Of a stretch of 64,000 bases of DNA, positions 1-64,000 are shown piece after piece. The position numbers were made by a program, and so were the translations under genes. Position 1 is the stretch's first letter, and each line of letters begins with the position of its first letter. The notes under the pieces are model-generated. The model searched no databases. It was not told where the DNA came from and worked only from the letters and a program-made list of their open reading frames with translations. Source of the DNA: Escallonia rubra (taxonomy: Eukaryota; Streptophyta; Magnoliopsida; Escalloniales; Escalloniaceae); assembly GCA_033065855.1 (NCBI GenBank), contig JAVXUO010002535.1, positions 124,001-188,000 on the forward strand, given 5' to 3'.

Positions 1-244
1 TTCCAGAAATTCCTTCAAAATGTCTTTTGTAGCTTGCTCTGCACATAAGAAAAAAAAAACAGGTAAGTACACTAAAAATAAAATCTAAACACAAAACGTG
101 GGTAGTGGGTAGACTATAAAACAATAAAAGGAAGGTTTAAACGTAGGATCAAATACCTGTGTTCAAAAGGGTACCATCTAAATCAAGAATAACAGCGGAA
201 ATATGGGTTGCTTGATTGTGGGATTTGGAGTAAGAGCCGTTCAT
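1..244 (-). CDS. 5' end of HAD-type FMN hydrolase/riboflavin kinase gene (partial)
   Basis: Two coding exons of a minus-strand gene that continues beyond the left edge. Exon 1 runs 244 to 157 (29 codons plus one base) and ends in a GT donor. Exon 2 starts at 38 after an AG acceptor and is open to position 1. The phases join exactly, giving ...ILDLDGTLLNT-EQATKDILKEFLE. The DLDGT sequence is HAD motif I, whose first Asp is the catalytic nucleophile in this superfamily. The flanking residues resemble the N-terminal FMN phosphatase half of the plant bifunctional riboflavin kinase/FMN hydrolase, which interconverts riboflavin and FMN. The start is the ATG at 244, which is followed at once by the N-terminal region expected for this family. 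Another HAD phosphatase of the same subfamily is possible, because only about 42 residues are visible. Confidence 0.6.
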
Positions 245-1290
245 GGCAGAGCTGAAGGAATGTGTGAGGAACTAAGAGAGCAAAACGCGGAAATGGGAAA
301 TGGAGACGAAGGCAATTTAAAGGTAGCTGTAAAAGGGGGATCTATTCCTGTCCTGCAACTGGCGTGGGTGCTTGGATAGCGTAAGGAACTTACAACATAG
401 GGGAAAGTGGGAATGCAAGAGGGAGATTTCCCACCTTTTTCTCTCTGCAAGAGGAGAGAGAGAATCAAAGAAGAATTGTCCTGGCATTGTCCCATATTCT
501 GCACCAAACAGAATTTTCTGAGTTATAATTTCACATCTGATATCATTTCCTTCAGAAGTTCATATGAGTTTCAAGTTACAACCTTCATAGAAGGAAGTTG
601 TGTGGGAGGGAAGGAGTGAATCTTCAAATTTCAATTGTTCCGGGCTATGATTACATTGTTTTAGAACCATTAAATTTCGGACCGAGATCGAAGTTCACAA
701 TCATAATAACATGTATTTATGAAAAATGTTACGTGACTACGATCTCAAATTATCGAAATTTTTTCTATGCTCAAGCGTTGATCTAAAGAATGATAACAAA
801 TGAATGAGTTGAAGGGAAAATCCAGCAAAACATGAAAGCTGTTTACATGCATTATGTTTAGAGGAGAATTTGGCTGATTGAATCTCCTGGGTAATTGGTA
901 AAAGCCTACGGTTGTCTTACATTTTGTTTTAGCAAATAAGACTCTGAATGGGTCATTTTCATGCGTTTAGGAGGAAACATCATCGGTATTGTCGTCAACG
1001 TCTTTTGGAGTTCTCAAGAAATTAGCCTTTGGATTTGTCTTCATTCCCAAACTTTTTGGTGGCATTCAATGTATATAAGAGACGAGCATTTATATTGATT
1101 TCTTCTTTTTTAAGTATAAGTATAAAAAAAAGGGGCTCATTTTCCATTTTGATACTATGATATGTATGTAAGATACTGATGCCTGTATTTTATCTTTTTT
1201 TTTTCCAAGTACGGTACGGAAAAGAAAGAGGTTCATTTCTCATTTCAAAACTATGATGAATTGCTTCGAGTAGACGAGAGATGAGAGGAC
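245..1290. other. Upstream region of the HAD gene; no gene seen
   Basis: About 1 kb before the ATG at 244. It must hold the 5' leader and promoter of the minus-strand HAD gene. Short open frames here have no recognisable domain. I could not place a TATA box with confidence. Confidence 0.4.
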
Positions 1291-1293
1291 TAA

Positions 1294-1714
1294 GACTCCG
1301 TTTGGTAATGTTTATTTTTTCAGTTTTTTCTCCAGTTTTGTAAATTGAAGAAAATAAATGCGTTTGGAAAACAATTTTTCGCTTATTTTTTTTTTCCCTT
1401 CTGTTTTGAAAACCAGTTTTTAAAACAATGTTGTTTTTTAAAACTCCAAAAAGGAGTTTTCGGTTTTCAGTTTTTGTTTTTATTTTGAGACCACCACCCT
1501 CCCACCGCCGGCTGCCACCAGTGACAGCCACTGCCACGCCCCACCACTGCCACCTCAAACCACCACCAAAGAAAAAACTCAAAATAAAACACTCAAAATA
1601 AAAACTGAATAATCAAACACTCACCTATTTTTGTAATATTTTTTTTTAACTGGTTTTGATTTTTGTTTTTTTGAAAACAGAAAATTAAAACTGAAAGTGT
1701 TACCAAACGCTACC
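1294..1714. mobile_element. PIF/Harbinger-type MITE (Tourist-like), copy 1
   Basis: A 421 bp element with imperfect terminal inverted repeats sharing CGTTTGGTAA near both tips, followed inward by T-rich sequence with a CAGTTTT core. TAA trinucleotides flank it at 1291-1293 and 1715-1717, the target duplication expected of PIF/Harbinger elements. The interior has a CCACC-rich stretch (about 1490-1570) that recurs, inverted, in the element at 59284-60930, so both are one family. The element has no coding capacity; the open frame across it is compositional. Confidence 0.65.
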
Positions 1715-1939
1715 TAAATGTTTGAAATTATAGTTTGTAGTCTAGATACCTTTTCAAGTAACTGTGTTATGGGACAACCAAAAAAAAAAATCACTTAACC
1801 AAAATGACTCGTATATTATGTCTAGAAGATCTTTTGATTAGAAGAGGTTTATGCTCTAAAAACAATTCATTATAGTCAGCCCAACAACACAGCATAATCG
1901 ACCAACTCTCCAATGCATCAAATCAAATTTTGCATTTAA

Positions 1940-2908
1940 TATATTATAAAGTGGGAAGTGGGGAATCAACTTGGTTGTGGTTAGACAATTGGCTCCTAGA
2001 GATACCAATAATTCAGCAATATGGGCAGAGGATCATATATGACTCAGGCCTGGGAATCAATGCCAAAGTCAGAGAAATCATACAAGGCAATGAATGGCAA
2101 TTGTTACCTAACAGATCAGAGGAACTCAGAAGCTTAAACTGAATCTTGGCTACAAGACCAGCCCCTGCTAATGGGAATCATGATGAGGTAACATGGCGAC
2201 TCAACTCCAATGGTGAGTTTACCATTAAATCAGCATGGGAGGGACTTAGATCAAAAGCCCCAAGGGCTCCCTGGAGCAAGTTGATTTGGTTCAAAGGGCA
2301 CATACCAAGATGTGCTATGATCCTATGGCTATTATGTAAAAGGGGTTTGAGAACTAAGACAAAGTTAAAGACATTGAATATCATCCCAGATGATCAGTGT
2401 GTATTGTGCAGAAGATATTCTGAAAATGAGGACCATCTTTTTATGCAATGCTCTTATGCACAGAATCTATGGAAAGAGGCTTTTGAGAAAATGAACATGA
2501 AGATACCACTAATATCATGGCAGCAGTTCAGTCAATACTCAATGTTACACTTCAGGGGGGAAAAGCCTTAAAGCAAGAATGTGTAAACTCATAATTGTTG
2601 TGGTAATATATGGGATTTGACAAGAGAGGAATGCAAGAATCTTTAGCCAGAAACAAGCTACAGAGAAGGGATGTATGCAAATGATAAATCAGTGGATATA
2701 TTATAGAACCCTCAGCTGGAAACAAAGCCATGCAACAGAGCAAAACAGGGAGATATGCCAAGCATGGGGTTTAGATATGCAAAGATTACTTTTAGTATAA
2801 TGTACATATTGTAAAATAGAGATCACAGAAATGTGTATAGCTGGAAAATGTTTTTGTATATGACTGAGCTTAAATGAATACAAAGGACCTTTGACCAAAA
2901 AAAAAAAA
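1940..2908 (+). mobile_element. 5'-truncated LINE (non-LTR retrotransposon) 3' end
   Basis: The translated region (about 1950-2570, interrupted by a stop at about 2140) resembles the C-terminal tail of plant L1-type LINE ORF2. It has the GxGESTWLWLDNW region, then a zf-RVT domain (FTIKSAWEGLR..., KGHIPRCAMILWLL, and CVLCRR...EDHLFMQCSYAQNLW with the Cys/His pattern). Endonuclease and reverse transcriptase are missing. An A-run at about 2897-2908 ends the element. An 11 bp direct repeat TTTGCATTTAA (1929-1939 and 2909-2919) brackets it, the signature of target-primed reverse transcription. The element is dead: it is truncated and has an internal stop. Confidence 0.8.
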
Positions 2909-2919
2909 TTTGCATTTAA

Positions 2920-3116
2920 CAATTTTTGTTTTGACCTGTTATAAGGTCCCACAATTAGAGCAAAATGACCATTTTATATAAAGCACTATAATATGTTAAT
3001 CCACCTCATTGTTTGTCGCTAAAAGATCAACTTTCATTAGTAGACATATTATTAGTTGTAAAAATGAGGTGGAAAATGGATGAGAATGGCATATTCTACT
3101 CAATTCATCCTTAAAC

Positions 3117-3176
<60 letters not shown>

Positions 3177-3411
3177 GTCACACTCATATTCACACACATC
3201 TCATCCTTTTTCTAAATCTTGCCTTTTTTCCGAACCCTATATCAACCCAATACAATTGGCTTAACCACGCCTATCAATAAAATAGTCACGATTACAATGT
3301 TCATGCCTTTAAGCATTCTTCAGTATTACCCTTGTAAGAATGTCAAATGAGATTCACGTGATTTATAGTTTTCAATATTTGTGTTCAACGTAAAAGCATG
3401 TGCGTAGGAAA
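2920..3411. other. Intergenic; one microsatellite, no gene seen
   Basis: A+T-rich spacer between the LINE and the diverged tandem repeats. Nothing in it is coding. The open frames overlapping 3080-3280 are created by the CT/CA microsatellite. Confidence 0.4.
3118..3176. repeat. Compound (CT)n-(CA)n microsatellite
   Basis: About 60 bp of CT dinucleotides with one interruption, passing directly into CA dinucleotides. Confidence 0.95.
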
Positions 3412-4120
3412 GATAAGCTCACAGGATGTAAGAAGCAAATCCGCCACTTATTTCTAGCCAAGTTGGATATAATGTAACAGTTGCCCTCAGCCTCGAATTA
3501 CAGCATATAGATGAGAATAAGTGGTTGGCCTAGCTCGGATACCATATTACCATCTTCGTATCCAACCCACAAGCATACTCAGAAGACGAATAAGCTCACA
3601 AGGTATAAGAAGCAGATCCACCATTTGTTCTTAGCAGATAGTGGACATAACATAAAACCCGCCCTTAGCCTCAATCCGAATTACGGCATGAGAATAAGAA
3701 TAAATAGTGGGCCTAATTCTACTACCATGTAAAAGTCGGTGTCTAACTCAAAAAGCGTATTCAAAGGAAGATGAGCACAAGAAGTGAATCAACCATGTGT
3801 TTATAGTAGATTTTGAATAAAAACTTAACACATGCACTCACGTGAAATGTGGGCTTAGGTAAAGATCGACCATCAAAGAACCTTGATCTGAAACATGGCA
3901 TAAGAATGGCAATAAAGCCTCGGCCAAAACATGAAAAGCCTGATTATGGCATAATGATGAGAATAGAAATAGACAGTGGACTTAACTATGATTATACCAT
4001 ATTATAATTTGGTGTCCAACTCAAAAGCGTCCTCAAAGTAAGAATAAGCCCAATCGGTACAAGAAGCAGATTCATAACTTATTTCTTATTAATCTGGAAT
4101 ATAATTAACAAGATTCAATG
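3412..4120 (+). repeat. Diverged tandem repeat, unit about 177 bp
   Basis: Recurring phrases mark at least four degenerate units: AAGCTCACAxGxTxTAAGAAGCA at about 3415 and 3592, shorter relatives at about 3773 and 4045, each followed by a CCATTTGTT/CCACTTATT phrase, then TACCAT and TCCAAC phrases. The first two units are spaced about 177 bp; the last spacing is longer, suggesting an insertion. No coding potential. Confidence 0.6.
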
Positions 4121-4627
4121 TTATAAGTTTTTTATTTTAATTGCTAGCTCTGATGATAAACTATTATGTAACTTCCCTTTTAGTGTACAATTTCATAAAT
4201 AAGCCGTACAACCACTTCAAGTTCACATTGTTGGTAAAAGTCAAAACTGCTTTGATTAATAATGCTAACATTGTTTTTGAAGACCAAATAAATACCGACA
4301 AGGCTAGGAACCAAGCAAGTTACAAATGCAAACTTGAGTGAATAGATAATTAGTCCTTTTATGAAATCAAAGATGTCGTAAAATACTCGTAGTAATGATA
4401 GGCTTATTCAGAAGCCCTCTTGTTGACCCATCTTACAAGCCCGAGTGTTTCAAGCCCAAAATGACATCGGGCCAAGCTTAAGCAATATAACGGTTGCCCG
4501 TTGAGGCTTAGCCCAAACTAAAAGAGGTCTATGTGAATAATTTTAAATGCTGCTAAATGTAAAGCTTTTGTCGCTACCGTACCTTGAACAACATATGAGG
4601 TATAGGTATTAAATACTTTTTACTGGG

Positions 4628-4708
4628 GATAAATGCACTTTGCCTCCCTATACTTTAGGTCGGAAGCAGTATGGGCCCCTCTTTTGTACTCTTCGAAAGT
4701 GGGAAAAC
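4628..4708 (+). repeat. Dispersed repeat, copy 1 (pair with 19610-19720)
   Basis: The stretch with AAATGCACTTTG, then GGAAGC, CCCCTCTTTT and CGAAAGTGGG in this order recurs at 19610-19720. It is probably the edge of an unnamed repeat family. Confidence 0.5.
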
Positions 4709-4726
4709 TTGAACGGGAGTTAGAGG

Positions 4727-4905
4727 TGTCAATGGGGCGGGCTTGGGCGGGCCAGGCTCGGGCCCAGGCCCAGCAGGCCAGAATGAAAACCCGGGCCAAT
4801 TGGGCTTCGGGCCGCGGGAACGAGGCTGGGCCCAAAGCTGGATATTGAGGCCCTGTCCAAGCCCAAGCCCTAGGCCCTAACTTTAGGGCCGAGCCCGGGC
4901 CTGAT
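4727..4905. mobile_element. GGCCC-rich hAT-like terminus (degenerate)
   Basis: It starts TAGAGGTGTCAATGGGGCGG and continues as dense GGGCC/GGCCC motifs. Similar starts (xGGxTGxCAATGGGGC) head the hAT-like element at 63171 and many plant hAT non-autonomous elements. I found no convincing partner terminus. Confidence 0.35.
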
Positions 4906-5034
4906 TTCTTTTTTTTTTTAATTCGTGTTTGTGTTGTGAAAATATTAACACACAAAATAAATTTTTTGATAGGCCCTCCTCATTTTATCCAGGCTTGAGA
5001 CCGACTGCTTATAAACAAACAGGCGAAGTTACCT

Positions 5035-5059
5035 ATTATATATATATATATATATATAT
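5035..5059. repeat. (TA)n tract at the left edge of the large MULE
   Basis: Pure TA dinucleotides directly abutting the GGGAGCTGATCC terminus. The right end of the element abuts a matching (AT)n tract at 13240-13277. Confidence 0.9.
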
Positions 5060-5060
5060 G

Positions 5061-5160
5061 GGAGCTGATCCATTGAGAGCGCTAGCAAAATAAGATAAGT
5101 TGCTAGCACGATCTAGTTGTCCACGCGCGATCTGTGGACAGTCCAGATCTTTTTTTTGCG
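5061..5160 (+). repeat. Left terminal inverted repeat of the large MULE
   Basis: Begins GGAGCTGATCC and holds GTCCACGCGCGATCTGTGGA and CCAGATCT before a T-run. It pairs with 13139-13239. The outer 10 bp and an inner ~45 bp block match well; the middle is diverged. Confidence 0.65.
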
Positions 5161-5164
5161 TTTT

Positions 5165-5264
5165 CCGCTACATAATGTAGCGGACAATTTTTTGACAAAA
5201 TTGCCCTCCGCTTGATAGGCACAGCATGGTATGGTACAAGGCATCTGCTACATAATGTAGCGGA
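5165..5264. repeat. Two copies of the palindromic CCGCTAC/GTAGCGG motif
   Basis: CCGCTACATAATGTAGCGGA at 5165-5184 is an interrupted palindrome. A near copy (first base pair altered) lies at about 5244-5264. The same 20-mer with one change occurs in the related MITE at 61226-61245. Related motifs with an ACTCTTTGT spacer fill the other end of the element. Confidence 0.85.
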
Positions 5265-5818
5265 TGTATGGGCAGTATTCTTTCCCCAGATTTCTTTGGA
5301 AATGAGTCGGTCTCTATCATTTTCATTGAAGCCGGAGCCCAACTTAGCTCGAAGTTGCTTTCAGCTTGTTCCTAGATTTGGTTTCTCAACACCATAAGTG
5401 CTCAAGCATTCATGACTCCATCTTCTTCTTCCGGATCCGAAGGCGGAAAGGTTCTGATATACATGAAGTAGATAATAGCGAAGTGCCACAATACAGCACC
5501 AGATCTGATTTGAATGGATTTGAGTCCCCGATTGAGGCTCTCTCTCTCTCTTCTCTCTAGCCGCCGCCGCCACCAGACCAAGCACCACCGCCCACCAGAT
5601 CTAATGAAAAACAATCACATAATTCAATGAAATTGCTTCTTCTTCTTCTAATTCTATTTTTTCTGCCTTTTTCATTGTTCTTGTCCCTGTAATGGGTTTG
5701 ACTGCAAAATTGGTGGCGACGGTTTGGACGATGGTGGTTGGGTGCGGCGGTAGTTTAGCTGGTGGCGATTGGATCGTGGCGGCGGGTTGATGGCAGTTTA
5801 ATGGTTTGGGTCTATCTC

Positions 5819-5931
5819 GTTCAATTCATGAAACCACCATCGGCAAACTTAGAAAGCTTCAGTCTTTGGATCTATGCAGCAACAGAATAAGCGGTTTTCC
5901 TTCTGATTTCTGGAGCTTCAATCCTATACGA
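5819..5931 (+). pseudogene. Captured LRR receptor-like kinase fragment
   Basis: One frame reads TTIGKLRKLQSLDLCSNRIS followed by GFPSDFWSFNP, a leucine-rich repeat unit like those of plant LRR receptor-like proteins in which the text IGKLxKLQSLDLSxN...LPSDFWSL occurs. It ends at a stop just before the PMD region begins. About 110 bp only, so it looks like a short host-gene piece picked up by the MULE. What was captured can be identified only to the LRR-RLK family. Confidence 0.55.
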
Positions 5932-7350
5932 TGACCACGTCGCGAGGGTCGTATTTGACGGTGTCGAAAGGGGTGTTTTGGAAACAATTCAAAACACAAG
6001 TCACCTCGAAGTGTGGGTGCTAAATGAGGAACAAATACAAATATTACACCGTCAAAATTTGTCTATGTTCACCGTCCTTCATCATTGGTCTCGGCACGAC
6101 GAGTGCCTTATATCCGCTCTAGTTGAGTGATGGAGGAGCGAGACGAACACATTTCACTTCTGGTTTAGTGAAATGACTATTACACTAGAGGACGTCGGAT
6201 TTATACTTGGACTCCCATGTCACGGCAGACCCATTACATTGAGTAAGACGTCTGGAACGATAGCTTTCATCGTTGCAGACGTCTTACTCAATGTAATGGG
6301 TCTGGCAGTATTTTTCGAGAATTTCGAAGGAAGCTCTTACAACAAACGGCATCAAACCTAAGTGGCTAAGAAAGCAGTATGGTGTGCTACCTAATGCATA
6401 CACTCCTCATGATTTGGTGACGTATACGAAGGCATTCTTGCGGTATATTATTGGAGCTATATTACTTCCGACGCATTCGAAAAAGACGGTGCATCCGAAG
6501 TATATGCTGTTCTTGGATGACCTCGGGGAGGTATACTCATATTCTTGGGGTTCAGCTGTACTTGCGCACATATATCGAGCACTGCATAAAGCTATGAGAA
6601 GGGTGCCAAGTCCATTGTCGCATGCCTGACTCTATTACAGGTTTGAGCATTTATATTCTTGTTTGACGTGTCAATATATTCATGATTAATTACTAATTCC
6701 ATATAATATTTGCATTCACAGGTTTGGTCTTACGAAAGACTAACCACAGGTCGTCCACGGTCGCGGGATGATTCTGATGAGACCTGGCCTAGAGCGTGGG
6801 CTTGGGGGCATACGTCAGGCCGGAAGAGACGGGTAGACCCTCACCACCATCTAAAGTTCTATCGGGGGGAGCTAGAGATACTGGAAGCATCATAGGTGAC
6901 ATGGCAGCCATACACGAAGGTGATGCAACGGTTGGATGAGTTTTGTTGGCAACTTCCGGAGTCGTACATGCTGGCAGGTTTGGTTCGGGTGCCGTTCATT
7001 CACTTCGAAGTATGTGAGTTTCAGATGCCTGATCGAGCTATGAGGCAAGCTGGATGTCTACAAGGGATACCAAAACCCGCTGTAGACATGCAGCCATATA
7101 GGAAGGGCCGAGGGCTAAGCTTCGAGGTTCCTGATGCCTTGGATGTGTTGAGTGACGAGGTGCAATAGTGGATTACTTGGCAGGAAATGTATGATAGCCT
7201 TGTATCGCTGAAGAACCCCGGGCATCAGTATTGAGGAGTACTTGGCATGGTTTCTCAAGGTGACGCGCACGAGGGTGAATCGCCATTCCCAGGTGAAGAA
7301 GACAGCGTATGAGCCACGTGAGATAATCGACCAGTTCTGGGCGTTGAACA
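5932..7350 (+). pseudogene. Plant mobile domain (PMD) region, frameshifted
   Basis: Successive frames give typical PMD (MAIN-like) text: LEVWVLNEEQIQILHRQ, then WRSETNTFHF...EMTITLEDVGFILGLPCHGRPIT, then LPNAYTPHDLVTYTKAFLRY and HPKYMLFLDDLGEVYSYSWG, then VWSYERLTTGRPRSR and the C-terminal VTWQPYTKVMQRL. PMD proteins include MAIN and MAIL1, needed for genome stability and silencing in Arabidopsis, and many transposon-borne copies. The reading is broken: an in-frame TGA sits at 6127 between ALVE and WRSE, the frame changes after the hairpin at 6226-6304, and TGA/TAG codons separate later blocks. At least one break (about 6625-6720) may be an intron, because an acceptor-like CACAG precedes VWSYERL. 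The role in the transposon is unknown. Confidence 0.7.
6226..6304. repeat. Near-perfect 79-nt inverted repeat (hairpin)
   Basis: Two 36-nt arms (6226-6261 and 6269-6304) pair with a single G-G mismatch (6255 with 6275) around a 7-nt loop AGCTTTC. The first 29 bp of the stem, from the outside, are perfect. It lies immediately after the PMD text GLPCHGRPIT, and the right arm is not recognisable PMD sequence, so it probably arose by an inverted duplication of the left arm. Confidence 0.95.
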
Positions 7351-7449
7351 TTATAAGCCAGTTACTTCTGATTCATTTTTTATTTTTGCACCTTATCGAC
7401 CATGCCTGAAGTGATTAGCCATATTTTCCATGCATGTTTTTAGGTTGAC

Positions 7450-8606
7450 ATGGGCAGTGAGGTGTTTAGGCAGCTGGAGGGGTTTGACTGGTTTGTCGCG
7501 CATGTGCCTAACAGTGTCAAGCAGTCCATCGAGAGGTACCAGACTGAAGTGAACAACTTCAGTAATACGTACCGGGGTTACCAAGGGGAGCCGTCTGTTC
7601 TCTTGCCAGTTGACGCGTACGGCTCTCAGCCCCAGAGTCAGGTGACCCAAGCAACTCCCCAGGGGCGCCCAAGCATCCGGTCGGATAAAGGAGAAGTGAC
7701 GAAGCCACTGAGGCTGACTAAGCGGGACTGGATCGACGAGCACTACTTCGGGCCTGAGCCAAGAGCTTCAACAGACTTTCCTGTTGCCCGTTACCTAGGT
7801 CACGGGGACATGAGAACTTTGGCATCGGAAACAGATTGCTTGAATTTCGTCATGGACGCTTACACGGAGCTGCTCCGGGTTAGAAAGCTGCTCCATAACC
7901 CCTGCCCCACTTTGAAGCTCAACATGTATCCCTCTCATTTTATGCAAATACTGATAAACAGCATGAGGGATTTCACAGAATGGAGGAAGAGGCAAGGGAA
8001 GAGCAAGGGTGCGTGGATACCCTCAGGAAACGTGCTAGGCATGTTAAACTCGAACAATCAATATCACGCGTCTGAGGCGAACCTTATCATGATACCTTGT
8101 CTACATGCAACCACTTCTTCCTATTAGTTATGTATCCTACGATTAAAGCGATCCACATATATGATAGCCTGAGGGAGGACGGACCTGGTCAGACGCTGAC
8201 GCAGATGTACAAAACGTACATCAATGCAGCGGTTAGTCTAGAATTCGAAATTAATTTTACATTATATCATACTTGAAACGTGATTGACCTTTTTTATTGT
8301 TAGATGCAGACTACTATCATTCCGCTAGCGATTAGACATTATTTCGGAGAGACCATCACGAGCAATTCGACGATGGATCCTTGGACGGTCGAGATGATAA
8401 ATGACCGACCGAAGCAATACAACAGTCACGATTGCGGGATTTATGTGCTCAAGTACATGGACTACATAGCTCGTGCAGAGGTGCTCGAATCTACGTCGTG
8501 GTCTTGGAGGGATGCGTTGACGTTTAGATACAGGATAACGTGGAAGCTGAAAAAGGGTGAAGCTAGACGCCTTCCTTACTATTATCTTGACACAAGCTCT
8601 TACTAG
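7450..8606 (+). pseudogene. Ulp1-like cysteine peptidase (C48) domain of the MULE
   Basis: A long open frame (7450-8127, 225 codons) leads into a C48/Ulp1 core. The catalytic triad can be seen: His at 8112-8114 in CNHFFLLVM (family: HW; here HF), Asp at 8163-8165 in IHIYDSL, and Cys at 8433-8435 in NSHDCGIYVLKYMDYIA. Ulp1-type enzymes cleave SUMO or related conjugates. The His block is in a different frame from the 225-codon frame, so one shift separates them. About 74 bp between TYINAA (8231) and QTTIIPLA (about 8307) has GT...AG borders and is probably an intron. The frame ends SSY-stop at 8606. It lies downstream of the PMD region in the same orientation and may once have been one PMD-Ulp1 protein, as in other plant MULEs. 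Confidence 0.75.
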
Positions 8607-8614
8607 ACGTTTGT

Positions 8615-8770
8615 CCTATTATTACTATTGTTGGATTTTGGATATTGAGGTTTGAAATAAAATTAGCCTTATTACTACGATTGTTGGAGTTTGGATATTG
8701 AGGTTTGAAATAGAATTAGCATTATTATTACTATTGTTGGATATTGAGATTTGAAATAGAATTAGCCTTA
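8615..8770 (+). repeat. Tandem repeat, about 67 bp unit, after the Ulp1 stop
   Basis: Three imperfect units sharing TATTGTTGGA...GATATTGAGGTTTGAAATA and AATTAGCCTTATTA, starting just past the stop of the Ulp1 frame and ending where the large palindrome begins. Confidence 0.75.
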
Positions 8771-9725
8771 TTTGGTTTGTTGAACCTTAAAGTTATGAAA
8801 GGCCCCGATTAGTGTGCCTAAAGTGCAAGGAGCCAAAAAAAAAAAAAAAAAAACCAAATTTTACCGAAAGCTATGAATCGGGCTTTAAAGTGTGCCCGAG
8901 AAAGGGCGACACTGAAAAACCAAAAAAAAATCTTGTCTCAATTTTCGCCGAATTTCATAAGAAGTGGCTAATTATTGTGCCTAAAGTGGAGAAAGCCCGA
9001 AAAAAAAAAGCAAAAAAAATTGATCCCCAGGAGCTATGAATCCGGCTTAAAGTATGTCCGATAAGGGGCGACACTGAAAAATCAAAAAATATTTCTTGTC
9101 TCAATTTCAACTGAAAAGAGCTAAGTAGTAAGTGTGCCCAAAGTATAACCCAAAGTATGAGAGGATCGCAAAAAAAAATTTAATTAATTGCACCGAACCG
9201 CTACAAATAGTAGCAATTAGGGATAACTCTCAGTACTGCGAGGATGTTGAAAATGCTGAGAGCTATCCCTAACCGCTACTCTTTGTAGCGGTTAGGTGCA
9301 ATTTATTTTTTAAATTTATTATTATTATTATTATTTATGATCCTCTCATATTTTGGGTTTATACTTGGGGCACACTTACTACTTAGCTCTTTTCAGTTGA
9401 AATTGAGACAAGAAATTTTTTTTGGTTTTTCAGTGTCACCCCTTATCGGACACACTTTAAGCTGGATTCATAGCTCCCGGGGATCAAATTTTTTTTGTTG
9501 CTTTTTTTTTCGGGCTTCTTCCACCTTAGGCACAATAATTAGCCCCTTTCTATGAATTTCGGCGAAAATTGAGATAAGAATTGTTTTTAGTTTTTCAGTG
9601 TCGCCCTTTTTCGGGCACACTTTAAGGCCGGATTCATAGCTCCCGGTGAAATTTGGTATTTTTTTTTTGCTCCTTGCACTTTAGGCACACTAATTGGGGC
9701 CTTTCATAACATTAAGGTTCAACAA
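8771..9725. repeat. ~950 bp imperfect palindrome between the convergent MULE genes
   Basis: The left arm (about 8771-9230) reads TTGAACCTTAAxGTTATGAA, then GCACxxTAAAGTGxxxGAGC motifs, then TTGAGACAAG-type and GTGTGCCCAAAGTATAA motifs. The right arm (about 9250-9725) repeats these in reverse complement and reverse order. The centre is a shorter CCGCTAC/GTAGCGG-flanked inverted repeat (AGGGATAACTCTCAG with CTGAGAGCTATCCCT) around a ~22 nt loop. The 3' ends of the Ulp1 frame (+) and the transposase frame (-) point into it. Runs of A or T in each arm differ in length. Confidence 0.9.
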
Positions 9726-9784
9726 CCAAATCTCAAATTTCTACAGTAAAGATTAACAATTAAAGTTCAAATTAAACATTAACC

Positions 9785-12052
9785 CTAACACTCTTCTTCA
9801 TCATCGTCCTTCTCGACCATACCGTCAGGTTCGATACCTAGCACTTTATAATAATTTCTCTTGTCATGATCAGTCCTCTTATTACACAGCACACACTTTC
9901 GCAGTCGTTTCTGACCCGTTGCAACTTTAATCAGACTCTTCATACGAATTGCTTGCTTTCGCCCTTTTGTTTGAGAAATAATTGGATAAAAAATATCTTC
10001 ATCCTCACCTTGCAGGCTAGCTCTGTCAACAACTGGTTGTGAAGCAATGACTAAAGCTCAAGTGATTCTACCGGCTGGAGTATCGGCTGGATTTGTCCGA
10101 ATAGTTGGAGTGTCCCGTCTGTCTGGTATTGCCACCCTGAACTGTCCAAGATTAGCCTTATCCCGTGCGGCTGCTTCAACTTGATACTTGTACCCATCAA
10201 ATGTTGACGCCGCATCCAATGATAAACCATGCATGATGTTACAGAGGTGATTATATCGCAGTGTCTCAGATTGCTCGAAATCAACTGTAACATTGGGCAC
10301 GTAAGGTATGTGACCGTGTATTCTATTGGCTTGCTTCATCCACCGTTCTAAGATATACTCTTTCCAAATTTCATAAGCATTCTTCGTGCTAGAAAACTTC
10401 AACGCGTGTCGACAAAGTATACCTTTATGCTCAAACAATTGACAGTTACAATTAACAAATCCGGTGTACAGACAAACCACTACGGTGAAATGTCTTCTGT
10501 TCTTCGGAACCGAAGAAGAGCAGGGATTGGCAAAATTTGTCACATTTGTCATAGCATAAGCTTTGAGATCTTTGGTGCACTGCTCGTACAACTTTGTCAT
10601 GCTATACTGATTCGACTTTTGTAGTTCCTCTTGAAACTGTCTAAACATTTCCTTTGTATAGACTTGAGCCGCATGAGCCTCCAAAGGTGAAAAAACTAAT
10701 ATGGCTCTTTCTTTGTAAACAGTAGCCGCGTCGGCTTCTCTCTCAAGGAAAAATTTCTTGTCAAGGGCTTTCTGCATCTCAAGTACGAACTCCTTTATAC
10801 TTGAAGAATGGTCTACGTACCCATCAAAGAATGCGTTCATACCTTCGCTTCTCGAGGTCGTAGTCATTTCGGCTGCAAAATACTTTTTGGTGTAGGCACC
10901 GACCCATTGTGTCTTGATCTCATACAACGCTTTCAATCATTCATGATTGTGCAAAGAGTAGTCATCCATTAACTTGGCCCACCTCCTCTCGAACACGTCG
11001 GCCGTCAATGATTTCTTCACACATTTATTAAAGTCACTCTTGAATGTCGGATGGTTTGCATATACATTGTGAAGCCGTTCAGGATATTTGTTGCTTATGT
11101 GCCATATGCACAGGCCATGATGAGTATCTGGAAAGACCCTAGCGATTGCATTTTTCATTGCCAAATCCTGGTCGGTGATGATGGTTTTTGGAAGAATATG
11201 ATACATTGATTCAAGCCAAGTTTCAAATAACCACGTAAATGACTCCTCCGTCCCATCTCTAAGCAGGGCAAAGCCAAACAAGATTGATTGATAGTGGTGG
11301 TTCACCCTCGGTAAATGGAGCAAAAGGCATAGAGTACTTATTTGTGCAGTATGTGGTGTTAAACGTCACAACATCGCCAAAGTTTTGGTAAGCAGCTCTA
11401 GAACGGGCATCCGCCCAAAATATAGTACCAATGCGGTTCTTATTATCCAGTTGGAGACTATAGAAAAAGCCAGAATTCTCACTCTAAAAGCGCTTGAAGA
11501 TATCAAGCGTAGCCTGAGAATCACTCTTCTTAAAAGACTCTCTCCTTTGATCACAAAGTTCATTTCGAATGTCTACTTCGTTGAAGCTCAACTTGTCAAT
11601 CCCCCCAGCCTGGCTTGAGAAAACCCCCATCATTCTAGAAGGTGGAATTTTTGCCTCGGCCATTGTAAATATCAATTGTCTGTGTGCCGCACTTATTTGT
11701 CGGTGCGAATGAATTTGACCGACCTTACTAGGGGTCATCAATTGATGATTATGGCTCAACTCGACTCCCATCACAACCCAATGGTTTTCATTTTTTTGGT
11801 TTCTGCATACACACGGGCCTTGTAGCCGATACCCAAAAATGTGTCCCTTTTTCTTTGTCTTGTTGGCCCTTCATCACTGATCCGAACAACCGGGGGTACA
11901 TGTGGTGCTCCTCTATGACACTCAAATAGTCGGAAACAAATTTGGTCTGTTTTCGCCCGTTTTCTAGTTGTCTTAATTCTAACACCGAAACCCAGCCTTG
12001 TCGAATATGCTCTATAGTATGCTTCAACTTCGTTGCATCCAGTTGTATCCAT
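9785..12052 (-). pseudogene. FAR1/FHY3-related MULE transposase, degraded
   Basis: Domains in order on the minus strand. FAR1-type DNA-binding region (about 12052-11700: AYYRAYSTRLGFGVRI, CFRLFECHRG, then VELSHNHQL). MULE catalytic domain (about 11400-10840: GDVVTF-N-TTY, ILFGFALLRDGTEESFTWLF, TIITDQDLAMKNAI, GLCIWHI, TSRSEGMNAFFDGY). SWIM zinc finger (about 10470-10410: CNCQLFEHKGILCRHALK). C-terminal Cys/His tail (CVLCNKRTDHDKRN) and acidic end stopping at 9785. Of the D-D-E residues, the first is Asn (codon 11358-11360) where the family has Asp in DTTY; the second Asp (TDQD) and the Glu (SEGMN) remain. The reading changes frame several times (near 11790, 11480, 11330 and 10935). Host FAR1 genes have the same order, but the position between MULE termini argues for the transposase. 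Confidence 0.85.
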
Positions 12053-12361
12053 ATTTATATTAAAATCTACATAAATATTTTTTTATAAATTATCAACACA
12101 TCATAAAATTAACATTAAGTTTTGTAAAGTAAAGAAACTGAAATGAAATGAAAAGGAAAAACTTACTATGTAGTATTGTTGCTTTCAAGTGTCTCCTCCT
12201 TCAAGATAATTGCTCCAATTTTGAACACAAACCAATATCACCAACTATGGATTAGCTAGTTTCAAGATATAAGTAAAACTTACTAGATCTAATTGAACTT
12301 GGATTCTTGCTAGAGACTTAAAGCTTTGTGATGTTGGAAGAGTTTAATAGAGTTTTTGTTT

Positions 12362-12650
12362 GGGGTTGATGAAAGATGTGGTGGTGAAGAAATGTGGGTT
12401 TAGGGTTTATGGAGGATGAAGAAATGGTTAGGATTTGGGGTTGATGAAAGATGTGGTGGTGAAGAAATGTGGGTTTAGGGTTTATGAAGGATGAAAAAAT
12501 GGTTCGGATTTGGGGTTGATGAAAGATGTGGTGGTGAAGAAACGGGGGTTTAGGGTTTATGGAAGATGAAGAAACGGGGGTTTAGGGTTTATGGAAGATG
12601 AAGAAATGGGGGTTTAGGGTTTATGGAGGATGAAGAAATGGTTAGGGCTC
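12362..12650 (+). repeat. Tandem repeats of 75 bp then 32 bp containing TTTAGGG
   Basis: Three 75 bp units begin GGGGTTGATGAAAGATGTGG at 12362, 12437 and 12512. They pass into about three shorter 32 bp units of GAAGAAACGGGGGTTTAGGG type. Every unit carries GGGTTTAGGGTTTATGG, which contains the plant telomere-type TTTAGGG motif. They lie in the leader of the minus-strand transposase. Confidence 0.9.
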
Positions 12651-12659
12651 GTGAGTGGG

Positions 12660-12835
12660 GAAGAAAAATAAAGAAAGAAATAGAGAGATAGAGAGAAAAA
12701 GAAAAAGATTAAAAGGGTGTTAGAGAGAGAGAAAAAAAAGGATCCACTCTGAGAGAGAGAGAGAGAGAGAGAATGTAAGTGAGAGAGAGAAAAAAGGAAT
12801 CCAATAAGAGAGAGAGAGAGAGAGATTGCCAAAAG
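12660..12835. repeat. GA-rich low-complexity tract
   Basis: Repeated GAGAGA and GAAAAA runs between the 32 bp units and the subterminal motif array. The open frames across it are compositional. Confidence 0.8.
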
Positions 12836-12856
12836 TAAAGGAGGAAGGACATCCCC

Positions 12857-13135
12857 AACCGCCACAAAGAGTAGCGGTTAGGTGCCCACACCGCTACTCT
12901 TTGTAGCAGCTAAGGGGTCTTTTAATGCTTTTTTAATGAAGCTATTGGAAGTTTAATGCTTTTTTAATGCAGCTGTGGGAAGTTTAAAGGCATGCCCCAA
13001 CTGCCAGAAAGAGTAGCGGTTGGGGGTTTTCACGTGGGCCCCTAACCGCTACTCTTTGTAGCGGTTGGGTTTTTTTTTTCCCTTCCAGGGGTATTTTTGG
13101 GTATTTTGCAACCGCTTTAAATAGTTGCGGTTACC
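12857..13135. repeat. Subterminal array of CCGCTACTCTTTGTAGCGG motifs
   Basis: Copies or half-copies lie at about 12857-12882 (inverted), 12890-12911, 12998-13020 (inverted), 13047-13070 (complete palindrome) and 13111-13135 (degenerate, TTTAAATAG spacer). A complete copy also lies at 9271-9295 in the centre of the palindrome. GTAGCGGTTxGG is the constant edge. Subterminal motif arrays are where transposases of several families bind; that role is inference here. Confidence 0.8.
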
Positions 13136-13138
13136 ATT

Positions 13139-13237
13139 TTTTGAAAAAAAAAAGGATAGATCTGGTCCATCCACGAGTACACGTGGACGGCCAGATTTAT
13201 GGTGGTTATTTCTCCACCGGTAGATGTGGATCGGCTC

Positions 13238-13239
<2 letters not shown>
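13139..13239 (-). repeat. Right terminal inverted repeat of the large MULE
   Basis: The reverse complement of the left end: A-run, AGATCTGG, TCCAC...GTGGAC, ending GATCGGCTCC at the (AT)n tract 13240-13277. Confidence 0.65.

Positions 13240-13277
<38 letters not shown>
13240..13277. repeat. (AT)n tract at the right edge of the large MULE
   Basis: AT dinucleotides beginning directly after the element terminus CGGCTCCAC; see the matching tract at 5035-5059. Confidence 0.9.
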
Positions 13278-13279
<2 letters not shown>

Positions 13280-13408
13280 AGTCATTTTTCAAAAAAGGTA
13301 AGGAAAAATATCTATTTTTCTCAAGTGCATTGTTTACTTTAGACACACTTAATTTGTTTGAAAATACTTTATACTAAAAACTTGAGAAAAGAAAAAGGAA
13401 AGAAAATT

Positions 13409-15591
13409 ACCTGATCATCCGGGAGTGTTTCGACATCCGAATCGCTTCTCTTCCTATCATCAATCGGTTTATCTTTCTCGTTGTATTTTGCATCAAGATA
13501 ATCCTTATAACATACATATAACTCGAGTTACTCGGGGTTAAACTCCTTCTGTCATCCAACACCATCCCGCTCGCTGAAAATGCCGACTCTTAAGCAACCA
13601 TGGAGGCTTGCACAGGTTGTACATCCCGGACAATTTGGGATAAAGTTTTATACATTTTTTCATTTTGTTTTCAAAAAGTTAACAAATCAAAATTCATATG
13701 TTCTTCCATTGATAAAGCAGAATAATGATTAGTATTTCCATACAAACCAATCACATTAAAAGAGAAAAAAGTAAACGAACCTGCTGAACTAGAAGTACCT
13801 TCTACCAGTAGTTGTCTTACTACTAGATGTTCAAGGCCTTTAAGATATGACGCATTATACATTTCACCGCTCGACGATGAAGCTCGCCCACGCACATCAA
13901 CATAATTTTGATATAGGTTATACAGATCCTCCAATGTTGTGCTCACTTTCGCTGTAAGGTTGGTTGTTTTTCTCATCCGTGTAGCACATTAGTCTTGATA
14001 TCTCAGTATCGAAACTTTCGCGCCATGCAACTTTAACCTATGATCTAAACAAGTGGCTACAGCAAAAATAGTAGGCAATTCCGCCCAATATTTATTAAAC
14101 TTAATATCCATTTGTTTTACTATTTTCTTAAAGGGTCCTACATATCTCCATTTCGTTAATATTGTAACCATTGTGAGAATTTCTACCACAACGATAGGAG
14201 TACCAGAAAATAAATTGAAAGACGTGTAAATTGCCTCCAAAAATTTGGATAGCTGTGCAGCCATCTGTCATTCAATGTGAATTGGCAAGCCTTGTGGAAA
14301 CGTGGTTAGTAAAAAATGCGTGTACACTTTTTTGTACACCAAAACATGTAAAAGCATATGATATGTGGAGTTCTACTTATGGACGACATCTATAAATGAT
14401 CTCCTACGAGGCACATTATATTGAATACACAAAGCTATAAATTGTTGTGTTCTCAAACCTAAACTATTAATAAACGCTGCCATACCCCTTATTATGAGAA
14501 GAATATCTCCTGCAGCAGCTAAACAATCTTGAACAATTAAATTAATTATATGTCAAACGCATGGAACATGAAATAATTCACCAGCAAGTACAGGTTGAAG
14601 GCTTTCCTTCAAGGCTGAAATAACATCTTTATTGTTAGAAGCATTATCAAAACTGATACTCATAATCTTGTTCTTTATTTTAAACGTAGTACATGCATTA
14701 ATTATAATAGTAGCAATGTTAGCTGCATCACGCGGATAAGGAAAGAGTTCGAAAGTGATGATTCTCTTGTTCATAGTCCAATCATAATCAATTCAATGGG
14801 CCATCACACAAGCATAACTAACAAAAGTAAAATGAGATTTCCAAACATCAGAAGTAAGACTAACTCTACCATCAAAATTATCAAAATAATTAATCAAGCG
14901 TGTTTTAGCAGCAATATACTGTCTAAGTGCATTGGATCTAGTTGTGTTTCTATGCACCTTTTTTGTACAAAGGTTGCACCTAAGTGGTCATATATCTAGA
15001 GTCCTTAACATTATCGACAAAACTAAAAGGTTGTACATCGTGAATAATAAATTCAGCAAGATAACTTACCGTCAAAAGATAATTGCATTTGGCTAGGTTC
15101 GACATGGCCTTGTTTAAGTGCACACGGAGGATAATGTCTATTAAGATGTCCATTACCACTACCACACGAAAATAATTTACCACAGTACTTACATTGAGCT
15201 CTTCAGATGTCGTCAACCATAATATCATCAAAATGATTCCAACACACGGCTTTCTTTTTTTTGCCTTTTGGACTTGTGGTGGACTACCGAAAGGATTGTT
15301 CGATCCTTCACTATAATGACCGCTCATCTGGTTAAAATTCTGCCCCGGAGTAGTAGCTTTACCAACCGAGCTATGTCCTTGACTATAATGCAGGGTATCT
15401 TGTGAGGGTGTATATTCAAAATCTAGAATGTTTTGGTTGAACTCCCAATTGGCTTGAGTATCTATACTCATTCATGGCGGATCTTGAAAATCGAATGGTT
15501 GTGGTGGTGCTTGGATTGGTGCTTGTGGTGGTGGTGGTGGTGCTTGTGATGGTGCTCCACGTTTGCTACGTGATTTAAAAAATCGAGACAT
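13409..15591 (-). pseudogene. hAT-superfamily transposase (RICESLEEPER-like), degraded
   Basis: Minus-strand blocks in hAT order. N-terminal start MSRFFKSRSKRGAPSQ with a Pro/Gln-rich tail (15591). BED-type zinc finger (about 15260-15090: NHFDDIMVDD, AQCKYCGKLFSC, GHLNRH). Catalytic region text MSISFDNASNN (about 14650). MAAQLSKFLEAIYTSFN through WAELPTIFAVATCLDHRLK (14264-14030), the DUF4413-like part. Finally the hATC dimerisation text SAFSASGMVLDDRRS (about 13580). Stops and frame changes divide it into at least six pieces, for example a TGA after QDPP at about 15478, so it is inactive. No terminal inverted repeats or 8 bp duplication could be assigned. It lies directly right of the large MULE. 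Confidence 0.8.
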
Positions 15592-15637
15592 ATTTGACGC
15601 TAAATTTGTTTTCACAAGAATGAAAAATAAAACTAGT

Positions 15638-15847
15638 AAGAGTAAATGCAAAGGAATAAGAGTAGTAAATAATTAAATAATACTTGTAATTGAAAATTGG
15701 AAAGAGTTAGTACTTAGTAACAAATAACAATGGTAGCAAAGCTTGTAGAATTTAGTAAGAGTAACTAAATGCTAAGGAATAAGAGTAGCATATAATTAAC
15801 TAATACTTATAATTGAAAATTGGAGAGGGTTAATACTTAGTAACAAA
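15638..15847 (+). repeat. Direct tandem duplication, about 120 bp period
   Basis: The block from TAAGAGTAA through GGAATAAGAGTAG and AATTGAAAATTGGA to TACTTAGTAACAAAT occurs at about 15638-15725 and again at about 15757-15847. It lies upstream of the hAT start and is followed by a (TA)n tract at 15849-15886. Confidence 0.85.

Positions 15848-15848
<1 letters not shown>

Positions 15849-15886
<38 letters not shown>
15849..15886. repeat. (TA)n microsatellite
   Basis: TA dinucleotides between the 120 bp duplication and the Copia fossil. Confidence 0.95.
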
Positions 15887-15887
<1 letters not shown>

Positions 15888-15889
15888 GT

Positions 15890-17460
15890 ATGGAGTCATT
15901 GAAGATGACCATTATGCTCCCACCAAGTAGATTAGGGATAAACTTGTGCCAAAGGAGAAATCTGAATTTAGTGACTATGATAAAAATATGCTTTGCATGA
16001 ATTCTAAAGTTAAGAATTGTCTTGTTTGGGCTCTAAACACAAATAAACTCAATCGAGTTATTAGGTATGATTCGGCTAAGAGTATGTGGAATACACTTCA
16101 AGTCACTCATGAAGGAACTTCTCTTCTAAGAGATTCAAAGAGAATATGAATTGTTTGAAATGTTTTCCGATGAATCCATTACGGAAATGAATTTTCATTT
16201 CACTAAAATTGTTAATACTTTGAAATAATTAGGAAAAGATTTCTTTAAGGGTGATCTTGTGAGAAAGGTAATTAGGTCATTACCTAGAGAATGTGATGCA
16301 AAAATCACTGCACTTCAAGAATCAAAGGATCTTAATACCTTTTCGTTGGATGAATTAATTTGCTCCTTGATGACCTATGAAATGCAACTCGAATCATCTG
16401 GGCAAAAAGTTCCAAACAAGAATAAGAAGTGCATTTATCAACGATGGATCAATCTTCAAGTGACGAGGAAGAGGACTTGAATAACAAGGAGATAGACATA
16501 CTTGCAAAAGAATTCAATGAGTTTCTCAAAATTAAGAAAGTTGGAAACTCACACAAGAGTAAGAATGATTCAAGTGTAGAGATTATCTCATGGGAGAATA
16601 AGAAGAAGAAAGGGTCAAGAAAGAAGCACTCCATAAAGACATAAATCGAAGCCATCATTTGTAGTGATGATGACTCAATTGGAGAGGAAGGTGGTCATTT
16701 CGATGATAGAGATGCAAATCTATGCTTCATGACTCAAAAAGATAATGAGGTAAATTATTCATATAGTGATAGTGATAGTGATAGCAATTGCTCTAATGAT
16801 GATATTTGTGATGCTTACGCTTTTTTATATGAAGAATCCATGAAATTAACCAAGAAAAATTGTGCTTTAAAAAAACAAGTGCATGCAATTTCAAAAGAGC
16901 TAGATGACTTAAAAAGTGAAAATAACTGCATGCCAAGAATGAATGCATATCTAGCCATTTATATGTGGAGCATGTGAATAATGATTTGGTTGAATAGATT
17001 GTGAGCATTACAAGCACAAAACAAATCTCTTGTGATACTTTGATTCTAGAAAAACAAAATGAAAATTTAAAGCTTGAGATTTGTGATTTGAAAAAATGCC
17101 TTGAAAATTTTGTTGATGGTAAAAATAACTTGGATGTCATGCTTGGACACCAAAGAGTTGGCATAAACAAGGGCAGTGTGGATTAGATCCCCTTACCTTG
17201 CCTCCTGAAGTTTTTAAACAACAAACTATGTTAAATGTTCTTCCAAGACAATCAAAGAACTATTGCACACCTTTTACACATTGTGGTTGGTGCAATAAGA
17301 AAGGGCATACGAGTAGTTATTGTTCTTGTAGAATTGTTTATGTTGGAGGTGTAAAAAAAATGTGGGTTGTTAAAGAGTCTTAATGTTGCTAAGACTAACA
17401 CTTATGGACCCAAGAAAATATGGGTACCAAAAGTTAGATCTAAATTGTGATTGTAGGTTG
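15890..17460 (+). mobile_element. Ty1/Copia retrotransposon fossil, gag region
   Basis: The translated stretch matches the UBN2/gag domain of plant Copia elements (text such as YDSAKSMWNTLQVTHEGT and VIRSLPRECDAKITALQE), followed by the acidic linker typical of this family, a CCHC-type zinc-knuckle text (CNKKGHTSSYC), and the phrase usually found between gag and pol. It is broken in several places, and no protease, integrase or reverse transcriptase follows. An old, internally reduced copy. Confidence 0.8.
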
Positions 17461-18220
17461 TTCAAAACAAAGACAAATAGCAAGAAGGAGAAGACTCCAA
17501 GAAAAATTTGAAAAGGAGGAGTAACAAGCTAAATCTTAAAGGGGAGTAAGCATTCCAAGATTTGAGATGCTACATTAAATGAGGAGAGTCTCAAAGCTTG
17601 TCAGAAAAGATGGAACTTCAAGAAAATCTCTCATGAGCTACAATCCTTGGTAATTCACCAAGAGCGTAAAACTTAGCTCTATTCTACATTGTGCTATACG
17701 TTAAACTTATATGTCATGAAGCATGCTTAAACGGTCATATTTATTTCTCATGATATAAATAACTTGATTGTTTTGCATTCATGCAAACTATAGTTAAAAA
17801 AACAATTGTCATATCCTTGACTGCTTACTTCTCTATATTATAATCTTGGATACTTTTAGGATTTAGATGAAGATGTATAGTCCTCTTGCACCTATATTGG
17901 AAATATTGATTATTGATGACCATCATTCGCTTTGTGGAAATTTCATGTTTAAAGTGTGTCATCTTAATGCTTCACATTGCCATTCATACACACACCCCTT
18001 TTGGTAATGCCAAAAAGAGAGCATGACTCAATTAGACATTTAGTTATGTTTGTTGGATATTGTTGGCATGCATTGATTGAGGGGGAGCATACATTAGGAT
18101 GGAATATGCATAAAATAACTTGATAAGGGGAGCTTACATGCTTGAATCATATACTGTCTTGTTACTCTTGAAAAATGCATGAAGTAGAAGAGATTATTGA
18201 GTTACATTTCATATTTTTCT
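17461..18220 (+). other. Probable non-coding remainder of the Copia fossil
   Basis: No coding region. A purine-rich TTGAGGGGGAGCATACATT (about 18077-18096) looks like the polypurine tract that precedes the 3' LTR in this family, suggesting that the pol region has been lost between gag and the 3' end. I could not define the LTR edges. Confidence 0.4.
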
Positions 18221-18261
18221 TTGGATCATGAAGGAATCCTTGATGTCCGTTGCGACCAACC

Positions 18262-18330
18262 CGAGGAAAACACACACGCACGCACGCACGCACGAACACA
18301 CGCACACACACATACACGTGACAAACCCAC
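18262..18330. repeat. CACG/CACA microsatellite
   Basis: ACGCACGC and ACACACAC repeats, producing spurious open frames on both strands; followed to about 18550 by a C-rich stretch with no recognisable protein. Confidence 0.9.
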
Positions 18331-18559
18331 AGACTAACACACGACACTCACAGACACCCCACCACTGGTTTCGCGCAACGAACCACCCCTGGTGCCGCCA
18401 CCCACATCAACATCCAGTTGCGCCACCTTTAAATCCTTCCACTCCCTACCCCACCACCGCCCACCCCCCATATCGCCCAAAATCCCCACCTAGCCATGCC
18501 GCCTTTAATGTCTTCCACCATCGAATCCCCCACCTTACCCCCAACCCTGCCTGAATTCC

Positions 18560-19600
18560 TCGTATGCTCGCGATATTACCTTCCATATGTGATGAGAAAA
18601 GAGACGGCCTAGGGGCACGCAGCCAAAGTAGGGGTGCAAAATGAAAGACGTGGCTAACTTATGACCCAAGTCGTCAGTGCATACCCCCAGATGAGATTAA
18701 AGAGAGAGAAGAAAGAAAATGAAATGGATTCAAAATTTTGAACCTGACAAATGAAAATGGTGGGCAGCAATTCAAACTTTCTGGAAACTTTGAGTTTCTA
18801 ACTTCCATAACTATGGCTAAGGATTAATAGCTGGATATTTGGCCCAAAAGCTGTCAACCTTACTTAGTTGGCACAGTTTTACTGGCAGTCTAACATCACA
18901 TAAGCAAATGACGTGGTGTTAGACAACCGCCATATTTTTTCTTGTTGCAGTGTGATTATTTTAGCGGTGGTGGTGATTGTTTGGATCAACTCACTACATA
19001 ATGAGACGAAGCACGGTGGGTTAGTCTAGTACTCTATTGGGACTTGTGAAATACAATATGCTAGTCTATATAAAAAAATATTACTAATATTAAAACAACT
19101 TTTTAGATTCTGGACTAACATATAAGATTTTAAAATTCAATAGAGTTAATTGATATTATCGCCTAACCTTAGGGAGGGCAGGGACAGCTTCCCTTTTTTC
19201 TTTTGTAGCAATATTTATAAGGTCTTTGGTGCTGTAAGTGAAGCTCAAATAGCAAAAAAGTACCACTCAAATATCATTTATCCTTTTTGGGCATCAGGTT
19301 AGACTAATTACTTTCAATTCCGGTCTCTAAATTTCTCATGGTCTTCAAAAAAGACCTTAAGTCGCTCAAATATCATTCCATGACTTCTCACTATTTTTTA
19401 TATAATGAAAAATATGAAGTTCAAATATCATTATTTTCTTTATATTCATTTTCTTTTGTGGGCATTAGGTAATACTTCACTTTTAGTCCCATTCTTCTTG
19501 GACTTTCCCCATGGTCATGGTGCATTATTGTCCAACTATAGTTAGGGATAATTGCTGAATATAACATGTAATATAGCTTACTTTTGGAAGGTATGTACCA
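18560..19600. other. Intergenic; nothing recognised
   Basis: A+T-rich spacer with short open frames only. No domain, repeat family or terminus could be recognised. Confidence 0.3.
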
Positions 19601-19609
19601 GTAAAAAGT

Positions 19610-19720
19610 GGTAAAATGCACTTTGATCCCCTACAATTCAGACTGGAAGCGATATGCTCCCCTCTTTTTTAAAAAGTTAAACTAAACCTACATATACTCC
19701 TCGAAAGTGGGCACATTGGA
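19610..19720 (+). repeat. Dispersed repeat, copy 2 (pair with 4628-4708)
   Basis: Shares the ordered phrases AAATGCACTTTG, CTGGAAGC, CTCCCCTCTTTT and CGAAAGTGGG with 4628-4708 in the same orientation. Confidence 0.5.
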
Positions 19721-19803
19721 TTAATTCCATGACCTTAACCCTGTTTTTGGTTAGGAATTTCTTGGCATCTTTAAAAGACCAAAATATCCTTTTTAGAACA
19801 ATA

Positions 19804-20194
19804 CAAACACACCTTAACCCCCCCCCCCCCCCCAACCCAACACACACATGCGCGCGCGCTCGCGCACAAATACCTTTAACCCACCACGGTTGCCCCCTTC
19901 CCTGATCACCCCCAAACAACTGCACCCTACACACACATACACATTACGGTTCCCCCCAACCCCCGTCTCATCCCCTACACACACACAGAGAGAGCATGTA
20001 AACACACTGAGCACACACACATAAACATAAACCCATACCCCCACACACACAAAAACACACACGTACATGCGCGCGCGAAAAGAACACACACACAAAATCA
20101 CAATTACCTAAACGTGCACATACATTCAAACACACATTGCACATACACACACTGATGGGGATAAAATGTGTGGGTGTGGAAGGGTGGAGGCGAC

Positions 20195-20233
<39 letters not shown>

Positions 20234-20990
20234 ACGCGCGTGCACCTCGTGTGTGTATGCAGTGATGTGATGGGAGGTATGGGTATGGGTGTAAGATAAG
20301 TGGTTTGTGTGTTTGTGGTGATAAGGTGGGGTAGAGGGAGGGGGCGACTGTGTGTGTTGGGATGTGTGTGTGTGTGTGTGAGACAGAGAGAGAAAGGGGC
20401 TTAGAGGGTTATTTATGCATATGTGTAGGAGTGGGTGTGTCTGGGTGAGGGGGGGTGAGTGATGGGTAATGTCTGTAGACGTGTGCTGTGTGTATATGCG
20501 TACGCGTGAGAAAAAAAAGAGTTTGTGTGTGACTACGTGTGTTCTCTCTCTGGGGGGGGGGGGGGGTTAGTTTATGTTGGGGTGAGAGGGGGTGGGTTAT
20601 TTCTGTGTGTGTGGTGGTGGGGTGATGGGTAATGTCTGCATGTGTGTGTGTGTGTGTTGTGTTTTGTGTGTGCGTGTATGACAGTTTGTGTGCGAGTGTG
20701 TTGGTGAGCTTGTAGGGATGAAGGGGGGTTTGTATTCTGTGTGTCTGTGTGTATGTGTGTGTGTGTGACAGTGAGTCCGTGTGTGAGTTTGTTGCAGTCT
20801 TGGGTTTGGCGCGTAGTGAGGTGTGGGATTTGGGGAGGGGGGAAAGGGGATGTGTTTGTATAGGGATGCGTGTGCGTGTGGGTGGGACGAGTTGGGAGGG
20901 GCGGTGTTGGCGAATGAAAAGAGCTTAAAAATGGGTGGGATTTGGAAATTTTGTGATAAAAATAGGTAGTTTTGACTTTTCAACAGAATC
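19804..20990. repeat. Long AC-rich then GT-rich low-complexity block
   Basis: About 19804-20155 is CA/C-rich on the plus strand (C-run at about 19818-19833, many ACACAC runs). About 20160-20990 is GT/G-rich, with a (GT)n run near 20196-20232 and a G-run near 20551-20564. The dinucleotide strand switches at about 20155, making the block self-complementary overall. All open frames in it are low complexity. Confidence 0.85.
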
Positions 20991-20994
20991 TGTT

Positions 20995-21250
20995 ACTCCT
21001 GCTCGGCCCGATCTGGCCCTAAAATGGCTCAGCTTGACCCGGCCTTATAGGTGAATAGTGTCAGCCCTGGACCATAAGGCCTAGGGCCAGGGCCAAGCCT
21101 AATTTTTTGGCAAAAAAATCCAACTGGCCCCGCCCTATAAAGGCCTGGGTCAAGCCCTAAAAAACGGGGTGGCTCAAAATTGGCTCTTTTTTAGGGCTGG
21201 CCCGGTTTTTAGGGCCGGTCCGGGTCTGGCCTGGCCCTAGCCCGGCCCCA
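20995..21250. repeat. GGCCC-rich repeat, likely hAT-like subterminal region
   Basis: Dense GGCCC, GGCCTAGGGCC and GGCCCGG motifs, like the stretch at 4727-4905 and typical of the ends of some non-autonomous hAT elements. Termini were not found. Confidence 0.4.
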
Positions 21251-21964
21251 TGCAGTTTTTAAATTCCAGATTCCCCCCTCCCCCCAACAGCTATATTCTC
21301 CCCTTTTTGCAAATTTCACTTTTAGCCCCCTAACAGCTATATAACGGCTAGTTTAGGGGGTTATTTTTGTCCAACAAATTTCTAACAACTCTTTTATGCT
21401 TTTTTACACTTTTAACCTCCCCAACAACTATAAAAGACTAGTTTTAAGGGGTACTTTGGTCTTTTGTGGACTTTAAAAAATCTATTAATTCACCCCATTT
21501 ATTTCATATTTTTCACACCAATCTTCTCGGTCTCTCTTATCTAAATTCTACAAGCTTTGCTACCATTGTTACTAGTTTTGATCCCATGCGTTGCACACGA
21601 GAGCAACTATAGTCAATAAATTACGTAAATAAAATAATAAAAGCATGATACTAAAGTTTTTGACAAAGAATGGAACAGAAGTGACGGAATCCATATAATG
21701 GTCACCTATTTTTTGATAAAATCTGAGTAAGCTCCAAAGTTCACTCATTTTCAAGAACCACACTTGTGTGAATGGTTATGAACTCATATGCAATGCACAA
21801 GGTGTCCTAAGAGCATTTTAGGTCATACTCATCAATCCAAGCATCAAACCAAGACTAGTTACATAATAGTAAAGATCAACCATAATCGATAGTAACTTAA
21901 TCTATGCATTCTTTCTTACTATTTGACATTGGACTTAATGAAACTTTCATAGCATGTCCACTAT
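21251..21964. other. Intergenic; nothing recognised
   Basis: Between the GGCCC-rich stretch and the MuDR relic. Two short C-rich phrases repeat (CCCCCTAACAGCTATA and CCTCCCCAACAACTATAAAA, about 21330 and 21415). No gene was seen. Confidence 0.3.
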
Positions 21965-22064
21965 AGCTTTAAGCTTCTTTGGCTTTAATCCATCTATCCT
22001 ACTTTTCAAACACATTAGAACATAATCCATGTGTAGTTATCATCAAACAACATATAAGCCTAGA

Positions 22065-23889
22065 TTATCCAACCATAGGGCTAACGCTACCACCAACACA
22101 TTTGACTACACATTTTGTCCCAGGGTTCAATCTTTTCAGTTCTGCAGCATCGTCCCACAACATTGAAAACTGCTCAATTATTGTCCCTTCAACAAGTTCC
22201 ATAGCCTTTTTCCTTGTTCTGTATACCCGAGCCTTAGAAATATTCATCACCACATCTCTCATCACAATTGTCCAGAAGGCAGTTACATGCATATTAGGGT
22301 TTGTCCTAAAAACATCAATATACCTCTTGGACATCCATCTAGAAGTCACATGCTTATTTTTGAATGACATATTGCATGTATCCTTATCAACTAGGATTTT
22401 TACTTGTAGATTGTCCTGTCCTCTGAACCTGGATATATATATATATATACAAGTTGCTTCTTCAGGCATCTCTAGTTTACAACATGCTCTAAGTTTCCAT
22501 CTACTGTTCTTTAAGAATTTGATTGGTCTTCCTTCCCTAATTGCACACATCTTAATGGCATCTCTTGCCTGTATATGGTTACTACATTCCCAACTCAAAT
22601 TTTGGATGCTCCATGGAGCTCTCAGCATTAAACTCTGCAAAGTCCATTTCATCTATTGCTTCATCATCAGATGAACCACATGCAGATTGTATCTGTCCAT
22701 CATGAGATGCATCTATATCCCCCATGACACCTTTCCCCTTCCCATTCCCTTTTCCAGCTAGGGTACCACCAAATTCTGCCTCTTTGTCTATGTTTGTATC
22801 AAATAACAGGTCATCAAACTCAGAACCAAACTCACTGTCATCCATTTGTTCATAAGACCTATCACTTTGACTATCACTATCTACTTCCATATTTAAATCA
22901 CCCTGAACACCCACCTCATTATTTACATTGTCTGCTTCCATATTTAAAGCACCATCAGTAGCCCCATCACCACCTTCATTTAGTTGTTGGCCTAAAAGAG
23001 CCTCATCATCCACCTCTGTTTCACTGGCTAGAGGCATCTCAGCATTCCCTCCCCCATCAGCCCTGTCACACTCTGTTTCATTGCCCAGATGAATCTCAGC
23101 ATTCCTTCCACCATCAATAACATGACACAAAGTTTGGGTATTAGGTCCAGCCAAATAGAAACTAATTGTCATGTCATTAGGAATAACTCTACCATCCTCG
23201 TCTAACTCTTCTATGACCATTGAAGTTCTTCTACCTAGTAAAGCATATATCTCTTCAAGATGAGATTCATAATACTCATAAAACATAGTCTTCTCATCCA
23301 CTTCTTCAAAATACATTTCAATCTCCATGTGGTTAGGTATAAAGGGCCACATTTGAACTAATTCACTATCAGTCTCTACTCTAACTAACCAGACTCTAAG
23401 TCCTTCCCATCATTTTCTAATAAAATTTCATAAAGCCATCCAGCCCAATTTCACTTGCCATTTTTCCTAACTCAATCATTGACATGCACTCAGTATCACA
23501 ATAGTCAATGTATCTAACATGACAAAGGTAATAAACTCTGTGAGGTCTCATGTAAAAATGACCCCCAAACATCAATTTTATAGTAAAGAAGGTGGAGCCA
23601 TTCCCTGCAAAAAATAATTGCACAAATGGGGCCAACATTAACACCTATATCACAGTATTACATACATCGATGACATTATTACATCCATGCATAAATCAGA
23701 AAGTTATAGTTTTAGTTGACTGAAAGTACCCTCATTATCTTGTATCACTGTTAGCATGCATATACATTACTCGTATATGTAAAATCGTTATGAGCAAAAT
23801 CAAAAAGTAAGGTTAATCGACAAATCAGACTTACTGTACAATGGTTGCCCATAGTCGTAATCCTCAATGCTTCTTATCCCCCAAGACAT
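22065..23889 (-). pseudogene. MuDR-type transposase N-terminal half
   Basis: Exon 1 (23889-23835) begins MSWGIRSIEDYDYGQPLY and ends in GTAAGT. An acceptor precedes exon 2 at 23604, and the phase fits (A+GG). Exon 2 holds the PB1-like N-terminal module (FGGHFY...YIDYCDTECMSMIELGKMAS). In-frame TAG codons follow KFY and GRT near 23416 and 23397. From 23352 an open frame of 256 codons carries the long acidic Asp/Glu/Gly linker, ending at 22582. The MuDR zinc-finger-like DNA-binding text (KHVTSRWMSKRYIDVF, and AAELKRLNPGTK near 22110) is in another frame. It stops just before the DDE catalytic core, so it could at most encode a DNA-binding remnant. It is related to Mutator transposases of the MuDR class, not to the FAR1-like one at 9785-12052. 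Confidence 0.8.
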
Positions 23890-23905
23890 TGTTCGATTCC
23901 AGTAC

Positions 23906-24010
23906 GGGATTAGGGTTACGATCACGATTTGGGATTTTTGCAATACGAGATTAGGGTTACAATCACAATTTGGGATTTTTGTAGTACGGGATTAGGGTTA
24001 CAAGATTGGA
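23906..24010 (+). repeat. 41 bp tandem repeat with TTAGGG
   Basis: GGGATTAGGGTTAC...TTTGGGATTTTTG units begin at 23906, 23947 and 23988 (last incomplete), near the end of the MuDR-type element. Confidence 0.9.
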
Positions 24011-24258
24011 GTTTCATTTGGGTTAGTTGAAAGCTTTTGGCAATTAAGCAGATGGTTTTACACGACGATTTTAAAATGACAAATATGGCTTGACAAAATT
24101 GCCCCTGACAGAAATGGCTAAATCGTTAGGAATTTGGACAGAAGTCCTTACTTATTGCGAATTTGAAATTACAGACCCTTATGTGTAAAAAATAAACTTT
24201 AGGACCCTCAGGTGAGACTTCGGAATACTTTCAGGGTACTAACGTGTATTTAACCCTT

Positions 24259-25108
24259 AAATAAACTTCTCCTGTTTCCTGAAAGAAGAAAAAGTTCCAG
24301 TACCTCTGCAAGCCCTAAAATAACTTCACAAACATCCCAATTAATTCATCAAATTCTGAAACTTTGTTTCCACAACACCATCTCACCTCCGCACAATCTT
24401 ACCGTCGATGGGATGTTGCCGATGTTGAGTCACCTTGGGGCCGCCTCGACGTCAACACCGACGTGTCCTTAGTGACGACAGAGAGCCCCATCGGCCTGCC
24501 ATGGATTGAACCCGGATGAAGATAGAAAAGGGAACTGGGTCAGATCTAAAGTAGAGGTGGTGGTGGCGGGTGAAAGTATAGGTGGTTCTCGTCGGTGGCG
24601 GCATCGGGTGTGGTGAGTAGTGATGGTGCGTTACTTTGTGGTGCGGCGAGGAGATGGTGTTGTGGCGGCAGAGACTTGACCAAGGATAGCTGATGGGTTG
24701 CTGCGACTATTATGGTGGTGGAAGCTAGTGACGATGGTGGTCTGCGGTGGAAGCTGTTAGTTGTGTCGGTCACGGCAGATCTGCAGACTTAAGAGAGGCG
24801 AGCTTTTATCGGAGGATTTGCCACTGCCGGCGAAGGACTTGTTGAGGGGAGTGGGAGAGAGGTGCTTGATCTGGTCTAGGGCTTTGCCAGGAGACTCCAA
24901 CAGAGCTATGGTGAGATGTATTTATAGGTTGGTGGCTGCGCGACTCTGAGTAGGCTTGGTTATGCAGTTGTGAGTGAGAACCAAGCACGGGGTTGGGTGG
25001 TGTTTTTGTTCAATAATGAACATTAAAAAAGGAAAATTAAAAATTAAAAATAAAGGGTTAGAGTTGTCCTTTTCTAAGTACGTTAAAGTTGTTTATATGT
25101 AATTGATA
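24259..25108. other. Unassigned G+C-richer segment
   Basis: A stretch richer in GGTGG/CGGCGG triplets than its surroundings (about 24370-24960). Short open frames on both strands are Pro/Ser/Thr- or Gly/Arg-rich and match no family I know. It may be remnant exon or promoter sequence of a host gene, but I cannot support a gene. Confidence 0.3.
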
Positions 25109-25237
25109 TCTATCTATATAATAATATATAATAAGCGAATCAATAGCTTCTTTGCATGACACGTCATCTCAGACATAGCTTCTTTAATTGACATATCATC
25201 ACATTATATTTTCAATGTGAAATAGAACTATAACTAT

Positions 25238-26760
25238 TATAAGTGTCACTAAAAGTCTGAAATACTATCTTGGATGGAGTCCTTATTTCTTGATAAGTTA
25301 ATTTCTCTACTAGTAAGCCTTATATAATTGAAAAAGGAATCCTAAATGTTCTGAAACTTTAACTAATTAATGGATAAACTTATTAGGACTTAATTTTGAG
25401 TATTGTCTCCTCAAAATCACTCTCCAATATGAATATAAAAATTCATATATCAAAAAACCGAAAATAATATTATCTTGAATGTGATGCTTATTTATTAATA
25501 AGTTAATTTTCATATTAGTAAGTCTTATGTAGTTGAAAAACTAATTCTAAACATTCTGAAATTCTAACTAATTTTATAAGTGTCACTAAAGGTCTGAAAT
25601 ACTAGCTTGAATGAGGTCCTTATTTCTTGATAAGTTAATTTCTATATTAGTAAGCCATATATAATTGAAAAAGTAATTCTAAATGTTCTAAAACTCTAAC
25701 TAATTAATGGATAAACTTATTAGGAGTTAATTTTGATTATTGCATCCTAAAACCACTCTCCAATATGAATATAAAAATTCATATATCTAAAAAACGAAAT
25801 TAATATTATCTCGAATGGGGTCCTTATTTATTGAAAATTAATTTTCATATTAGTAAGCCTTATACAGTTGAAAAACTAATTTCAAACATTCTGAAACTCT
25901 AGCTAATTTTATAAGTATCACTAAAGGTCTGAAATACTATCTTAGATGTGATCCTTATTTCTTGATAAGTTAATTTTTATGTTAGTAAGCCTTATATAAT
26001 TTAAAAAGTAATTCTACTGTATAATTGGTATTACTTAAAATCACAATAATGGTAAGTTTATTCGTAAATGTGATAGTTGCAATGGATTTAAAGGTATATA
26101 CTAAACATGTCAGTGTATATAAAGGTATGTAAATAATATTTTGGATGTGATCCCTATTTTTAAGTTTATTTAATTTTGCTTCCAAAACTCTAAATTTACT
26201 AATTTTTTAGGATTTGAATTTGACTATCATGTTCTTAAAACTAACTTTCTGATACGAAGATAAACAATCATGTATCTAGAAAATAAATATAACACATGAT
26301 ATTTAAAACAAAAATTTATGTTTCAGTTAATTTTATTTTATTATGATTGATAAAATGTATATGCATTTGCACATAACATAATTATTGAAAACCAATTATC
26401 TATATAATATATAAAATTAATAATCAAATTATAGGATAATATTTTGCTTTGATAAAACATCACGATCAACAAAGTGGTTATATAAGCGTAAATGAGATCT
26501 TGAAAAGAAATCACCTATGTACTAGAGAAAAAAAAAAAGGGTGCAATTAAATCAAATTATTCTTAATTACTATATTTGGGAACATTTCAAACCTTTAAGA
26601 TGCAAAAATATGAAATATCATCAGATTATATTATCAATATAAAATAAAATTATAAACATTATAAGTGTCTCTAAAGGTCTCAAATATTATCTTGAATAGG
26701 GTCTTTATTTCTTGATAAGTTAATTTTCATTTCAGTAAGCTTTATATAATTGAAAAACTA
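25238..26760 (+). repeat. ~337 bp tandem repeats inside the Helitron
   Basis: The phrase AAGTGTCACTAAAxGTCTGAAATACTA starts units at about 25238, 25575 and 25912, with a further diverged unit near 26660. Each continues with CCTTATTTCTTGATAAGTTAATTT and TAGTAAGCCTTATATA. Within each unit the phrase CTTGATAAGTTAATTT...GTAAG appears in two variants about half a unit apart, so an older ~170 bp unit may underlie it. Confidence 0.8.
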
Positions 26761-27080
26761 ATTCTAAGCATTCGGAAACTTTAACTAATTAATGAACTAA
26801 CTTATTATGACTTAATTTTAACTATTGTATCCTTGAAATCACTCTCAAATATGAACATATAAATTCATGTCTACAAAATGAAAATAACATATTAGACTTA
26901 GAAGATAGAAGAAAATGATGTTACAATTGAAATTGAAATAATAAAAATAAGACAACAATTGGTTCATATTCATTGTATTTTAATATAGGGTAAAGTACAC
27001 ATCGGACCCCTGAGGTTTGCCCTAAAATACACAAAATTAACAAAATAATGAAAGGACGGTCATACTCAATTTACCCCTTA

Positions 27081-27117
<37 letters not shown>

Positions 27118-27118
27118 C
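27081..27118. repeat. (TC)n-(AC)n microsatellite
   Basis: TC dinucleotides passing directly into AC dinucleotides, within the Helitron body. Confidence 0.95.
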
Positions 27119-28102
27119 ACACCCTTATTAAAGAAAAACATATACTTGACAATAATGGGTATTATGTGGTTGTTTTTTTAAATTTATTTTTGCAAAAAGT
27201 AATAACTTTTTTGAAAGTGATAAGGTCTATACATAAGTCTGTTAAATTTAGAATGTAACTTTATTCCTTTTAAATTTCTACTTAATCATTATAATAACCT
27301 CATGAACATATAAATGTAATATCTTAAAGACCCTCTGAAGTTAAAGAACTAAATCCATATGTAACATTTACAATTCAAAAGGGATACCTTTACCATATTT
27401 TAACTACAACTCATCGTATTCGCTATTTAGCTATATATCACACTAGCATAACTATTCTATTGCTCTAAGTATTAAGTCAATATTCATTTGAAATACTACT
27501 TGACAACTTAAAACAAAATCTTAAAAAAGACAAGTATCTAGCGGCTCCACGTACTATGTCGCTATCTATTCTTTATCTTTCAACTTACAATATAACGAAA
27601 TCACAGGTGAACAGACATGTATATTCAAAGTTATTGTATGCAGTATAACCAAACCAATAGTGCTATTTAATAATCGAAAGTTAGGAGTAATGTAAATGAA
27701 TTCATCTTTTCATATTTTACTTAAGTTAGTCGTGATTAATTTAGATACTAAAATTATTCTTTGTAGCCAATTTATACTGTTAATGTCTTTTTTATCTCAG
27801 GATATGTGGTACGTATTAATACACTTTTTAAAACCTTATAATATACTTTAAGGAGTATTTTATAAACCGGCCGAGCTTGGCTCGGGTTACTAGGCTAGTA
27901 TTCTTTAGTAGATGATCACGCAAGATGTTAACTGTAACTCCAAGGGATTGAAGAATATGTTAGTATCAAAAAAGAACATTAGAAAACGAAAAAAGTAAAA
28001 CAATTGTAGACTCTTGAAAATAATCACTAACTTCTTCCATTCATAACAAAGAACGTAAAGTCAGAGCTATTGTTTTCTAGAAATAAGTAAACAACCTCAT
28101 GT

Positions 28103-30209
28103 TTAAGAACCAGCTGCACTGCCTCCTCCAGAGGTGTCAAGCACCATAGATGCATACAACAGCCTGTTCCATGTATCAGGCAAGCCCGGGAGGCACCAGT
28201 GGCTGCAGTCAGCAATATGTTCCGGCCGCTTCCCTTTCTGCTCTATCAATTGCTTCCCTGTCTTCGTCCCGTAAATTGTAGAATGTGCATCTCTTCTGTA
28301 CCGCGACAGCTCTGTGATGTTCAAGTACCTTACTGGTGTCCTCATCCGATGAAATGTAGCCCTAACGATTTCCATCAGGGGCTCTGGAAATGATGCGACC
28401 ATAGGTGACTCCTTTTCTATGGGTTGGGTCACATTGTAACACCAATCTTTTCCTTTGTGTTCTGGTGAAATGCTCCTAAAATACACACTTGTTTTGGTTG
28501 GAAGAACATTGTCATCCACCCAGTTTTCCCAAGTCTTCATTGCCATCGCGAATGCTTTCTCTATGTTCATCTCCTCGACCAACTTCCCCTCATATCCAAA
28601 CATGTCCCATCTGCAAAGTTTCATAACAACACACAAAATATGTTAATTTCTCAACCTTAACTTATCAGAATCAATTTGTAGAAAAGGCGGCCAGTGTGAC
28701 GGGGTTTTGGGTGTATGCAGTTTTAATCCTCTTGTGAAATTAGAGATTACGTTTTGCACTGAGTAGAAAACTTACGCCCTAAACTTTCCACGGTGCACCC
28801 ACCAATGACCAGTGTTGAATACCATAACGTCAGCCCCATGCCAACGCCTAGCCGTTGCATCGATTTTATCTAGCCTCAAAATTTTGGTGCCATTGGCTTG
28901 TTTTGTGTCTAGTTGCACCAGGAATGGACTCCAGTAGAACTCCACAGAAACATTGTAGTCCTACAACAGCAACAGGAGCAATTGTATTAAATATTTCTAG
29001 AATTCAGAGGCACACATGGTTAAGGATCCATTTACGAATTCTGCAGTTCATGAACCACTAAATTAGGTTGATTTGATATTTTTCATCAAGTAACTAAGAA
29101 TGGCAAATGAGATCTATAAGAAAAAGGATACAAGTATTTAAATGCACAACGTAAGGGATTCATGTTCATTGTGCAATCTGATACAACTGAAGCCTCTCTT
29201 GATCATATCATTGCCCATAACAAATGTCATAAAAAAGATAAGACTTCATTTGGAGGACAAACAGATTTCAGCCTCATGGTGCTTCAACCGTGAATACCGA
29301 GTGCAAATTTCTTCGAAACTTTCAACAAAGCAAGGTAAAAATGCTGGGCTTTAACTGGTATCTAACCTCGTTTGTCATTAACAACGTAGTATTAGACACT
29401 TTTCATTTAAGGGGAATAAATCAGGTGACATAAAGAAACTAGCATAGGAATAAAACCTGGGAAATTGAGAAACATGTTCACCTTTGCTCGAAATACTTTG
29501 TAGGAACCATTTTGAAAATCAACCTCAGCCGTTGAGGAGGGTATAGCAGAATAGAGAAGGCAAGCAAGAGATTCCCACTGGTTTCTGTTTAGTGAATCTC
29601 CAACCAAGACCACTCTCTTCCCTCTAAGCCTCTCCAACATGTCTCTCCCATCAAACCTGAAAAAAAGTCCAATCTAATATTTTGTCAATCTATACCAGAA
29701 CACCATAAAATGGCTTTGTTTAACAGATTCTTAAGATAATAAAACTATATAGCACAAGATTGGAAATAATATTTTGAACATTTCAAATTTGGTCTCTTCT
29801 TAAGGGACAGAGGTAGTATATATTTGACTTACCTAGGAATCTCACATTCATGAGCTTCCCAACTCCATTTCTCGTACTGAAAGTCTGGCCGTCCGTGCCT
29901 CTGACAGCTTACTTGATCACTAAGAAACGGGCACCGGAAATCATCGTACAATAAATTCTCCATCGGCTTGTAAACCCAACGTCCCTTGAACATGTTGCAT
30001 TTTACATCTCTTTGGTGTATGGGTTTCACGTTCTCGCTTATGCCGGATCCCAAGAAATCAATGTCGGATGATGATTGTAAAGCTATGGTGTGGACGAGGT
30101 TTCTGACATCATGGCTGCGATTGAGGCACATCAAAAGGATGAAGCAACCAAGTATGCTTGCAAATGTACAAAGCTTCCATCTCTCATGGATTCTTGAAAT
30201 GGCTTCCAT
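28103..30209 (-). CDS. Trichome birefringence-like (TBL, DUF231/PC-esterase) polysaccharide O-acetyltransferase
   Basis: Four exons with GT-AG borders and matching phases: 30209-29833, 29656-29482, 28960-28776 and 28610-28103, giving 414 residues and a normal family length. An N-terminal membrane anchor ([19 protein letters not shown], residues about 13-31) predicts a type II Golgi protein. The PMR5N part follows ([12 protein letters not shown]...[20 protein letters not shown]). The PC-esterase part has the GDS motif ([15 protein letters not shown], exon 2) and the DxxH motif ([15 protein letters not shown], exon 4), the Ser and Asp/His of the catalytic triad. TBL proteins acetylate wall polysaccharides such as xylan, pectin or mannan. 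The substrate cannot be told from sequence; the subgroup is uncertain. No break was seen. The upstream region was duplicated twice (30055-35530). Confidence 0.92.
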
Positions 30210-32060
30210 GACTGTGGCTTACTCTTCTTCTTTTTTTTTTTTTTTTGTACAACTAGCTGGCTAGATTGCTTGCATAGTTAAAGAGAAAAGGTGTAAACGT
30301 AAATAAGTTGGTGTACTATGGGTTTCGGTCAACTGTGGTTTGTGAAGTGGGTTAAAAGTAGGTTTCAACTTAAAGTCTGTCAACTAAATTCTTGTGAGTT
30401 AATTACCCTCTAATGATTTTTCATGTAAATGACACCCCAGGACCTTTTTGTTCCAGTATCTTCATCAAAATGCAGAAAAGAGAAAAGATACAACTCAGGA
30501 TATCGTTGAATTTAATACGTAGGCGAGGGAGAATTCTGGGGATTCTGTGTTGCTTTTTTATCTTAACCATATTCTCAAGATTTCCTCTGAGATGCGGTTG
30601 ACCTATTTGATATTTATTTCCCAGGTATAACGCGAGCGCACTCTTTCTTTTTGGTACTTAATGAAGATCATTATAAGTACTGCATATGAAAGGAGTGTTA
30701 CGTGTGCACTACTTATAAGTTGTGTATATAATTGGTTTCACTTTTCAGTGACTTGAGGGCTCTGGCTAAAGATAAAGATAATCGTTAATCGCTTGTGGTT
30801 AATTTTTGTTGTTTTGATACACCTTTAGTGAGTAAATCAGTTTGCATTTGTTACCGAAGGCACGATGATGAAATTCATTTCCGTGGCTAACTAGACAAGT
30901 TTTAGACCCCATAACGTTACAGACTTATCTTTTAACAGTAGCATCATAATAGGACAAGAGTCAGTGGTAAGTGGACTGAGTAGGTTACCTTCTACACAAT
31001 CATTTTTTCATGATAATGGCCCAAGACCTATGCCGGGTACGAACAATGTCGGATGATGACGGAAAAGATATGGTGTGGACGAGGTTTCTAACATCATGGC
31101 TGCGATTGAGGCACACCAAAAGTATGAAGCAGCTGGCTATGCTTGCAAATATATATACAAAGCTCCAACTCTCATGGAGTGTTGAAATGGCTTCCATGGC
31201 TGTGACTTGTTTTCTTTTGGTTTGTACTACTAGCTAACTAGATTGATTGCATGTTTACAGAGAAAAGGTGTAATTGTGTAAATGTAAAGAAGTTGGTGTA
31301 TTATGGGTTTGGGTCAACTGTTGTTTGTGGAGTGGGTTAAAAGTAGGTTACAACTGGAAGTTTGTCAACTAAAGTCTTGTGAGTTGGTTATCCTCTAATC
31401 ATTTCTTCATCCAAAAATGCAGAATACAACTCAGAGAATTCTGGGGATTTGGTGTTGCTTTTTTATCTTAACTACATTCTCAAGATCTCCCTCTGAGATG
31501 CCGTTTATCTATTTGATATTTAATTCCCACATATATAATCACTGCACTGAGGTAAATATGCTAAGATGTGCTATTTTTTTTTATGGTATTTGATAAAGAT
31601 CATAACATGGTACCGCAAGTGAAAGAAGTGTTACGTGAGCATAATCTATAACCTGTGTATATTGTTTTTTTTTTTTTTTTTCAGAGCCTTGATGGCATGG
31701 GTCTAGCTGAAGACCATTACTCTTTTCCAGAAATAGAGTTAACCGTTAATCATTAATCACTTGTATCTAATTAATTTTTGTTGTTGTGATACACCTTTAA
31801 TGAAGAATTAACCGTCAATCATTAATCACTTGTATTTACTTTTGTTGTTGTGATGCACCTTTAATGAAGAATTAGTTTACTTTTGTTATAAAGTCACGAA
31901 GGCTAAATTCATTTCTATGGCTGAACTAAAACAAGTTTTAAACACCATAACGTCACAGAGTAATTTTTAACATTGGCGTCATAATAGGACAAGGGCCATT
32001 GGTGAAATTGAGGGAGTAGGTTACATTTTTTCCATGATAATGACCGAAAACTTTTACGGA
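30055..32060 (-). repeat. Tandem duplication of TBL exon 1/upstream region (two ~1 kb units)
   Basis: Unit 1 (about 30060-31045) and unit 2 (about 31046-32060) run parallel. Both start AATGTCGGATGATGA, pass through exon 1 coding text and ATGGCTTCCATG, then AAAAGGTGTAA, GTTGGTGTA, GTGGGTTAAAAGTAGGTT, and a GCTTTTTTATCTTAAC phrase, and end near CATGATAATG. Unit 1 belongs to the live TBL gene. Confidence 0.85.
31000..31197 (-). pseudogene. Truncated TBL exon 1 copy
   Basis: Reads MEAISTLHESWSFVYIFASI and on through [21 protein letters not shown] and SSSDI, matching residues 1 to about 50 of the TBL protein, then leaves homology where the next duplicated unit begins. There is no downstream exon, so it is a 5' gene fragment carried by the tandem duplication. 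It could still carry promoter activity; whether it is transcribed is unknown. Confidence 0.85.
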
Positions 32061-33339
32061 AGGGATGGAACTCCATGGATATCCTTGCCGAGGGTTAGCT
32101 TTGGAAACTTGATGTTGCTTTCAGAATGTTTTGCCCTTGATTGGTCTCTTTTGATCTTTTCCGTTCTAAACCACATGCAAGTGATCAGTGAACTTTAGGG
32201 GTTACACCAGGACAGGTATCTTTGGCAATTTTTAGGCATCATAATGGGCATATAGCACGTAGAGGGGTAGTATATCAGGTGAACTTAAGTTATATTTAGT
32301 TTTTCTACCCTGCTGAGCAATTTATAGCCCTCGGAATAATAGAATGAAGCGTTAGTTTGGATAACTAGAACTATAAGCTCGAGTAAATATTATATGGTTT
32401 CAAATCATTAACTTCGATGATCTAAAACGGTTGAATCATACGGCAGAAGGACTAATTAAAAGAGGTATTTAATTATTTTTTAATATATTTAATTATCTTA
32501 GACGGCCGGAATCAATACATGTCCATTACGTCATATTGCACTTGTCATTTCATTCCGAACATTATCTAAGAAGTATGCTAGCTCCGCTTAGCATCTATGG
32601 ACGGGCTATGGACGTGACTTGTACTCAAACGTTGAGCAAGGAGAGTGAGCATCTTGACCATTGAATCAAATATTTGGTGTTAAAAAGGTAAGAGTGTAAT
32701 TTAACAAAATAAATAGCATGTGCAGTCTTCATTAGCAATTCAGAAATGTCAAGAAAATCACCTATGGTTTTATTAGCGATCATTTTATTGGACCATACAA
32801 CGGAAGCATCAACTTGAACTTTTTCTTCTTATTTATACCGTTAAATCCATTCAATATAATATAATTTGACCTAAAACTATCCCTTTCTGAGCAAAGTAAA
32901 ATCGTTGCCAAGAGGTAGAGAGTTTCTTCTACCCAATCACTTAACAATCATTTATTAGTACCGACACTACTGCAGAAGTTGTTACCAAAAAGTTATTGCT
33001 AAAGAGTATGTTGACATTCAGATCATTTCACGACAAAAACAAGATGTCTTTAGTCACTGAGCAATCTCTAAACATTCATTATCCCACACTAAACAATCTC
33101 TATGCATTCATTATCCCAGGTAGTTTCATTTTCCATAGCATGTCAGAAGTGTTATTAGCAATTCGGAGGTGTCAAAAATTTACCTTTAACTCTATAGTTG
33201 AGTTTCGGATCATGCAAGGGAACAGTGACATAATCAGAAATTTTCTATAAGGTGGGTACGAAAATTTTAAAGGTGCCTTCACTTATTCGGAAAAAATAAA
33301 TAAATAAAATAATGATGAAATTGTTAATGTTGGTATGAT
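32061..33339. other. Intergenic; nothing recognised
   Basis: Spacer between the second and third copies of the TBL upstream region. Short open frames only. Confidence 0.3.
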
Positions 33340-33644
33340 TAAACAAAAAAAAAGTGTAGATGTAATGAAGTTGGTGCAATATGGGGGTTGGGATCAGATG
33401 TGGCTTGAAGTGGGTTAAAATAGGTTACAGTTAGAAGTCTGTCAAGTAAAGTCACGTGAGTTGGTTTCTTTACCCTTTTAACATTTTTCATGTATATGAG
33501 CCAAGGACCTTTGTTCTACTATCTTCATCCAAAAATGCAAAAAAAAAAAAAAAAAAGGATAATAACTCGAGGTATTAATGTTGTACTCTATATTTTATAG
33601 CTGGGAGAAGGTGAATCTTGAGCATTTGGTGTTGCATTTTTTAT

Positions 33645-35096
33645 GAGGAAATGACAAACAGCCCCCCTCAAGTATATCGGGTTTGCGGGTCAACCCCTCG
33701 AGTATTAATTTTTGCAATTGACCCCCTGAACTATCAATAATTACACCCGACTAAATTGAGTTTGTAAAAGGACTATTGTAGCCTTATAAGTCAATTACTG
33801 TTGTTGATTAGGGCATCTTTTTTTGAAATTCCGAACATACCCTTAAACTATATGTGGTGTCTTCTGCCGAATTTGTTTCATGGCATGAGCGAGAGTGTGA
33901 GAGAAATACAATTGAATGGCATTGCTGGCATTGGCTAAAAGGTTCCAAAGAACATCCTCGCAACTCTTCCTGTCTTTGGTCCTGAAATCATCTGCTTGCC
34001 GACATCTTTCTTCTTCTTCATCGTCTTTATATCAATCACACTTTCTCACTCGGGCATTTCATTGAACAGGTCCACTGCATTCCCATGCTACCCCAAAGAA
34101 CCTCCATTTTTCTACACTTCAACTGTCCCACAGTCAAAACTTGCACGGAGTAATCGATGTAAATCACTAGATGCATAAACCCAATTCGCATAACGAAGTG
34201 GGTGTTAATGAATTGCTCGAATCACTGAAAAAAGCCAGCAGCTTTCATTCTGAAGAAGAAGCACTGACTTTTCTTGATCAGTCTGGTATCGAAGCAAGTG
34301 AAGGTTTTGTTAATTCAGCAATATGGGGTTTAAGGGATCAATTGAAATTGCCATTGTTGGTATTCAAATGGGGTTGCAATAGTGAAAGGAGATGGAGCTT
34401 GATCATATGGGTGTTGGGTTGTCATAGAAAGTTCAGTACCGCTTGGTGTTTGATTCGTGATATAAATAGGTCTCCTATGGATACTAAAAGAGCAATGCTT
34501 ATTATGATTGATAGGTATGCCATGCGTCCTTTTGTTCTACTGTGATTTCCGGTTTGCAATGATGTAGAGCTTTGCTCAAATGGTTATAAAACTTGTATGT
34601 AGGGCTATATGCAATAGTTTCACAATGACAGCTCTGATACAAAATCATTGCATCTGGACTGAATGTGTTCTCTATGAAAGTTTCAACTGAATTTTAGGAT
34701 TCAAGCTCTAAGCATGTTACTACTGCTCATTTTTCTACAGAAACGGAATTTATGTGTTGTCTGTATACTGCTGTCCAATGAGATATGCATGTTGTATTTT
34801 TCGGCCAGAGAAGTTGCTCTTGTTGTTCGCCGGATATTCGCTTATTAGTTGATAAACAGCGAGGCTCGATGCAAACCCATCCGAGGGGTATTTCCGTCAT
34901 AAAATCTAAGCATTTCAGCTTTGTTGGGCATTTCTGTCTTTTTGCCACTCGATTCTTTAATTAGATTGCAAAAAATGTCCGATTGTCCTCAATTGCAAAA
35001 GATTGATAGTTCAGGGTGTCAATTGCAAAAATTAATACTCGAGGGGGTCGACCCGCAAACCTGATATACTTGAGGGGGGCTGTTTGTCATTTTCCC
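33645..35096. mobile_element. Pack-MULE carrying a PPR gene fragment
   Basis: Terminal inverted repeats of about 95 bp: left GAGGAAATGACAAACAGCCC, right (reverse complement) GGGAAAATGACAAACAGCCC, both continuing CCCTCAAGTATATC and on to TTTTTGCAATTGA and GAACTATCAAT. An 8 bp TTTTTTAT (33637-33644 and 35099-35106) flanks it, extendable to 9 bp with one mismatch, as expected of MULEs. It lies inside the third TBL upstream copy, whose uninterrupted versions show the empty site. It encodes no transposase. Confidence 0.85.
33916..34515 (+). pseudogene. Captured first exon of a pentatricopeptide repeat (PPR) gene
   Basis: It starts MALLALAKRFQRTSSQLFLS with a Ser/Arg-rich, mitochondrial-presequence-like stretch, reaches a stop after LTRAFH (about 34065), and continues in another frame with ESLKKASSFHSEEEALTFLD, VNSAIWGLRDQLKLPLLVFK and RRWSLIIWVLGCHRKFSTAW up to LIMIDR at about 34515. 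There a GTATGC donor follows, so exon 1 and the start of its intron were copied from genomic DNA. The text resembles the N-terminal region of a plant mitochondrial PPR protein. It is not a working gene: it is interrupted and lacks the repeats. Confidence 0.7.
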
Positions 35097-35530
35097 TTTT
35101 TTTTATCTTAACCATATTCTCATAATTTCCGTCTAAGATGCTGTTAACTTATATTTATTTTCTATATTAACATAAAAATTGAGTTAAAATATACTAGGAC
35201 GAGCTGTATTTGAAGAAGATCATAACAGGCACTGCATTTGAAAGGAATATTTTACATGAGCATATATAATCATAAGTTGCATATAATTGTTTTCACTTTT
35301 CAGCACCTTGAGGGGTCTCGATAAAGACAAAACATCATTTGTAGAGATGAATTTGATCATTGATTGCTTATAATCTACTTTTATTGATTTAATTTGGAAC
35401 ATGTAGTGACGATTTGGTTCAATTTACTTTTGTAGTGAAAATGCTTAAAGACTCAATTCACTACTCTGGCTAAATAAAAACAAGGTTTAGACACCACAAG
35501 TAGACAGAGAAATAGTCTGTAGAGTTTGTT

Positions 35531-37099
35531 GTGAGCCATGCATGTTTAGAGGGCAAATATGTTGATGTGAAACATTAGTATGTTCAACAATTAACCCCAA
35601 TGTAGCAGTAACACGTACTGTTTGCTAAACAACCACCAATCAGCCCTATACAACTACACATACGATCACCGAACCACCACCCAGTCCACTAACAACGATT
35701 CAAATCACCTAAAAGAGCCCCAAGTTCACCTTAATAGCCCTACCACTAGTCAAACGTAGGCGACACCACCATCGTCGTCGACCTTAGCCACACCTGACCC
35801 ACTGGCTCACAAACGACGACACCACTACCACCGGCCCTAACCACCCTGACCCCCCAGCTGACTCATCGCCCCTTAAAAAAAATCCAACCACCCCTTACCA
35901 TCCCATACCCTAGGGCAGCGTAACTGTGAAGGCAGGTTGAGCTCCACATAAGGAAGTGGTCAAAATAACTAGTGAAAAAAAAAAAGAAACAAAAAAAAGG
36001 GAGTTCTCTGTATTTTCTTGGTAGCCGGTCATCCCCTTGGTCGCATCCCCCACTAGTTGCTTGTCCTTTGAAGGTGACAAAGCCACAGCCATATAACAAA
36101 GCCAATAAAGTTCAAAGCTAAGCTACAACTTTGCAGATTTAAGGTATGCGTATCGAACCGTGGACTTTCTTGTTTTCTCGTCGTTGAACTAGTCTATTGA
36201 CCTAGCCAGTATGAACACTTGCTCGTTTCGTGGAATTCAATATGTTAAAACACATACACCTAGAGCAAGCATCAATTTGTCATGTTCTGGTCAGCCTAGC
36301 ATTCGGTTTCTACTAATTAAATGGTGATATTATAGAAAGTGGAAAAAAAAAGTTCAAGGCATTCATATTAGGGATGTATGCTCTGATGTTTGTAGGATCG
36401 AGTTTGTGGTAAGACAAATACTGATGAGGCTTTGGTTAACGAAGCTTGTTAGATGCATAGGGTAAATCGGTTACAAGGTGAAATCCGAATAAAAAACGGT
36501 GTTACACCCCCACCCCTTTACCGACCGTTAGTTGTCTTCGGTCAGTGTATGTCTTCTCTACCTGGCAATCTGTCTCTAGCAGGGAAATATGTTTAAGTGT
36601 GGTTGATGTGCCTTGGTTGATGATATCTTTTGGTGGAAGAAAAAACATAAATTTTCAAAAGGTGGATCGGGTTGTAGTTCTCAATAAAATTTGGAAGAAA
36701 TATACATTGCTTGCGGATTCATTTTGCCATTTTAAAATAATCTCCCGACCTCCTTGTTTCTTGTCATTGAAGTAAAGTTACTTTTCTAGTGATATCCATC
36801 CAAACGACCTTTTAGCCACATTGTAAGTGCTTCAGGTGTTGTCCCTAGTTGCCATTCCCCCTCAATAAGAGCTTTAGTTGAGACTGTCGAGCTCTTGGTC
36901 AGCCTCGTAAAGTTCGTATAGCTTGTCAAATAACCTAGTTGCATAATCTTGACAGAATATTTTTCCAAGAAATCATATCTGAAATCACAACAGTCGCGCT
37001 GGAATGAATCCACTGGGAATTAGTTGAGGTCTTTGGGTGAGCTGGCAAGATACATTCATGGGTAATGTCTTACACTCTGATGCTCACATCATCTTGATC
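35531..37099. other. Intergenic; nothing recognised
   Basis: Includes a C-rich CCACC/CACCA stretch (35625-35900) and A+T-rich sequence. The short open frames match no known family. Confidence 0.3.
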
Positions 37100-40000
37100 A
37101 TATATTTTTTTTTTATCTAGAGGCCAAATTATTTTAGTAGGCTTTATTTATGGACATTTGATTGTCATGCAACTCAGATAAATTTGGGAGCATATCAAAT
37201 CAGCCTTAGCTAGTTTTCGTGGTCCATTGATTCTTATGGGTGACTTTGATCAGGTCCTCAATCCATTTGAAAATTTGGGTGCCGGAGAAAAATGAATGTT
37301 TCAGCTTGCGTCTTAGGTTGACTTTACTTAAGAGGTAGGACTTATTGGTCTTCAATAATCAGGACCAATATTCACTTGGACTAGCAACCATATAGGTGAC
37401 GCTTGCACTTTTGAAGGGTTTCACTAGTTCAGAATGGTCCCAAAATTTTCCTCATACTAAAATTTATAACCTCGGGATTGAGGCCTCAGATCATGATCCT
37501 ATCCCACTAAATACATATCATTGCTAAACCATTCCAAAAAGACCCCCTCAATTCCAAGCATATAAAATAGGCAAGGAAATTATCAAAATGGCTTAGTCTA
37601 TAGTGGTTATGGGTTCACCTATATTCCAAGCGCTTGTCTGGGTAAACATTATGCTGCATGTTTTAATTTCTTGGAGCAAAGAAAGAATTGGAAATATTCT
37701 TGCGAGAAATAAAGATACAAAACAACAACTTATATACTTTCTATCTCTTTTGCAAATCCACATGTGCAACATCGTGATCAACAACTGAGGCTATATTTGG
37801 ACTGGTTCCTTGACTGTAAATCAATGTATCTCGAACACAAAGCTAAACCCAAGTGGGTAATTGAGCGATCGCAACACAAAGGTCTTCCACGCATATACAA
37901 TAATCAGAAGATATAGGAACTGACTACATTGGATCTAAAACTCTCAGAATGAGTGGGTATCTATCGAATCGGATATTATGAATTGCTTTGTCAATCATGG
38001 CTCTCATTCATTTGTAGGTCCGCCCCAAGCCAGTTTAGTGTAGGGTCATCTTCAAAGTTTATATCTATCAATGCCCTTTCAAAAGCTCTATCTTCATACG
38101 TGTAAATTTATTATATAAACCTTCACAGGGATTGGCGTTCAAAAGGATCTTTTCGACAAGGCTCTACTAAAATCACCGGGGCAGAATGAAATCACTGCCT
38201 CAGTGTGGCAAAGTTGCTAGGACTTAGCGAGTTTTTCCATTACAAAAACAACTTTATCTTTCCTTAGCTTTGGATATTTGATAAGTGAGATAAATCAATC
38301 ATCCCTACAAGTAAATGTGCAAGTTCTTCACACGATTTAAGGCCAATCTGTATTTGCATGCAACACATTCTACAAAGTCATCTTCAAGATTCCTTGCTAA
38401 CCAACTGAAATAGGTCATGAACACTCTTGTGTCTCAGTTTGAAAATGCATTTGTAACTGGACGATCGATTGCATTAATATTTTGATAGCTGAAGAAATCA
38501 CAATTATCATTTGAACCCAAACGTTTGGTCAAGCAAGGAAGGCATCACTGAAAAGTTGATACAAGTAAAACTTATGTTCGAATTTGATAGGACTCTTGGA
38601 AGCGACTTTGAGGGAGTTTAATCTTCTTGAGAAATGGATTAGACTTATTTTGCAATATGTCATAAATGTGTCTTATTCACTATTCATTAATTGTCCCATC
38701 TTGAAAGAAATTTATCTTACCTATGGCCATTGGCAAGGAGATCATGTTACTCTGTGTCTTTTCATTCTGTGCTCAAAAGTCCTCTCTGCATCTCTTACAT
38801 AGGCTCATAATCTGGAAACTATTCAATGTATCAAGTCTGTTACTACAACTCTAGCAATCAACCATCTTCTCTTTGCTAATGACACTTTGGTGTTCTTTCA
38901 TATGGATCAAAAGAACTGCGAGAGCTTAAACAACCTCTTGGGTCGTTATTGTGGGAATTTGGACACATCAACTTTGAAAAAACTTTTTATCTCTTATAAT
39001 CCAACATATGCAGTAGGTCCAAGATCTTAAAGATTCCTGTTCAGGAGAATTTCGGGAAATACTAAGGGACTTCTTTGGGTATTGTCACCAATTGCAAGAA
39101 TTTTTTTGTTCTCTTTTTTATCGAATTCAAAATGGATGCGCATGGTGGAAAGGGTTATTAATACATAACACAAGCAGAGCCATGTAGTGTGATCAGTCTT
39201 TTCAGTTTATTCGTTTATCATACACATTGCTTTCAATTTCTAAGTTATTTGCAAATAGATCGACAAAATCATCAATCAGTTTTGGTGGCCAGGAATAATG
39301 CTAGGAAAGGGATTCATTGGTTAGTCTATCACTGTCTGTGTGGGCCTACAAATAAAGAAGGTTTAGGGTTTTATTTTTCCAAGCTTCTATAGTGCAGCTT
39401 TACTTGCTAAAATACGCTGGAATTTTCTTCATCAACCTACCTCCTTGGTTTCATCCATATTCACGGGTATATATTGCAAGCATAGTTCTTCCATGAATTG
39501 TCCAAGCAGGGAAACTTTTCATGGGAATGGCGGAGAATAATAGCTGACAGGAAGACTCTGCACTTAGGAGTATGGTGGCAAGTGAGTATGGAAAGTCAAT
39601 TTTTTCGTTAAAGTATAATTGGCTCTCTCAATTCTCGGTGGCATCTCTTAGAATTACAATACTAATCACAATCCATTGGCAAAGTAGTGATTTAGTAGTA
39701 AATGGAGAGTGGAATGCTAGGTTAGTGAACTCCATTTTTCCAACTGATATTGCTGAAAATATCCTAACACGTATTTATCAAAGGCAGACTTTGAGGACTA
39801 GAGGGTGTGCAACATTTCTAAAGATGGTGATTTTTCTGTCTGCTCAGCCTGTAATGCTTTATATCAGCAGAAAACGCCCAGCCTGTCTAGGATCCAAGTT
39901 TTTCCAATCTAGCATTAGTTATTCATGTTAAAGTTGGAAGTCCTCTAGTCTCTTCCTATTCCATTTAAAATTCAAGTTACTCCACTAAGATTTTTATAAG
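37100..40000 (+). mobile_element. Degraded L1-type LINE
   Basis: Plus-strand blocks in LINE ORF2 order. C-terminal part of the endonuclease (SALASFRGPLILMGDFDQVLNP, then GPIFTWTSNH, about 37190-37400). Reverse transcriptase remains (LLEATLREFNLLEKWIRLI; then HLLFANDTLVFFHMDQKN at about 38865-38925, where the family has FADDT, so one catalytic Asp is Asn; then NLLGRYC). A zf-RVT-like tail near 39600-39930. Stops and frame changes are frequent throughout, so it is old. The 5' end and poly(A) tail could not be fixed; no target duplication was found. Its sequence differs clearly from the LINE at 1940-2908. Confidence 0.75.
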
Positions 40001-40860
40001 GGTGGTTTATCGTCCTTTTCAATAGGAGGTCTAGTTGCTTCCATTCCTTCGTTGTTTCCTTATAGTATGTTCAGCATCCTTTGTCTTGTCTCTGTTCTCA
40101 GTTATCAGATATGGTGATTTGATGGAATTGTAACAACTTAGGTAGAGGCCAACCACAGAGTAAAGCTCCCGCGGAAGGAACAAGCAGTTATCCATGAGTT
40201 TATGTGGCTTATAAGGCTAATTATAGATTTTCTGAAGTTCGTGGAATGTCACATTTTTTGTGCTTACGCCTCTCGTTATTGACAAGTTTTAACTGCAATC
40301 ATAATAGCCTTCAAATTTCCTCTCCAACCATTGTTTGATACCACCGGTAAGTAGTTCAGATGATCTCTATCCAAGTATCCTTCACGCCCTAACATCCGAA
40401 AACCTGTGTTGGAAGCGTTGCAAGAAAATAGTAAGAACAACTCCTAAAAAATAAAGTATAATCAACTGGCTAAGGTACGGACTAAATCATTCTCTTAAGA
40501 CGATTTGCACGCCTTCGGATTCCTACCGGTACAGTAAGGCTATCGATATGTCGCCTCTGAGATACAACAGCTCAGCTTTCGTTGTTGCTTCACTCGTACC
40601 TGTGCACATACAAATAAAGCAGAAACTTCACTCAATATCTTACCAAAATGCCCGAGAGTCTAAGTGCATAAAAAATCAGATGAAAAGACAAAGAGAGAAA
40701 GCTTGAGTTGTTGTGTGGAGTGTGGAAAAGACTCCTTTTATAGGTCAGGTGGAGGCCCAAAGGTTAATGCAAAAATAATTGTTGGAAATCTATTACATGA
40801 GATTCATTCTGAAATGAGCTGCAAAATAAAATGTTGTAATGAAAAATATGACTGTTGGTA
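40001..40860. other. Intergenic; nothing recognised
   Basis: Between the LINE and the direct repeat that borders the Copia fossils. No gene was recognised. Confidence 0.3.
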
Positions 40861-40869
40861 ATAAAATTC

Positions 40870-41150
40870 TTCACCACTTGTCTTTCTCCCCTTACGTATT
40901 CGAGTCTAAGATTCAAGCACATGTTACTAGGAGGCTTAGCAATGTTCTCTTGTTGAAGGACCAATGTGGGACAAGTATTTTTCAAATGCTTAAGTGTGCA
41001 AGAAAATCTCAACTTTTCACTTATAACCAATGTGGAACTAAAACATCTAAAGGCATTTCTCGAAACCCTAATGTTTTCTCAAAACCATTCTCGTATAAAG
41101 AGGGAATTTTCTGTTAAAATACTCCAATACTTATCTTAATAAATACTCTA
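40870..41150 (+). repeat. LTR-like direct repeat, copy 1
   Basis: About 280 bp sharing CGAGTCTAA, TCAAGCACA, GTTCTCTT, AAGGACCAATG, GGGACA, CTCAAAACCATT and AAAATACTCCAATA, in that order, with 44870-45157, same orientation. The two copies bracket the Copia fossils and may be solo or terminal LTR remnants. Confidence 0.7.
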
Positions 41151-41859
41151 ACCCTTATCCCCCACTTAGTTTGATAAAAAATTCAACAACTTACACAGTG
41201 GGCAAAGGTGATAATCTCATGCATTGTGAAAGTGGCTCTGCTTTGAAACCTTCACTTAGTGTTAAGTCTTACCGTATTAGAGCCAAAGTGGACTCAGCCT
41301 TAAAATGATGGCTACTTTAGAATACGTAGAAGAACATCACAGACATGCGATGGGGAAATGCTTGTGACTCGTAAGAGTTTATTACAACTATATTTGAAAC
41401 AACAAGATGGCCCTGAGCTCCTTATATAAAGCAAATTCAAGGTATCCTATACCAAGCTTCATAAGCTAGCATGTTATGGCCATGTGGTTTATTCCAGCTT
41501 TCATGAGTGCCCTAGAGAATTAGTTCAATTCTCACAGAAAGCCCCTCCACTTCCATACTCGTCTAGGATGTTCTCGTAACTAGTGCATTCTACCCATATG
41601 GGCTACAAAACTCATTAAAGATTAAAATGAATCTTAACCTCCAATATCGTCACGAGAAACATATACTCACACCATAGGGAGGGACATTGTCATAAGACAA
41701 TGATAGTACGTGTATAAAACCAGTCACTCTATAATATGTTGGTTTACTTACCTAGTTGTTGGTATCTTCAATCCCTAGGAGGTTGTTTCCTTATAGGTCA
41801 CTTACACGACTTTGGGCTTAAGTGTCATCCCCCTCGATGTGTACCAGATCTTTTCTCCA

Positions 41860-42660
41860 GCTAGAGCTTGGATTAATAGATGAGCGAGATTATCACATGA
41901 TCTTATGTAATCAATATTGATCGCACCTTTGGTAAGGTAAGATCTGACATTACAGTGTTTTCTTCTTACAGATCTTGATTTTCCATTACAATATTGATTT
42001 GCACTCTGCCAGTTGCTACAGTACTGTCACAATGGGTCAAGACAGGTGGCACTGGTTTTTCCCATATAGGCATCTTGAACAATAGATCATGTAGCCAACG
42101 TGCTTCTTCATTTGTGGAAGCCAAGCCAATAAGTTCAGCTTCCATGGTGGATTTGGCAATGATTTGTTGCTTCTTGGATCTCCAACATGTAGCTCCACCA
42201 CATGTTGTTGACATGGAATCTTCAGATTAAGAATTCCAATCTCCATCACTAAAACCTTAAAGAAAAATTTATTGCCTTTGATACATCAAACCGTAGTTAG
42301 TACTCCTTTTAGATAACTCATGATACAATACATGGCATTCCAGTGTTAAAGATTGGGTTTACTTGTAAATCTACTAAGAACGTCAACAGTGTATCCAATA
42401 TCAGGCCTTGTGCAATCAGTGGCATATCTAAGACTACCAACTACCAACTACCATTTGCATATTCTTTTTGATTCACAACATCATCAACATCAAGCTTAGT
42501 AGGATATATATGATTTTGTGGATCAAAAAGAGTGCATGCAGTTTTGCAATCAAAATATTTGTATTTCCTCTCCACAAAATGAGCTCGATCAAGAAATATG
42601 CCATCACAAGTTCTACTTTCATGCCTAGAATAACATTTGTTTCACCCAAATTGTGAAAAA
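41860..42660 (-). mobile_element. Ty1/Copia fossil A (RNase H end)
   Basis: The minus-strand text resembles the Copia RNase H domain (AKSTMEAELIGLASTNEEAR, then LTHCDSTVA), with a little of the reverse transcriptase end to its right. Broken in several places and lacking most of the element; old. Confidence 0.75.
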
Positions 42661-42689
42661 ATATACTAGATTTCACACCAAGCGATGAA

Positions 42690-44830
42690 GAAAAGAATAA
42701 AAAGCAATAACATAAAATAATGGCACACAAGATACAAGATTTACGTGGTTCAGCAAAAGTCTACTCCATGATGGTAGCAGCGATTTTACTATGTCTGGCA
42801 ATGGAGATTACATATCTTTGTCTCTCTCAACAAACTCTCTCAAAGAATGGCTCATCCCTCTTGATCCTAAAACACAATACAAGATGACTTATATAATTAG
42901 GGCCAAATCGCGACTTATTTTGAATAATCGATGTGGGACAGCTACATATTCTGAATTTTTTATCCAAGACAGATGATCACAAATCCCCACCTTGGCTTGG
43001 ATAAAACAAGCCACAAACAATTTGAAAATACCATCTGCTGCTACCATACCTGCCCCCTAGGGCTGCACATCAAATAATGCCAATACCGATCAAATCTAAG
43101 CGATGCTTAAACTTGATCTCTGGAATATGCTTTGTCATCATGTCGACTCAACTGTGGAAATCTTCTCTACCATAACAGTACCCTGAGAAACCACATCCCG
43201 AATAAAATGAAACTTGACATCAATGTGCTTGATCCGCTCATGGAACACTTGATTTTGGTCAGATGTATGGCACTTTGGCTATCGCAGTAAACGGTGCTAG
43301 ACTCCTGCTTCAACCCCAAATCACAAACAAGGCCCTTCAACCAAATGGCTTCCTTCACTGTTTTTGTCGCCGTTATGTACTCAGCTTCTGTAGTGGACAA
43401 AGCCACAATAGTCTATATAGTAGCCTTCCAACTGATCATACAACTCGAGAAAGTGAAGATATAACCTGTCAAAGATATCCTTGTATTCAAATCTCCAGCA
43501 TAGTCTGAATCCACATATCCAACAACTCTACCATTCGCATCACTGCTTCGATGGTAAACCAAACCAGTCTCTGAATACCTTTCAGGTATCGAAGTATCCA
43601 CTTCACTCCTTACCAATAAGCTTTCCTTGGATTAGCCATATACCTGCTAACCACATTGACTACATGAGAATCGGGTCTCGTGCAAACCATAGCATACATG
43701 AGACTGCCCACTCCACTAGCATATGGAACACACGCCATGTGCTCCACCTTCTCGTGGGTCTGTGGGGAATCAGCTACTGAAAGCTTGAAGTGTGCCGCCA
43801 AAGGAGAAGTCATAGGTTTGGAGTTTTCCATATCAAAGCGCCGCAGTACTCGGTCAATGAACTTTTTCTGGGAGAAGTACAAAATTCCTGCAGGTCGATC
43901 CTTCTGAATCTCCATCCCTAATATCCTATTTGTTGCACCAAAGTCTTTTATCTCAGCTTCCCTTTTCAACTCTTCTTTCAAACCATTGATATCTGACATC
44001 ATTTTTGCAGCAATCAAGATGTCATCAACATACAATATCAAGTATATATGAGAACCATTTGCGAGCCTCTGGTGATACACATAAATATCATAGGCATTCT
44101 TGGTGTAACCTCTCTCTACCATGAAAGTGTCGAACCGCTTATACCACTATCTTGGAGAATACTTTAATCCATACAAGAATTTAGTCAACAAGCAAACACG
44201 ATCTTCCTTATCTTGGATCACGAACCCCTCTGGGTGACGCATGAATCTGCTCTTCCAACTCACCATGTAGAAAAGTTGTCTTGACATCCAGTTGTTCTAA
44301 CTACAAGTCATATAGAGCAACCATAGCAAGCAACACTTTTTTCGAATTATGTTTTACTACAGGGGAAAATATTTTATTGTAATCAATACCTTCTCTCTCT
44401 AAGTAAAACTCCTAGCTACCAAGCGTGTTTTATACCTTGCATCTCCTATTCCAGGAATTCCCTCCCTCTTGTAGACCCATTTGTGACCAATAATCTTCTG
44501 ACCCACAGGCGGTTTCACCAATTCCAACATTTGATTCTTGTAAAGAGATTTAATCTCCTCATTCATAGCAAGTGTTCACTGGGCAAAATTCCGTGCTCTT
44601 GATGGCCTCTTTATATGTAACATGCTCTTCAACCTCAATACCCTCAGCCACATTCAGAGCATAAGCAACCATATCCGCATATCCATACTTCTGAGGAGGT
44701 CGAATTTCTCTTCTCGATATGCATAGCCTAAGAAAATGCACTTCTTCGCCCTCGGATCAAGATTACCATCATTGAAAGAGGCCCAACAACTACACTTTAT
44801 AGTATAAATAGCTTGCAATATTCCCATAGC
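42690..44830 (-). mobile_element. Ty1/Copia fossil B (integrase end, reverse transcriptase, RNase H; Tnt1-like)
   Basis: Minus-strand text in Copia order: end of integrase (PRAKKCIFLGY), reverse transcriptase with YVDDI (about 44030), and RNase H (ALSTTEAEYITATKTVKEAI, CDSQSAIHL). About 42690-42990 is non-coding and could be the 3' LTR side. The left part of pol and gag are absent. Broken in several places. It differs from fossil A and belongs to another Copia lineage or age class. Confidence 0.85.
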
Positions 44831-44869
44831 AGGTCTGGAAAGAGGCCAGAATGTTGTCGCAGTGCAATC

Positions 44870-45157
44870 TCCCCCACTTGTCCTTCCACCCATGCGCGTG
44901 CGAGTCTAATATCTCAAGCACACGTTACCAGGAGACTAAGGAGTGTTCTCTTATATGCTCTGTACACTTCAAAAGGACCAATGCGGGACAGGTTCTTTTC
45001 AAAAGTTTAAGTATGTAAGAAGATATCAACTTCTCACTTACAAGCAATGTAGACGGAAGCATTTAAAGGTGTTTCTCAAAACTCTAATGTTGTCTCAAAA
45101 CCATTTTCGTATAAAATGAAATTTTTCTTTAAAATACTCCAATAACCTGTCTAATAG
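44870..45157 (+). repeat. LTR-like direct repeat, copy 2
   Basis: Partner of 40870-41150. It begins where integrase homology of fossil B stops and ends before a T-run at 45159-45172. Confidence 0.7.
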
Positions 45158-45174
45158 TTTTTTTTTTTTTTTGG

Positions 45175-46260
45175 TAAATAAGGGAGTGACGTTGATAAAG
45201 AAAAGGTTACATGATTTTCACTTGCGAACTATTGCGAGTTGGCTTTCGTACCATCTCTGGCGGTCAACATCCATAACCCCACTGCGGTGCATTATCTCCC
45301 AAGTGTTAGCAAAGTTAATACTTCTTGAGTTTACTGATAGAATTTTCTAATCTCACCTTTATAGACAATCTTATGGTGTCCATAACCATATCTGGCTGCC
45401 GCGCAGTAAATTGTTGGTTTAAGTGGTCACGTTGATATTAGCAGCAATCTGGATGAAATTCAATCTTTGTGAGATCCTCAATATTGTACCGAGGGACTAA
45501 TGTATAAGATCTTTCTGATGCTTTTGAAAGAGCTGCTTCTTTACTATAAATGATTCAACAAGGGTCAGCCCAGAAAGAGACTAGCCGGCCAGAGTTGGGT
45601 CTCTGCACTCTAAGTAAAGGATGGTTGTTTGGTTGTGGCAAGGCCTCAAAGGTACCATAGCTTTCTTTTGTCTGAACAAAGCCTTGACTTGGTTGACTCG
45701 ATGAGCCATGCTATATGCAGTTTCACATCATCCTTCGTCCAATTTAAGTTTGAGTCGTGTGCAAACGATTTTGAACATCCATTTGATGGATGGTACTCGT
45801 GCATGGGGCTTCATTCGGCGTGCTTGCAGTCCTACTATCCAAATTAGGAGTAAGAGCAGGCCATAAACTAGAACTCCATTGTGTTTTATGTAAGCCGATC
45901 GGTGGTCGAAGATTGGTGGTGAATTCTGATGGATACTATAACAATTTAGCCAATTATATGTTAGAATTTTGAGAAACGAAAATCTACTCACACACTTGTT
46001 TATGCTCTTTTACACACTCATTTGTTACCTTAAAAGTTTATTAAAGTAACAACATCAACATTTTTAAGACCAATGAGGTGCGGAAATGCTCTCCTGGGCA
46101 TGTAGACAATTCCGTGGAAAGAATCAATTAGTTTATCGTGAAAAGGTTCATTCCCCAACCAAAATGTAGTCTTATTAGTTATTACAGGGGCATGCGGTAA
46201 TCTTTGCTTGATCTAAGATAAGATGGGAAAAAGAAAGAAGAAGGAAGAAAAGGCGAAATC
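45175..46260. other. Intergenic; nothing recognised
   Basis: Open frames up to 87 codons on both strands with no family resemblance. The T-run at its left edge could be the reverse-complement poly(A) of a retroposed sequence, but no gene was recognised behind it. Confidence 0.3.
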
Positions 46261-46270
46261 AGTTTCTACT

Positions 46271-47356
46271 TGACGAGGCCTAGGTTGATTATAGCCCATG
46301 AAATTTGTGGCCATGATCTTGCCTTTGCCTTCATCATCAACATCTCCTCAGCCCTCTCCATTTCCGGAACAACCTTGCATTCATCACAAATAGCTCCCCA
46401 GTACAAGTCCCTCGCAAATCTGCTCCCCTGCGTCCAAAATCCTAGCGCAATTATCAAAAACTGGTGGGATGACAAGCTCAATATCTTCATCTCTATCTAG
46501 TGACAACCCATAATGACCAATCCTTTTCCTCTCTTCAATGAAAATCTCTTCTTCTCTCATTAGCAACGTGTATATTGCGCCCATTCTCACTATCGAGTTC
46601 ATCCATAGTCCAGGCTTGCCATCACCAGGCCATAAAGTTACATAATTATTCCGAGATAAGTCGAGACGACCATCAGAGTTGTTGAAAAGAACATCCTGAT
46701 AGCCAAAGTACTGGTCACTAAAATCTGCCATTGTAAATAGAAGGAAAACTGCAACCACCCTCCTGGAAACAGCGAGTGAGTTCCCCGGTCCTTATGTGCG
46801 ACACAGTTATCCTGTTAGCGGGAACGAGCAACTGCAGCTTCTTCCTCCAACCTTCTTCTTCACAGAAATAGGCGTTTTCCTTTTTCTCAGAGAGATCTCA
46901 GAAAGCTGAAGGTGTTCAACAAGTTCCGAATCAGTGTACCGGAACAAGAGATCATCATGGATAAGAGGCTGTCGTGGGACAACACAAAACATGTGGATCA
47001 GACGCTCCGCCACGAAGCCAACATAGCAACGTACAATGTCACGATCGGTGGCAGAATTAAAAATTGCTAGGTTGTTGGAGGAATTGGAGTAAACATAATG
47101 GAATAGGCCACGAAGGCATACAGTCTGGCGCTTTACAAAGCTTGAGAATTCGGTAGACATGGACGAGATGATCAAGGAAGCTGCCATTCCCGTGCCAGCA
47201 CTCGCCTGCACCGGCGGAGCGTAAGATGGCAAGGACGGAAGGTAGGTTCCTATCAACAGCCTCAAGCTCATCTCGGAGGAAGGGGTGGGCTGAAGCTAAA
47301 AGGCTTCGGACATATTGGTGGTTCTCCGAAGGAGATGCAGAATGTGAAGATGGCAT
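46271..47356 (-). pseudogene. DUF6817-type plant protein gene, intronless and frameshifted
   Basis: Starting at the ATG at 47356, the protein reads MPSSHSASPSENHQYVRSLL, then LPSVLAILRSAGAGECWHGNGSFLDHLVHVYRILK. This matches a conserved plant protein of unknown function with a DUF6817 domain (family text GAGECWHKHGSFLDHL). The homology continues in order through FCVVPRQPLIHDDLLFRY, SELVEHLQLSEISLR, GWRKKLQLLVPAN, RRVVAVFLLFTMADFSDQ, GDGKPGLWMNSIVRMGAIY and DIELVIPPVFDNC to a stop at 46271. At least four frame changes break it (near 47120, 46875, 46790 and 46410). No intron separates the blocks. It is either a processed or a decayed gene. The family has no established biochemical role. Confidence 0.65.
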
Positions 47357-47869
47357 TTTTACTCGATAAGAACACACTTCTGAGGAGAGGAGAGCGATAA
47401 AAAAGATGGATACAGGCATATACATGAGACGACGGGAATGATGTGATAAAGATGAAGAGAGACGTAGAGGCCAAGATGCATACAAAATTGAATACCATAC
47501 AGCAGCGTTGCATGGATGTGCCGCCCTCTCACGCGGCATTCAAATGCTACGAGAAGTCAAACTACTTTGTATGTCTGTGACACAAACAGATTTTATGCAT
47601 ATAAACCGAACCAAATGAGCAACTATCTAGTACTGTTATTGCCTCAATGAACAAATGTTTTTTTTTTGGTCTGGTAAAATTGCCTGATGCTGTTGGCTTG
47701 TAACTAGTAATTCCTCATATTAAAGAGCGTTGCCCGAAATTACAGAAAGGATGTTAACCATGAAAAAAGGCAGGCATATGGTAGAAGTTCAGAAGGCAGT
47801 AACAAAGATCTAGGGAGAAGGTGAGACGAGTATACAAAGGTTGAGAGCACAAACAAATAGTAGAAACTA
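47357..47869. other. Spacer between the DUF6817 copy and the 14-3-3 3' end
   Basis: Open frames on the minus strand extend upstream of the DUF6817 start (to 47539) but show no domain. The 3' untranslated region of the 14-3-3 gene probably ends in or just left of 47870-48100; I could not place its poly(A) site. Confidence 0.3.
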
Positions 47870-48099
47870 TTCGTCTGGATTGCGGCAGTAGTTGAAAAAA
47901 TAAAACCACCTAATGATCAAACAAATCCTCTAAACTCCACCCACTATACGGATAGGAAAAAGCTTGGGAAATGCAAATCAAACCATACCCAGACGTCAAA
48001 GCTTTATAATAAAACACACTATGATATAACACGAAATCAACAGGCGACACAACATCCTCACACCAAATCCTCATCACCGAATACAAGTATGCATCTGCT

Positions 48100-51000
48100 T
48101 CACTGCAAAAAGGATATGAACGCAAGCTTATACGAGTGTGAAGTTCACAAGCACCAATAAAACAAACACTAAGAGTACATGTCCACTTACCTCTGCATTG
48201 TCGCCTCCACCAATTTTGCTACCAGCATCCATTTTCTGGGAGTCTACTGTCGCTGTACAATGCAAAGAAGATCAAAAATCATGCTTTTTAGGAAAGATGA
48301 ACTAAAATTACTTCAATTGTTCATTGCATTATCTCGAATGCCCCTCCAACTTTCAAGAACTTATAGAGAAAGATATATGCTTTATCATGCAGTATTTCCA
48401 TGCATCAACTACCTTCTAAGCCCATTTGTGGTCAGTAAATGCCTATAAAGCCATAGCCGAAGTACCACATAGTTTCTCCATATGGTATATGGTTTCCCTT
48501 TTACAAATTCTGCCACTCACCATAAACTAAATAACTAATGCATGCATGTCCATTTTCTAACATCATAGTTGGAATCAAGTAAATATTGTAAATACTGCAA
48601 GCCCAATTAATTGTATTTATCTCTGTGAAGGTACAGATGTTGGATTACCCTACCACCACATGAATGAATCCTTACAACCTTACTCAGGCAGTGTTATAGT
48701 ATTAAATTTTCTTAGCTTGCATTAATGTTAGTTAATCTTAAGAACGACATGGAGATATGCCACCAGAAACTGAAGTAGCGTTAAAGGCAGGGATCATTGG
48801 CACAAAATTGGGCAGTTACAAAATGGGAAAACCACAGATTACGGCTTCAGGTTGATTTTCTGTTACGTGCACACATAACAGGGAAACAAGTAGGTTGTGA
48901 TGTCCTTATGATTCCATTACGGGAAAAAGGAAATTACTTCTCTTACTATTTAGTGAAAGAAAGCATATACGGATACAGAAAAGAAGACCAAATAAACCAC
49001 CCACCACAAGCTTAACGAACCAAACTACTTGCATGTTAAAAACTAGGGGTGGCAACTAAGACCCAAACCCATTTACCCGCCCAAATCCGCCCACTTAAAA
49101 CTCACCCAAACCCACCCATTTAGTAATTGGGTCTTAAATGGATCCATTTATTTTATAACCCAATTATCCGCGAATTTAAGTGGGTTGCAAATGAGTGCCC
49201 ATTTATCCATATACATACTCTCATGTATATTACCCCACACACAAACTTTAAATCAACTTTTTAGTTACTTCCATATTTTTATTTTTCATATGTGGGGATC
49301 AATTGTGCCCTTGTAAAACCAAACATCTGCATTTCACTGCCCCCCACTTTCACAAGTCAAATTCCTGTTCCTGTACAGCCTCACCCTCCAGCAGGCCATC
49401 AGCGTGGTCTGCACCATCAACAGCAGCTTCTCCTGCGGCAAGTCCCAGGAGATCATCATCGCCCACGGAAAGTTCATCGTCCTCCGCCGCCCCGACGACG
49501 CCAGCAAGCTCCAGACCCTCCTCTCCGTCGATGCCTTCACCTCCATCCACTCCCTCGCCACTTCCGCCTCACCAGTGCCCACAAGGACTACATCATTGTC
49601 AGCTCCGACTCTGGTCGCATCGCCATCCTCAAGCTGAGTCAAGTCAGAGCCTCGGGCTCCTTTAACCTTCTTATAAATCCTCGACCCGTCCTTCTATCTG
49701 ATAATCTTGATTCTCAGAATCACAAAGTCTTCTTACGCCTTCGTAGACCTATGACATAGACCCGTGGTGGTAGTCCTTCACATCGGACTCTAATTACGAT
49801 CTCGATCCAGCGAATGAACCACTGCTGCCGAAAATCCAACGAATCAACCGTTACGGGGACGCGCTGCCACCGCGTCTTGCCCGGGCAGCGCCATCATGAT
49901 AGGCACCTGTGAAGATGGGTTATGAGAGGTGGTGAGATGGAGGAGTTGGGTGGTGAGGTTTGGCATAGAGGCGGAGAAGGTGGTGGCGGTGGTGTAGTCT
50001 AGGTTGGGGTGGCCGACGTTGAGACAGAGGTATTGCTGAATTTGGTTATGAGGGTGTCATGTTAATGGGTCATGTTTGAGATAATGGGTTAAACCAGCCC
50101 ATTAATAAATGGGTCTAAATGGGTCAGCCACCCATTTTACCCTAACCCATTTGACCCAAATTCAAACCCAACTCGCCCACCCATCTTGCCAGGCCTATTA
50201 AATACCTATCAGCCCACTAAGATGTACTCACATTTCAGCCCACTGACACTTGCCCTTCTACTACCACGTAACCCATTCAAGTACCCTCTCCACTTCAATA
50301 CAACACTCAGACCCTTGGTCGCACGAAGCGGGAACAAGGGCAGGGGAGCGTAGGCACCTAGAAGAATCTAAGGTTCAGACCTGCTAAATGAATAAACATG
50401 TAGACACACACCATAAATTACTATTTTAGGTATCTTCGACTTCATCTTTGTGTATAAGTTTTGTTTTTGTCTTGAAAACCCCATAAGTGGTGGCTACTTG
50501 TTAGTTTTCCACTTACCACATAATGTGGCTACAGTTACTTGCTAGGGAAATAACAGAGGTAACAATATAGTTCTGCTGTTGCTGTTCATTATTCGAGACA
50601 GTTCTAGCAGGTAATACTCCCACTCAATAGGATTGCACATTGGGCCAATGATCGTAATAATGGATACAGATGAGCCAAATTTGGGGAGAGAGAGGGAGGG
50701 GGTGAAACTCCCACCAAATAGGGTTGATTGGAACAATGGATAAAAATGAGCCCAAATTTGGAGGGAGGGAGAGAGGGAGGGAGAGAGAGAGGCATTGTTG
50801 TACCAGCTCTATTCTCTAGATGAGAGTAGTTACAAAGGGGCAAGGAGACTTTAAGAACTTGGAAGAGGAGGGAAGTACGGGATTGAGTCGGAAAAGGGGT
50901 TGATTTCTAGGTTTCCCTCGTCTTTGCCAGGCAGATGGCATCCAGGTTCCATCTTAGCATACAACTCAATTCCATGGAGCTCCGGCAAACGCGTGGTCCT

Positions 51001-54000
51001 ATAAGAAGATTACTGGAACTAAGCTCAGACCCAAAGGAGTGGAGCCGACTTCTAAAAAAAAAATGATGGCCCAATGTTCTAGGTTTTTGGCTACATGAGT
51101 ACAGGCGACATACTAAAGTGTCATAGTACCAAATTATCCTAACTATGATACCATAATTAAATAACTCCCAACAATTAGATACCTTTACACTTGTACAATC
51201 CAGAAGTATACTAAACTTATGCTAAAAGTGAGACCCTGACTTGATTCAAAGATTATGTTTGATTGAGGAAGGCAAACACTAGTCCTCATAGGTGTTGCGA
51301 ATGTGCAACACCTGTGAAGCGACAGGTTGCATTAACTTGTAGGGTTGATCATTTTGCCGGATTTTCTTGGTATTTCCAATCACGTTAATTAATAGTTCAA
51401 ACCGCACTTAAAGGTAGAGCATTACCCATTTTTATGAGGAATTTATGGACAACTACATCAAGATAGCAGCATATATATGCATTAACGTTTGGGAATGTAC
51501 AAAATAAGAAGTATACACGACACGCACAGAACACGTGGACATATACATTAATATGCATACTCATAGGCACAGAAGCATATACATATGTAGTCTCCTTTCC
51601 ATTTTGAGCTGATAATTAACACAACAAATATTCAAAACGTGTAGTACATTATCACGTGTTTACCAAAGACAGGTTATGTGTGGATGAAAGTGCGAAACAG
51701 ATGCAACAACCTTCTTGTGACGTCATTTTGCATGATATTTTGCTCAGAAGGGAAATATTAGGACTAGAAAATTTGCTATACATATTAGAAATTTCCAAAG
51801 GAACGGTTGAGGTGTTCTACAAGAAGATGGAATTTCTGACTAATGAATGTAGAAAAGGTAAAAATTAAACAGATACCCTATAACGAACAAATTCGGGCCG
51901 CACAACTTTTAAGAAAATACACCAGTTTAAGAAGTTAACTTTAAAATTATCCATCCCACAGAGTTAAAGATAAAATCGGCATAATTGTTCCATTCCTAAA
52001 TCAAGGACAAGGCAGCTCGCGATACGGATGCAGGTGATGACAGGGCATTTAGAAGAAACTGACTCCTCCTGCTCCTCCTCCTTTAGGCGCACGCACAAAA
52101 TTATTGATTGCATAGCAAAAAGGAAGGGGTATTAGAATGATAACAGTTATAATTTTGTAGGCATATAACTACTGGATTACTATCTGCATCCTTAGTACAA
52201 ACCACAACATACAGAAGGTTTAGGATAAATCTTCTCCAAAACAAACTATAGACAGCCAAGACTATGAAAACCTTCCAGCACTTGCTAAGAATGAAAAAGG
52301 GTGTTTTGAAGACATTGTTTCCAAGTTGCTGTATATTTTGCACTTCAATTTCTAGTGTAACCTTATTGAAACATTTACAAAAGCAAATTCCAAGCATAAT
52401 ATACCAGGAAAACAAAGCAAATATAACTGAGAGCAAAAAAAGATGATGTGTGATCAGAAACAAACTTGGGGTGAACAACAACGAAGTCTTAAGCAACGAG
52501 AATTTAAGCACACAATATTCATATGGTATCCACAGTTAAATTACCTCCATCTTCTGGAATGTCCGAGGTCCACAAGGTGAGGTTGTCCCTAAGAAGCTGC
52601 ATGATCAAGGTACTATCTTTGTATGACTCCTCATTCAGGGAATCAAGTTCTGAGATTGCTTCATCAAAAGCCTGCTTTGCTAGGTGACAAGCCCTGAGAA
52701 AAATAGGTCAGATTAACTAAAATATTGGAAAATCAAAGGCTGTAAAATTCTGAAAAAGCATGAGATGCCAACAAACCTTTCAGGTGAATTCATGATCTCA
52801 TAATAGAAGACAGAGAAATTTAAAGCCAACCCCAGTCGGATAGGATGAGTAGGAGGCAAATCAGCCTCTGCTGTAGTAGTAGCTGCCTGCCAACATGTGG
52901 AAGGAGAAAGAATAAGTTGAGGGAGAAACAGCGAGAGAGACCATAAGACGATCAATGGGATTACTAGATTTCAAGGGATTACTAGAAAGACAAAACTACA
53001 AGTACTTAAACCTTGCAACAAATCTATGCTACCTAAGGTTGCGACACTGCGATAATAGAAAATTAAAATCAGGAGCTGAACCAAGCTATGACCCCTATCT
53101 CAATCCATACAAGCATCTACGCCATCTTTTTTTCTTTTTTGATCCAGGTGATTCACATTTCGTGTGACCACCAAAACAAAGGAAAACACAAGTGTTAGTC
53201 GGTCATCTCTACCGCCACATTCCACTGCGTTGAGAAACCCATAAACAACCATCTTTGAAGCATAACCGCTTGACCCAATTATCGACATCACATAACATAA
53301 AAACCATAACAAGCTTATCAAAAGAACAATATTTTTATTTCCTCTAGAGATATAAAGCAAGATAAGTTCAAAGTTTTAGCATTATTCTTCTAAAACGCAA
53401 ACTGAAGACTAAAATAGAAACAATAAAGATGTCTAGAACGTCCAGGGTAATATTAATGGCCAAAGATGGTAAGTCACCACAGCTGGATGTGGATCAACCC
53501 CCATCAAATCATTATTGAAGAATATCATTACATTTCATAAGCAGAGAGTACCAGATAAGAGAACTTGTTTATTGCAGAATCCTTTCTTGTAATTAGCAAG
53601 AAAAACATCTACATATAACCGTTTGAGGGACCTGTGTGAAAACCGTCATAGTAAAATTGGAAATAAAAAGGAAAATCAGAACTTCAGGACTTCAATTAGA
53701 GTGCAGTTGTGCACACTTTACAGACAACTTTTGCAGCATCATTCAAACAATCTTACAGGTGAATCTAAATACCAACTGCAAGTACACCACACGAGTGCGG
53801 AAAGATCAATCCTTCTTGAGCACGCTATCGACATCTATGAAACATCTACCGACATCATGCCCAACTAAACATTATGATGCCTAATCAAGCAGACCACAGT
53901 TGTGTTTCTAGCTTCTTTAGGGGGTTTTCATATTTTTTATCAGGGTTGCATTTCTTCTGGGTGTGCTTTTTCCCCCTTCTTTTTGGGTTGGGGAGAAAAA

Positions 54001-57000
54001 ACTCCCATCATGGCACCAGCGAGAAGGTCGTGTACAGGTATATGTCAAAGCTTCAGACTGGTCTGTTGAAACATATTCTAGAATCTGCAGAGACAAGTAA
54101 GGGGTCACGTCTCATGTATAGAAAGTTACATGAGTACATGAAAATGTTATTTTGCTTAAGGTATACACTTAGCTGATAAGTTAAATGATAATTCTTATAT
54201 TCAATTCATGGATACAGATGTAAAGATCTTTGGTATAAGGACTCGCATCTTGGTGCAACTACATGGTGTCCACACGACACTGACACAGGTACAGAATCGA
54301 GACTTTTTGTTGGACACGCCATGTCATTGCAGAGAAAAAAGAAGACAGAAGAAGAAGCCGTTGATGCCTAGGCATCATTGATTGCCATCATTTGTCCGCT
54401 CGTCTGAGAAATCCAAAAAAGTTGATCACTCAGATCTGAGGCGTTGATTTTGTACTGGAGAATAAAGAGTGAATGCCAGCTGGTTTAACTCTCTCAGGAA
54501 CAACATGCTATAAAGTAGTACTGTCAATCTATATCTCGACTGTAAATAATTACAAGCTCCCATTAATTGTTTGTTCTGTAAAAAGGCTCATGTTTTCAAT
54601 GTAATTACCTAGGTTCAGGTTTTCGTGGGTTGTCTGTGGACTTGAGTCCTATTTCAATCTGCAACTTGATGATCCTCTCACACGTCAAATGAAGACGCTG
54701 AAACAGCTTTTTTCATTGTAGCTCACCAAATCTCCCAACCAAAACCATATCGGGATAGTGACACGTGTGAAAACATTAATATAACACACTAGGAGATGAT
54801 TGAAATCGAGATTCTCATAGATCCTCAAAATATTCAAAAGAATAGTGGGCACAAACAGGAGAATAAAACAAAGGTCTGAAATTTGTGTTCGGGACGCATA
54901 CTTACTAAGTGAAACGTGGCAATGAACTTTAGTAAGTACCTCTGAAGCACGGACACCTCTCCTAGGTGGAGGTATGGTGTCCTAAACCGACGGACACCTC
55001 CGACACGTGTCAGACACGCCTAATCGGTGTCCGGATTTTTTTAATTTTTTTTTTAATTTCCGACACCGTGTCGGACACAGCATGGTGCAGTGTCGGACCG
55101 TTTGGGGTCAATTTGAGATTAATTGAACTAATTTCGGGGGTCAATATGTAATAAATAGAAAATATTTGGGGTCTTTTTACAAAAAAAATAATAGGTGCCC
55201 TAATCTGAGCCATTACCCGATTACCTTCGTCTTCTCTCTCACTGCCGTCTGCTTCTCTCTCACCTGTCACCTCTAATATGTCGGCCGTCTTCATCTCTCG
55301 TCGCTGGAGCTCCGTCGCGAAGATACCGAAGCCGTCTTCTGTCCGCCTTCGTCGTCGCCGTCGCCAGAGCTCTCGCCATCGTCGTCGGAGGTCCTCCGCC
55401 GCCGTCGCTGACCCAGAGGTATTCTTCTTCTCTGATCTCGACGTCTCGTCTCTCCTCAGTCGTCTCCTTTACTCCTTTTTTCTTCTACTCTCCCCTTCTC
55501 GTCAGTCTCGTGTCTTCCCCTTTTTTCTTTTTCTCCCTCTATCGTCCTCTCTTCCCTTTTTTTTTTACTAAATAAAAAGAGAACCATTCTTGATTACAGA
55601 TGTCGTTGCTGGGAAATGGACATTTAGTGCCACGGGAAATGGACATTTACAGATGTCGTTGCTGGGAAATAAAAAGAGAACCATTCTTGATTATGATTAC
55701 ATTTGTTTAATATATTTTTATTGCCATTTTCCCGTGACACTTTCCCGTGGGACATTTTGGTTACTTTCCCGTGGCACTTTCTTATGATTACATTTGTTTA
55801 ATAAATTACTTTCTTATTAATATATAAAAATGAACATTTTTATCCATTTTCATTATTGTTTGTTATTTTAGATTGTGGAATGTATTTGATATTTATTATA
55901 TATATAATAAAAATATATTAAAAAAATAGCGGTGTCCTGCGGTGTCCAAAATCTGATTTTTTGGAAATTGCGGTGCCCGGTGTCCCCATCGGTGTCGGTG
56001 TCCGACACCCTGTCCGTGTCCGTGCTACCTAACCTACCATCTCTTAAAAAAAAAATACCTTATGGGTCACCTTTTCATTCTCTTAAAAATTCAATGAATT
56101 CTATTTTGCTATGCTATACTTCTTTTCCGCGCATGCATCACGTTTGCCATAACACCTAGTGCTATATTAAGTGAACACCAGCTGTTTAGGACTACTCTAG
56201 CCATTTAATTCACCTTACGTAAAAAAAACATGCCCACGCATACTGCAGTTCAGTTTTAACTGTAAACGCCTGTCTTACATGGACCCACAAAAGTGTCGGG
56301 CATGGATACGTGTTCAAGAGTCAGATTTGTACGTTTTAAAGTTTTTAGGATTAGGGACACAGCCAAAAAGGACCCAAACTGGGTAATTGGTATCGGCAAC
56401 CAGGACACTTCTCTAATATTAAAGAAAGATAAGATATGTTAAGGTGCAAAAATTTAAACAAGGAGTCAATTAAGAATATAGTGTGCATATGTTCGCATTT
56501 TTCATGTAAAGCAGAGTACACCTAAACAGCAGGATCCTTACTCAACATATATTTGACAGTTTGAGTAGCAATACTAGTATATGCCACGTGCACCCCGAGA
56601 CAATCCAACCAGTTGCATCCACTAATTATATTTTACCAGTACAAAATCAACGCCTAAGATCCGAGTGCATGTTTTTTAACAAGTGAAAATTTCCAGAGTA
56701 GACTAAAACAGCTGATGTTCACTCAACTCCGCATTCACAGATTGATGACTACTATACAGCACTGTTCGAAGCTGTCTAATGAGTCCAGGAACAGAACCTA
56801 CACGCCACCGCCCGAAGTAAACAAAAGAAAATTGCCAGAGATAAAATCCATGAGAAAAAATGAGAGTTCTTAAGACATAGAAACTTTACATAGGCCACTA
56901 ATATAGCCAAATCAATGACCTTGAAAGAAGAACTTTTGTGCATATTGTCTATGTACTAATATACAAGGGAAACTCCTAATATGTGCCCTATTGCATATGC

Positions 57001-58433
57001 TAAGCTCGACACATAAAACTGCCATGTGGAACAGTAAAAAAAACACTATCTAAACATTTCCTCATAGCTAATGATGCATCATTGGAAGCAAACACCATTA
57101 AAGTGTCTTGTATCAGGTAACAACCCTAGTTGGTTTTGGTGCCTCATATTTACGCCTAGCAAATGTAGCAGTTGTCTATATGAGATTACCCATCTACTAA
57201 TGCCAAGATTTATATAAGGTTTGTAACAATGAAGTAACTCTCTTGCTTGTCATTGGCATTCCGTAGCTTGAAAAGTATCAACCAACAAATAAATAAAGAA
57301 ACGGTAGGGGGATACCTGATATGCTTTCATTGAGAGCTCAGCAACCTCTTTCCTCTCAGTTGCACTTTTGAATTCAGCGAGATAACGATAATAATCCCCT
57401 TTCCTGTAGCCAATTAAAATCCCAAACCATAAATCCCTCAAAACACGAAAGCATAATAACACTATACAATCAGTTAAACTACTGACATCTTATAGTAGAA
57501 CACTGTCGACTCGCCCGCGCCACAAGATGGAATGAGATGCTCATCGATCACTTTCATGATATCATTACAAATAGTGGTGAGCTCCAGCTCCACCTTCTGC
57601 CTATAATCCTTGATCCGTTTGACGTTCTGCTCGTTCCCCCTCGACTCCTCCTTCTGCTCGATAGACGACAGGATCCTCCACGATGCTCTCCGTGCCCCAA
57701 TAACGTTCTTGTACCCGACCGAGAGCAAGTTCCTCTCCTCCACAGTCAACTCCACGTCCAAACTCGCAACCTTCTTCATTGCCTCCACCATTTCTGCTAA
57801 AATCAAAGCAAAGCTTCAATGAGCTTCAGAATATCCCTCAGTTTCATGATTTTGGTCCCTTTGGTTAATTTATTTATACCATAAAACTCAAACATCCATA
57901 CATAATTGAACTTACATAGTACATCAATGTAGGTCAAATATGGGCAAAAACAACAAGTCAACGTTTACGAGTTCAATTTCTTTTCTAAAAATTTAGCAAG
58001 AAGTAAAATGGGACAAAGTAGTGAAAAGAGTAAAGTAGACGAGTTGGCTATCGCGCTTAAAAAAATATGCCAGCTTATATTAGAAGATTGTAACCTTCAA
58101 TCTCTCTGCTACTATGCATCTTCTCACCAACCAAACACCGGAAAAAACCAGTGAAGTCAATGTTTACATCTTCAAATTCTACATTGAAAAACTCGGCAAA
58201 AGGACAAAAAAGTGCTTGATAATGAGACAATCAGCTAAAATGATGCGATTGTAGTGCTTCATTTCTTCGTTACCGCGCATTTTCTCACTATCCAGACGCT
58301 GGAAAGAGTAGAAAAGTTCGGATTGAAATTAGAAAGTGAGACAGAAAAGGAAACCCTAACCGTCGTAGCGTTCGGCTTGCTCGGCGAGCTTGGCGATGTA
58401 CACGAAGTTTTCGCGATCATTGGAGGCAGCCAT
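48100..58433 (-). CDS. 14-3-3 phosphoprotein-binding adaptor (iota/epsilon-group type)
   Basis: Coding exons: 58433-58361, 57793-57487, 57403-57316, 52886-52777, 52693-52545, 48246-48191 and a last exon whose first three bases (48102-48100) are the stop. All borders are GT-AG and all phases fit, giving 261 residues. The start reads [20 protein letters not shown]. Phosphate-pocket residues are present: Lys and Arg in [17 protein letters not shown], and Arg-Tyr in [10 protein letters not shown]. The 14-3-3 signature [15 protein letters not shown] and the C-terminal [14 protein letters not shown] are intact. The variable tail is [19 protein letters not shown]. 14-3-3 dimers bind phosphoserine/threonine clients such as kinases, H+-ATPase and transcription factors in cytosol and nucleus. 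Introns 3 (52887-57315) and 5 (48247-52544) exceed 4 kb and hold transposons. A second acceptor, which would start exon 6 at 48252, would add two residues (Ala-Thr). Confidence 0.95.
49044..50197. mobile_element. Non-autonomous hAT-like element carrying an SF3B3 fragment (in 14-3-3 intron 5)
   Basis: 1154 bp with short terminal inverted repeats TAGGGGTGGCAA (left) and TAGGCCTGGCAA (right, reverse complement). The flanking 8 bp TTAAAAAC (49036-49043) and TTAAATAC (50198-50205) match in 7 of 8, the duplication length of hAT elements. Subterminal regions are rich in AACCCA/TGGGTT motifs on both sides. The interior holds a host-gene fragment and no transposase. Confidence 0.75.
49362..49645 (+). 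pseudogene. SF3B3 (SF3b130) N-terminal fragment
   Basis: Reads [40 protein letters not shown], then [12 protein letters not shown], and after one frame change near 49565 [20 protein letters not shown]. This parallels the first ~95 residues of the splicing factor 3B subunit 3 (family text [20 protein letters not shown] and KDYIVVGSDSGRIVILE). No intron is seen within it. Homology ends about 49645, near the first exon end or a copy boundary. Too short and shifted to work. Confidence 0.8.
50206..52544. other. Remainder of 14-3-3 intron 5
   Basis: Intronic A+T-rich sequence with a GAGGGA-rich tract (50685-50790). A 70-codon frame at 51656-51868 has no recognisable domain. No gene was seen. Confidence 0.5.
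52887..54945. other. 14-3-3 intron 3, exon-4-proximal part
   Basis: No recognised gene. Open frames of 60-100 codons near 53620-54180 match nothing I know. A short GGACAC/GTGTCC-like stretch near 54262-54315 resembles the ends of the element at 54946-56026. Confidence 0.4.
54946..56026. mobile_element. GGACAC-rich terminal-inverted-repeat element (in 14-3-3 intron 3)
   Basis: AGCACGGACAC (54946-54956) and its exact reverse complement (56016-56026) form the tips. Both ends are packed with GGACAC/GTGTCC, CCGACAC and GGTGTCGG motifs for about 130 bp (left) and 100 bp (right). The ~900 bp interior includes a CGTCGTCG-rich stretch (55270-55430) and a direct repeat of GATGTCGTTGCTGGGAAAT near 55600-55670. 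The target duplication could not be resolved and there is no transposase, so the superfamily is open. Confidence 0.55.
56030..57315. other. 14-3-3 intron 3, exon-3-proximal part
   Basis: A+T-rich intronic sequence; no gene, repeat or terminus was recognised. Confidence 0.4.
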
Positions 58434-59280
58434 TTGGATTGGCCGATCTGAGAGAATTTAGGGTTTTGGTGAGAAGAAAGGGCTTTTGTGCTGTTCGACC
58501 AAACGATTAGGTAGCAAGCACGGAGAGAAACTGATGAAGAACTGATGTCACCTTTCCTTCTTGTTTTCTCACTAAAGTGATGGCCACCTTTACTTTTCAA
58601 TTCATTAGCGACCCTTTTTACGTGGTTACATAACTTTTGTCATTTACAAAGATTTGTTTTGTCAATGTGGATCAAAAGTCACCTCGGGTCACTTTTCGTG
58701 GTTGAATAAAGGGAAGAGAGTAAGAAAGTAGAAGATCTTGATGATTTTTCCTCCCTGCAAGAACACTTCACACGGCGTAGTTGAAATAAATAATTTGAAA
58801 CTAATTATTCATTGAAGTAGATAATTTTTGTTTAATATAGTTTTAGCAACGAACTAAAGTGCAAAGGAGCTTAACGAGGGTAAATTCAGGCATATATGGC
58901 CAAAGGGGCGGCCTACAGATGTTTCCTCCATTTTTTTTTTTTTTTTTTTTGATAGAGATAGAGATATGGGTATTTATTCCAAAAATGAAGTTGACCAATA
59001 CATTACTCTCTCCGTCCATAAATAAGTGACCTCCTTCTCTTGTCGGATGTGCCATAATAAACTATTACTTTCGAATTTTAAATTATAGACCATTATATGT
59101 ACTCGTATTTTACTCTTTCCAACTCCTACTCAGAGCAATAAAAATTTGAGCAAGTTTGTGTGCAAGTGTGATTAATATACTCTTGTATCGACTATCATTA
59201 CTATTACCTGAACAGCTCTTTCGGTATGTTTCAGTTGCATTATTCAATCAAGGAAGCCTCACAAATGTTAAAAGGAAAGC
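58434..59280 (-). promoter_or_regulatory. 14-3-3 upstream region (5' leader and promoter by position)
   Basis: The sequence before the ATG at 58433 must include the 5' leader and the promoter. An (A)n-type run at 58930-58951 (T on the plus strand) lies about 500 bp upstream. No motif could be assigned safely. The MITE at 59284 sits about 850 bp upstream. Confidence 0.35.
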
Positions 59281-59283
59281 TTA

Positions 59284-60930
59284 GGCTCTGTTTGACAACA
59301 TTTTTTTTTTTCAGTTTCCAAAAAAATAAAATAATAAAGAGCAGTTTAATTTTTTTTTTGATTAATTAAACATAAAACCCTATAGTTTGAGGATTTGTGC
59401 GCATTTCACCTTACTATTTTAATTTTGGCGCAATTTACCTCATTGTTTATTAATTTGTGCTCAATTTATCAATTGACGGGCTGAAGTCCAATTTCTTGGA
59501 TGCCCGTCAATTTCTCAAGGGCAAATTCGTGACTTCAATCCTCTGATCCACATTGGCAACCACAAGTCCACCTCACAAAATGTTGACCTAATCAAAACCA
59601 TCCACCTGTGCAAACCATATCACCACTGCCCAACACATTCTTTACTGTCAAAATCAAAAGCCCAACGGAAAAGGGCCATGGTTCAGACAATGCCATTCGA
59701 ACCCCCAGCGGCGCTAGCCCTTCAAACCCCCAACGGTGCCAGCGCCGCCCAAACCAACCACCGCAGCGCCATCCAACCCTCTTCCATCATAGATTCGTCC
59801 AACACCCCCCGGCCCAACGCCAACCCTTCAAACCCCCATTAGCACTAACACCGTTCAAACTCCACCACTACAGCGAAGTCCAAACCCCACCACCGCAGCG
59901 TCGTCCTGTCTTCCTCCATCACAGAGTCGTCCTGTCTTCCTCTATCACAGAGTCGTCCAACCCCCCGCGGAGCCACTGCCAGCGCTGAAAACTTCTACAT
60001 CACTGGTGATATCGTCGATGGAGAACTCGCTGGGTTGGACGTGGTGATCGACGGGACTGAGACGTATCGCCGAGGCAATCGACGGCGTAGCCAAGGAAGT
60101 TAAAGCCTTGTGCGAGGTTGGGATGGTTGTGAGAGTGAAGGACATGACCAAAATGAAGATTGGTTGTGGTTCGATGGCTGGGGTTTGCTGTCTGTGTAGA
60201 GAGAGAGAGATAGAGAAATGAGGTGTTAATGGGGTGGTTGGTTGCTCTATGGGTGCGTGGGTGGTTGGTTGCTCTTGGGTGCAGACGGTGTTCTATGGGT
60301 GCGTAAGGAAGGAGGTGCGGGATTGCAGATCGGGGTTTTGAGAGAAACTGAGATCATTTAAAGCCAGGGTGGAAAAAGCTATGAACTTACGATTTTACCC
60401 CTAAGAGATTAACGGACGTTCAAAAAATTAAACTTCGGACTGTCAATTGGTGAATTGTGCACTAATTGATGAATAGTGAGGTGAATTGCGTTAAAATTGA
60501 AATAGCAAGGTGAAATGCGCACAAACCCTCAAACTATAAGGTTTTATGTGCAATTGATCCTTTTTTTTTTTTTTTTAACAAAAAACAAGTGGGTGTTTGA
60601 TAACCCAGTTTTTATTTTGTGGTGGTTTGCGGTGGTGGTGGTGGGGCGTGGAGGTGGCCGACGGTGGCTGGTGGCTACCGGCGGTGGTCGCCTAATGTGG
60701 CCACCGGCCACCGGTATTTGCCGGAGGTGGCTACTGGCGGCCGGCGGTGGGAGGGTGGTGGTGGTCTCAAAAAAAAAAAAACCGAAACTCATTTTTTGAT
60801 TTTTTAAAAACAGCCTTGATTTAAAAATTGGTTTTTTAAACTGAAGAAAAAAAAAAGAAAAATGGTTACCAAACGCAACTTTTTTTCCAGTTTCCAAAAC
60901 TGGAAAAAAAAAGCCATGTCAAACAGGGCC
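59284..60930. mobile_element. PIF/Harbinger-type MITE, copy 2, split by a nested element
   Basis: Tips GGCTCTGTTTGACA (left) and GGCCCTGTTTGACA (right, reverse complement), then T-runs and a CAGTTT core. TTA trinucleotides flank both sides (59281-59283 and 60931-60933). Its right part carries the GGTGG/CCGGCGG-rich interior that occurs inverted in copy 1 (1294-1714). Between its two parts lies the element at 59360-60560. Confidence 0.75.
59360..60560. mobile_element. Long-TIR non-autonomous element nested in MITE copy 2
   Basis: Inverted repeats of at least 120 bp: both ends share CATAAAACC, TATAGTTTGAGG, TTTGTGCGCATTTCACCTT, CGCAATTxACCTCA and CAATTGAC, in that order from the tips. Both ends abut T-runs, so the target duplication is masked. 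The interior (59600-60350) is Pro/Ser/His-rich in translation (CCAACC/CCACCG repeats) with no recognised gene. The long inverted repeats suggest a MULE-like element. Confidence 0.75.
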
Positions 60931-61103
60931 TTAGATTATTTAACTGATTGGACTCCAAACTCTAATTTGATTGAGAAGAAAAGTTTTCTTCTTATTCTGC
61001 CTCGTGTGACCCTTCTGAACGTATAACAACATAATAACTCAAAAACCCAACAAAAGCTGCTAGGCTTTTAACTTTATAGATTGATGTTAACATATACATC
61101 TAT

Positions 61104-61354
61104 TGGACCTAATTCCTTACCCGTGCAAGGAACTTAAGTTAAGTTACCAATGTCATCTGGCCGTCTATCCATCGTAGATGGACGGATCATATTTGAATTT
61201 TTTTTTTAAAAAAAAACTCTGTCATCCGCTACATAATGTTGCGGACAGTAAAGTTTACTTAAAAAATAGATCTGCCTCATCCATCCGTGATGGATGGACG
61301 GCCAGATCACGCTGTTACTTAACTTAAGTTGTCGGCGTTGTCAACTGATCAACT

Positions 61355-61356
<2 letters not shown>
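61104..61356. mobile_element. MITE related to the ends of the large PMD-Ulp1 MULE
   Basis: The right end (reverse complement GGAGTTGATCAGTTGAC, then AACTTAAGTTAAG, then GATCTGGCCGTCCATCCAT) and the left end (AACTTAAGTTAAGTTACC, then ATCTGGCCGTCTATCCAT) are inverted repeats. The centre has CCGCTACATAATGTTGCGGA, one base different from the motif at 5165-5184, and a T-run next to it. It abuts a (TA)n tract at 61357, exactly as the large element does. It is non-coding. Confidence 0.75.
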
Positions 61357-61408
<52 letters not shown>

Positions 61409-61451
61409 AAGAATATGTAGACATGTGTGTATATGTGTGCGCGCGCGCGCG
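61357..61451. repeat. (TA)n tract followed by TG/GC-rich microsatellite
   Basis: About 24 TA units, then TGTGTATATGTG and a (GC)n run at about 61440-61451. Confidence 0.95.
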
Positions 61452-61789
61452 TGTAAATGTGTGTATTGTTCCTCTGGACTAACCCTCACTGTGTACAGGT
61501 GTCTACTCAGGTTCCAAACCTATATTTCAAGATTACTGGATAATGTTGAGGATACTTGGTAAGCATTCTCTTATTCAAATTTTGAGGCATTTACTTGCAT
61601 GATATGCTTCCTCGAATGAACTTTATGTTTTGAACTTCAACTTCTATTGCTACTCATCTTAGCTATGCACTTCTGGATCGTTCTTGGGCCCGCTTCTGCA
61701 ACACATCAAAGAATATTCAACGAACAAAATTCAACGGACAAGACCAATCAATCCAAGGCGCACCCCCAAGTCACATGTCATGCCTCTGA

Positions 61790-61960
61790 CACAAAAATAT
61801 TTTAAGTGTTGGAATCAACGTCACGTCCGCGCCTCAAAAATATTCGAAGTGTTGGAATTGAGGCCACATGCCCTACCTCAAAAATATTCTAAGTGTTGGA
61901 ATTTACATCATGTACTGCACCTCTGGCACAAAATTATTCTAAGTGTTGTAATTGACGGTG
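61790..61960 (+). repeat. Short tandem repeat, ~45-50 bp unit, four copies
   Basis: CAAAAATATTxTAAGTGTTGGAAT begins each unit (about 61791, 61836, 61880 and 61930); the last is diverged. Confidence 0.85.
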
Positions 61961-62019
61961 CACCTTTCCCCAAAGAGGTCGGCACAAGCCTTCCCCTAAA
62001 GGGGTCGGTGCAAGCACAT

Positions 62020-62210
62020 TTACTTCTCCCCTTAGAGACTCCTCTCTTTACACCTTGGGGGCTCCGTTGCTTCATCCCTTGGGGACTCCTCTGCTAACAC
62101 CTATGGACTCCCTTGCTTCGCCCCTTGCGGGCTCCCTCTCCTTGGGGGATCCCTTGCCTCACTCCCTGTTATTTCCTCTCCTTAGGGGCTCCATGCTCCA
62201 AGACGCCAGT
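62020..62210 (+). repeat. CTTGGGGxCTCC-type short repeats
   Basis: Irregular repeats of CCTTGGGGACTCC/CCTTGCGGGCTCC phrases. The open frame across them is repeat-derived. Confidence 0.7.
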
Positions 62211-62229
62211 TTTCGTGCCTGCCGCGTGA

Positions 62230-62620
62230 CAATGCTTGATTGCACCCGAGCACCATCTCCGCGTCATGTACCCGTGGCGCGATGCTGGTCTCTGTGACAC
62301 CCATCATCGCGCTCGAGCATTGTCTTTGCATCACATGCCCCTGGCACGACACCCATCTTTGCGCCTAAGCGTCGTCTCTGCGTCACATGCCCTTGACATG
62401 GCGCCTAACTCCGTAATACCCGTCATCGTGCCCGAGCATCATCTCTGCATCACATGCCTTTAGCACGAAACCCCTCTCCTTAAAACCCATCGCCGCACCC
62501 AACTTCCGCAACATCCGTCGCGGCACTTGAGCATCATCTCTAATCACGTGCTCCCGGCACGACACCTCTTTCCACGATACCAATTGTTGCGCCCAAGTGT
62601 CATCTCTAGTTCATGTGTCC
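62230..62620 (+). repeat. Tandem repeat, ~45-55 bp unit, of GAGCATCATCTCTGCATCAC type
   Basis: Units share CGCxCxxGAGCATCATCTC, then GxGTCACATGCCCxTGGCAC and GACACCC. At least seven units of uneven length. Confidence 0.8.
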
Positions 62621-62879
62621 CCCTACAACACTTAGTGACCGCGCCCCCGCGCTGTCTCCATTGAGCGTGCCCCCGACACCACACACATCCCGTCGCACCC
62701 ATGTGATGTGTTGCTTATATAGTCACGCCCCCCAGCTCTCTGTCACACTACCACGCCCCTAGAGTTGGTCCATCCCTTCACCACACCATGCACACCTTGC
62801 CTTGGTCATGGAACATGCTTTGATCCACTCTCCGGAATGTGCAACATCCGCAGGGATAAGCGAATCCTTCAGAACATTA

Positions 62880-63150
62880 TCTCCATCAGAGAGCTCCAAG
62901 TGCTTCGGCATGAGGACTTTCCTCCCGCCAGGTGGGCGACTATTGTAGGACACTGCCTTGGCGCGCTCTGAGTTGTTCGGCACAAGGACTCGTCTTGGGG
63001 ATAGGCGACTCCTCCGGGGACACTGTCTCTATCAGGTAGCTCCAAGTGTTCCGGCATGAGGACTCCCCTCCCGCCATGTAAATCCTCCGGGAGACTATCT
63101 CCATCAGGGAGCTCTAAATACTCTAGCATGAGGACTCCCCTCCTGCGAGG
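62880..63150 (+). repeat. Tandem repeat of CTCCATCAGGGAGCTCCAAG type
   Basis: Units at about 62880, 63028 and 63089 share ATCTCCATCAGxGAGCTCxAA, CGGCATGAGGACT and CCCCTCCCGCCA. A partial unit lies near 62965. Together with the arrays to the left this looks like the non-coding part of a large retroelement or a satellite-like region; I could not identify which. Confidence 0.7.
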
Positions 63151-63170
63151 TATGACACTACCTCACACGA

Positions 63171-64000
63171 AGGGATGGCAATGGGGCAGGTCAGATGCGG
63201 ATTTTCTAAAATCCGAACCCGCCCCGCTAGTTGATGAATTTTGCCCCGCCCCCCGTAATAGTGAACAAAAAACCCGAAACTAACCCGACCCGACCCGGTC
63301 TGTTATGCTTGGTTCAGCAAAAAGTTCACACTTTTTAAACATTTATTATACCAAAACTGCAAACTGTGTCACAAAAAATAAGCTATACACAACATATTAA
63401 TGTCTAAAAATCCTAAATAAGACATTACAACATAGTTCATATAAATTACAGCATAGTTCAAATAAAATTACATCATTGTTCAAATAAACTACACCATGGT
63501 TAATAGTTCAAATAAGTTACACCACATTAACTTTCAATCACTTGAAAGTAGCAAATACGAGAGATGAAGCTCGTTCAGCTGGTCCGCATTCCAACTCCAA
63601 ATACAACAGCATTCACTTGTTCACTGAAAAAATAATAGAAAAAATTGCATTAAAGTAAATGGATACCAAAAACAAAAAGTAAAAATTAAGCTGAAATAAA
63701 ATTCACGTAAGGAATCACAATTTCGTAACACATGAGTTGTCACCATCTTTGTCATCATTAATTGTTGCATATCCCTTGTTGTCACGTTTCCGCCATTTTT
63801 TTTCCTTTCAAAGTGCGCCCACACACTACTTTTCAAGTTCTCATTGTTCAACTCATCGGGGCCACTGTCAAGGTCAACTGGTTCAGAGCCAGAGACTCCC
63901 ATGCTCGCATTTGGTGTTGATGGCTGAGAACTTTGATCCTCTAATGTAGTTCTAGGGGTTGGCACCGGAGATGATGCAACGGGAGAAGACGTAATTTCAT
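63171..64000 (-). mobile_element. hAT element, partial (continues beyond the window)
   Basis: The terminus-like AGGGATGGCAATGGGGCAGG at about 63175 is followed by GACCCG/GGGGCGG-rich subterminal sequence. From 63965 downward the minus strand reads MPTPRTTLEDQSSQPSTPNA, then ENLKSSVWAHFERKKNGGNV, which is the start of a hAT transposase with its BED-type zinc finger (SVWAHFER). The frame is open at its upstream side to the window edge. Only about 300 bp of coding sequence precedes a long non-coding stretch to the terminus, so the catalytic part is missing and the copy is internally deleted. Confidence 0.65.

Follow-up and report, generated by a model that had tools for sequence, protein, structure and literature searches.

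A MULE family of Escallonia rubra that pairs its transposase gene with a predicted PMD-Ulp1 fusion gene

A MULE family in the genome of Escallonia rubra is predicted from its sequence to be composed of two convergent genes, one for a FAR1/SWIM transposase and one in which the domain PMD, a hinge of ~20-aa tandem repeats and an Ulp1 (C48) peptidase domain are apparently parts of one protein, encoded by a predicted four-exon gene. This fusion joins a predicted SUMO-protease-like domain to a silencing-linked plant domain. The window (the whole stretch of 64,000 nucleotides that was analysed, from contig JAVXUO010002535.1) carries at 5061..13239 what is, as judged from homology, an old, broken, chimeric and left-truncated relic of this large autonomous family of the FAR1/Jittery type. 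Here it is proposed, with a probability of about one half, that the family represents an autonomous (TA)n-inserting MULE with PMD-Ulp1 as the element's own anti-silencing factor, similar to VANC/KIU.

Gene order and coding content of the family

Relatives were sought in the same 566-Mb source genome; the pair counts are lower bounds from the best 134, 150, 150 and 150 matches listed, and lean to the best matches. Among these, all 67 close PMD/Ulp1 pairs have both parts on the same strand, Ulp1 following PMD downstream, and the close pairs of Ulp1 with transposase (41/41) and of PMD with transposase (25/25) are all convergent, with PMD, Ulp1 and transposase together at no fewer than 15 loci, a minimum. 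With the Ulp1 of the window as the query, the gene order is kept in 38 of 38 close pairs among the matches listed, with 0.57 pairs expected by chance; because it recurs so far above expectation, the gene order in the window is not due to chance.

Of 13 gene regions chosen because they contain a Ulp1-transposase pair, 12 have both PMD exons (in L037, exon 1 lacks its first 43 codons), and an Ulp1 partner was found in four of five transposase copies picked for having none listed. Relatives that always hold one unit only, which would have spoken against the initial annotation, did not occur, yet single copies lack a unit: most of PMD is missing in L012 and L040, Ulp1 is reduced to a 40-residue stub in L010+L011, and no Ulp1 was seen in L052. 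A union of separate PMD and Ulp1 modules in the window copy alone was rejected, as the fusion recurs across the family.

The gene order also recurs with intact frames, as in copies C58 and L029. C58 is ~12.0 kb long, with ~2.45-kb inverted repeats (94% identity) and without stops in either gene, including a transposase match of 768/777. The transposase of L029 is an open frame of 777 aa with MULE (9e-33), FAR1 (2e-13) and SWIM (2e-7) domains. In its second gene, exons 1 and 2 cover positions 15-181 and 180-346 of the 347 of PF10536 (154 and 71 bits, curated cut-off 34.9), and exons 3 and 4 cover 7-120 and 149-208 of the 217 of C48 (34.3 and 38 bits, curated cut-off 20.7), where His-Trp, Tyr-Asp-Ser and Gln...Asp-Cys-Gly align with SENP5 (E 0.032) and SENP2 (E 3.2e-6). 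The PMD-Ulp1 exons of copies C202 and C1443 are 99.6-100% identical as protein, and such near-identical copies indicate recent amplification.

The copy in the window

In the window, profile searches placed PMD (PF10536, 6297-6626, E 3.6e-13) and Peptidase_C48 (PF02902, 8304-8603, E 6.8e-9) on the forward strand, and MULE (10940-11365, E 1.1e-22), SWIM (10061-10936, E 2.5e-5) and a sub-threshold FAR1 piece (11774-12082, E 9.4e-6) on the reverse strand, which confirms the convergent layout described in the initial annotation. The two modules that it had described as separate, PMD and Ulp1, apparently belong to one fused gene on the forward strand. Exon 1, the N-terminal half of PMD, lies at 5918..6629 and is missing its first ~10 codons in comparison with the intact exon 1 of L029; it has a TGA at 6128-6130 and a 36-bp fold-back at 6226-6304. 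Exon 2, the C-terminal half of PMD (6722..7411, homologous to L029 1485-2174), is broken by five in-frame stops, counted in the aligned frame. Exon 3 (7444..8230) encodes the hinge and the N-terminal half of Ulp1 with His (8112-8114) and Asp (8163-8165), and exon 4 (8304..8606), assigned through PF02902 and through the way its L029 counterpart aligns with SENP2, encodes the C-terminal half with Gln (8415-8417) and Cys (8433-8435), all read from the sequence. The complete His-Asp-Cys set seen earlier thus holds for the residues but not for a continuous frame, as exon 3 has one frame break directly upstream of His and an apparent intron lies ahead of Cys.

The transposase gene (9788..12082, reverse strand), which is homologous to the 777-aa L029 frame, is likewise broken, with several frame breaks and stops. 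A ~960-bp palindrome of ~163-bp repeat units (8772..9730) separates the 3' ends of both genes, and upstream of the transposase gene there is a 75-bp tandem repeat (12359..12646).

Termini and insertion sites

Matching inverted termini had been described for the window copy; however, its left end is foreign. Over ~890 bp, the segment 5037-5915/5918 matches members of another MULE family (L002/L021 and L003/L022) at 90-91% identity, homology to the PMD family begins abruptly at 5918, inside exon 1, and the junction falls within ~5909-5918. The arm at 5061..5910 (forward strand) corresponds to the left terminus and body of this other family, 'LE', with an LRR-like gene fragment (read by eye as an ORF at L022 853-1116). 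The two outer ends have in common GGAGCyGATCC and weak similarity. Because the left arm belongs to another MULE family, 5061-13239 was rejected as a single element bounded by two termini of its own. A junction of the kind expected from a later nested unit is present only at this left end, where the arm of the other MULE is joined, and none was found between PMD, Ulp1 and the transposase.

The right end (12854..13239, reverse strand) includes subterminal palindromic motifs and the genuine terminus of the PMD-Ulp1 family, TGGAGCCGATCC..., which has 78 matches and is present at both ends of several elements, relatives such as L012 and L016 included; the terminal motif of C58 is closely similar. 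The window copy is bordered by (TA)n microsatellites, read from the sequence on the left (5037..5060) and flanking the right end at 13240..13277, and (TA)n also flanks both ends of C58. Among 17 listed termini of the right-end type, a clear TA run was seen by eye at 11 and none at six. Autonomous MULEs of the Jittery/FAR1 type are recognized by a 9-bp target-site duplication, which cannot be delimited in this family because its insertions lie in (TA)n.

Repeats in the hinge and between the genes

Among the matches listed, exon-3 frames are mostly 336/337, 356/357, 378, 398 or 316 aa long, a ladder of ~20 aa, with other lengths present too. The intergenic array also varies, with 3.4 units in C1443 vs 6.7 units in C202. 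Related arrays of 166-167 bp are found at the same intergenic place in the four young copies examined, in direct rather than inverted orientation, so the central palindrome of the window was rejected as a later nested insertion. Comparison of the termini with the intergenic arrays found no target motif that the family shares; few 8-mers are common to both, the best being ACCGCTAC in the window (3 and 5 times) and GGCGAAAA in C202 (6 and 5 times). A palindromic CCGCTAC...GTAGCGG motif is present in some copies only.

Selection on the PMD-Ulp1 gene

The substitution pattern indicates that the PMD-Ulp1 gene is under purifying selection. Between the two intact copies L029 and L039, dN/dS is 0.42 (0.28-0.64) for PMD and 0.50 (0.34-0.73) for Ulp1, and for PMD it is 0.36-0.49 in the five diverged pairs tested. 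Constraint is weaker for Ulp1 between L029 and L041 (0.65, 0.38-1.24), and values of 0.66-1.0 are obtained for exon 3 when one of the pair is L040, which lacks most of PMD; for exon 2 of the window, dN/dS is unreliable because of its broken frame. Together with the recurrence and the intact frames, this selection upholds the claim of a MULE family in which PMD and Ulp1 go together with a FAR1-type transposase.

MULEs often capture gene fragments, and PMD-Ulp1 could in principle be a transduplicated host gene, carried as a passenger of no use to the element. The LRR-like fragment in the foreign left arm of the window and the frequency at which ULP capture in MULEs has been judged to happen (PMC2528002) agree with this; however, it is disfavoured and seems very improbable for a gene with these PMD dN/dS values, a complete gene model, a constant place and orientation in all close pairs listed, and no stop in 133 of the 150 PMD exon-1 matches listed (92-100% identical).

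Purifying selection also fits a helper of transposition. PMD-Ulp1 would then be an accessory factor in integration or in the choice of (TA)n targets, and not act against silencing, a reading that is possible although on the unlikely side. It agrees with the fixed place and orientation of PMD-Ulp1 next to the transposase (among the matches listed), with the Ulp1 recovered beside four of the five transposases chosen for lacking a listed one, with a constraint similar in strength to that of the transposase, and with the position of family members in (TA)n. Against it, L012 and L040 exist without most of PMD, although a transposase acting in trans could have moved them, and AutoMuTAnT, which has a single ORF, is described as inserting into TA repeats (PMC4486113), so that a second gene would be unneeded for such insertion.

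Domain relationships and proposed function

VANC proteins have been described as having DUF1985 and tandem peptide motifs and as targeting tandem repeats (PMC5735166), and KIU as a VANC with Ulp1 (PMC13317346). All eight PMD exons compared match the DUF1985 profile (best 2.1e-7), although they are not independent, being copies of one family, and L029 scores 29.3 bits (29.1 in another scan), under the curated 35.1. DUF287, the other VANC domain, had no match in the five L029 segments scanned, no solved structure similar to PMD was found (best E 0.28), and a search of a plasmid collection with 5061-8600 gave no match. Of the features of the VANC/KIU class, the sequences have the tandem peptides and the non-coding tandem repeats, with DUF1985 remaining below its cut-off.

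The anti-silencing reading is favoured because of four parallels with VANC/KIU, namely the sub-threshold DUF1985 match, the variable hinge repeats, the fast-changing non-coding tandem arrays and Ulp1. Guided by its PMD part, the protein would reach the element, possibly at the non-coding tandem arrays, and there the Ulp1 part would strip SUMO from silencing or chromatin proteins of the host, a removal that would keep both element genes transcribed. PMD-Ulp1 would thus act like VANC/KIU of the Arabidopsis VANDALs, without being classed as a member. A more far-reaching version, which is speculative and rather unlikely, is that PMD-Ulp1 may be a sequence-specific anti-silencing deSUMOylase, with PMD and the DUF1985 of VANC as branches of one DNA-reading transposon domain, hinge repeats and intergenic arrays co-varying as a recognition pair, and each subfamily de-silencing only itself.

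Alternatively, the PMD part could be a decoy that competes with or binds host PMD complexes of the MAIN/MAIL type while Ulp1 acts on their partners, with no DNA targeting through the element's repeats. MAIN and MAIL1 have been described as acting with PP7L in TE silencing, and PMD-PP7 fusions suggest that PMDs pair with enzyme partners in cis or in trans (PMC7156037). Nevertheless, the decoy is doubtful, as it leaves the repeat variation in hinge and arrays unexplained.

Comparison with known systems

The presence of Ulp1 in MULEs is already in print, as is the anti-silencing idea for MULE-captured PMDs (PMC5418596); no account of PMD fused to Ulp1 within a MULE turned up in the open-access, non-preprint papers searched. 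Ulp1 and PMD genes recur in plant transposons, which has been a puzzle, and here both appear in one conserved gene, in a young, high-copy family whose intact copies make the question of function testable.

The MuTAnT/AutoMuTAnT elements of Medicago truncatula are similarly Jittery-related MULEs in (TA)n, with a distal G run and a foldback structure; however, AutoMuTAnT is reported as a 4.9-kb element with a single transposase ORF, and its description reports no companion gene (PMC4486113). The Ulp1-bearing Jittery-like MULEs of melon and grapevine also have the ULP gene downstream of a Jittery-like transposase, in grapevine in both orientations, but unlike in the family described here no PMD is reported for them in the main text of PMC2528002, from which 'PMD' and 'mobile domain' are absent.

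The KIU/VANC genes of the Arabidopsis VANDAL MULEs (Kaonashi) resemble PMD-Ulp1 in being a second MULE gene with an Ulp1 domain and a DUF1985-related N-terminal part, in their orientation opposite to the transposase gene in KI-MULEs, and in combining tandem peptide repeats with tandem non-coding repeats (PMC13317346, PMC5735166, PMC2528002). They differ in that the N-terminal part of PMD-Ulp1 is a full PMD, with DUF1985 under the cut-off and no DUF287, and in that VANDALs are called non-TIR in a review, whereas the PMD-Ulp1 family has a FAR1/SWIM transposase, long TIRs and (TA)n insertions. The similarity of PMD to DUF1985, which stays below the cut-off, points to a possible common domain ancestor for MAIN/MAIL, silencing proteins of the host, and VANC, the anti-silencing proteins of transposons, a tie that would join two separate literatures. 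The MULE-encoded PMD-C of grasses and Amborella likewise places a PMD on MULEs, with a proposed anti-silencing role; in those elements PMD is described as fused to the transposase (PMC5418596), whereas in the PMD-Ulp1 family its apparent fusion partner is Ulp1, in a gene of its own that converges with the transposase gene.

Gene Content and Recurrence

The PMD-Ulp1 gene at window positions 5061-13239 has four exons as predicted from reading frames, of which exons 1 and 2 encode PMD, exon 3 the hinge and the N-terminal half of Ulp1, and exon 4 the C-terminal half. Domain matches were found for PMD (PF10536, 6297-6626, E 3.6e-13) and Peptidase_C48 (8304-8603, E 6.8e-9) on the + strand, and for MULE (10940-11365, E 1.1e-22), SWIM (10061-10936, E 2.5e-5) and FAR1 (11774-12082, E 9.4e-6, below the FAR1 cut-off) on the - strand. 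These matches uphold the convergent arrangement of PMD/Ulp1 and a FAR1-type transposase described in the initial annotation, but its frames are broken. In PMD, a TGA interrupts the frame at 6128-6130 and a 36-bp fold-back occupies 6226-6304, and the transposase is spread over several frames. The FDTTY stretch of the intact copy reads FNTTY in the window; this Asp to Asn letter change affects what is presumably a catalytic residue. The Ulp1 letters for His, Asp, Gln and Cys are all readable, but a frame break lies upstream of the His, and the reported complete His-Asp-Cys set holds for the letters only. Elsewhere in the window, an ORF on the - strand (43610-44146) resembles, by eye, a Copia-type reverse transcriptase (YVDDIL).

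A genome search for relatives recovered the same gene order, with every exon as one stop-free match in L029, L034, L035 and L039. The reference copy, L029 (contig C1443), has PMD-Ulp1 in four open exons (a predicted model, by frames) and a 777-aa transposase; its left end is the contig end, and therefore its termini are not both visible. Among thirteen young gene regions (L029-L041), each chosen for a listed Ulp1-transposase pair, 12 have both PMD exons (one of them, L037, with exon 1 short of its first 43 codons), and L040 retains just 52 of the 230 codons that make up exon 2. Each of the nine regions that are not intact has a stop, a broken frame or a part missing. Ulp1 was also present at the expected place in four of five transposase copies chosen for having no listed Ulp1 partner, and none was seen at the locus of the fifth (L052). 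The older relatives L013+L014, L015, L016, L018 and L020 keep all parts recognizable in the order PMD-Ulp1, repeat array and opposing transposase. Others are reduced: L009 lacks most of exon 4, L010+L011 have a 40-residue Ulp1 stub, L012 lacks most of PMD, L017 has no transposase within the stretch taken, and L028 is rearranged.

Among the matches listed, PMD and Ulp1 share a strand in all 67 of their close pairs, Ulp1 always lying downstream, and the Ulp1-transposase (41/41) and PMD-transposase (25/25) pairs are convergent, with at least 15 loci having all three. A listed Ulp1 lies within 4.5 kb of 67 of the 150 PMD matches listed, a count of listed partners only that does not make the other 83 Ulp1-less. 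With the window Ulp1 as query, 38/38 pairs among the matches listed are convergent, and random placement predicts 0.57 pairs vs at least 38 observed. PMD exon 1 is free of stops in 133 of 150 matches listed, at 92-100% identity. Groups of PMD exons with equal scores (530.8, 527.6 bits) and equal identity occur on many contigs, which suggests recent transposition bursts or duplicated contigs in the assembly.

Termini and Chimeric Structure

Although the gene content was confirmed, the matching inverted termini of the initial annotation were not. Across the left arm (5037-5915/5918), identity is 90-91% to another MULE family, whose members have their own terminus type at both ends (one with an LRR-like ORF, by eye), and relatives on contigs C1016, C701, C1696 and C2345 carry the right terminus type at each end. 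Judged from these sequences, the window copy is chimeric: the left end of a PMD-Ulp1 MULE is gone, and the arm of the other MULE is joined at that point. PMD-family homology starts at 5918, about ten codons inside the L029 frame. The two ends looked matched because the outermost GGAGCyGATCC and the (TA)n flanks are common to both families. L021-L027, chosen for the left arm, contain only the left-arm family among the parts searched, and L019 gave terminus matches only. This left-arm family (window 5061-5910, L021 97-1633, L022 110-1581) is a separate non-autonomous, Pack-MULE-like family of about 1.5 kb that is flanked by (TA)n, carries an LRR-like fragment of a gene and has subterminal palindromes of the CCGCTACATAATGTAGCGG type.

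A complete copy on contig C58 (about 21013-33031, about 12.0 kb) has TIRs of about 2.45 kb (94%), with ends GGGGACCGATC... that lie within (TA)n and closely resemble the window right end. It has no stops in the PMD-Ulp1 exons or the transposase, the match to the latter covering 768 of 777 positions with 3 gap positions. In the copies on C202 and C1523, tandem units of ~597 bp make up long stretches at the ends; the C202 transposase has one stop and that of C1523 two stops plus frame breaks. Such units, which resemble a satellite made from a transposon terminus, lengthen the termini of young copies (L029 6900-9000; L042, L048, L049).

Selection and Fast-Changing Parts

Pairwise dN/dS values, which ignore shared ancestry among copies, were 0.42 for PMD (bootstrap 0.28-0.64) and 0.50 for Ulp1 (0.34-0.73) between the intact L029 and L039. 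PMD and Ulp1 gave 0.36 and 0.41 for L029-L032, 0.42 and 0.65 (0.38-1.24) for L029-L041, 0.42 and 0.49 for L034-L039, and 0.49 and 0.58 for L039-L041; L029-L034 and L029-L030 were too close to be informative. Median values for young pairs, lesions included, were 0.50, 0.45, 0.57 and 0.53 for exons 1 to 4, and the transposase gave 0.40 between L029 and the broken window copy. At the level of sequence, the analysis shows an autonomous MULE in (TA)n whose companion, predicted to be one fused gene, is maintained by selection. In pairs with L040, which like L012 lacks most of PMD, exon 3 reaches 0.66-1.0, as though the loss of PMD had relaxed the constraint on Ulp1.

The hinge contains 20-aa (60-bp) tandem repeats, four each in L029 and L042. 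Exon-3 open frames, whose length depends also on nearby stops, are most commonly 336/337 (39), 356/357 (20), 378 (8), 398 (6) and 316 (3) aa among 150 matches listed, and further lengths, e.g., 209, 361, 259 and 372 aa, occur four or five times each. The 166-167-bp unit of the intergenic array is repeated 3.4 times in C1443 vs 6.7 times in C202, despite PMD-Ulp1 exons that are 99.6-100% identical as protein. In the young copies L029, L042, L043 and L044 all repeats are direct, whereas in some old copies the region between the convergent genes is a near-palindrome (window 8772-9730, L016 2983-3918, L020 4886-5726; 84-86% identity over 860-990 bp), from which read-through would give hairpin RNA. 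The region is partly inverted in L012, L013, L015, L018 and L028 (400-730 bp at 69-83%), and the cut pieces L010 and L011 show an inversion of 60 bp or none.

Comparison with Known Systems

KI-MULEs have Ulp1 oriented opposite to mudrA, and Jittery-like MULEs with ULP are known from grapevine and melon (PMC2528002); PMDs carried by MULEs have been described, together with the idea of an anti-silencing role (PMC5418596), a PMD fused to a protease is mentioned for genic proteins (PMC7156037), and MULEs targeting (TA)n are described (PMC4486113). A PMD-Ulp1 fusion within a MULE was not found in the open-access literature searched. Tea plant PMD genes are a source of 21-nt phasiRNAs (PMC10673657), which fits the view that transposons carrying PMD are targeted by silencing.

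The initial interpretation, that PMD and a SUMO protease coupled to the transposase may form a cassette against silencing or for target control, is supported in part, namely for the coupling. Counting against an anti-silencing role, no target motif common to the whole family was found, DUF287 had no match in the L029 segments scanned, and the DUF1985 match across the PMD exon, seen in 8/8 copies, stays below the cut-off. The PMD exon (L029 639-1406) also matches DUF7745 (26.4 bits, cut-off 26), which may place PMD, DUF1985 and DUF7745 in a single superfamily. We infer that the PMD-Ulp1 companion is probably an anti-silencing factor because PMD proteins act in silencing (PMC5418596, PMC7156037), the Ulp1 catalytic residues align with SENP2/SENP5, DUF1985, matched below threshold, is a domain of VANC (PMC5735166), an anti-silencing protein of Arabidopsis VANDAL MULEs, and the gene has hinge and array repeats similar to those of VANC. 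KIU is a VANC with Ulp1, and related VANDALs are hypomethylated by it according to a review (PMC13317346).
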